Positions 1 to 34,667 of a DNA stretch of 34,667 nt are shown piece by piece; position 1 is the first letter of the stretch, and every line of letters begins with the position of its first letter. Origin of the DNA: an uncultured Bryobacterales bacterium (GTDB lineage Bacteria > Acidobacteriota > Terriglobia > Bryobacterales > Bryobacteraceae). The stretch is from contig CALMAV010000300.1 in the NCBI GenBank assembly GCA_937859895.1, positions 1-34,667 on the forward strand, read 5' to 3'. The position numbers were made by a program, and so were the translations under genes. Under the pieces are notes generated by a model. It had not been told where the DNA came from. It made no database searches and was given only the letters and a program-made list of their open reading frames with translations.

Positions 1-113
1 GATCCTTCAGCAAAACTCAGTTCAAAGAGGGTGGGTGTATAGAGTTCATCCAGTTCGCGCGCAGAAGGACTGACCTTCAAGGACGAGTAGGCGGTATCGC
101 TGGCACTCAGCAT
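1..113 (-). CDS. tnpA: Tn3-family transposase, N-terminal part (runs off the window)
   Basis: An open frame of 37 codons runs from an ATG at 113 leftward through the window edge. The translation contains AYSSLKVSPSARELDELYTP and then an FELSFAEG segment. This is the style of the N-terminal DUF4158-type segment of Tn3-family transposases, where an AYPxLK..P...EL.xxYTPT..E pattern is common (family knowledge, from memory). The gene diverges from a serine resolvase starting at 250, which is the classical tnpA/tnpR arrangement. TnpA would bind terminal inverted repeats and drive replicative transposition. No clear ribosome-binding site is seen before the ATG, and an in-frame TAA lies about 40 nt upstream of it, so the start is uncertain but the frame is firm. 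Most of the protein, including its DDE domain, is outside the window. Confidence 0.7.
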   Translation of the reverse strand, partial: MLSASDTAYSSLKVSPSARELDELYTPTLFELSFAEG

Positions 114-249
114 GATGCATGGACTGCAGAACGGCCAAAATCTTTAGCTTTCGGCCAGCCCAAAGTAGAATACCAAAGTGGCCGGAAAACCTGCACTCAC
201 AACCATAAAACCAGCAAGGGTTTTTGGCCAGGCTCGGCGAAAACCTACG
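114..249. promoter_or_regulatory. Divergent tnpA/tnpR intergenic region, probable res site
   Basis: This 136-bp gap separates the divergent transposase and resolvase genes, the usual place of the res site and both promoters in Tn3-type elements. Visible structure: GGCCAAAA at 133-140 is repeated inverted as TTTTGGCC at 222-229, and GAAAACCT occurs at 185-192 and 239-246. I infer resolvase-binding subsites from position and repeats; the crossover dinucleotide cannot be assigned by eye. Confidence 0.5.
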
Positions 250-870
250 ATGGCTCTCCGCGTAGCCCTTTACGCTCGCGTCTCCACGCATGATCAGCAA
301 ACCTTGCCACTTCAATTGCGGGCCATGAAAGAGTACATCAAACAGAGAGGGTGGTCCGTTGTTGAGGAAGTAAGAGAGATAGGATCTGGATCCTTGCAGA
401 GGCCGAAACGCGAACAGTTGATGAAGATGGCTCGGCAGAAAACGATAGACGTCATCCTGGTATGGCGTTTGGATCGTTGGGGCCGCTCGGTTGCCGATTT
501 AGCCGTCAACCTGAAGGAGCTCAATGAACTCGGAATCGCTTTTGTTTCCTTAACAGAAGCTCTCGATCTCACCACGCCAAGTGGTCGTGCCATGGCGGGA
601 TTATTGGCAGTCTTCGCTGAGTTTGAAAGAGAGATCTTACGTGAAAGAGTAATGGCAGGACTGGCACAAGCACGGACCGAGGGCATCCAATTAGGTCGAC
701 CCCGCACTGCTTTCCGTCTTCAAAGGCAAATCCGAGAGCTATACGGTCAGGGTCTGAGTAAAGCTGCCATAGCTCGCCAGCTAAACGTTGGCCGAACCTC
801 GGTCCGGCGGATATTAGCGATCAAGGAAGAGGTTGACGCTGCCACGAAAGGCCGAAAGCCTGAACATTAA
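250..870 (+). CDS. tnpR: Serine recombinase / resolvase (TnpR-like)
   Basis: A 206-residue small serine recombinase. The N-terminal catalytic domain begins ALYARVSTHDQQ with the nucleophile Ser12. VWRLDRWGRS (residues 71-80) carries the conserved arginines, and GLLAVFAEFERE leads into the long dimerisation helix. A C-terminal helix-turn-helix (about 167-189, with AAIARQLNVGRTSVRRIL) binds DNA. The length is usual for a resolvase or invertase rather than a large serine integrase. I chose the ATG at 250 because the catalytic fold starts right there; an upstream in-frame GTG at 178 would add 24 residues unlike the family and would run through the probable res site. Its role is to resolve cointegrates of the Tn3-type element whose transposase starts at 113. 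Confidence 0.88.
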   Translation: MALRVALYARVSTHDQQTLPLQLRAMKEYIKQRGWSVVEEVREIGSGSLQRPKREQLMKMARQKTIDVILVWRLDRWGRSVADLAVNLKELNELGIAFVSLTEALDLTTPSGRAMAGLLAVFAEFEREILRERVMAGLAQARTEGIQLGRPRTAFRLQRQIRELYGQGLSKAAIARQLNVGRTSVRRILAIKEEVDAATKGRKPEH

Positions 871-1212
871 GCTCTATGGCGTCTCATTGCAGTAATCGTT
901 CTCGCCGGTGACATCGGACAGACTAGATCCTCTGCCATTGGCAACCAAGCTCGGATGTAAGGGGGGTGTCCTGGCGTTTATTGTGGCTTTTCCAGGCCGT
1001 ACTTGACTTCATTGCGTACTGCGCACAGTGTCACTCTGCCCTGACGTGCGGAAAGTAGCGCCACAAGGACGACATGCCGACTATCCGTCAACCTGGATTT
1101 TAAATTGCTCTACACTTGCCTTACGTCGGACCTATCATTGCGTGAACCAGAGTCTGGATTTCCACTGTTAAGCACGAACAGCGATTGGGCTGCCAACGTA
1201 AGACTGTAAAAG
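871..1212. other. Intergenic, no gene seen
   Basis: No convincing coding frame on either strand. A GGGGGG run lies at 961-966 and a near-palindrome ACTGCGCACAGT at 1017-1028. A transposon terminal repeat could lie here, but the other end of the element is outside the window, so it cannot be matched. Confidence 0.4.
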
Positions 1213-2169
1213 ATGAAGAAAACAACGCTAGATCCTGTCTCCTCAGAGCTGATCGACTCAGTTCGAAAGTTTGTCTCCGCGTGGTCTGCCGGTCTTATAG
1301 CTCGCCGACGACCCAGTGGCCCTATATACCACTACTGCGATGCGACTGCGCTCTTGAACATCTTTAGAACAAGATCGTTATGGGCAACCGGAACGCGTTA
1401 TCTAAATGATCAATCGGAACTGACGGCTTTGCTGGATAGACTGCCCGAGATGACACGGATGCACGAAGCCACTCCCAGTGGCCGGGCTACCCGTGAGCTT
1501 TCGAATGTTATCCGAACGTGGGGATCAAAAATTTTTGCTAATGCGATAGGGGCGGAGATTTTCGTCGCTTGTCTCTCTCAAAATGGAGACGTGCTCAGCC
1601 AATGGCGGGCGTATGCCGACGACGGTCACGGATTTGCCATTGGATTCGATTGCACGCAACTCGCCACGCTAAGTAGCTCGGAAGTTGGAGCTTGCGAACT
1701 GAAACGAATTTTATATGGCGGCATGGAGGAACAACAACTCTTAGATCAGCTGTTTCTGGGGTTTGCAGAGAGAATTCAGCCTTACCTGGATCAGCTTGAT
1801 AGTACCGGTTGGACTTCGGATCACGGAGACCAAATTTTGCGCGAGTGGCTAAGCGTCCGCATGTCCGAATGCTTGGGAGAACTCACCATGGAGTGCAAAC
1901 ACTCCTCCTTCGCTGAAGAACAGGAATGGCGTATCTATGCCGCCCCATCGCAAATGCAATTTCGGGTTTCGGGTGGCCGAATCGTGCCATTTAAACAAAT
2001 CGATATGTCATCTGCAACGAATCCGAATTTGATGCCGATAACCAGAATTGTAGTTGGTCCCAAGGCAGATTGGAGAGCTACCGAGCGGGTTCTTATGTAC
2101 ATAGCCGACCAATATGGGTATGGCCACTCAGGTCTTAACCTTACACGATCTAGCGCACCATATAGGTAA
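1213..2169 (+). CDS. DUF2971 domain protein
   Basis: A 318-residue soluble protein with the hallmarks I associate with DUF2971. IYHYCDATALLNIFRTRSLW (about 37-56) is followed by YLNDQSEL. CLSQNGDVLSQWRAYADDGH (about 120-139) leads into GFAIGFD, and HSSFAEEQEWRIYA follows (about 230-243). The biochemical function of the family is not established; members turn up often in accessory and defence-rich regions. No membrane segment or signal peptide is seen. It is flanked by untranslated DNA and transcribed alone on the plus strand. The ATG at 1213 has only a weak upstream purine tract. The fold assignment is confident; the job is unknown. Confidence 0.8.
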   Translation: MKKTTLDPVSSELIDSVRKFVSAWSAGLIARRRPSGPIYHYCDATALLNIFRTRSLWATGTRYLNDQSELTALLDRLPEMTRMHEATPSGRATRELSNVIRTWGSKIFANAIGAEIFVACLSQNGDVLSQWRAYADDGHGFAIGFDCTQLATLSSSEVGACELKRILYGGMEEQQLLDQLFLGFAERIQPYLDQLDSTGWTSDHGDQILREWLSVRMSECLGELTMECKHSSFAEEQEWRIYAAPSQMQFRVSGGRIVPFKQIDMSSATNPNLMPITRIVVGPKADWRATERVLMYIADQYGYGHSGLNLTRSSAPYR

Positions 2170-2462
2170 GAGCTCGCTTCAAAGAGTTGGATAGGCGATT
2201 AAATCTTCTGGTCGCCAAGGTTTGATTTATCTGCAATCCACTTTGCCGTAAAACGCGCGACCCGTAGATGTGCAACCCGCCGTTTACTTGTGTGTGACTG
2301 CGCAGTATTTAGTACCGCCTAGTCCAGGCCGCAAGGCGTAGTGCATAACCGTTCATTTAAGCAACGACCTGCTGACAACCATGAGCCGGCTCGGAAACCC
2401 TTCGCGACTACCCGCGGTAACAGCTCGGTCAGGTCTCGGAGGCTGCTCCGGGTCGAACGACT

Positions 2463-2789
2463 TTATGCCTGCGGAACCGTTATTCCAGCTTGCAACGCAC
2501 TGCGGCAATTTGGACATACTGTAGCCTTCGCGTGAATACGCTTGCGGCAGGCGGGACAGGTTTTTCCGCTGGCAGTGGCGGCGATGAGACAGGCCAAACC
2601 ACCGAGAATGACAATCCCGACCAATCCAGCAACTGTGCCTGCGAAGACGGACGCTAGGGCACCCAGCATGCTCATTGCGCCTGCCAGAATGGCAAAGCCG
2701 AACTTGGATGCTCCGCTACCTTTTGCGAATGAAGCGGCGACGAGCGGAGACACGATAAAGATCAGGAGAACTTCAAGAAGGGCTTCCAT
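2463..2789 (-). CDS. Small membrane protein with C-terminal zinc ribbon
   Basis: About 108 residues from the ATG at 2789. Three hydrophobic stretches (about 4-17, 26-44 and 48-68) rich in Ala, Gly and Val are followed by a cytoplasmic tail with two CxxC pairs, CPACRKRIH and then CPNCRSALQ (about 78-99), typical of a zinc-ribbon end on a small membrane protein. Upstream in-frame starts would add a Pro/Arg-rich stretch that is unlikely before the first hydrophobic segment. It stands alone between plus-strand genes. I do not recognise a named family and infer no function beyond zinc binding at the membrane. Confidence 0.6.
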   Translation of the reverse strand: MEALLEVLLIFIVSPLVAASFAKGSGASKFGFAILAGAMSMLGALASVFAGTVAGLVGIVILGGLACLIAATASGKTCPACRKRIHAKATVCPNCRSALQAGITVPQA

Positions 2790-2872
2790 TGCGAAACAGG
2801 CAGGATATCTCATTGCTGGTAGCCGACTCATTGGGGACATTCTAACTAGTCACGACTGCTAGACATTTGCGT

Positions 2873-2895
2873 TGCATAAAGGACGTTGTTATGCA
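2873..2895. repeat. Short inverted repeat TGCATAA / TTATGCA
   Basis: TGCATAA at 2873-2879 and TTATGCA at 2889-2895 are perfect 7-bp arms around a 9-nt spacer. The CATAA..TTATG core resembles Xer-type recombination sites and the palindrome at 9511-9546. It is too short to be sure, and it might instead be an operator for the hydrolase gene starting at 3026. Confidence 0.3.
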
Positions 2896-3025
2896 CGATG
2901 ACCCCGTGTGTTGCAAATTGCTGGTTTAAACAACCTTTGTAGATGCTGCTGGACTACAGCGGTTCTAAAATTCCGCTATCCACCTTCCAAGTGGCCGACA
3001 ACACTTGAACTAATCTATGTGAATA

Positions 3026-4060
3026 GTGAACGCTCTTGGTCATGGATTCAAGCATGCGATCTTCCTAATCATTAGCTGCCTAGGTGTAGCCCTTCTCTGC
3101 GGAACTGCGTTCAATGCCTTTGAGAACTGGAATCTAAACCGGCTTCATCCAGCACCTGGACAGATCTACGCGGTCAGCTCTTACGCTATGCATCTTTACT
3201 GCATCGGGAAGGGCTCTCCGACCGTTGTTTTGGAGAGTGGTTTAGGAAATGACTGGCTAATCTGGCAGAAGATTCAATCGAAGATCGCTGCAAGCAGTCG
3301 TGTGTGCTCATACGATCGAGCTGGCCTTGGTTGGAGCGCACCACGTCTGGGATCAAGGGGAGCACCGGTCATAGCCAAGCAATTAGAGGCGCTGCTAAAG
3401 CAAGCAGGAATCAACGACGAACTTATACTGGTTGGCCACTCGGCTGGAGGTCTTTACGTCAGAGCATTTGCCGGGCTGTTTCCCCAACGTGTGGCCGGCC
3501 TTGTTTTCGTAGAAGCATCAAGTCCGGAAGCATTTCATGCCTCTCCTAGTCGACCTCGGCAACAATTAATTGCGGAGCGGCATCGAGAAGCTCCGTGGCT
3601 CTTCGCTAAGGTCGCAACGGGGCTGGCCCGTCTTACCGACGATTACTGCAATCCGAATACCAGTCAGCGTATTCCGGCTGTCCAAGATTTGGCCCGAGCT
3701 GAAGACTGCCGGCCACGGTATATGAATAGTTGGCTAGGAGAGTGGGACGAATTTGAGTCCTCGGCAGAGGAGGTTTTCAAGATGCCCTGCTGCAGTTCGA
3801 CACCGCTTGTCATTGTGTCCAGAGATCCAGGCCCAACCAAGCGAAGCACCGATGCAATGAGAAATCAGCAGACTTGGGACGATATTCAAGAAGGACTTAA
3901 ACGTTTGTCTACACGGAGTATGAGGATCATTGCCCGAGACAGTCAGCACTACGTCATGGTTGACAGACCTGACGTCGTTATTACAGCCGTTGAGATTGTC
4001 GAGGCGGAGATTACTAATAGAGCGAAACGCATCCAGCCTGGTCAGACAGTTTGGCGTTAG
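3026..4060 (+). CDS. Alpha/beta hydrolase, membrane-anchored or exported
   Basis: A 344-residue alpha/beta-hydrolase. An N-terminal hydrophobic segment (about 9-29) acts as a signal anchor. VVLESGLGNDWLIW (68-80) forms the oxyanion-hole strand/loop region, and SYDRAGLGWS (95-104) is the typical second motif. LVGHSAGG (135-142) is the nucleophile elbow with Ser139. VIVSRDPGP offers a candidate acid (Asp267), and DSQHYVMVD near the C-terminus gives the catalytic His308. The substrate cannot be read from sequence; relatives include esterases, epoxide hydrolases and haloperoxidase-like enzymes. It starts with GTG at 3026; the anchor sequence supports that start. It is a single gene with no obvious functional link to its neighbours, so likely passenger DNA. 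Confidence 0.85.
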   Translation: MNALGHGFKHAIFLIISCLGVALLCGTAFNAFENWNLNRLHPAPGQIYAVSSYAMHLYCIGKGSPTVVLESGLGNDWLIWQKIQSKIAASSRVCSYDRAGLGWSAPRLGSRGAPVIAKQLEALLKQAGINDELILVGHSAGGLYVRAFAGLFPQRVAGLVFVEASSPEAFHASPSRPRQQLIAERHREAPWLFAKVATGLARLTDDYCNPNTSQRIPAVQDLARAEDCRPRYMNSWLGEWDEFESSAEEVFKMPCCSSTPLVIVSRDPGPTKRSTDAMRNQQTWDDIQEGLKRLSTRSMRIIARDSQHYVMVDRPDVVITAVEIVEAEITNRAKRIQPGQTVWR

Positions 4061-4149
4061 TCGCAGCAGTGAATTCGGTCCACTTTGGAGCTTTCGTCAA
4101 TTGCAATGAGAGCGACTTGTTAGAAGCTACAGGCCATTGTCGCTGCACC

Positions 4150-4398
4150 TTACCTGGTCGCGATAAAACACTCAGAAGTGCCGTCGTTATCCGCGGTGCA
4201 GGAGAATCCGACCACGTTTTCATCTCTCCCAATAAACGCACTTCCGCTATCTTGCCCAATAAACCTAACCTTTTTGACACTAACGACGAAGCCGCTGCTA
4301 CTTGCCCTTGCCACAGCAGGGTGCAAGATGAAAAGAATCATAATAACGGCCAGAAAGGCCGAAACGGAAATGCCGGTAACCCAAAACTTCTTTCGCAT
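4150..4398 (-). CDS. Small exported protein of unknown function
   Basis: About 82 residues from the ATG at 4398. MRKKFWVTG followed by a strong hydrophobic stretch (about 8-27) and AVARASSS look like a signal peptide with a plausible cleavage after ARA. The remaining ~50 residues are a beta-rich mature part with two cysteines (CTADNDGTSEC), which could form a disulfide. The signal-peptide shape is the main reason to call it real. A longer form to 4470 is open but places extra polar residues before the signal. No family recognised. Confidence 0.45.
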   Translation of the reverse strand: MRKKFWVTGISVSAFLAVIMILFILHPAVARASSSGFVVSVKKVRFIGQDSGSAFIGRDENVVGFSCTADNDGTSECFIATR

Positions 4399-4929
4399 AC
4401 TGATTAATCGGCTGTAAGCATCAAAAACAATAGCAATATTACAAGACTTCGAACTGGTGCTTGGGCGCAAATGAACGAATGTGCTGCGATCTGACGAAGA
4501 GAACAGGTGTCAGTGGTGGAATAGTCCGATAGCGAAGCTTATTCCGTTCGTAGTATGGATTCTTTCTAAGAATCAACTAAAGTGGTCCCCAAGCCAGTTC
4601 TGTCTTAATTGCTCGTCGCTCATAATATTGCGTGCTTTGCAGCGCTGATCGCGAAGATGCGGCGGTGCACGCCATATGTCGCTAGCGAAGAGCTGACGAG
4701 CCAAGCGATCTCGGCGGAATTCAGATTATCGCAAGCACGGCGTCGCTCAGGTTGTTGCCGCACTGGACTTAAACCGCGGACTGGCTGATTGACGGGCTAT
4801 TTGTACCTTATTGCAGACAGGTGGGAATCCGTTCACCTTGTGAATCGATAAACATAGACTGTGCGCAAGCCAAGCAAGCGAACTTCACCAGAAGACCGTG
4901 ACCAGTTCCAACCAGCCACCGATAGCAGA
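4399..4929. other. Intergenic, no gene seen
   Basis: About 530 bp without a convincing gene on either strand. The only structure noticed is a small hairpin, GATTCT (4558-4563) and AGAATC (4569-4574) around a 5-nt loop, without a following T run. The base composition drifts and the sequence may be a decayed gene, but nothing can be matched. Confidence 0.35.
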
Positions 4930-5127
4930 CTATTTAGGTACTTTGAAAAACAACCCGTTCCTCAGATGGCTTCGACAGTACTGCTCATCCTGCATGGCAA
5001 AACTGCCGCAAGCACGGCCGTCCGAACGCTTTCCTTTGCAGATCTTCTTCTTGCTCTTAGATCTGCCGTTCTTCGATTTTGCTCCCGCAATGAGAACTCC
5101 CAGACCAAGTAACGGTAAAAGTGGCAT
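4930..5127 (-). CDS. Cys/His mini-protein next to the HNH gene
   Basis: A 65-residue protein with a good ribosome-binding site (AAAGGAAAGAAGG directly before the ATG). A short hydrophobic N-terminus (about 1-15) is followed by a lysine-rich linker (KSKNGRSKSKKK) and then CKGKRSDGRACG with YCRSH, giving C-x10-C-x11-C-x2-H spacing. The CxGxRxDGxxC..YCxxH pattern resembles short zinc-knuckle proteins seen in phages and mobile elements (from memory). It begins 12 nt after the stop of the HNH gene and is transcribed in the same direction, so the two probably form one transcript. Function unknown; the basic linker and metal motif are compatible with nucleic-acid binding at the membrane. Confidence 0.6.
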   Translation of the reverse strand: MPLLPLLGLGVLIAGAKSKNGRSKSKKKICKGKRSDGRACGSFAMQDEQYCRSHLRNGLFFKVPK

Positions 5128-5139
5128 CCTTCTTTCCTT

Positions 5140-5703
5140 TCAATGTTTTTGAGCCATCTCAAAGGCACAGAACAGGACAACAGCAAGTAAGATGGCGAGC
5201 CTACCTACCTTCCCTGAAACAAGCTGCTTTGGAGCTTGATAATCGAGGTGAGTCGGCATTTTGTTACTCTTCCTCAAATTTTCACTCCGCGGGATGACGC
5301 GGAGATTGTCGATGCTGTTGTCTCCCCATCGAGAAAAAGGAACGCGGTGATCGATCGCATGTGTCTTGCCATCGAATCGGCTCGCATCCCCCAGATCACG
5401 ACGAAGAACTGCCTGTCGTACGGCCTTGGGAATATAGCGGGAGCGGTTCGGAGGTTTGATCACAGCTATTGCTAACAGGTATGCGAACATCGCAGCAACG
5501 CCTGCTGCTTGAAAACTCGAGAGTCCGTGACTTGTAAGAAAGAGAGCAAGCACCAAGTACAATATTCCGCCAATCATGGTTCTCCGAAGCCGGAAGCGGA
5601 TGTATGCACGGCGAGCCTTAAGCGCCTTAATGCGCCACCAGTGCTTTTCAAACAGCACTGACAAAAAGAGAACCACCAGCCCGGTTTCGACAAAGACAAG
5701 CAT
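5140..5703 (-). CDS. Membrane-anchored HNH endonuclease-like protein
   Basis: A 187-residue protein with three N-terminal hydrophobic segments (about 3-18, 43-60 and 63-81), a central HNH region, and one more hydrophobic segment near the C-terminus (about 168-182). The HNH part reads YIPKAVRQAVLRRDLGD (about 90-106), then AIDHRVPFSRWGDNSIDNLR (about 116-135) and ENLRKSNK, giving the H, N and final N/K of a beta-beta-alpha-metal fold. The CxxC pairs of many HNH enzymes are absent, which is allowed. HNH domains cut DNA, so placing one between membrane helices is unusual. The upstream ribosome-binding site is weak. A partner mini-protein follows 12 nt downstream. The fold call is good; target and role are unknown. 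Confidence 0.7.
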   Translation of the reverse strand: MLVFVETGLVVLFLSVLFEKHWWRIKALKARRAYIRFRLRRTMIGGILYLVLALFLTSHGLSSFQAAGVAAMFAYLLAIAVIKPPNRSRYIPKAVRQAVLRRDLGDASRFDGKTHAIDHRVPFSRWGDNSIDNLRVIPRSENLRKSNKMPTHLDYQAPKQLVSGKVGRLAILLAVVLFCAFEMAQKH

Positions 5704-5829
5704 TTCTAATCCGAATGGGTCGGAACGAACTAGCTGGTTAACAACTGTCCGCTGCGCTTATGAGTTCTATCGGTAGAAAAGCAGGAAGGCGATAGGAGAT
5801 CGATGACCGCTTGGCATCTCAGATTGCTC

Positions 5830-6426
5830 CTAACTCAGGATCAGAGTTACTACAACATAAAGGACAGTCGGTTGTACTAAAGCCCGCGAAAACACTGGAG
5901 GAAGCTCTTCGTTGCGTAGACGCTGCTTCTTGATGAAGAAGACAGAAGAGGCCATTCCCCCTGCAAACACAGCGGCTTCGACCAAGATTGCCTGGAGGGC
6001 GATGAAGGTACCTACCGCGCCCGCGATGAGGGCAAATACGACGTTACCGGTGTGAGTGTAAACTTCGTTTCTGGCGATCTGTTTCGATAATTGGTTATCC
6101 TCGGCCATGCCTAGAGCGAAGGCTGAACTGACGGCAGGAAAGATGGTGACCGCCGATCCGATTACTAATTGAACTGCGATCTGCGCGGCGAGACCTGGAA
6201 GCCATACGATGCTGAGCGCTCCGAAGGCAACGACAATGCCAGCCAGCGCAGTCAAAAGCCTTTTTCGGTGGGACTAATCAATGAGCTGGCCAGCTGCACT
6301 CTGGACCATGATGCCGGAAGAAGATAGCCAAGAAGGGGCCAAGGCCGGTCTGAATTCCAGCATTGCAAAATTCAGAGCATCGAGGGCACGGAGGCTTCGA
6401 TGCTTGTCTTCGTCACTTGCCAACAA
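5830..6426 (-). pseudogene. Decayed, truncated MFS transporter
   Basis: Several minus-strand frames together read as the N-terminal half of a major facilitator transporter. RSLRALDALNF lies in one frame (around 6370-6400), TGLGPFLAIFF in a second (6319-6351), and MVQSAAGQLID in the first (6277-6309). A TAG stop at 6274-6276 is in frame with the next piece, HRKRLLTALAGIVV, and the frame then stays open to 5830 through about four membrane segments. The expected residues between GPFLAIFF and the VQxxAG motif are missing, and the protein ends near helix 6 with no C-terminal half. So there are at least two frameshifts, one small deletion, one nonsense codon and a 3' truncation. The truncation lies just past the 14-mer at 5847-5860 that recurs at the recombinase site. 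Confidence 0.75.
5847..5860 (+). repeat. 14-mer shared with the palindrome after the recombinase gene
   Basis: TTACTACAACATAA here is identical to the reverse complement of the right arm at 9533-9546 and differs by one base from the left arm at 9511-9524. A weak inverted partner (TTGTACTAA, 5872-5880) lies 11 nt downstream. It sits inside the broken end of the MFS pseudogene. Confidence 0.55.
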
Positions 6427-6515
6427 CCTATTGGAATCGGGAAATCTGCACATTTCGGTAACTCTGTTCTCGTTCCAAGTTTCAGGTGCGGTTCTCGCGA
6501 GTAGGCCCTAGTTGG

Positions 6516-7685
6516 CTAGGGGAGGGGGCGGTACTGCGAGACCGAGCTTGACAAGGGGGCGAGCATCTTACTTCCTGCAGGGATCGTGAAATAGAATGTA
6601 GATCCCTGACCCAGCACCGACTCTGCCCAAATCCGGCCTCCCCACCGTTCGACGATCCGCTTACATGTTGCTAATCCAATGCCGCTGCCCTTGATCTCCG
6701 TTCCATGCAGGCGTTTGAAGGGTTCGAAGATATAGGCGGCGTTCTCGGCTCGGAAGCCCTGCCCGTTATCGGCAACCGACACGCGGCATTGTGTTCCCAA
6801 TGGAACGGCTTCAATAAGAATCCGCAAGGGACAGTCGTTACGCCGATACTTGATCGCATTGCCGATCAGGTTTTGAAGGAGCATCGCCGTTTGGGTGCGA
6901 TCTGTCTCGACACTTGGCAATTGACTGACGGTGATGGTAGCCCCACTTTCTTCTATGTGGTGCTGCAAGTTCGCGAGCGCGATTCTCAGGGGCTCGTCGA
7001 GCCATACCCAGGTAAACATCTGCGGAACGCTACCGGTTTCCGAATACGAGAGAAGGTCATTCATCAATCTGCCGAGCCGCTCCATACTTTCAATGGACTG
7101 TCGGAGCATCTCCCGTTCTTTCTCTTCGAGTTTTGCCTTGATCCGTTTCGCAAGCAACTGAGATAAGTGCAGAGCCGCATTCAGCGGGGAGCGCAGATCG
7201 TGGGCTGCGGCGTACGCGAACCGCTGCAAGTTTTCATTCGAACGCACCAGTTCGTCTGCAACGCGCTTGCGCTCGGTAATGTCCTCAATCGCAAGTAAGA
7301 TCAAGTTCGTCTCGGTGGCTTCTGCCCATAACTTCCGGGCGTTGAGAAGCATCACTCGGTCGCCAAGGACGGGAAAAGTATGACGAACCTCGTAGTCATG
7401 GAACTCCTTGTTCTTCGCGAGTACTTCCTCAAGGAGGGTGCGAAGTGCTGGAATGTTCCACTGACCGTCTCCGAGATCGTAAATCAAGCAGCTTTCCGTC
7501 TGCTCACGGAAGACTCCGAAGGTGTTGTAGAAGGAGCGGCTCGCTGTTTTAACGTGCAAGGTGCTGTCGAGCACCAGTAACGGTTCATGAACCGTATCGA
7601 CAATGCTCCGTGCGTACGCAAGTTCAAGCCTGTCAGCCTTAGGTCCATGCTCGGGTGCTTCTTCGGGAAGCGTGCCCGCCTTCAT
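6516..7685 (-). CDS. PAS-type sensor histidine kinase
   Basis: A 389-residue kinase with no membrane segment, so probably cytoplasmic. A PAS-like sensor domain (about 22-137, ending in LLAIEDITERK) precedes a HisKA domain with the phospho-acceptor in AAAHDLRSPLNA (His162). The ATPase domain follows: QNLIGNAIKY (N box, Asn276), VADNGQGF (G1, Asp306), IFEPFKRLHG (F box) and KGSGIGLA (G2, 332-339). The AHDLRSPL box places it among phytochrome-like/PAS kinases of the HisKA class. It is encoded 127 bp downstream of a receiver protein on the same strand, a likely partner. An AGG tract before the ATG at 7685 supports the start. The C-terminal ~20 residues are low-complexity. The input signal is unknown. 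Confidence 0.9.
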   Translation of the reverse strand: MKAGTLPEEAPEHGPKADRLELAYARSIVDTVHEPLLVLDSTLHVKTASRSFYNTFGVFREQTESCLIYDLGDGQWNIPALRTLLEEVLAKNKEFHDYEVRHTFPVLGDRVMLLNARKLWAEATETNLILLAIEDITERKRVADELVRSNENLQRFAYAAAHDLRSPLNAALHLSQLLAKRIKAKLEEKEREMLRQSIESMERLGRLMNDLLSYSETGSVPQMFTWVWLDEPLRIALANLQHHIEESGATITVSQLPSVETDRTQTAMLLQNLIGNAIKYRRNDCPLRILIEAVPLGTQCRVSVADNGQGFRAENAAYIFEPFKRLHGTEIKGSGIGLATCKRIVERWGGRIWAESVLGQGSTFYFTIPAGSKMLAPLSSSVSQYRPLP

Positions 7686-7812
7686 GTTTTCATAGCCTCA
7701 AAAACGGGTGTACTGCCTTCAAGGTCCCGGTGGTCTTCGCTCATACAGCTCCGTCCCGCTTACGTCCGTCTACTCGAATTTTCCTTTGCTGATGGCACAG
7801 CAAACGCGGCGC

Positions 7813-8322
7813 CTATGCCGGTCGAAAGATGCGTCCATTCAGGACTTCGGCGATTGCTTTCGGCAGTTGCAGCACCGCAGATCCTTTAACAACGTACCCA
7901 TGAGCACCACGGTTCAGCACTTCCTCCATATACACGCGCGTCGCGTGGTTACTGACGATAATGATACGAGCCTCCGGAACACATTCTTGGATACGCTGCG
8001 CAGCCTCTATCCCGCCCATACGCGGCATGGAGATGTCGAGCAGTACAACGTCTGGTCGAAGCTGTTCAGTCATCTCGATAGCCGCGTAGCCGTCCGGGGC
8101 TTCGCCGACAATCTCGTAGTGCTCTTCCACGATCAACCTCAGGGTGTACCTGAGCAGCGCCTCATCTTCGGCAATTAGAACTCGCGCGGTTCGTTGGGCG
8201 GCGTTAGTTGCGTAATCGCGTACTCCGCGTAGTTGTGCTCCTGTATTCTGGTCAGCTAGGGCTGAGGTCTCAAGCTCCTCTCCCGGTTCCATAGAAAACG
8301 TGGTCTTCACTCCAGCGCTCAT
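7813..8322 (-). CDS. Stand-alone response-regulator receiver protein
   Basis: 169 residues. After a ~45-residue unstructured N-terminal extension comes a complete receiver domain: acidic pair in LIAEDEA (52-53), phospho-acceptor Asp96 in VVLLDISMPRMGG, Ser124 in IIIVSNHA and Lys146 in GYVVKGSA. The receiver resembles NarL/FixJ types, but the protein stops soon after (LNGRIFRPA) and has no helix-turn-helix output. It would work through protein contacts or as a phosphate sink, or it is a C-terminally shortened regulator. Start at 8322 is supported by AGGAGAAGC before the ATG. It precedes the PAS kinase on the same strand, and the two probably form a two-component pair. Confidence 0.88.
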   Translation of the reverse strand: MSAGVKTTFSMEPGEELETSALADQNTGAQLRGVRDYATNAAQRTARVLIAEDEALLRYTLRLIVEEHYEIVGEAPDGYAAIEMTEQLRPDVVLLDISMPRMGGIEAAQRIQECVPEARIIIVSNHATRVYMEEVLNRGAHGYVVKGSAVLQLPKAIAEVLNGRIFRPA

Positions 8323-8499
8323 GCTTCTCCTGTCAGAACTTTCAACAGTGTGGTAGCGATGGCCTCGCGCATCCAGTCAAGCCATTGCACGCCCTGACTG
8401 GCCATTTAGTGGAAAGAAACGGTAAGACGTACACCGTCACTGCCTAGTATGACAGCGCTAAGTGTCGGCTTCACCGAATCGCGACTCTAAGTGCTTGTT

Positions 8500-8527
8500 A
8501 TAGACGATAAAGTATATTATCGGCTAC
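8500..8527. repeat. dif-like palindrome before the recombinase gene
   Basis: CGATAA (8505-8510), spacer AGTATA, TTATCG (8517-8522): perfect 6-bp arms with a 6-nt centre. The core ATAAAGTATATTAT differs at one of 14 positions from the core of E. coli dif (ATAATGTATATTAT, from memory), while the outer bases differ. It ends 8 nt before the recombinase ATG, so it could be a recombination site or an operator for that gene. Confidence 0.45.
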
Positions 8528-8534
8528 TAAGACC

Positions 8535-9491
8535 ATGGCAAACGAACTCATCCTCCGCGGCGACCTGGCAACCGTTCCGGCCCTCATCACAAACGCCGGA
8601 GGGAATGCCCGGTTTGCCTATGACGAGTTTTTCAAAGCCACCATTAGCAATCTGCACACGCGGCGGGCTTACGGCCGGATCGTGGATCGTTTTCTCCATT
8701 GGGCTCATGAACGCAAGTTGGAGCTGCACCGAATTACGCCAGGCCTGGCGGGGGACTACATCAGCCAAGTGGAGGGCTCACCTCAAACCAAAAATCAAGC
8801 TATCGCGGCGCTCCGGCATTTCTTCGACGCTCTGGTACAGCGCCATGTCGCGCCGCTGAATTCATTTGCTTCCGTGCGCGGCATCAAGCACAGCGTCATG
8901 GAAGGCAAGACGCCGGAGATCACCGTTGAGCAAGCACGGAAGCTTCTTCGTTCCGTGAGTGTGTCTGATGTGGTTGGCCTACGCGATCGCGCGGTGCTCG
9001 GGGTATTGGCTTACACTGGTGCGCGCGTCGGGGCCGTCGCGCAATTGCGGCTTCTCGACTATCGCAATCTCGGCGATCAGCGAACGCTCCGCTTCCGCGA
9101 AAAAGGCGGCAAAGACCGCGAAATCCCCGTCCGGCACGATCTGGAAGGCTGGCTGCGCGAATACATCACCGCGGCAGGAATTGAAAACGACTCCCGCACA
9201 TCGCCGTTATTCCGCGCTGCTGTGGGAAAAAGCAAGGCGCTCACGAATAATCGTTACGATGCGCATTCCCTTCGCCAGATGCTGAAACGAAGGTTAAAGG
9301 ATGCCGGGTTGTCGGAGCTGTTCTCGCCACACTCTTTCCGTGTTGCTGTGGTCACGGATCTTCTAAAGCAGGATGTGCCGCTCGAAGACGTTCAATACCT
9401 GGCTGGCCACTCGAACCCGAAGACCACTCAAATCTATGATCGGCGGCGGCGGCGCGTTACCCGTAACATTGTCGAGCGCATCTCAATTTAG
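8535..9491 (+). CDS. Tyrosine recombinase (XerC/D-like integrase)
   Basis: A complete 318-residue phage-integrase-type recombinase. The N-terminal SAM-like core-binding domain (about 28-120, with HTRRAYGRIVDRFLHWA) precedes the catalytic domain. Catalytic residues are visible: Arg164 in YTGARVGA, a Lys in REKGGKDREI (190/193), His266 and Arg269 in SPHSFRVAVV, His292 in LAGHSNPKT, and the nucleophile Tyr301 in QIYDRR. It should cut and rejoin specific DNA sites through a 3'-phosphotyrosine. It starts at the ATG at 8535, directly after a dif-like palindrome, and a second palindrome follows the stop at 9511-9546. It diverges from the receiver gene. A truncated relative lies at 9946. It could move the cargo here, integrate the conjugative element, or resolve dimers. 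Confidence 0.92.
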   Translation: MANELILRGDLATVPALITNAGGNARFAYDEFFKATISNLHTRRAYGRIVDRFLHWAHERKLELHRITPGLAGDYISQVEGSPQTKNQAIAALRHFFDALVQRHVAPLNSFASVRGIKHSVMEGKTPEITVEQARKLLRSVSVSDVVGLRDRAVLGVLAYTGARVGAVAQLRLLDYRNLGDQRTLRFREKGGKDREIPVRHDLEGWLREYITAAGIENDSRTSPLFRAAVGKSKALTNNRYDAHSLRQMLKRRLKDAGLSELFSPHSFRVAVVTDLLKQDVPLEDVQYLAGHSNPKTTQIYDRRRRRVTRNIVERISI

Positions 9492-9510
9492 TTCAATCGC
9501 TTGGATCGTG

Positions 9511-9546
9511 TTACCACAACATAACCAGAACATTATGTTGTAGTAA
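9511..9546. repeat. 14-bp inverted repeat with 8-nt spacer, candidate recombination site
   Basis: TTACCACAACATAA (9511-9524), spacer CCAGAACA, TTATGTTGTAGTAA (9533-9546); 13 of 14 arm positions pair. The arms show the CATAA..TTATG heart of Xer sites, and the right arm begins TTATGTT like the XerD half of dif. It starts 20 nt after the recombinase stop. The right arm recurs exactly (inverted) at 5847-5860. There is no T run after it, so a terminator is unlikely. Confidence 0.6.
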
Positions 9547-9551
9547 GAGTG

Positions 9552-9965
9552 ATGAAAATCAGACATCATGATTTGATCGTTCCGTTGAAGGATGAATGGT
9601 GGGAAGAGGCAGGAATGAGGAACTTCACTCGTACCTCCCCCTCATACATCGTTGACGCAAGAACACTCGGTAGTCAGAAAGTATGTTTGATCGCTCTTAC
9701 TGATGTTGAGCCGGCGCGCCGGTTACCGGGCATTCCGATTTTCAATAGAAGCAAGTCTGTTATTTGTATCCTGCAAGGATTCGTAAGCAGCTCAGCGATA
9801 CCGCCGATTAAACTTGTCAGGACAACGGGTCCGCATCCTTACAAGCTGGCAGACGGCGTGCATCGTTTCTATTGTTCATTGGCTGCGGGGTTCACACACA
9901 TTCCGGCTATTAACAAAGGGTATGACCGGGAACCGGAAACGATAAATGACGAAGCCTTCTGTTGA
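9552..9965 (+). CDS. Small ParB-like (N-terminal domain) protein
   Basis: 137 residues from the ATG at 9552 (a GTG one codon earlier is also possible). The segment YKLADGVHRFYCSLAAGFTH (about 96-115) resembles the dG.HR..A....G box of ParB/sulfiredoxin-like folds, and the preceding beta-rich part with IPPIKLVR fits such a domain. No HTH or dimerisation domain follows, so it is not a full partition protein. Its last 20 nt overlap the start of the broken second recombinase (ATG at 9946), which implies translational coupling in the ancestral unit. Exact function unknown; moderate confidence in the fold. Confidence 0.55.
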   Translation: MKIRHHDLIVPLKDEWWEEAGMRNFTRTSPSYIVDARTLGSQKVCLIALTDVEPARRLPGIPIFNRSKSVICILQGFVSSSAIPPIKLVRTTGPHPYKLADGVHRFYCSLAAGFTHIPAINKGYDREPETINDEAFC

Positions 9966-10420
9966 AGTCGAACTGATAATCCGGGACGGTCTCACTTTCC
10001 AGGTTCCACTCATTATCCGGACCAGCGGAGGATGTGCACCAAAGCGGTTCCTCGAGTTTTTCACCGTTCATATCCGCAATCCGAATACCCGTGCTGCGTA
10101 TGGCCGTGCTGCCGGTGCTTTTCTTCTCTGGTGCGAGGAGCACGGTTTGGCCGAGCTGCACCAGGTCCAGCCCATTCATGTCGCGGCCTATATCGAACAC
10201 TTAGGACGGAAGCACTCAGCACCTACGGTCAAGCAACATCTCGCCTGTTTGCGGATGCTCTTTGACTGGCTCGTCACCGGTCAGGTCATTGCCTTCAATC
10301 CAGCGCATGCCGTACGTGGCGCGCCACTCAGTTAGCAAGGGTGCTACGGCGGTGATTACTTCGGCGGAAGCTCGCGAGCTGCTGGACAGTATGGTGGTGA
10401 ACGATAACCGGATATGCTGA
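9946..10420 (+). pseudogene. Frameshifted N-terminal half of a second tyrosine recombinase
   Basis: From the ATG at 9946 the frame encodes a SAM-like core-binding domain (NTRAAYGRAAGAFLLWCEEH, about 46-65, and TVKQHLACLRMLFDWL), clearly related to the recombinase at 8535. It stops at 10335 right after AHAVRG. In a neighbouring frame the expected continuation is intact: RHSVSKGATAVITSAEAREL and then LDSMVV, ending at a TGA at 10418-10420. A loss of about 2 nt near 10318-10324 (GGCGCGCCAC) explains the shift. The whole catalytic domain is absent downstream, so the gene is both frameshifted and truncated. It overlaps the ParB-like gene by 20 nt. The fragment might still bind DNA as a core-binding peptide, but decay is the simpler reading. 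Confidence 0.75.
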
Positions 10421-10523
10421 GCGAGATTGGATAAAGCTACCCTTTGCGGGATAGAAGCTTTGTCGGCCGCAGCTCCATCATGCTTTGTGTCCCTCCCCAC
10501 TATCCGGCTGTAGAATTTAATGA

Positions 10524-10778
10524 ATGCAGGAAAAACTCTTTTATTGGTGGGCATTTGATGGACCAGCCGTAAGGCTCTTTTGCGTACTTGGAAAAGACCT
10601 CGAAGACGCCCGCGCTCGATGCATCGAAGCCAACGTAATCGGCGAGAGCAAAGACCGTGGGGAAAATATCAAGCGCATCATTTCAACCAACGAGCCGAGC
10701 ATGAAAGAAGTACACAATGGAACATTTGACTTAAAAGTTAATTTGCCGACATCTCGCAACCCACTTTTCGGCCTGTAA
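10524..10778 (+). CDS. Small hypothetical protein
   Basis: 84 residues, soluble, starting MQEKLFYWWAFDGP with a DARARCIEANV helix in the middle and a basic, polar C-terminus. No family recognised. It has a plausible amino-acid composition and its stop is 24 nt from the end of the convergent endonuclease gene. The ribosome-binding site is weak. It may be a real small gene; confidence is limited. Confidence 0.4.
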   Translation: MQEKLFYWWAFDGPAVRLFCVLGKDLEDARARCIEANVIGESKDRGENIKRIISTNEPSMKEVHNGTFDLKVNLPTSRNPLFGL

Positions 10779-10802
10779 GTCTAGGCGTCAAGTTGTGCGC
10801 TT

Positions 10803-11927
10803 TTATTCGCCGCTTTCTGCGGCTTGTCGCAAGGCCAGAAATGCTTCTTTGAGGGTCTGGCTTACAGCGGAATCCGGCTCGGTCAACACAAGATTTTGAT
10901 AGGCGTTAAGATAGTCAACCCTGAGGCGATGGAACAAGTGCAGGAAGTGACGCAAAAAGCCAATGCAATCGAGAACAGCGATTTCAGTACCGCCTGTTTC
11001 TTCGTAGAACGTGGCGGCGTACTCGGTTACATCCGGGTCGATCTTATCAGTAGTGACAAATAGATAATTATTGATGCGCTGCTTGGCTCTGGCGATTTTC
11101 ATTACAGCGGCGTCAATATCGTCAATGGTGACGCGCTTCATTTTCATCTCGTAGGCGGTCACGACGGCATCATCACCGACAAGACAGATTTCAACGTCGC
11201 CCAAAGAACCTGTTTGCAAATCGGCGGCATTATGCGCGTTAAGGGGTAAGATGCTTTCAGCCAAACGAGGCCCGGCGGCTTCATAGGCGGCAGCAACGAC
11301 CAACACCGGCAAGCGGCTGGCGTTCTTGCAGCTAAGGTGCTGGCTTATCAGTACAACGATTGCTTCCGAGGATAACGGTAAAGCGCCTTCAGTGCTCTCC
11401 AGTGCTTTAATGAGCGAGCTCATGCGTGAAAGTTTTTCATCGCGCAGTAGGAGTAGGACTCGGACGGTTTCAACACAAACCACATCAGCAGATGTGCGGC
11501 TTTCAGCAACGTCATCCAATAATTGGAGCGTCTTTTTGTAGAGATCGCGGGGCCTTCCAACCAGGTCAAGATTGGTGGTCAGGGGGTAATCAATGTTGCG
11601 AAGCGTCGGCGTTAAAAAGGCCGTAGTGGGGTTAACAGGCAATCTATGGTCATTGATGAACTTTGTTAGATAGCGTTCGTCGTAAGTGCGCCCGGAAAAG
11701 CTGTCTTTACCTCCGATTTCGGTATAGGGTTTGCGCGGGTCAACGCTCGGATTGTGCAGCTTTCCTAAGAGGCAGGCCATGAGCAAGCGCACCCCAGCGC
11801 GATTACTGGTGCATCGGCAAACATAATCGACGCGCTCACGAATACCCGCATCTTCAATGACGGTCTTCTGCAGGGTCGCTGTCGCCCGCTCATAGATACT
11901 CTGCAAGATTTGTTCAGGAGAACTCAT
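10803..11927 (-). CDS. Type II restriction endonuclease (SacI-like, inferred)
   Basis: A 374-residue protein encoded with a 4-bp ATGA overlap behind an adenine methyltransferase, the classical layout of a type II restriction pair. The N-terminal half holds SFSGRTYDERYLTKF (76-90), similar in feel to the SacI restriction endonuclease family. A PD-(D/E)xK-type nuclease site is visible: Asp244 in SLGDVEICLVGDD, then Glu260 and Lys262 in AYEMKMK. It should cut DNA at sites the methyltransferase protects. The SacI-family link is from memory of motifs and is weaker than the restriction-enzyme call itself, which rests on the catalytic motif and the partner. The recognition sequence cannot be predicted. 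It ends convergent to the small gene at 10524. Confidence 0.75.
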   Translation of the reverse strand: MSSPEQILQSIYERATATLQKTVIEDAGIRERVDYVCRCTSNRAGVRLLMACLLGKLHNPSVDPRKPYTEIGGKDSFSGRTYDERYLTKFINDHRLPVNPTTAFLTPTLRNIDYPLTTNLDLVGRPRDLYKKTLQLLDDVAESRTSADVVCVETVRVLLLLRDEKLSRMSSLIKALESTEGALPLSSEAIVVLISQHLSCKNASRLPVLVVAAAYEAAGPRLAESILPLNAHNAADLQTGSLGDVEICLVGDDAVVTAYEMKMKRVTIDDIDAAVMKIARAKQRINNYLFVTTDKIDPDVTEYAATFYEETGGTEIAVLDCIGFLRHFLHLFHRLRVDYLNAYQNLVLTEPDSAVSQTLKEAFLALRQAAESGE

Positions 11928-12877
11928 CTAAAAAGGCTTTCTTGCGGCTTCGCCTTAAAATTCGTCCATAACACCTCTTGGCGTGACCCTTTAGTTGAAT
12001 GAATGGTTTTGTCCTCGCCTTGAGTTTTGTGCCAGCGATTAGCAGGATACAATTCATCCATTAGAGAATGGTCATAACCAGAGATGGCGACCTTAGCGTG
12101 GCATTCATTCGCAACGGCAGCAAACTCGCGGTGTTCGGCTACGTTCATTTCAAAGCCGTAGGCTTTGGAATCTCCCCGCGTGGCATGAAGGTAGGGCGGA
12201 TCGCAATAAAAAAGCGTTGTCGGGCTGTCATACAGCCGCATGACGTCAACGGCAGGCCGGTTTTCAATTTGAACCCGTAAAAGGCGCTGTGCTATGTCGT
12301 TAAGAGCTTCGACCCCGCCTAGCCAGCGTGAGACGACGCCAGACATACCCGCACGGCTGGTATCTTTGCAATTTGCCCATCGGCCTAGCGAAGCGGTTTG
12401 AGCGAGTGCAGTTCTTGTTTGGCGGGCCTTGATGTAAAAGCGTCTCGCCCGTTCCACTTCGCTGAGACCCTGCGTCGCACCATAAATGGCGCGGTGGTAC
12501 TCTTCACGCGAAAAGGGAGTGAGGCCAATGGCTCGGATTAATTCTTCGTGGCGGTCGCGCAAAACACGAAAGAAGTTCACGACATCGCCGTCAATATCGT
12601 TGTAGGTTTCGACAGATGACGGGGGCCGATTAAGTAGAACGGCGCCCGAACCGGCAAACGGTTCGCAGTAGTGATGACATTTTGGCAGGAGAGGCAAAAG
12701 CCAGTCCAGATGTGAGAACTTGCCTCCGTACCATCCAAAGACGATGCGACGGCGGCGCGGACTTCGCAGGAGAACAACATTCGCATGATCCGGGTCGGCT
12801 TCCTCATCAAGATAAATCGGTGAGGCACTACGTTTGCCGAGTTTTACGGTCTCGTCTGTCTTTACGGATTTTGCCAC
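11924..12877 (-). CDS. D12-class DNA adenine-N6 methyltransferase
   Basis: 317 residues. WYGGK (49-53) and the SAM-binding motif EPFAGSGAV (72-80) precede the catalytic FYCDPPYL (223-230, motif DPPY) and the SGYDH segment near 266-270, the order of the Dam/D12 family. It transfers a methyl group from S-adenosylmethionine to the N6 of adenine in a specific site and would protect the host from the endonuclease encoded next. The start is GTG at 12877, with AAAAGGG about 8 nt upstream. The extra ~40-residue N-terminus before WYGGK is longer than in Dam. No controller (C) protein gene is seen, so regulation may rely on the promoter region at 12878-12960. Confidence 0.9.
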   Translation of the reverse strand: MAKSVKTDETVKLGKRSASPIYLDEEADPDHANVVLLRSPRRRRIVFGWYGGKFSHLDWLLPLLPKCHHYCEPFAGSGAVLLNRPPSSVETYNDIDGDVVNFFRVLRDRHEELIRAIGLTPFSREEYHRAIYGATQGLSEVERARRFYIKARQTRTALAQTASLGRWANCKDTSRAGMSGVVSRWLGGVEALNDIAQRLLRVQIENRPAVDVMRLYDSPTTLFYCDPPYLHATRGDSKAYGFEMNVAEHREFAAVANECHAKVAISGYDHSLMDELYPANRWHKTQGEDKTIHSTKGSRQEVLWTNFKAKPQESLFR

Positions 12878-12909
12878 TGTAAAACCCTTTTCTTAATTAC
12901 GGGTCCGAT

Positions 12910-13080
12910 CTCGGGCCCGACTCTTAGAAGTAGTCCACCATCTCTACTATTTAACATTCTCAATAGAGTTGGCCATTTGGCTTGGCACGATATCGAGAAC
13001 TTGGGTTAGAGTGGAAAGTGCAGTACAGCCGGGGACGGCGATGACTGCCCAAGGATGAGGGTCTGGGGAAACTCGGGCCC
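12910..13080. repeat. CTCGGGCCC direct repeats upstream of the methyltransferase
   Basis: CTCGGGCCC occurs at 12910-12918, within the 10-bp palindrome TCGGGCCCGA (12911-12920), and again at 13072-13080. The first copy lies about 33 nt before the methyltransferase start and could be an operator. This is weak evidence, given only two short copies. Confidence 0.25.
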
Positions 13081-13127
13081 TTTACTTTTATATGCAAGAA
13101 TACAACGCTCTCGATCGTGAGTAGAGC

Positions 13128-13370
13128 TTAGTGCTTGATCTCGAGGCGTCTCGCCTCAGCTTCAAGCGCTAGGTGCTCTGGCCAGATAAGCAAAGATCCG
13201 ACAACAATAGTCATTGTGAGAAGCCCGAACAGAAAAATATGAGACAGCCCTAGCTGTTCCATCAACAACATTCCAATTCCAGGGAAAGAACAGAAAAGTA
13301 GCTTCAGAATCAGCCCCGCTATTGCTTGCGGAGTCCACCTGTCGATCTTTGGATATGCAACTTAGCTCAT
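13128..13370 (-). pseudogene. Small membrane protein gene with a stop at codon 3
   Basis: An ATG at 13370 is preceded by a strong GGGAGGAGAGCGAC ribosome-binding site. It reads Met-Ser-TAA and then, in the same frame, stays open for 77 more codons. The readable part has two hydrophobic segments (IAGLILKLLFCSFPGIGMLL and IFLFGLLTMTIVVGSLLIW) and a charged tail ending ARRLEIKH. That looks like a real small inner-membrane protein of about 80 residues disrupted by one nonsense codon (for example AAA or CAA to TAA). Alternatives are re-initiation at the internal ATG further down, read-through, or a sequencing error. It lies between the methyltransferase and the SprT-like gene. Function unknown. 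Confidence 0.5.
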
Positions 13371-13488
13371 GTCGCTCTCCTCCCTTTTTGGATCTTTTTC
13401 AATTAGATGCCGCATGATCGCGGTCGTGATGCGTTTCAATTATCACAAGTGGGCTTGCAGTGTGCAGCGCATGTTTGGCCTTCCTCGC

Positions 13489-14208
13489 TCACGCGGCCTC
13501 CTGCTGTTGTTCATCCGGCACTGCTTCAGGAAGCATGACGCTGATATCACCCTCTTCCTCGTAGCACGTCCCGCAAATTAATTGCGCCTCCGGCTTGGCC
13601 CAAGCGTTCAAGCCACAAGTGGGACAGGTATATTTCGTTTTGCTGGCCGCCTTTTTCTTGCGCTCGCCTCCATCGAAGGCAACAGACTGCCAATTGAGTT
13701 GGAAGCCGGTAGCCGCTAGTCGCGCATACGCTTGGGCAAACGGACCGCCAGAGATGATGTAATGCGTGACACTCTGACCGGTTTCCTTGCCGCCTGGCTC
13801 GCCGGTGGTAGACGGTTGCAAGCCGATCTCCTTCATTTTGCCGGCCCATTCTCGGTCGTGATAACAACGGCGCGGCGGCGTTCCGTGGCTCTGTTGCCAG
13901 ACATGCGCCATTTCGTGCGCGAGGGTGGACAAGATGAGCTGGTCGCTGCGCCCTGTGAAGACGTCCGGGTTCATTGCTAATTCGTGAGCTGTTGTGTCTT
14001 CGACACGTCCGGCGAAGCGATCGGGCGCAAAGTATCCCTTAGCTCGCGCATGACGCTGCAAGGTAACTAGAACATGAGGAAGGGTGCTACCAAACAGTTC
14101 GGCATTAAAGAAATTGTAAGCCTGTTGGAAGGCTCCATACTCGCGCTCGGTGATGGTCGGCTCTGCCCTTGTACCGTACGATACAGCCATTGACTTATCA
14201 GGACTCAT
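13489..14208 (-). CDS. SprT/Spartan-like zinc metalloprotease
   Basis: 239 residues. The SprT-like domain (about 23-180) includes FNAELFGSTLPHVLVTLQ (34-51), the metalloprotease helix STLAHEMAHVWQ (HExxH, about 93-104) and a later HDREWAGKMKEIGL, whose His is a candidate third ligand. A C-terminal zinc ribbon follows: CPTCGLNAWAKPE and ICGTC (about 194-217). SprT/Spartan family proteases are known or suspected to degrade proteins crosslinked to DNA. The start at 14208 has AGAGGAACC upstream. It is the last of four minus-strand genes following the relaxase. A role in clearing covalent relaxase-DNA adducts is attractive but is inference only. Confidence 0.8.
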   Translation of the reverse strand: MSPDKSMAVSYGTRAEPTITEREYGAFQQAYNFFNAELFGSTLPHVLVTLQRHARAKGYFAPDRFAGRVEDTTAHELAMNPDVFTGRSDQLILSTLAHEMAHVWQQSHGTPPRRCYHDREWAGKMKEIGLQPSTTGEPGGKETGQSVTHYIISGGPFAQAYARLAATGFQLNWQSVAFDGGERKKKAASKTKYTCPTCGLNAWAKPEAQLICGTCYEEEGDISVMLPEAVPDEQQQEAA

Positions 14209-14258
14209 GAGTGGGTTCCTCTGAACTGGGATAAGAGTTTGCGAGGGAGAGGGAAGGC

Positions 14259-14672
14259 TTACGCCTTAGCCTCCTGCGCTTTGGCTTGTTGTTGTGCGGC
14301 GGCCGTTACGAATCCTTGCTCGCCAAGGTTGCGGTCCCACCCTTGGGCAAAGATGGTGAGCTGGCGTTTGAGCCGCGTATTCTCTGAGCCGGTGTCAAAG
14401 ACTTCCTGATAGATCGGCGGAATAGCCTGTTGAAACAGATAGGGCTCGTAAGTAACTCCCGCACCGTTCGGGACGAGTTCGAAGGCCATCTCCGGGTCTT
14501 GGCAGAGATCGCCATTCTGCTCGAAGTAATGAGCCACGCTGACCGCCTGGTGACCGCGTGGTCCACGTCCGATGTCCTCGATAACAAGGCGCATATACGG
14601 CTGGTTGTCAATGGAGGCGTATAGGTTCTTGACCCCTCCGAGAATGCTGATGATCTTTCCTAGGTTTTTCAT
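14259..14672 (-). CDS. DUF6908-type protein
   Basis: 137 residues from the ATG at 14672, with AAAGGGA about 12 nt upstream. The core IGRGPRGHQAVSVAHYFEQN followed by GDLCQDPEMAFEL (about 34-66) matches what I recall as the DUF6908 family, which occurs on plasmids and integrative elements beside transfer and metalloprotease genes. Further motifs are PYLFQQAIPPIYQEVF and an Ala/Gln-rich C-terminal tail. It is soluble, probably small and globular. It lies 50 nt upstream of the SprT-like gene on the same strand. The biochemical role of the family is unknown. Confidence 0.7.
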   Translation of the reverse strand: MKNLGKIISILGGVKNLYASIDNQPYMRLVIEDIGRGPRGHQAVSVAHYFEQNGDLCQDPEMAFELVPNGAGVTYEPYLFQQAIPPIYQEVFDTGSENTRLKRQLTIFAQGWDRNLGEQGFVTAAAQQQAKAQEAKA

Positions 14673-15010
14673 CTGTTGGTGTATCCCTTTCGGGGAGCGT
14701 TCGCTTTCTGCTCCCTTCACCTTCCATGGCCAGAGGCAATTGCGAAGTGCCGCCGGGTGTGCAAGGGCTTGAAATTCCGGCTATGGGGAATTTTTTTCGC
14801 ATCGAAAAACCCTTGTCGCGCCTGGTGGCCGTAGCGATACAAGATGGAACGGAAGGGAAGGATCCCCACGGGGAATGTTCGGGTGCGGAGCTTGTGTTGC
14901 AGAGGTCTACCGTGCTGCTCGACACGCCCCGCGATAGCTTTCCCTGTCTACGGAGCTACAACGCGTGGCAAGGGAAGCGAAGCAGTTTGATTGTTGGATG
15001 ATCCGAAATA
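14673..15010. other. Intergenic leader with a weak hairpin, no gene seen
   Basis: This 338-bp gap interrupts the otherwise tight gene string after the relaxase. An inverted repeat AAATTCC (14772-14778) / GGAATTT (14787-14793) runs into seven T residues (14791-14797) on the plus strand, but its stem is AT-rich and no plus-strand gene precedes it. A promoter for the DUF6908/SprT pair is expected here; no clear -35/-10 pair was picked out. Confidence 0.35.
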
Positions 15011-15688
15011 TCAGTGTTTGGTGCCGATCAGTTGATTCATTCCGGTGGGGATGCGTTGGCCAAGGTCGATGAGGATCTGAGCAGCGGCGGTGACAATGGA
15101 TCGGCGGACGAGAGGGCTGTGGAAGGGGTACATTTCTTCGAAAGAGCCGCTGAAAGACCAACTACCCTCGGCGGCAATGACGGCTTCCCTTTCCGCTGTT
15201 TTATTGGGGAAGAGGTCATCGCGGGTAAGGGCAGCCAGAAGCTGCGCTCGTTGTTCGGAGTCTTCTTGAACTAAGTTGAGCTTCGCTGCGGTAACTGCGA
15301 TCAGCTCTCGGGCCTGATCGTTCCAAAAGTGATCGGCTTTGTTTTGTTTCGCTCGGTGCTGACGATGCGGGGCACGGTGTCCATTGCGGCTAGCCTGGAG
15401 AGCGGCTTCAGCCTGATCGATCACGAGCTGTATGGTTAGGTTCTCGGCTTCTTCCAAAAGCAGGGGCGGGATGCCTAACTGTTCGGGATGGGGGGACGGG
15501 CCACGGACGATGGGAAAGCCCTTGCTTGTTTGCTCCATTCGGCAGATGACGAATTGGCCGTCATCGGTGGGCAGGATTTGAAACTGGCCATCTTTGGTGA
15601 TGAAGTAGCCGGGTGTACTGGGTCGGTGCTGCCAGTCTTGGGGCTTGGGTAAGGGCGTAGAGGATGATTTGGACTTGGACTTGAACAT
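15011..15688 (-). CDS. Hypothetical protein of the transfer region
   Basis: 225 residues, start supported by AAAGGAAATAA before the ATG. The N-terminus is basic and Ser/Pro-rich (MFKSKSKSSSTPLPKP) and leads to a beta-rich segment (GYFITKDGQFQILPTDDGQF, 27-46, repeating a xDGQF unit). An acidic helix (LLLEEAENLTIQLVIDQAEA) and a predicted helical C-terminus follow. No transmembrane segment or known catalytic motif. It starts 1 nt from the end of the preceding gene and belongs to the relaxase transcript. No family recognised. Confidence 0.65.
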   Translation of the reverse strand: MFKSKSKSSSTPLPKPQDWQHRPSTPGYFITKDGQFQILPTDDGQFVICRMEQTSKGFPIVRGPSPHPEQLGIPPLLLEEAENLTIQLVIDQAEAALQASRNGHRAPHRQHRAKQNKADHFWNDQARELIAVTAAKLNLVQEDSEQRAQLLAALTRDDLFPNKTAEREAVIAAEGSWSFSGSFEEMYPFHSPLVRRSIVTAAAQILIDLGQRIPTGMNQLIGTKH

Positions 15689-16054
15689 TTATTTCCTTTC
15701 TGATGAGCAGTCGTTATCGCAGTGCAGAGTCGCCGGGCTAGCTTCGACGAAGAGTGCAAGTTGCCCATCCTCGATAGGGTCTTGATTGTGACGGGAGGAG
15801 AAGTCCCGCCATCGGGAGCTGTACTGATTCATAAGAGTGACGAGCTGCCGATGGGCTTGGTAGATCTCGTCGAGAGATCGGCAGTGCGGACAAGTTACAT
15901 CGACCGGGAGCGAGGACGATAAGGGATTGTAGGTAGGGTGAGTGGGGCATTTAGCGCGGAAGCTAACCGCTCCGAGTTTCAACATAAGATCATATAAGCG
16001 ATAGGAATTTTGTGGGCGAGGCGAAGCCTCCTTGACTCCTGGCCTTTTAAACAT
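15689..16054 (-). CDS. Hypothetical protein with Cys/His cluster, coupled to the relaxase
   Basis: 121 residues. Its ATG at 16054 overlaps the end of the relaxase gene by 8 nt, and AGGATTTAGG in the relaxase tail serves as the ribosome-binding site. KCPTHPTYNP (about 35-44) and DVTCPHCRSLDEIY (about 52-65) give Cys, His, Cys, His and Cys in a zinc-finger-like spacing. The middle is helical, and the C-terminus has two more cysteines (CDNDCSSERK). Tight coupling to the relaxase suggests an accessory DNA-binding or regulatory protein of transfer; this is inferred from context alone. Confidence 0.6.
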   Translation of the reverse strand: MFKRPGVKEASPRPQNSYRLYDLMLKLGAVSFRAKCPTHPTYNPLSSSLPVDVTCPHCRSLDEIYQAHRQLVTLMNQYSSRWRDFSSRHNQDPIEDGQLALFVEASPATLHCDNDCSSERK

Positions 16055-18806
16055 GAATACCTAAATCCTGTTTGGATGATTTCTCGACCTGCTTTTCTAC
16101 CTGCTGGATGAGCTGCTTCTGATAGTGGGCAAGTTGCTCGGATGACAGCGCTTTCTCTGTTTCATTCGGACGATGCAGGACTCGGAGAAGCTGCGCAGCG
16201 TCATCAGCAAAGACTTGGATGTCATGCTCGGGACGTGACGCGGCGACATAAGCAAATACTTCATTGAGCAAGCCGCGTAGCCGTGGATCGGAACTGTTCA
16301 CATTGATTAAGACCCGGTCTACCGTCTTCGATTGCGCTGAGTGGGAAGTCATGGAATAGGCGTGGTCGATTTGCCGATGCTCCTGCAAGTTGAACTTGAG
16401 GACCCGGCTCTTACGGTCCAGCACGAGCTCCGCATTGCCTTGGGCATCAATTGCACGAAGTGTTCCAGTGTCCCGAGTGTTGGTGCCAAGCTTCTTGTTC
16501 TTAGCGAGAAACTGAACACGTTCGCCGGCAGAAAACTCCTGCATCCGGGTCTCGAACGTGTTGACGCCATGAGCGCGCGCCGGATCATAAGTAACGACGC
16601 GGCCGTCTTGCGTCTTGACGGTGAGCTTGTTGGCATCTGTATTCCGGGCGAGGATGGTTGCGTACTGACCGGCCTTGACTCCGACCTGTTTGTTTGCGCT
16701 TCGATACTGCAGAGTGTCTCCAATCCGATAGGCGCTGGCCCGCGTGGTGTCGGCTACCGTGATGTCGCGGCCTACCAGAATCGAGAGCTGAAAGCCGTCT
16801 TTCGCTAGGCTCTCCTGCTTGCGCAACTCAGCTCGGATGGCGTTGTTCAGCTGCATCCGGCTGTCGTTGTCGGGCGAAACAACCAGCGTTCCTTTGGGAG
16901 ACAAGGCATATGCCGCCGCAATTTGCGCGAACCGTTCCCGGCTGTTGCTGTACTCATGGATGCGATTCTGCTCGGTCAGCAGACTCAGCGCTTGCTCGGT
17001 TTGGCCATGCCGAAAGCTGAGAACGACCTGCTTCAACTCCGGGCTTTTCTGGCGATAGATGCGGTTAAAGTGTGCCGTCTTCATCCCGGCTTCCTGCAGC
17101 ATCTGAAAGACACGCCCGGCTTCCACGGACGTATGCTGACCGACCTTCCCGCCGCCTGCGGGTGCGTCGTCGCCGACGAACAGAACGTGATCGTGTGGCG
17201 TCAGCGTTTTCAAGAATTCGAGAATGTTTTTGGTTGAGGCCAGGCTTGTCTCGTCCAAGATGTAGAAGGTTTTCTGAGCGCTTTGCCCGGGATGCGACGA
17301 ATGGATGTGCCGCTGCAGAGTTGTCGAAACAATGCCTTTGCCGCTCAGCTCTTGCGTGGCGCTACCGGTAGGGGCTAGGCCTCGGACCCGGAAACCTCGG
17401 GCTTCGGCGAACTCTTTGAGGATGCCGGCAGCGGTACTCTTCGCACTTCCGGCAGCGCCGTTTAACGCGACAATCTGATCGCGAGTTCCCAGGATGTCGC
17501 GCAGGATCTGCTGCCGTTTTGGATTGTCGGCGAGCTGTTGGAAGCGGCTGAGGTCCGCATTTTGCAAGATCGGCTCAACCGTGTTCTGCCCGGCCAGCAC
17601 CCGCTCAACGGTCGCCCGTTCTGCCTGGAGTGTCTCGTGGGTGGCATACCGGGCGCCGGGCGCCGTGTCCCGGTAATGATGGACCGGAACCAGCTTACCC
17701 GTTTCAATACGTTTGGCAATCTCGGCTTCGATGGCACTCCGGGGAACAGTACCGAGGCTGTAGCGGAGGGCTTCCCGCCCGAGTTGGTAGTGCTCGAAGG
17801 TGGCCAGTCGTTCGGAGAGGGATCGGGCTGCGTGGGACACGGCTCGCTCTGCCGTTGCTACCCGCTCGAGCTGCACAGGACCCCGCTCTATTGCCTCTGG
17901 AACCACCCGGAGTTCTTCCGTAAATGGCTGGCCGTGCTGAACCTGCGAGGCAATGAATTGTTCGGGCGTGAGGTCCAGTTTGGCTTCGCGGTTCCACGCG
18001 GACACAATGTGAGCGGACCGGCCGCCGCTCATACCGCGTCGTTCCATTTCCTCTTTGATCTGCTGTTTTCGATCGCTTTCGTGGTCTCGGTACTCGGGGG
18101 AGATGCCTCGGATTTCCGGAGCATAGGTGCCTTCGGCGAAGTCGATGTTGTAGCCAGCCTCTCGTCCTTGGCGTGTCAGTGAATCGTAAAAAGCTTGCAG
18201 CGCATACGACTTGGCGCGGTAAATCTCGACCGGATCAAGAGCCCGAAAGCGGTCATCGGTTTGCTGTACGTTCATCAGAACGTTGTGGAAATGAATGTGC
18301 GGTGCGCTGTATCCGTCAACCGGTCGGCTGGTCTCATGACGAAAGGTCGCAATGGCCCACTCGCCTGTGGTGATGCGCGGATTCGCCCCGCCGCCGTGTG
18401 CCTGCGCATACGTTTGGAGGGCAGTGAGTGCTTCTCGATTTGCCATCTCGGCCATCCGATAAATGCGGGGATCGCCGCCGACAATGGCGGCAATCGACCA
18501 GCTTTTCGGCAGTCCGAGGTTCACATCCCAGGCCGGAACGTGGGACGATTCGAGGCCTTCCCGCGTCAGTTTGGTGTCCCGGTGCTTAACTAATTGCTCG
18601 CCGGTAAGCGGATGTTGGCCCTCAATCATCCGCATGTATTGCTCTTCGGTAACTCGTCCAGAGAGTCCCAGCTTGGTCGCGAGTTCACCACTCCAGCGAC
18701 CGCGAGCGCTGCCATTTTCGGCGAAGTACGAGTTGCTGGCTGCTGCAAACTCGGCTTTAAAGTAATCCCGGGCCGTGCCCGCTCCTAGTTTGGCAATGAC
18801 GAGCAT
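16047..18806 (-). CDS. trwC: MobF relaxase-helicase (TrwC/TraI family)
   Basis: 919 residues, close to the length of TrwC of R388 (about 966). In the N-terminal relaxase domain, Tyr15 and Tyr27 correspond in position to the catalytic tyrosines of TrwC (Y18/Y26). The metal-binding His triad is His157 in TFRHETSR plus His172 and His174 in HIHFHNVLMN. The C-terminal superfamily-1 helicase has a Walker A at 450-457 (GAAGSAKS, with Ala where Gly is usual before Lys), Walker B ILDETSL (516-522), and motif III as GDD, then an extra ~8-residue Gly-rich insertion, then QHTSVEAG. It nicks oriT, stays bound to the 5' end and unwinds the strand. RBS AGAGGAAG before ATG 18806. It lies 3 nt after the coupling-protein gene, and both follow oriT. 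Confidence 0.95.
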   Translation of the reverse strand: MLVIAKLGAGTARDYFKAEFAAASNSYFAENGSARGRWSGELATKLGLSGRVTEEQYMRMIEGQHPLTGEQLVKHRDTKLTREGLESSHVPAWDVNLGLPKSWSIAAIVGGDPRIYRMAEMANREALTALQTYAQAHGGGANPRITTGEWAIATFRHETSRPVDGYSAPHIHFHNVLMNVQQTDDRFRALDPVEIYRAKSYALQAFYDSLTRQGREAGYNIDFAEGTYAPEIRGISPEYRDHESDRKQQIKEEMERRGMSGGRSAHIVSAWNREAKLDLTPEQFIASQVQHGQPFTEELRVVPEAIERGPVQLERVATAERAVSHAARSLSERLATFEHYQLGREALRYSLGTVPRSAIEAEIAKRIETGKLVPVHHYRDTAPGARYATHETLQAERATVERVLAGQNTVEPILQNADLSRFQQLADNPKRQQILRDILGTRDQIVALNGAAGSAKSTAAGILKEFAEARGFRVRGLAPTGSATQELSGKGIVSTTLQRHIHSSHPGQSAQKTFYILDETSLASTKNILEFLKTLTPHDHVLFVGDDAPAGGGKVGQHTSVEAGRVFQMLQEAGMKTAHFNRIYRQKSPELKQVVLSFRHGQTEQALSLLTEQNRIHEYSNSRERFAQIAAAYALSPKGTLVVSPDNDSRMQLNNAIRAELRKQESLAKDGFQLSILVGRDITVADTTRASAYRIGDTLQYRSANKQVGVKAGQYATILARNTDANKLTVKTQDGRVVTYDPARAHGVNTFETRMQEFSAGERVQFLAKNKKLGTNTRDTGTLRAIDAQGNAELVLDRKSRVLKFNLQEHRQIDHAYSMTSHSAQSKTVDRVLINVNSSDPRLRGLLNEVFAYVAASRPEHDIQVFADDAAQLLRVLHRPNETEKALSSEQLAHYQKQLIQQVEKQVEKSSKQDLGIHV

Positions 18807-18809
18807 GGC

Positions 18810-20789
18810 TTACTTCCTCTCTCCGGCGACTGGCTTGGCAGAGTTCTTGACGGGTGGCATGACGGCTTTGGGGGGAGTTGGCCAGACGGCTTGATTGTGG
18901 ATTGTGGAATTGTTGGCGATCACATGGAACGTAGGTGCGACAAAAGTTGAGTTGGTCACTACCGGCTCTGGTTCTGGCTCGACAGGATTTAGCGTCGGGA
19001 GTGGTTTTTTGACTACCTTGTTGCCCTTGCGCGGAACAAAAGCCGGGGCGGTTCCGATCTTTTGCATGATCGGCAGCTTGAATTTGACGACGAGGTTGCC
19101 GTATTTGAGGTAGCCTTCTCGGTCGCGTAGCCCGTGGAACTCAGCTGGTAAAAGCAGTTTCTCGATCACTCGCTCCGAACTGTAACTGTGTGCACCTTTC
19201 CCAGCGGCATGGGCCGGCCGAGTTTCTTTTACGCGCTCTCGTTCCACTTCTCCCACCATGTTCGAGACCCATTTCGACGCTTCATCTTCGGTCGTCCGCA
19301 TGAAGAACTTGGTAAAGGCTGCCGAGAAGATTGCCTCGGCTGTGTCGCCGTAGAGACTCTTAATTTGTGAGCGTCCCTGAAATCCCATCAAGGCTCGAAG
19401 GCTCTTGCGGCCTTCGGTTGCCATTGGCATTAGCTGCGGTAGTTTCTGAAACGTTTGCAGTTCATCGATCGCCATCAGCACGGGCGTAAGATCAGGGCGC
19501 TCGCCCTGCGAAAGCAGGTTAAGAATGAGCGAATCGAGCCATAACGATTGAATTGGACGGAGAGAATCTCGGGTCTTTTGAGTGTTGGTGACAAAAATCC
19601 AGCCCTTGCGGTGTTCGCACCAGTCGTTCAGAACGAAAGGCTTTTTCTCGGCACTTTCTTCGGGAAGCTGGCGAAGTGCGTGAGCAATCTGGGTGAGATG
19701 GCCGACCACAGCAGCCCGCTGATTGGGAGCGTTCTTGCCCATCATAGTCTCCAGTTCCGTTCCTTTCACTACGATGTCAATTAGGGGATCGGCATGCTCT
19801 AGCAGATGCGCCATCTCGTGAGAGTTCGGTTGAAAGTTGACGAGGATGTACCGCCAGATTAACTGGCTAGTGTAGGTGAAGAACCAGTTACGGTCTCCTG
19901 GCTCGCCTACGAAAAGGCTGGTGGCTTGAGCCATGGCATGGGTTCCGGCCAGCGCCGAATCGGACAAGTCGATCTCAGCGGAAGGGTTCCATGCCGGACA
20001 GCGAGCATCCATCGGATTCAGCACGACATCGCCGCGCTCTGCGTTGAAATAGCGGGAGATGAACTGCATGTGCGGGTCGCCGATAACCGCTGTTTCACCT
20101 CGTCTCGCAACCTCATCCAGGATCTGAAAGAAGAGGCTGGACTTACCTCCACCGGGATCGGCCATTGTGAGTATGTGGTTGTTCTCGTACTTCCGCTCGA
20201 TCCGAAGATACCTGCCGCTTTCGCCTTGCAGCCATTCGAGCGGGTTGCGTCGGTTCTCCAGCCGGAGAGGAAAACCATCGCCCTTTACTTGCCGATTAAA
20301 CTGCCATCGGGTTAGTAGATCCGGCCCTCGCAGCTTCACTCCGTCATGGGCTTTCTGCTTCCCCTTCTTCTTCAGGAATGTGCCGGCAACGAGCGACAAA
20401 AAGCACAAAGCGCCCCAAAGGCAGAGCGGAACCTCGGCAAACTGGAGCGGTGTCTTGCGCTCGTAGATCATCCATTGCAGCCAGTTTCCGAAGACTTGCG
20501 GCGTTGTGTAGGTGTATCGCAAACCCACGCCGTCCATGGTCTCGGGCATGGTGGCGAGGGTTGCGTCTTTGCCGTTCACCGTGATCACGCTGTAGCGTTT
20601 CGGCTTCTCTCCCCGACCGAAAAGGGAGAGCGATGGCATGTATTCGCAGGTCAGATAAGTAGCTAAGTACGAGCTCTGAATGGGTGCCAGAGTTTGATAC
20701 CAGAGGCTGAACGTCAGGGCTCCCGATAAGACGGCCAGGCCAGCCGTGAGCAGCAGACCGCCAGCTTTGGAAGGGAACACATTCGTCAT
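18810..20789 (-). CDS. trwB: Type IV coupling protein (TrwB/TraD/VirD4 family)
   Basis: 659 residues. Two N-terminal membrane helices (about 8-30 and 117-139) enclose a periplasmic loop and are followed by the cytoplasmic ATPase: HILTMADPGGGKSSLF (205-220) as Walker A, which has Asp-Pro-Gly-Gly in place of the common GTTGSGK, and VLMAIDELQTF as Walker B. GFQGRSQIKSLYG fits the conserved Q-containing motif of the family. A proline-rich, low-complexity tail of ~70 residues follows. It is the inner-membrane motor that joins the relaxosome to the mating channel and pumps DNA. The start is set by AAGGAGCAACCCG and a 4-bp ATGA overlap with the RHH gene. Confidence 0.93.
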   Translation of the reverse strand: MTNVFPSKAGGLLLTAGLAVLSGALTFSLWYQTLAPIQSSYLATYLTCEYMPSLSLFGRGEKPKRYSVITVNGKDATLATMPETMDGVGLRYTYTTPQVFGNWLQWMIYERKTPLQFAEVPLCLWGALCFLSLVAGTFLKKKGKQKAHDGVKLRGPDLLTRWQFNRQVKGDGFPLRLENRRNPLEWLQGESGRYLRIERKYENNHILTMADPGGGKSSLFFQILDEVARRGETAVIGDPHMQFISRYFNAERGDVVLNPMDARCPAWNPSAEIDLSDSALAGTHAMAQATSLFVGEPGDRNWFFTYTSQLIWRYILVNFQPNSHEMAHLLEHADPLIDIVVKGTELETMMGKNAPNQRAAVVGHLTQIAHALRQLPEESAEKKPFVLNDWCEHRKGWIFVTNTQKTRDSLRPIQSLWLDSLILNLLSQGERPDLTPVLMAIDELQTFQKLPQLMPMATEGRKSLRALMGFQGRSQIKSLYGDTAEAIFSAAFTKFFMRTTEDEASKWVSNMVGEVERERVKETRPAHAAGKGAHSYSSERVIEKLLLPAEFHGLRDREGYLKYGNLVVKFKLPIMQKIGTAPAFVPRKGNKVVKKPLPTLNPVEPEPEPVVTNSTFVAPTFHVIANNSTIHNQAVWPTPPKAVMPPVKNSAKPVAGERK

Positions 20790-21139
20790 CGGGTTGCTCC
20801 TTTTCGGGTGGAGAGACTGAGCCAGCGCTCCACAATTCCCTCAGCGGAGGCTCGGGCTCGGCCTTCGATCTCCTCCTGGAAACTGTCGGTCGAGATGTCC
20901 TCACCTGAGTGCCAGGCGACCATTGTGAGCCGGTTCATCTCGCTCCCAATTGCCTGGAGAACCAGTCGCCGCCGCTCTTCAGGAGACACTTGGAGTGACC
21001 GCAGAAGCACCTCGCGGCTCATCTCGCCCGCGCTTTTCCGCAGTTCAACCGCCCGTGTTTCAAGGGCTTCTTTGTCGCTCGGGCGCAGCCGAATGTTGAG
21101 TTGCTCGGTAAAAATCCGTCCATTTTGCGCAGTTTGCAT
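20786..21139 (-). CDS. RHH relaxosome accessory protein (TrwA-like by position)
   Basis: 117 residues from the ATG at 21139, which has AAGGAGTGTC upstream; a longer start at 21166 lacks such a site. RIFTEQLNIRLRPSDKEALE (about 8-27) gives the beta strand and first helix, and SREVLLRSL the second helix, of a ribbon-helix-helix DNA-binding fold, as in MobC/TrwA-type proteins. A helical C-terminal half probably makes tetramers or contacts the relaxase. It is the first gene after the putative oriT and overlaps the coupling-protein gene by 4 nt. The repeats at 21171-21227, just upstream of its start, are the obvious binding sites for oriT binding and autoregulation. Confidence 0.78.
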   Translation of the reverse strand: MQTAQNGRIFTEQLNIRLRPSDKEALETRAVELRKSAGEMSREVLLRSLQVSPEERRRLVLQAIGSEMNRLTMVAWHSGEDISTDSFQEEIEGRARASAEGIVERWLSLSTRKGATR

Positions 21140-21170
21140 GACACTCCTTTTCTGTTCTGAAATCAATGAG

Positions 21171-21227
21171 TTAGCGAAGGCTATACGCCGGATTAGCGAA
21201 GGCTATACACGGTATAGCCGGGGCTAA
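21171..21227. repeat. Three copies of a 16-bp repeat, probable accessory-protein sites
   Basis: TTAGCGAAGGCTATAC occurs exactly at 21171-21186 and 21193-21208 (22-bp period, about two helical turns). GTATAGCCGGGGCTAA at 21212-21227 is the same repeat inverted, matching at 13 of 16 positions. GGCTATAC/GTATAGCC also forms a hairpin with a 3-nt loop at 21201-21219. Location 32 nt before the RHH gene suggests operator and oriT-binding sites. Confidence 0.7.
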
Positions 21228-21244
21228 CCGAATGTTTGTAAATG

Positions 21245-21309
21245 CTAGACACCGAACGGGATAGCCCCGGCTATCCTGCAGATCCCTGGAAGGCGTCTAG
21301 TATTGTCTA
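21245..21309 (+). other. oriT: Origin of transfer with predicted nic site at 21308/21309
   Basis: An outer inverted repeat CTAGACACC (21245-21253) / GGCGTCTAG (21292-21300; 8 of 9 pairs) encloses the hairpin GGATAGCC-CC-GGCTATCC (21259-21276). Directly after the outer repeat comes TATTGTCT (21301-21308) and then A. The R388 nic region, as I recall it, is GTATTGTCT/A placed 8 nt beyond an inverted repeat, and both sequence and spacing match. Nicking would be on the plus strand between 21308 and 21309, with the 5' end leading to the right. The adjacent MobF relaxase, coupling protein and RHH gene support the call. Confidence 0.8.
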
Positions 21310-21430
21310 AGTTCAAAAGGTGCGAAGCGCCGTCTCCCCTGGCAGAAGAAACGCTCCGGAAACACGCAACAACTCACTTATCCGACACAGCTGAGTCGCT
21401 AATAGATTGCTGACTGTGCGCTGAACTAAT

Positions 21431-22825
21431 TCAAAGAGAAACTCCGAAGTCTCGCTGAACTTCAGGAGTTTCGGCGGCTAATTGCTGCGCTCTCTCTGGC
21501 TGAATGAATACTGCTTGCTGCGGTTGAGAAATCGTCCAGGGTTGGGAAAGTTCTCGTGTGACTGTTGCAGAATTTGCCTGTGACAGTTGCTGAATCGCAA
21601 CGTCAAGATACGCATAGCGACTCGCCGGATCTTCTGCGCTTTGACCCGGAGTTTCCATGCGGTGAGAGGACTGAACAGACTCCGAAATACCGGCGGAAAC
21701 CTCCTGTTTCTGTAGCGTCTCGGATACTCGAACCGAAGCATTCTCGTACTCATAACTCGGGGCGGTAACAACGTGAGTGATGAAAAGCCGAGCCTTTTCT
21801 GCTGACGAAAAACGACCGTCCTCCAGAGAAACGCCCTGGTCTAAAAACAAGCCGGCTGTCGCGTCGAAGCCCTCTCCATTTGTCCAGACCGTAGCCAAAA
21901 CTTCACCCGTCTGATCCGCTAAAACCTGCCGTGATCCAGCTAAATCCCAAGTCAAGATAGGCTGTTCGGATACCGGGTCTTGCACATATACCGGTTCTTG
22001 TATATATCCTTCTTCCTCGTAATCCAGCATCTGTTCTTTGGTCATAGTCATCCCAGCAGAGTCTACGTATTGTGCTGAGACCGATTCTGGATAGAGAACA
22101 TGGTCATACTTGGCAAGATACTTTTCTTTATCTTCGCCATACAAATCTTCATCCGCGCAAAAGTTTACTTCACTCTTTAGTTCACTGAGTACTTCGCGTT
22201 CTAATTGATCGAAGCTGATGTCAGCAGATCGGTATTCGGAAGGCTTAGCGTTATGCTCGGCAACACGTTCCAAGTAATGATCCCGGATAGCTTCTGACTC
22301 CTCAGGAGAGCGCAGTAAATCGCGCGTCCAACGCTCTGCCAAATAGTCATGCATTGATTGTCCGGGTTCGTTTCCAATGTGGTTATCCGGCTGCATCTCC
22401 ATAACCCAATCGACCTCTTGTTGATACGCTGCGTCCTTGTGAGCAAGCAACCTTTCTGCGGGAAGATCAATAATCTCAGGAACGGTATCAAGGCTAAGAC
22501 CACTGTCTTTCGCGTAATCCCGCAGGTACTGAGCCAGCCGATTTTGTTCAGCCAGAACGGCCATAAAACGCTCGTCTAGGACAGCATGTTCCTTGTTGCC
22601 GGACGCCAAATCGTGCGCCCAATAGTCTGTCAGTTCCATGCGCGACTCCTGCAAGTAGCCAGCCACATCCGCAATGAGCGCGGCTTCTCCCATCCGGTGA
22701 CTCTCAGCCATTTTTTGTTCCGTCACACGGGCCTCCACCTCCACTTGGTAAGAGATTTCCTCCGGTGCTGGAGCCTGAAGTTTGTCAGTAAACAAATTGC
22801 GAACACGCTCGGAAAATGATGGCAT
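21431..22825 (-). CDS. Large acidic hypothetical protein next to oriT
   Basis: 464 residues from the ATG at 22825, with AGGAGGTCGCTTG upstream and a TGATG overlap with the preceding gene. It is strongly acidic and Glu/Gln-rich, with a helical N-terminal two-thirds (LQESRMELTDYWAHDLASGN near 57) and a more beta-like patch DYEEEGYIQEPVYVQDPVSE (about 272-291), then WDLAGSRQVLAD and TVWTNGEGFDATAGL. It has a Gln/Ser-rich tail and no membrane segments. No family recognised. It closes the mating-channel operon and is the first gene to the right of the predicted nick, i.e. in the leading region, where early-acting anti-defence or establishment genes often sit. That role is inference. Confidence 0.65.
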   Translation of the reverse strand: MPSFSERVRNLFTDKLQAPAPEEISYQVEVEARVTEQKMAESHRMGEAALIADVAGYLQESRMELTDYWAHDLASGNKEHAVLDERFMAVLAEQNRLAQYLRDYAKDSGLSLDTVPEIIDLPAERLLAHKDAAYQQEVDWVMEMQPDNHIGNEPGQSMHDYLAERWTRDLLRSPEESEAIRDHYLERVAEHNAKPSEYRSADISFDQLEREVLSELKSEVNFCADEDLYGEDKEKYLAKYDHVLYPESVSAQYVDSAGMTMTKEQMLDYEEEGYIQEPVYVQDPVSEQPILTWDLAGSRQVLADQTGEVLATVWTNGEGFDATAGLFLDQGVSLEDGRFSSAEKARLFITHVVTAPSYEYENASVRVSETLQKQEVSAGISESVQSSHRMETPGQSAEDPASRYAYLDVAIQQLSQANSATVTRELSQPWTISQPQQAVFIQPERAQQLAAETPEVQRDFGVSL

Positions 22826-23103
22826 CAAGCGACCTCCTTTTGTGTTTTCGGAGTCTTCGAAGCCCTCGGTTTACGCTGACCAACCAGCGCAACTACTGCT
22901 GGCGCATTGCCTGTGCCACTGGCTTCCTTCCAGGCTTTCCAGTCTTTGTCGGCAAATAACAGCCGGACGGCCTGACCCACAACATAGTCTTCGCTGGAGT
23001 TAACTGCGGAAGCGTACAGCTTCAACTCTTCTAGTTCGTCAGCGCGAATTTTACACTTGAGATCGATAAGCGGTGTCTTGTCTTCGGGTTTAATGAGTGG
23101 CAT
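22825..23103 (-). CDS. Small RHH-like protein
   Basis: 92 residues from the ATG at 23103, with GGAAAG a few nt upstream. LIDLKCKIRADELEELKLYA (about 12-31) followed by SSEDYVVGQAVRLLF looks like a ribbon-helix-helix or related small helical fold: a beta strand, a helix, then the SxxDYVVxxAvR helix. The C-terminal third is basic (GQRKPRASKTPKTQK). It overlaps the TraF gene by 14 nt and the acidic gene by 1 nt, so it is part of the operon. It may be an operon regulator or DNA-binding accessory factor. Confidence 0.6.
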   Translation of the reverse strand: MPLIKPEDKTPLIDLKCKIRADELEELKLYASAVNSSEDYVVGQAVRLLFADKDWKAWKEASGTGNAPAVVALVGQRKPRASKTPKTQKEVA

Positions 23104-23623
23104 CAATCTTCCTTTCGGTAATGAGAAACGGGGTTACATGGTAGAGAACGGCCCGGCGTTCGACCGGTCCAAAGTAACGAGAGTCAAAGCTGTTCCGGTT
23201 GAATCGGCTAATGGCCCAGAGTCCCGTTGTGTACGTGCCGAATGGGTAATGAGGGAGTGGCTGACCGGAACTGGAGAGCGTTTTCGGTGCGGTGTTCGGC
23301 AGCAAGATTCCGTGCACTGAAAAGCCAGCAACCGAGAGCGTGACGGGAGCAGAAGGGGATGCCGAGACAAGTGGCTTGAGGATCGGCAGCACCTGCCCAG
23401 GACAGGAACCTTGCGGCAACTCAAGGCCGCGGTGTTGAGCATCCAACAGCACGGGAAGGGGCAAACAAAACGCAGCATACGGACCGTTAGGAGTCTCGCG
23501 GTATAGTCCGAGCGGCACCGAGTCTGACCAGTTCGGATGAAGGTGAGCGCGAGAGAGGAGAGGCGGAGCCACCGCAAAAGAACCGGCAAGCAAGAGCGTG
23601 ATCAGGGCAGGCTTGCGCTTCAC
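23090..23623 (-). CDS. traF: TraF-type signal peptidase (S26, pilin maturation)
   Basis: 177 residues with an N-terminal membrane anchor (about 5-23). NWSDSVPLGLY (31-41) holds the catalytic Ser35, and LPILKPLV (79-86) the general-base Lys83, close to the Ser/Lys positions of RP4 TraF. WAISRFNRNSFDSRYFGPV is the conserved C-terminal S26C block. In RP4 this peptidase trims and circularises the TrbC pilin; the same job is likely here since a TrbC homologue is in the operon. Start is GTG at 23623 with GAGGGTGG upstream and a 4-nt overlap with the TrbI gene. Confidence 0.88.
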   Translation of the reverse strand: MKRKPALITLLLAGSFAVAPPLLSRAHLHPNWSDSVPLGLYRETPNGPYAAFCLPLPVLLDAQHRGLELPQGSCPGQVLPILKPLVSASPSAPVTLSVAGFSVHGILLPNTAPKTLSSSGQPLPHYPFGTYTTGLWAISRFNRNSFDSRYFGPVERRAVLYHVTPFLITERKIDATH

Positions 23624-24984
23624 TTGGCCACCCTCATCGGTTCGTACGGACCAGGAAACACCATGTCCTTCTTCACGGAAACAGCAAAGATCTTGCCCGG
23701 TGGAATGTTCAAGGTTGGCTGGATGTTGAGGTTCCGCTGAGTTAACTGCTCGCCCAGTTGCGACGCTTGCGTACCCACTCCGGAGGCAATGACTTGTCCG
23801 GTAGATGGGTAAGACAACACGCTGCCGTTGGTGCGATTCTGCGAAATTTGCAGCCCTGCCGAGAGCAGCGAAGTGAGAGCAACGCCGGCAATCAATCGTT
23901 TGTAATGGTTGTCAACCTTGCCCGTCAGACCAGTCGAGCCATCGGCGTCGTGGGAAGGCATCCGGTCTAAATCGATGAAAGTTCCGTCAGGAAAGTAGAT
24001 AGCGGTCCAAACAATCTGGACGCGCTTCTGCGCGTAGCTGATGTTGGAGTTGTACTCCCCAACTAAGCGGGAACCAGCGGGAATCTCGACGTAGGTTTGG
24101 GTGGGCGAATCGAAGACATCGCGCACCACTTCGGCAACCAGATCGCCCGGCAAATCGGAGACGGCGGCGGCGGGAAGCGAGGCCGGAATGACTGTGCCGC
24201 GCTGCACAACCCAGCGGCTGATCGGAACACTGCGCGTGGTTTTTAGGTAGTCGTCGCCGGTCGGTTCGCCCTCAGCGAACTTACGCTTTTCTCCTTGCGC
24301 GTTCTGTGCTCGGTAGCCATCCTGGGTCTCGCCTGAGTTCGGGAAAAGCGAAGTCGAGGGAGCCGAAGCACTGCCGACGGCGGCTGCATTCTGCCGCAAA
24401 AGGGAATCGAGTTGCGGCAAAGGAGAAGTTGTTGGATCGGAAGAAGTAATCGTAGAGCGGCTCTGCTCGGTCGCTCCCGTGGGCGCTTGCATTGCTTGCT
24501 CCTCGCGCTCTTCTCGTCGGGAGCGGGCCTGTTCCTGACGACTCCGAGCGGTTTCAACGGGAGTTCCAGATGGGTACGAAGCAGGCTGATATTGCGGTGG
24601 ATAAGCTCCCGGGACAGGTGGGTACGGACCCGCATAGCCAGTTGGCGGAAGGCTTCCCGGTTGCCCTCCAGGTGTGCCGGGTATTCCTGGAGGGGTCGGA
24701 ACACCATTTGGCAGGGGAGATGGAGGAAGGGCTGGAATGATGGGTGCCGAGCCGGTCGAGGGTGTCTCGCGCTCTACTTGGCCGCGGTTGCTGGTCGCGG
24801 ATTCAGTCGAGACAGACTGTAGCTGCTGATGCTCCGTTTGCGCTCGTTTCCTTGCCGAGCGAACATGAAAACCATAAATGACAGAAAGAATTGCGACTAC
24901 CACAGCAGTGCCACCGATCCAGACCAGGCGTGGCGAAATAGGACTGGTTACGAAAGGGATTCGACCTTTCAAATCAATTGCCAT
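23620..24984 (-). CDS. trbI: Mating-channel protein TrbI / VirB10
   Basis: 454 residues from the ATG at 24984 (AGGAG 8 nt upstream; three further upstream codons are open). An N-terminal inner-membrane helix (about 18-37, RLVWIGGTAVVVAILSVIYG) is followed by a long Pro/Gly/Ser-rich linker (about 60-150), then the C-terminal beta-barrel domain: RWVVQRGTVIPASLP, AGSRLVGEYNSNISYAQKRV, WTAIYFPDGTFIDLDRMP and a VDNHYKRLIAGVALTSLLSA segment, hallmarks of TrbI/VirB10. It spans both membranes and gates the outer-membrane pore with TrbG. It overlaps trbG by 11 nt. Confidence 0.94.
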   Translation of the reverse strand: MAIDLKGRIPFVTSPISPRLVWIGGTAVVVAILSVIYGFHVRSARKRAQTEHQQLQSVSTESATSNRGQVERETPSTGSAPIIPALPPSPLPNGVPTPPGIPGTPGGQPGSLPPTGYAGPYPPVPGAYPPQYQPASYPSGTPVETARSRQEQARSRREEREEQAMQAPTGATEQSRSTITSSDPTTSPLPQLDSLLRQNAAAVGSASAPSTSLFPNSGETQDGYRAQNAQGEKRKFAEGEPTGDDYLKTTRSVPISRWVVQRGTVIPASLPAAAVSDLPGDLVAEVVRDVFDSPTQTYVEIPAGSRLVGEYNSNISYAQKRVQIVWTAIYFPDGTFIDLDRMPSHDADGSTGLTGKVDNHYKRLIAGVALTSLLSAGLQISQNRTNGSVLSYPSTGQVIASGVGTQASQLGEQLTQRNLNIQPTLNIPPGKIFAVSVKKDMVFPGPYEPMRVAK

Positions 24985-26023
24985 GGCTCGCACTCCTGGG
25001 GTAAGTCAGGCCCTCGTTGGTGATGCAAGCGCGTTGCTGATGCCGTCCGGCGCCAGCCAGGAGACAGGCTTTGGCGAATACCGCATCTACGATTAGTTCG
25101 TTGCCGTCCCAACGTCTGTTTGCAGGAATTGGGCCCCGCGCATCTTTCAACTGAACAACCGGTAAGCCCCGGTGCCGCGCTTCTTCCGAGAGCGAGATGT
25201 GCGTGTGGACGCCATCGTCAGCGATCTTTTCCGGTCGCAGGTAGGCTGCATCTTTGCCGTGCAGTTGAATGTGGTAGTTCCAGTTCCGCAGAGGCTTGAC
25301 AGTGCTTAACCGCCTTAGATTCTCTGCCGCACTTGCGGCTCGCTCCTCTTCTTCTTTCTTGGCTGCGACGGCCGCTTGTCGCTTGTCTTCTTCCTCTTGT
25401 GGGTAGCGGAAGGCAACACGCGCCATGTGATCGTGGCTGGTAGAAACCAGCCGAACATAGTAGGGGCGCTTGTTAGTGCCAACGGTGAGGGTCGTATCTA
25501 AACCTGCCTGTTGAGGTTTGAAAACGAGGTAGGTGAACTCGTTGGAGCCTGATCCGGATGTTCGGGAAGCGACTTCGAAGCGATGATCTCCCCAATCGAG
25601 AGCGTCATGAACGGGCGTTTCGCCAGCCTGTAAATCGAGTTCGCAGACCTGGAGAATCGCGCAGACAATAACGGGTACTCCTTGCCCGTACGTATAGAGA
25701 ACCCGGCCATCTGCAGCCTGTACCGGCGTCGCCCCACCGGTTAACCAGCCCTCGGAAAGAGAGAGGGCCATGCGAGCGGAAGGCGATAGCGGAATCTGAC
25801 GCTGCATTTCAATCGCATCAATGCTGTTCACCGTTCCTTGAATAGTGGGCGCTTGTTTACGGCGTGCCGAGGGCCGGGACGATTTCGCCGGAGAGACAGG
25901 CGATGATGGCGCATCGCTTTTTAGAACAGCCAATGCCGCAGCGTAATCAGCCGGTTTTGGGGGCGCCTGCTGTTGCGCAAATGCCATTGAGGTGGCAAGC
26001 AAAAGTCCGTGAACCTTGAGCAT
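24974..26023 (-). CDS. trbG: Mating-channel outer-membrane protein TrbG / VirB9
   Basis: 349 residues from the ATG at 26023, preceded by AATAGGAGGACTTTC; a longer frame to 26080 has no comparable site and would bury the signal peptide. MLKVHGLLLATSMAFA is a signal peptide. A Lys/Pro-rich region follows, then VLYTYGQGVPVIVCAILQVC and DLQAGETPVHDALDWGDHRF, typical of the VirB9/TrbG N-domain, and a C-terminal domain with NWNYHIQLHGKDAAYLRPEK and ADDGVHTHISLSEEARHRGL. It forms the outer-membrane ring with TrbI. A Glu/Ala-rich coiled stretch near 190-215 connects the domains. Confidence 0.9.
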   Translation of the reverse strand: MLKVHGLLLATSMAFAQQQAPPKPADYAAALAVLKSDAPSSPVSPAKSSRPSARRKQAPTIQGTVNSIDAIEMQRQIPLSPSARMALSLSEGWLTGGATPVQAADGRVLYTYGQGVPVIVCAILQVCELDLQAGETPVHDALDWGDHRFEVASRTSGSGSNEFTYLVFKPQQAGLDTTLTVGTNKRPYYVRLVSTSHDHMARVAFRYPQEEEDKRQAAVAAKKEEEERAASAAENLRRLSTVKPLRNWNYHIQLHGKDAAYLRPEKIADDGVHTHISLSEEARHRGLPVVQLKDARGPIPANRRWDGNELIVDAVFAKACLLAGAGRHQQRACITNEGLTYPRSASHGN

Positions 26024-26036
26024 AAAGAAAGTCCTC

Positions 26037-26726
26037 CTATTGAACGGGTTGAAACGATAACTCGGTACCCGAGATGCCAAGCGGGTTCTGCTGTCGGACA
26101 GCCTCGTTCTCCGACAGGTGCATGTCGTACACCAGGCGAGCCTGCCAAGTTTTAACCGAGATCACCTGGCCGGAGAGCGAGGTCGTGGTTTCTTCCCACC
26201 AGAGTCGAATGGTTCGCTTGCCCTCGCTGGTGTCGGATGTCTTATACCGAATGCTGACCAGTTCGCCCTTCTCGGCGCGCTTAAACGGATTGTTGGCGGC
26301 AAACCAATTGGCAATTGTTGAATTCGCCTGGCTTCCATCGGCCAGGAACATAAACGTGCGGTCCCAATCATTTGCTTGTGCGGTCCTATCGGTAGTGACG
26401 GTCCGCCAGGACTCCAGAAACCGGGTGAAGGATTGAATTTTGGTTTGATCCCAAGTTGCGTCATCCATGTCAACGGGCTTGGTAACACTGCCGCCGCTCA
26501 GCCGAGCGTTGGTTGATGGCGCGAGGTAGTTAATCGTGCGAGGCAGGGTGCCCTCGTAGACGAGTCCGCCGATGGCCAGCGCTAGCGCGAAAGCCTCAGC
26601 AAAGGCGATGCGTTGCCAATTCTTTTTGGCGGCAATTGGCTCGCTCCAAACCTCCGCAAATGCCCGTTTTGCGTTTCGATAACGAGTGTCTGAAGACACC
26701 TCCGGCACAGGTTCAGTCATTAGCAT
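26037..26726 (-). CDS. trbF: Mating-channel protein TrbF / VirB8
   Basis: 229 residues. A short cytoplasmic N-terminus with YRNAKRAFAEVWSEPIAAKK is followed by one membrane helix (about 40-58, RIAFAEAFALALAIGGLVYE) and a periplasmic VirB8-like domain: IQSFTRFLESWRTVTTDR, NWFAANNPFKRAEKGELVSI and TWQARLVYDMHLSENEAVRQ near the end, then QNPLGISGTEL. AGAGGAAAACAC before the ATG supports the start. It is the periplasmic assembly factor of the channel, placed between TrbL and TrbG as in RP4 and Ti trb operons. Confidence 0.85.
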   Translation of the reverse strand: MLMTEPVPEVSSDTRYRNAKRAFAEVWSEPIAAKKNWQRIAFAEAFALALAIGGLVYEGTLPRTINYLAPSTNARLSGGSVTKPVDMDDATWDQTKIQSFTRFLESWRTVTTDRTAQANDWDRTFMFLADGSQANSTIANWFAANNPFKRAEKGELVSIRYKTSDTSEGKRTIRLWWEETTTSLSGQVISVKTWQARLVYDMHLSENEAVRQQNPLGISGTELSFQPVQ

Positions 26727-26741
26727 GTGTTTTCCTCTGTT

Positions 26742-27920
26742 TTAGTGGTGGAAACCGTTAAAGGTCGGTGGTGAGGATTGCCCGCCACCGTGTGGCATCT
26801 GGCGAGCTGCGGAAGCCATCGTTTGTGCCATCTGTCCAGCGGCCCGACCTATAGAAACGCCTCCTCCGCCAGAAGAAGGAGCGCTCGGCTGGGGTGGAGT
26901 TGCGCCGGAAGCTCTTCCTGCACCAGCTGCTGCGCCGGAGGCCCCGCCCGAACCGGAAGCGATACCTGCGCCGCCAGCAGCCGCCCCGGCACCAGCTCCG
27001 ATCCCCGATGCAATCATGGCCGCTGAAATAGCAGCTCCAATCATGGGAGCGGTTAGTGCAATAGCGTCTCCATGCCCTAAATTCGGACCCGCACCAAAGA
27101 AGTTGCCGACTAGCGAACTTAAGTTCCACACAATCCCGGCGTAGAGCATTGCTCCGGCAGCAATCAGCCAGGCGGCACTTACTCCCGACTGTACCGGGGA
27201 GACCTTGGCTGCCTGTATCGCCCAATTGTTGGTAATAAGCGAAGCCGCACCGGTCAACATATAAAGCACCATCAACTTCGCCCCCGCTGAGAAACAGAAC
27301 GCAAAGTAGCGTTCGACGTAAGTAGTTGTATAGCGGGAGGAGCCAAAGGCCAGAAAGAAGTACCCTGCCCCAAGCGCTACATAGCTCTGAATCAGCGTCA
27401 CAACAAACTGATAAGTGATCACTAGAAAGGAGATCATCACAAGGAAAGCCGAAACCATCAGAGCGAGACCGGCTGGCACGTTACTCAGAATGCCGGTCGT
27501 CAGGCCCCGAGCCAGCAAGGTGCCGAAGATGATAAATCCCTGAAACAGAACCGCCGAGGGGCTGAGCGACTTTACGCCGCTGGCTGCCTTGCCTACGGTG
27601 ACGAACATACTCATGATGTCGTCCATCCACGCTTGCCCATGGATCAGCAAATCCAAGAAAATGCCGATTGTGAGCAGTTTGCCAGTGGTCGCCATCATCG
27701 TGGCGCGAAGGTCGCCTGAGTGATTCTTGAGTAAATCCCAACCGAAGGCACCCATTTCCAGTAGGGCTAAGGCACCAAACACTTCATTCGCATACGGCCC
27801 GACCGCCCCTGTCCACTGTCCGACCAGCTTTTGGTAAATGTCGACGAAGTCGCTTGGATCGGAGATTTGGATATTCGTTGGCGCGTATGGCCCGACTTGC
27901 GCCAGCAGCGGAAGCAGCAT
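26742..27920 (-). CDS. trbL: Mating-channel polytopic membrane protein TrbL / VirB6
   Basis: 392 residues from the ATG at 27920, which has GAGGTCTTGGTA upstream and overlaps the stop of the preceding gene (TAATG); upstream in-frame codons to 28043 lie inside that gene. About six hydrophobic helices lie between residues ~30 and 290 (for example VLFQGFIIFGTLLARGL and LALMVSAFLVMISFLVITYQ). The C-terminal ~90 residues are Gly/Ala/Ser-rich and low-complexity, common in TrbL proteins. It forms the inner-membrane passage of the channel. The repeat-like codons of the tail are high in GC. Confidence 0.88.
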   Translation of the reverse strand: MLLPLLAQVGPYAPTNIQISDPSDFVDIYQKLVGQWTGAVGPYANEVFGALALLEMGAFGWDLLKNHSGDLRATMMATTGKLLTIGIFLDLLIHGQAWMDDIMSMFVTVGKAASGVKSLSPSAVLFQGFIIFGTLLARGLTTGILSNVPAGLALMVSAFLVMISFLVITYQFVVTLIQSYVALGAGYFFLAFGSSRYTTTYVERYFAFCFSAGAKLMVLYMLTGAASLITNNWAIQAAKVSPVQSGVSAAWLIAAGAMLYAGIVWNLSSLVGNFFGAGPNLGHGDAIALTAPMIGAAISAAMIASGIGAGAGAAAGGAGIASGSGGASGAAAGAGRASGATPPQPSAPSSGGGGVSIGRAAGQMAQTMASAARQMPHGGGQSSPPTFNGFHH

Positions 27921-28243
27921 TACCAAGACCTCTTGTCGTACGTAACTGTGGGGGGTGGCTGATTTGATAGCGCTGCCTGGCAAACCGAACCTTCCGCGCT
28001 GGTAACCCAATTTGCCTGGGCTGTTTTGAGAATCGGAGCGCACTCGGCACTAATTTGTAATGCCATCTTGGGATGCTGCTGGAACCAAAATGCTAAACCC
28101 TGCGGAGTGAATGTTGAGATATCGCCGCTCCCGGCAGCCTCTACCTCGCGTACGATCTTTGAACTCTGGGCGTGGGGGTCGTAACAAGCTAGCGATCCTG
28201 AGATCGCAGGAATCAATATGGTCAGAGCTAGAGTTCTTCTCAT
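27920..28243 (-). CDS. TrbK/EexN-like exported protein, probable entry exclusion
   Basis: 107 residues. MRRTLALTILIPAISGSLAC is a signal peptide ending in a Cys (residue 20), a near-lipobox. The mature part has LAFWFQQHPKMALQISAECA (about 50-69) and WVTSAEGSVCQAA, a W..HP...A..I..C....W....G..CxxA pattern that I associate with EexN-type entry-exclusion lipoproteins. It sits exactly between TrbJ and TrbL, where RP4 trbK (entry exclusion) lies. It would block redundant transfer into cells already carrying the element. It ends in YDKRSW, nearly the same tail as TrbJ. The lipobox is imperfect (Ser at -3), so lipidation is uncertain. Confidence 0.65.
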   Translation of the reverse strand: MRRTLALTILIPAISGSLACYDPHAQSSKIVREVEAAGSGDISTFTPQGLAFWFQQHPKMALQISAECAPILKTAQANWVTSAEGSVCQAALSNQPPPTVTYDKRSW

Positions 28244-28956
28244 TACCAGGACCTCGCATCGTAGGTCAGCTTCGGCATAGTAAAACTGCTCTGCCCGGCT
28301 TGATCGGCGGCTTGGGCATTGGCTTGTTGTGCGGCAACAGCACCTTTTGCGGTCATGTCCGCAATCATCAACTGCCGTAACTTTTGGAGTTGCGCTACCT
28401 CCTCGGTCCCGATTACATTGCCGAGCTGCAAGGCTTGATCCTGGCCGGCAGGCGTTTGCAGCATGGCCTGAATCTTTGCCATGAAGTTCCGCTCATTGTT
28501 GAGCAGGTTCGCTTGCATTCCGGCTGTGTTGAGTGAACCGTGAATAGTGTTGAGGGTGGAGGTCGACCAGTTGCCATAGGCTGCTGCGTAGGAAGTGAGC
28601 CTGGGATCGAAGGAGGGGTACATTCTTTGAAACTGGGAATCCATCTGAGCCATGCCACCTGCTAAGCCCTGTGATTGCTGCAGGACATTGGCTAAGGTTG
28701 CCAAATCAGAGGCGATTGACGTGGTGGGATGCGTCACCAGTTGCTGTCCTTCTCGGACCATCATCTGCGCCATCTGCACCGACTGGAGTGCGGTTTGCGC
28801 TTGTTTCAAGTACGACTGGCAAAGCTGCGCATAATTGAGCAACTGCGTCCATTCGGTTGCATTACCAATTCCGAATAAATGAGCGTTCGCCCGGTGAGCC
28901 GGAATAATCAAAAGCCCGGCACAGACCGTGAAAGCGATCCATCCTCGTTTACGCAT
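28243..28956 (-). CDS. trbJ: Mating-channel protein TrbJ / VirB5
   Basis: 237 residues. A signal peptide (MRKRGWIAFTVCAGLLIIPA, then HRANA) precedes a long helical protein: EWTQLLNYAQLCQSYLKQAQ (35-54), IASDLATLANVLQQSQGLAG and NLLNNERNFMAKIQAMLQTP with the QALQLGNVIGTEEVAQLQKL block (about 177-196), typical of TrbJ. It is a periplasmic or pilus-tip component. AAGGAAGAAC before the ATG fits the start; it overlaps trbE by 8 nt and the next gene by TAATG. The C-terminus, TYDARSW, recurs as TYDKRSW in the downstream neighbour. Confidence 0.88.
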   Translation of the reverse strand: MRKRGWIAFTVCAGLLIIPAHRANAHLFGIGNATEWTQLLNYAQLCQSYLKQAQTALQSVQMAQMMVREGQQLVTHPTTSIASDLATLANVLQQSQGLAGGMAQMDSQFQRMYPSFDPRLTSYAAAYGNWSTSTLNTIHGSLNTAGMQANLLNNERNFMAKIQAMLQTPAGQDQALQLGNVIGTEEVAQLQKLRQLMIADMTAKGAVAAQQANAQAADQAGQSSFTMPKLTYDARSW

Positions 28957-31456
28957 ACGTGAGTTCTTCCTTGTTTTCTTTCGTGTTAGTCAACGCATCA
29001 AACTCATCGGCCCAATCCGGCAAACCCCGCATCCGGAGCCATGGGCCCGGCCACTTGGCGCCGTACCTGACAATTAGCTGATCGACAAGCGCCCGGTCGC
29101 TGTCGTTTGAAGCCGCGAGGAACGAGAGAGCAACCTGCCCGAGTTCAAGCGAGATCATGCGCTTGCCGTCCGGCGACGCGACGTAGTACTCACTCTTTGG
29201 AACAGCATGGGCAATCAGTTCCCGGTCCCAATCGTTCATGCCGAGAGATTGATAATCGCCAGCACCTTCAAGCAAGGCTTGCGGGGAAGGCAGGCAGATT
29301 TTGGTAAAACATTGCTGCAGGACAGCGTTCTTCAAGGGCGAGGCGAGAACCTTCGATAGCTCCTGCACAATGAGCCACACTGCAGTATTGAGCTTTCCGC
29401 ATTCAAATAGGTAGTTCTCAAACGCGGCTGCCGCCATGGGATGCTCCAATGATTCGCGGAACTCATCGACCGCCATCAGTGTTGGAACGGCAGAGGATAG
29501 CCGTGTACTGATACGTCCAAATAGGTAGAAGAGCACCCCGTTCATCGTCTTTTTGTCGAGACGGTAAAGTTCATCCATTTCGAAGACACAAAACCGGCTC
29601 ATCGAAATGGTGTCGGTGGATCCATCAAGCAGACCACCCAAGTAGAACTGGAGACCGGCTTGGACTTCCTTCGAAGGCACGGCCATGTGGAAACTCGTTA
29701 GTGAGCGATCACCGCTGTAGGCACTCATCCGACGCAATGTTTCACCAATATCGTTCCGCATGTCGGGCGTCACCCGGACATCGTTGAGGGTAAGTAGTAA
29801 CTCTAGAATCTGGGCACCTCGGTCTCGATCACTCGGCGTTGCCAGTTCGTGCAAGGGGCACACCTTGGTTGTGACACTGTTGGGACTTAGATCGTAGAAG
29901 TCGCCGCCCATGGCCCTACAAAGTGTGTACAGCGTTCGCTTCTTGTCAAAGCAAAAGACCTGAGCGTTGGTATATCGAAAGAACTGACTGATGGCAAGAG
30001 CTTGCAGGGTTGTCTTGCCAGCCCGGGTGGGCCCCACAATCAACGTATGCCCTACGTCTCCCACATACGGATTGAACCGGTAGGGTGTCCCCCCGCTAGT
30101 GACTCCATACAGCAGCGGAGGAGAGTGGGGAGCAAAGTACGGAGATGGATTGTACTGATGACCGCGGAACGGAGCCGACAGCGGCATCATGTGAGAGGCA
30201 TTAAAGGTGTTTAGGAGAAAGGTCCGCGGGTCTTTGTGCTGCTGGCCCGGCAGTGAACCGAGCCAAGCTGCCACAACGTTTGTCGTTTCGATCCGGCATC
30301 CGAACCCACAGTGATACTTCACGACCCGGATCAGCGCCTCGCTTGCTTCTTTCATCCGCTCGGGATCTGAATCCATCAGGATCAGCTTGGCGTGAAACTT
30401 CACGGCAACCTCTTTGCCGTGTTCGACTGCGCTCGCCACAGTCTGGGCTTCCAGTTGCATTTTGAGTGCGTATGGATCGTCGCTGCTGCCGTCGTCTACC
30501 GCGCCCGGCATAGCCTGCTTGACGATGCTCTTTTTCTTAAACTTCCACTTACTCTTGTTGACCTCGTGCTTGTCTTTTCCTGCCTGTTCATCCAGCAGTT
30601 CAGCCTGCTGGGTATAGCGAAAGTCGTAGGAAACCGAATCTAATTCGCGTAACATGCCGGCGTAGCCGTTCTCGGGAAACGAATCAATTGCAATGACGGC
30701 AATGTACTTGCCAGGTGATAACTCGCTGTCAGGATCGCCCAGGTGTGGCCTGGCCCCGCCCGTGAGATCGTCGGTTGCCAAGTACTGGTTCAAGAACGCA
30801 GGGGTTCCGGGGACCGTAAATAGATGGTCCTCAGAGTTAATACATTGCCGAAGGAAGCGGAGTAGATCGTCGTACACATACGTCACCCCGAGCCGACCAT
30901 GCTCATGGGAGGTCAAGCGCTCGACTTGCGAAAACGTATTGGACAGCAGTCCATGGATTTCGGCAACCCGCTTTTCAAACAGCGCCAGCGACTTCTCATT
31001 AGCGGAGTTCGTGCCTTTCTCTTTGGAGGAAAACAACCACGATGAGGCCTTCGCTCCCATTCGCAGGCCTGGCTCATAGACAACGGTCAGAAAGTATCGG
31101 CTGCCCCGCGTTGCCGCCTCGCCTTGCATGTTGAAACGAGCTCGGCGTTCTTGCTCAATCAGGTACGAAACAGGATCGGGCCATTCTGAAGGGGCAGCAT
31201 ACTCGCGCCGTTCGCCCCGGATCAAATGAGCTTCAATGGTCCAGCCGGACCCAAGCCGCAGGCGACGCTCCAGGCGATTAGCGACCTGCCAGCAATCGGC
31301 TAGTGGCATCGCATCCATGTCGGGACTGACGTATTCCCAGCCAGCAATGAATCGTCCAGTACTGGTCAGAACCACGCCAGGCGCCACGAGTGCAAAATAG
31401 TCCAGCAGGTCGGAGAAGCCTTTGGCGTCGGTCTGAAACTCAGATGCAATGAGCAT
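28949..31456 (-). CDS. trbE: Mating-channel ATPase TrbE / VirB4
   Basis: 835 residues, typical length. After an N-terminal CagE/TrbE-type domain (about 1-430) comes the ATPase domain with Walker A LIVGPTRAGKTTL (472-484), QVFCFDKKRTLYTLCRAMGG, LMAVDEFRESLEHP as Walker B region, and KICLPSPQALLEGAGDYQSL. No membrane helix is obvious, in line with peripheral association. It powers pilus assembly and substrate transfer. GGAGGAGTCGTTA precedes the ATG at 31456, which overlaps the stop of trbD by 1 nt. Confidence 0.95.
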   Translation of the reverse strand: MLIASEFQTDAKGFSDLLDYFALVAPGVVLTSTGRFIAGWEYVSPDMDAMPLADCWQVANRLERRLRLGSGWTIEAHLIRGERREYAAPSEWPDPVSYLIEQERRARFNMQGEAATRGSRYFLTVVYEPGLRMGAKASSWLFSSKEKGTNSANEKSLALFEKRVAEIHGLLSNTFSQVERLTSHEHGRLGVTYVYDDLLRFLRQCINSEDHLFTVPGTPAFLNQYLATDDLTGGARPHLGDPDSELSPGKYIAVIAIDSFPENGYAGMLRELDSVSYDFRYTQQAELLDEQAGKDKHEVNKSKWKFKKKSIVKQAMPGAVDDGSSDDPYALKMQLEAQTVASAVEHGKEVAVKFHAKLILMDSDPERMKEASEALIRVVKYHCGFGCRIETTNVVAAWLGSLPGQQHKDPRTFLLNTFNASHMMPLSAPFRGHQYNPSPYFAPHSPPLLYGVTSGGTPYRFNPYVGDVGHTLIVGPTRAGKTTLQALAISQFFRYTNAQVFCFDKKRTLYTLCRAMGGDFYDLSPNSVTTKVCPLHELATPSDRDRGAQILELLLTLNDVRVTPDMRNDIGETLRRMSAYSGDRSLTSFHMAVPSKEVQAGLQFYLGGLLDGSTDTISMSRFCVFEMDELYRLDKKTMNGVLFYLFGRISTRLSSAVPTLMAVDEFRESLEHPMAAAAFENYLFECGKLNTAVWLIVQELSKVLASPLKNAVLQQCFTKICLPSPQALLEGAGDYQSLGMNDWDRELIAHAVPKSEYYVASPDGKRMISLELGQVALSFLAASNDSDRALVDQLIVRYGAKWPGPWLRMRGLPDWADEFDALTNTKENKEELTYA

Positions 31457-31761
31457 TAACGACTCCTCCAGCGAACGGCCCGAATTGGCTTGGCAGTCCA
31501 GAAGCCCTTCTTATACCGGCGGGCTTCGTCATAGACATTCAGAAAAATAGGGTCTTGTTTCGCCAGCTCCTGTAAGCCTTGGCGGAGCAGAAGAAACAGA
31601 ACGATAGAGCCTAAAATTCCCCACCACGTCAGCAAACTGTAGCCGGTGATCAAACACAGGAAGAATGCAACTGCCAGCGCCTTCGGTTCGCATCCCAGAA
31701 GCAAATGCGGACGATTTGCACTCTCATGGAAGCGGGAGCAATATACCTCTGGGATGTCCAT
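31456..31761 (-). CDS. trbD: Mating-channel protein TrbD / VirB3
   Basis: 101 residues. YCSRFHESANRPHLLLGCEP (about 7-26) is the conserved N-terminal block of TrbD (RPxLxxGxE). It is followed by two adjacent membrane helices (about 28-60) and DPIFLNVYDEARRYKKGFW, all characteristic of the VirB3/TrbD family. A very strong GGGAGGAGGAAAGG site lies before the ATG. It works with TrbE and TrbC at the inner membrane in pilus assembly. Confidence 0.88.
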   Translation of the reverse strand: MDIPEVYCSRFHESANRPHLLLGCEPKALAVAFFLCLITGYSLLTWWGILGSIVLFLLLRQGLQELAKQDPIFLNVYDEARRYKKGFWTAKPIRAVRWRSR

Positions 31762-31783
31762 GTGTTCCCTTTCCTCCTCCCTG

Positions 31784-32107
31784 TTAGATCAAGGCCCCAG
31801 CAAGGCCAGGAAACAAAGAGAGTGTGCCCGTAGCGCCTACGACGAATCCGACAGCAAACAGAACAGCCACAATACCTTTCAAGCTGGCCGTCATCTCGTG
31901 ATGATTAAACGCCCAAACGCAGCCTCCGGCAACGATCGCGATAATGGACACCGCGTACGCCATTGGGCCGGACACCTCACCGGAGAGAGCTACCATCACT
32001 TGCGTTGAAGCTAAGCGACCGCCACCGACCGCAAACGCGGGCATGTTGGCGATGAGAAATACTGTAGTCATTCCCACAGCTTTGCGAATCTGTCTATGCA
32101 TAGACAT
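31784..32107 (-). CDS. trbC: Conjugative pilin TrbC / VirB2
   Basis: 107 residues from the ATG at 32107 (AAGGAGATC upstream; an ATG two codons later is an alternative). A signal peptide with VFLIANMPAFA is followed by two hydrophobic helices (about 47-66 and 78-98) separated by a short polar turn WAFNHHEMTASLKG, the normal pilin hairpin. It ends LFPGLAGALI, with little C-terminal extension compared with RP4 TrbC. TraF in the same operon suggests C-terminal trimming and perhaps circularisation. Confidence 0.83.
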   Translation of the reverse strand: MSMHRQIRKAVGMTTVFLIANMPAFAVGGGRLASTQVMVALSGEVSGPMAYAVSIIAIVAGGCVWAFNHHEMTASLKGIVAVLFAVGFVVGATGTLSLFPGLAGALI

Positions 32108-32133
32108 CAGGAAAAGATCTCCTTCCAAAACCG

Positions 32134-33138
32134 TTATAAGTACTCCAGCGCGTAGTCTCCGCCTGGATTCAAGCCCCGAACCCAGCAGACCTCCCGCACC
32201 TTTCTACCAACCGGGAGAGAATCCTCCCCATCAATAAAAACCACTAAGTTCACCGAGGCCGCAATGCGCTCGCGGACTGAAGCTTCGTGACCGCCTACCA
32301 GCGTTTCTAACTTGCGGAGTCCGCTGGCCGCGTCGTTGGCGTGAATGGTTGCCAACCCGCCGGAGTGTCCGGTATTCCAGGCACTCAGCAATACTCGGGC
32401 AGGTTCCTCTTCCCGCACTTCCCCAATGACTAAACGTTTCGGGATCAGCCGTAAACTGGCCACCAGCAAATCGGCTTGTGAAATCGCCGCGGTCGCTAGC
32501 AGTGCAATGTGATTTGGAAGTCCACATTGCAGCTCCGGGGTGTCTTCAATCATCACCACCCTATCTTGCGGCGTCACGAGCGACCACTCGGCAATGATGC
32601 TGTTGGCCAAGCTAGTTTTTCCTGACCCAGTAGGTCCGACCAGCAGCATATTGAACCGGTACCGGCAAGCCAGCTTAAGCGCTTGCGCGTGATTACAACC
32701 CGTAACTCGTTCCGCAAAATCAGACTTATGCCGCTTTTGGTTCAGTGGGTCCGCTCCATCAGTGAAGATGCCGGAAGCCTCAAGCGCATCAATCGAATAA
32801 ATCTGCTTCTGCCGGGTACGGATGGCAAATACCGGATTCTCTACAATCGGGGCAATTAGCCCTTCGATACGGTCGCCGGTTAACGGGAAAATCGTTTCGA
32901 GGACTGGATTCTCGTGATTAAGCGATCGCTGCCGAATCGTGGCGATCCCGTTCAGCATGAGCTCGGCCATGTTGCAGTCAAGCTGGCTCTCGCATTCCCA
33001 GCCCCGACCGAGCCGGTTTACCCAAAGGCTGCCATCGCCGTTACCGACCACATCCAGGGTGTCCGAAGCGGCGAGCAAAGGTAGCAGCGGAGCAGCCAGT
33101 CCGTGTAGGGTCGTCAATTGTCTCGCGGCTTGGCTCAT
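32134..33138 (-). CDS. trbB: Mating-channel ATPase TrbB / VirB11
   Basis: 334 residues. An N-terminal domain (1-150) with FPLTGDRIEGLIAPIVENPV (84-103) and FAIRTRQKQIYSIDAL is followed by the RecA-like ATPase: Walker A NMLLVGPTGSGKTSLANS (163-180), the Asp box VVMIEDTPELQC, Walker B with LVIGEVREEEPARVLLSAWN, and the His box TGHSGGLATIHANDA. It is the hexameric secretion ATPase of the P-type channel. It overlaps the small gene upstream by ATGA and is the first recognised trb gene of the operon. Confidence 0.95.
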   Translation of the reverse strand: MSQAARQLTTLHGLAAPLLPLLAASDTLDVVGNGDGSLWVNRLGRGWECESQLDCNMAELMLNGIATIRQRSLNHENPVLETIFPLTGDRIEGLIAPIVENPVFAIRTRQKQIYSIDALEASGIFTDGADPLNQKRHKSDFAERVTGCNHAQALKLACRYRFNMLLVGPTGSGKTSLANSIIAEWSLVTPQDRVVMIEDTPELQCGLPNHIALLATAAISQADLLVASLRLIPKRLVIGEVREEEPARVLLSAWNTGHSGGLATIHANDAASGLRKLETLVGGHEASVRERIAASVNLVVFIDGEDSLPVGRKVREVCWVRGLNPGGDYALEYL

Positions 33139-33329
33139 GCAATGACACGCTTGGGAACGAGATCGCGTTTAAGAACGATTAGGCTGCTAAGTCCATCGAG
33201 GGCTAGATAAGCTAGCTCAACTGTAAGGTCTCCTTGAAAAGTCCTAACCAACGGGGTAGCCGAGCATATTACGTTTTGTAGTTTCAAACTTGATCCCTTC
33301 AAAGTCTTTGATTTAGACGAACTCCTCAC
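33135..33329 (-). CDS. Small hypothetical protein at the head of the trb operon
   Basis: 64 residues with a GTG start at 33329. A basic Ser/Lys-rich N-terminus (MRSSSKSKTLKGSSLK) leads to VELAYLALDGLSSLIVLKRD. The ATGA overlap with trbB argues that translation of this frame feeds trbB. It begins 16 nt after the LuxR-type gene. No family recognised; it may be a leader peptide or a shortened gene. Confidence 0.4.
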   Translation of the reverse strand: MRSSSKSKTLKGSSLKLQNVICSATPLVRTFQGDLTVELAYLALDGLSSLIVLKRDLVPKRVIA

Positions 33330-33345
33330 TTATGCAAGCCAGCCT

Positions 33346-33546
33346 CTATGGCTTCACAAGTCCTCTTCGAATAGCAACTAACGTCAACTGAACTGAATTT
33401 CTAGCGCCAAGCTTGGACATCAAAGAAGAACGGTGATGGCGAACCGTGTTGAGCGATAGCTCGAGAGCTTCCGCTACCGGCTTCAGCCGACCATTTTTTA
33501 GGTAAAGGTCTAGCACTTCGTGTTCCCGCGGGCTTAGTTTCTTCAA
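33346..33546 (-). CDS. Stand-alone LuxR/GerE-type HTH regulator
   Basis: 66 residues that are almost only a LuxR-type DNA-binding domain: LSPREHEVLDLYLKNGRLKP (4-23), VAEALELSLNTVRHHRSSLM and SKLGARNSVQL. The only in-frame start is TTG at 33546; a TAG lies seven codons upstream, so it is either a GerE-like minimal regulator or the 3' remnant of a longer LuxR protein. It is the first gene of the minus-strand trb string, 16 nt before the next frame, so a role in controlling transfer is plausible. There is no autoinducer or receiver domain. Confidence 0.7.
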   Translation of the reverse strand: MKKLSPREHEVLDLYLKNGRLKPVAEALELSLNTVRHHRSSLMSKLGARNSVQLTLVAIRRGLVKP

Positions 33547-33610
33547 AAGTTCTGTCGTTTTCTATCAGCGTTATAGGCTGTTGGTCCCATCAAATCCTGC
33601 GTGTCCGATT

Positions 33611-33681
33611 GCTTAGTTAAGCTTCTGGGTCTACACTACTCCGCGTGCGTTGCATAGTCAACTATTCTATGAGGCACACGC
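33611..33681. promoter_or_regulatory. Palindromes in the divergent promoter region
   Basis: GCTTAGTTAAGC (33611-33622) is a 5-bp-arm palindrome. GCGTGCGTTGCATAG (33643-33657) pairs at 11 of 15 positions with CTATGAGGCACACGC (33667-33681). They lie between the LuxR-type gene (minus strand) and the RHH-like gene (plus strand), where promoters and operators for both must be. The rest of 33547-33803 is AT-rich with no gene. Confidence 0.4.
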
Positions 33682-33803
33682 ATATTGATCTAGGTAGAGG
33701 TGTATCGTAACTCGTAGAATGTATAGGAGTTAGAAGTAGAAAATATTTTTTATCTACGGGTGGATTTCTGGGACAAAGCACGGATCAAAAGACTGATGAG
33801 GAT

Positions 33804-34100
33804 ATGTCCTTGCCTCCTGTGTTTCCGGCGAGCTACTATAGGCTCCTCGCACGAGGAGCAAAGGAACTCGGTATTAGCCGAGCAAAACTAGCAGTAACTG
33901 CGATTCGGCATTATTTAAAAGCCGTTGCCAGTCAAAATGCTCCAAAGGCCAAAGCTCTTGGAAGTGAAGATCTAGCTCAGAAATTTGCAGAAGCTCAGCG
34001 AAAGATTGCAAAGGAATGGTGGAGCACTTTAAGTCCAGAAGAAAAGGCAGCAAGAACCAAGAAGGCTAACCAAGCTCGTTGGCCTAAAAAAAAGAAGTAA
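33804..34100 (+). CDS. Small RHH-like DNA-binding protein with basic tail
   Basis: 98 residues, start at the ATG at 33804 after GATGAGG. SYYRLLARGAKELGISRAKL (10-29) and then AVTAIRHYLKAV resemble the two helices of a ribbon-helix-helix regulator. The C-terminal part (AEAQRKIAKEWWSTLSPEEK, then KKANQARWPKKKK) is lysine-rich and could bind nucleic acid non-specifically. It diverges from the trb operon and may regulate it from the shared promoter region. Family not identified. Confidence 0.6.
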   Translation: MSLPPVFPASYYRLLARGAKELGISRAKLAVTAIRHYLKAVASQNAPKAKALGSEDLAQKFAEAQRKIAKEWWSTLSPEEKAARTKKANQARWPKKKK

Positions 34101-34125
34101 GTCTTCGGGTAAATTGCTTCGACTT

Positions 34126-34464
34126 TTAGCGTCCTTGGCCAACGACTTTACTCAGGATGCTTTTAGCCTGCTCCCTCATTGGTTCAGTCGCATCTGGATT
34201 TTCGAGCAGTTGCCGAAGGTACTCAATATCCTCCTGGGGCTTTTCCTGCTTAACAGATTCTGTGATGATGCTTCTTAGAGGAAAAAGCTTTGGCACGGCA
34301 GTTAGCAAAAAGCCGATTGGGTTATGTGCTTTGCGGGCAGCTGCGAGCTTACTTTGCACTTCGCAGCGCGAATGTTGGGTCGGCCCCTGTTCCGCTTGTT
34401 CTGGCGGCTGAACGCTTCGCTTCGGCCGCCGCGGGACGCCTTTCCGAACCTCCTTGCCCACCAC
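34126..34464 (-). CDS. Hypothetical protein, 5' part doubtful
   Basis: 112 codons open from a GTG at 34464. The C-terminal ~70 residues look natural: HNPIGFLLTAVPKLFPLRSI, EDIEYLRQLLENPDATEPMR and EQAKSILSKVV form amphipathic helices. The first ~40 residues are Arg/Pro-rich and are antisense to a glutathione S-transferase remnant, so the original 5' end was probably lost at a junction near 34.36 kb. It is convergent with the RHH-like gene at 33804. No family recognised. Confidence 0.4.
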   Translation of the reverse strand: MVGKEVRKGVPRRPKRSVQPPEQAEQGPTQHSRCEVQSKLAAARKAHNPIGFLLTAVPKLFPLRSIITESVKQEKPQEDIEYLRQLLENPDATEPMREQAKSILSKVVGQGR

Positions 34465-34542
34465 GACCGGATGCTGGCCCGTCCAGCCGTTCAGCGCACC
34501 CTCGAAACAGAGGCCGCCATCGGTTATGAGCTGCCGGCCTGA
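34372..34542 (+). pseudogene. 3' remnant of a glutathione S-transferase-like gene
   Basis: The plus-strand frame ending at 34542 reads LFRLFWRLNASLRPP, DAFPNLLAHHDRMLARPAVQ and RTLETEAAIGYELPA. This is the usual C-terminal end of bacterial glutathione S-transferases (FPNL..H..RM.ARPAVQRTL..E). The N-terminal thioredoxin domain and most of the helical domain are missing upstream, and no start or ribosome-binding site is present. The stretch is visibly GC-richer than the transfer genes, which suggests a different origin. Confidence 0.6.
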
Positions 34543-34645
34543 GCGTCGTCCTCTGGTGGGGAGCGGCTGTAGAGGGCACGGTGCCTGGAGGTGTACGCAA
34601 CATCCTGCTGGCGAGCTTTGCAGGACACTATTCGGAGACTATTCC

Positions 34646-34667
34646 ATGAAGCGTCTCGGGCTGCTCC
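34646..34667 (+). CDS. Start of a gene cut by the window end
   Basis: An ATG at 34646 with GGAGA 8 nt upstream opens a frame reading MKRLGLL before the window ends. The Lys-Arg then hydrophobic beginning could be a signal peptide. Only seven codons are visible, so this is tentative. Confidence 0.3.

Follow-up and report, generated by a model that had tools for sequence, protein, structure and literature searches.

The locus poses a simple question: where would a MobF-type conjugative element of an acidobacterium be nicked for transfer, and what marks the place? The window, by which we mean the whole stretch of DNA analysed (34,667 nt), is one entire contig (C300) of a fragmented 4.38-Mb genome in 616 contigs. 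Its minus strand carries T4SS genes, two genes without a family whose products have 93 and 465 aa, a 264-bp gap, an RHH-like gene and the genes for a TrwB/TraD-type coupling protein and a MobF relaxase (Table 1). The 465-aa gene (21431-22828), which ends beside the candidate oriT, has no Pfam or NCBIfam match. The adjacent relaxase was recognised by Pfam TrwC and NCBIfam MobF, and in alignment it keeps the two catalytic tyrosines (Y15 and Y27, aligned with those of TrwC) and the three histidines (H157, H172 and H174) of the MOBF family. Its nearest plasmid relaxases are 35-39% identical and all from Acidobacteriota. PLSDB contained no plasmid nearly identical to the element, a scan of genome contigs with the relaxase as query gave only a distant fragment, and a terminal overlap of contig C300 was looked for and not found. 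The window also carries a tyrosine recombinase (8535-9491), a second integrase N-terminal fragment (9946-10335) and a resolvase (178-870), so the element could be integrative.

Table 1. Features of the oriT region and its flanking transfer genes, in window coordinates
Feature	Position	Strand	Basis or remark
MobF (TrwC) relaxase-helicase, 919 aa	16047..18806	-	PF08751 4.3e-61; NF041492
TrwB/TraD-type coupling protein	18810..20789	-	PF10412 6.8e-52
Probable RHH accessory protein, TrwA-like position	20786..21139	-	ATG at 21139, ORF open from 21166
First TAGCN4GCTA repeat	21172..21183		motif count
Second TAGCN4GCTA repeat	21194..21205		motif count
Third TAGCN4GCTA repeat	21215..21226		motif count
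Distal arm CTAGACACC of long-loop repeat	21245..21253	+	not conserved in L173
Fourth TAGCN4GCTA repeat, core of inner hairpin 21259-21276	21262..21273		presumed RHH operator
Compact pre-nic hairpin CCT-GGA-AGG	21285..21293	+	R1 alignment; 3 bp; counterpart of CCCX-NNN-X'GGG
Proximal arm GGCGTCTAG of long-loop repeat	21292..21300	+	conserved in L173
nic core GTATTGTCT/A	21300..21309	+	R388-identical; predicted cut 21308^21309
TGTC within nic core	21304-21307	+	core common to Terriglobia relatives
Mini-hairpin GGTGC-GAA-GCGCC, GNA triloop	21319..21331	+	compensatory changes in relatives; identical in L173
T4SS genes VirB10, B9, B8, B6, B4, B3, B2, B11	23620..33138	-	Pfam

Sequence comparison indicates that the gap is very probably the oriT of a MobF/VirB-type conjugative element, one that diverges within an oriT family spread across the Terriglobia. 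An earlier note had recognised in GTATTGTCT/A the nic core of R388 (NC_028464, L005), an IncW plasmid of the MOBF family with the relaxase TrwC, and the match is exact: all ten letters are identical to R388 16165-16174 (+), with an A at 21309 as the purine that follows the MOBF core. GTATTGTCTA at 21300-21309 (+) is the sole match in the window at up to one mismatch, where 0.71 would be expected at that tolerance. The 4.38-Mb host genome holds three exact matches, which corresponds to about 2e-4 expected in the 264-bp gap; the other two (C439 and C526) are without a GNA hairpin 3' of TGTC and were taken as chance.

The strand of nic and the gene order also agree with R388, as the note had claimed. 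Both loci have the order RHH-TrwB-TrwC, both place the nic strand opposite these genes (trwABC is on the minus strand in R388), and in both an inverted repeat ends 8 nt before the cut. The two differ in other respects. In R388 nic follows CGCACC-GAAA-GGTGCG, a compact IR2 of 6 bp with a 4-nt loop, whereas the repeat of the window has a long loop; the T4SS genes of R388 are found past trwC, those of the window on the side of the oriT; and R388 and pIE321 lack the GNA mini-hairpin that follows nic in the window. The relaxase is 27-28% identical to R388 TrwC, and several TrwC residues reported to contact nic are apparently changed in the alignment (S89->G, Q159->H), so recognition of nic may differ from that in R388. 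On the 3' side of nic, studies of R388 found that positions 27-32 can vary freely (PMC4176350).

Relatives of the relaxase provide a view of the site beyond R388. A relaxase match at 1e-80 was found in 88 of 399 genomes of the class Terriglobia, and the DNA 5' of the relaxase was compared at about 70 loci, on the strand opposite the genes. A single plan was shared by 65 loci: a hairpin CCCX-NNN-X'GGG, the linker [GA]TG[GA][AC]G, TGTC, about 10 nt, and a hairpin with a GNA loop, such as CGGTGC-GNA-GCACCG. A few loci have TATC or TGTA for TGTC, and four have a longer linker. The distance from this candidate oriT to the RHH-like gene that follows is usually 40-200 bp, and in a few loci it is larger. 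Across the relatives the closing pair of the first hairpin alternates between T-A, A-T, G-C and C-G, and four of the six pairs of the second hairpin change on both sides. Pairing of the two hairpins holds in 96.5% of cells and falls to 34-56% when the partners are slid by 1-3 columns.

A covariance model, R1, was built from 57 Terriglobia oriTs without the window. Its top match in the window (filters off) is 21277-21338 (+), at 11.3 bits and E 0.026, followed by one of 6.0 bits; in absolute terms this is a weak score, and it lacks significance when the whole genome is considered. The alignment brings GTC and GGTGC-GAA-GCGCC into register, 3 bases being inserted ahead of GTC, and this supports the nic call independently of R388. 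Because the fit to R1 is weak, it is the combination of R388 identity, position and register that carries the argument. The window has TGTC in the fixed register with the GNA mini-hairpin: its T lies 15 nt before a 5-bp stem, which is equivalent to the 14 nt most often seen in relatives whose stem has 6 bp. In place of the 4-bp CCCX-NNN-X'GGG and the linker [GA]TG[GA][AC]G it has the 3-bp CCT-GGA-AGG and a different linker, 3 nt longer, which makes it a divergent relative rather than a typical member. The claim of an oriT is supported by R388 identity, strand and gene order and, above all, by register with the downstream hairpin of some 65 relatives, and TGTCT/A is the best candidate for nic on these comparisons.

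R1 also recovers oriTs next to relaxases in genomes outside its training set (e.g. G313, G333, G360 and G366). In the phylum it gave 55 matches in 23 of 297 genomes, and three genomes with matches lie outside the class. Four genomes (G351, G369, G348 and G333) have 4-7 oriT matches, more than the relaxases listed for them, two candidates having been scored per genome; some of the surplus oriTs may be without a relaxase and mobilised in trans. In the close relatives G208, G212 and G166, pieces of relaxase or TrwB are on contigs that end before any readable oriT. The conserved 15-mer GGCGTCTAGTATTGT has 11 matches in viral contigs, none followed by a GCGAAGC hairpin, and these were taken as chance; a longer gapped pattern and a TrwB search found nothing in the viral contigs.

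Plasmids extend the comparison. The Acidobacteriota MobF plasmids pACPOL1, pACIX903, pACIX904 and pACIX905, whose relaxases are 36-39% identical to that of the window, resemble it in having an RHH-like gene adjoining the oriT and, 14-15 nt past the T of TGTC, a GNA mini-hairpin. They carry CCCX-NNN-X'GGG followed by GGAG or GACG and TGTC, where the window has GTCTAGTATTGTC, and their repeats before the RHH gene differ from those of the window. The element occurs outside Acidobacteriota too: in Sphingopyxis pMC4 (CGATGC-GTA-GCATCG) and in Alcaligenes pNY11312-NR (CCCCC-GAA-GGGGG) a GNA hairpin follows the presumed nic at about 16-20 nt on its 3' side; unlike the window, these two have the core GGTGT rather than TTGTC and other repeats before nic. 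A search of the open PMC literature found no oriT described from Acidobacteriota, and the window appears by sequence to be a divergent member of an apparently undescribed, Acidobacteriota-wide variant of the MobF oriT.

The closest oriT to that of the window, GAACCTAGGAGGCGTCTAGTATTGTGTTAAGTACAAAAGGTGCGAAGCGCCGTCTCCCCTGG, is found in the MAG itself, on a divergent second element with mob/T4SS genes (L173; G000:C227:1-4872), whose RHH protein is 40% identical to that of the window and whose TrwB is 65% identical at the N-terminus. Between the two, conservation is 90% over the block that starts at AGGCGTCTAGTATTGT and takes in the mini-hairpin, and the compact hairpin is CCT-AGG-AGG in the second element. 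Absence of the nic match from close relatives, which the note had named as a refutation, is partly what was found here: the core of L173 is GTATTGTGT, with G at R388 position 24, although other MOBF plasmids are known to have a G there (Carballeira et al. 2014, PMC4176350). The MobF plasmids of Pseudomonas and Alcaligenes that were compared have the core GTATGGTGT, which makes GTATTGTGT plausible. At the position of the 465-aa gene, L173 has a shorter ORF (902-1699, 265 aa).

This second element also bears on what the relaxase would read 5' of the cut. The note had placed nic exactly 8 nt after an inverted repeat, and both repeat and spacing are real: CTAGACACC and GGCGTCTAG form 8 of 9 pairs around a 38-nt loop, followed by exactly 8 nt (TATTGTCT) to the cut. 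Extended to 13-nt arms (21241-21253 and 21292-21304), the repeat has 11 of 13 pairs, with P = 0.0045 for the fixed 13-mer and 0.016 for any 13-mer near nic. That the relaxase reads this long-loop repeat as its IR2, with the inner hairpin making a double-hairpin subtype of oriT, is improbable, though it has the strongest case of the alternatives: the repeat is above chance, its spacing is that of R388, and the single strand folds in that form. The extension continues through TATT, however, so another choice of repeat boundary would give a spacing other than 8 nt. In L173 no stretch matches the distal arm at more than 7 of 13 positions (P 0.98); L173 keeps the proximal arm and nic without the distal arm, the inner hairpin or the loop, and the other relatives have the compact 4-bp hairpin. 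With the distal arm missing from the closest oriT, the spacing is not a conserved feature, and the long-loop repeat is not supported as the defining hairpin for the relaxase. Some MOBF nic sites have no inverted repeat (PMC4176350).

The inner hairpin, the other half of that proposal, can be explained differently. A perfect hairpin, GGATAGCC-CC-GGCTATCC, does exist in the loop, as the note had said, but it is a copy of a motif, TAGCN4GCTA, and not a new oriT feature. Four copies lie between the RHH gene and nic, where 0.33 would be expected in the window and no shuffle reaches four; none is found elsewhere in the window outside the 264-bp gap. This confinement suggests that the repeats are probably the operator of the RHH protein. 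L173 lacks them and carries CGTAATACC repeats in their place, and repeated hexamers (P <= 0.05) occupy the matching place in 21 of 65 relatives, where about three would be expected. The hexamers vary by lineage (GTAGAC, GGAACC, GTGCAC and others), as would be expected of lineage-specific RHH operators. The protein itself, the product of 20786-21166, has no Pfam match, a weak profile similarity to NikA (E 0.056) and a predicted structure of moderate quality with a NikA- and Arc-like core; the E-value of that resemblance is not significant, and Foldseek gave no significant match to the model. Gene order, the NikA profile and the structure model together make it a likely RHH protein.

The element that defines the variant is instead one the note had missed, the GNA mini-hairpin at 21319-21331. 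The DNA d(GCGAAGC) forms an unusually stable mini-hairpin. In the window the hairpin would be carried at the 5' end of the transferred strand, and its counterparts covary among the relatives, which suggests that it acts as folded single-stranded DNA. We put at about even the chance that in the MobF oriT of Acidobacteriota the relaxosome substrate includes, as a functional element, a GNA mini-hairpin, covarying and extra-stable, which stands about 10 nt 3' of nic and serves on the transferred 5' end for second recognition, recircularisation or protection; it is absent from R388/IncW, and scattered proteobacterial MobF plasmids appear to share it. The window has two GNA hairpins of such form in its 34.7 kb, the other being GAGGCGAAGCCTC at 16018-16030, just past the stop codon of the relaxase. 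The hairpin after nic might alternatively be a terminator for incoming T4SS transcripts, since the minus strand has TTTT after it, where leftward transcripts would arrive. This is very unlikely, and we rejected it: a terminator scan does not call the hairpin, the T-run is absent at that place in the relatives, Rfam has no match to the hairpin, and the distance to TGTC is nearly fixed (mode 14).

A short core can mislead, and it must be asked whether GTATTGTCTA arose by chance or belongs to a repeat array, with the true nic elsewhere in the gap. The plasmid pACPOL1 (L006) has an exact TATTGTCTA at 7384, among GTAGAC/GTCTAC repeats and 46 bp from its consensus TGTC, which shows that the R388 core alone is not decisive; GTCTA also occurs twice in the window, at a spacing of 10 bp. 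We think such a coincidence slightly less likely again than a terminator, because the + strand of the gap has a single TGTC, which stands in the register with the mini-hairpin that the relatives conserve, and the R388-type block is kept in L173. Least likely of all is a decayed, non-functional oriT, for which divergence from the class consensus might speak, but the relaxase, coupling protein and T4SS genes are intact and the same divergent block is kept in the second element.

The reading of the gap as an oriT is therefore well supported, by the core, strand and order shared with R388, the 65 or so relatives and their covariation, the R1 match, the block kept at 90% in L173, the TAGCN4GCTA repeats and the catalytic residues. 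Against it stand the score of 11.3 bits, the 3-bp compact hairpin, the 3 inserted bases, GTATTGTGT rather than GTATTGTCT in L173 and the apparently changed TrwC contacts.

If the gap is an oriT, the MobF relaxase would recognise about 21285-21308 of the + strand, immediately before the cut, nick after TATTGTCT (21308^21309) and remain on the 5' end. The strand would depart 5' to 3' rightwards, so that the T4SS side would enter first and RHH-trwB-trwC last, an order read from the strand of nic, on which the window and R388 agree. The RHH protein may bind the four TAGCN4GCTA repeats that separate nic from the RHH gene and shape the relaxosome, and it probably represses its own operon. On the 5' end of the single strand GGTGC-GAA-GCGCC, about 10 nt 3' of the cut, could fold, and it may serve the relaxase as a second feature for recognition or registration, or protect the strand end.

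With candidate oriTs found across the phylum by the consensus and the R1 model, it becomes testable whether acidobacterial elements transfer, and whether they mobilise others or are mobilised by them. The covarying hairpin after nic raises the question of what MobF relaxases read 3' of nic.
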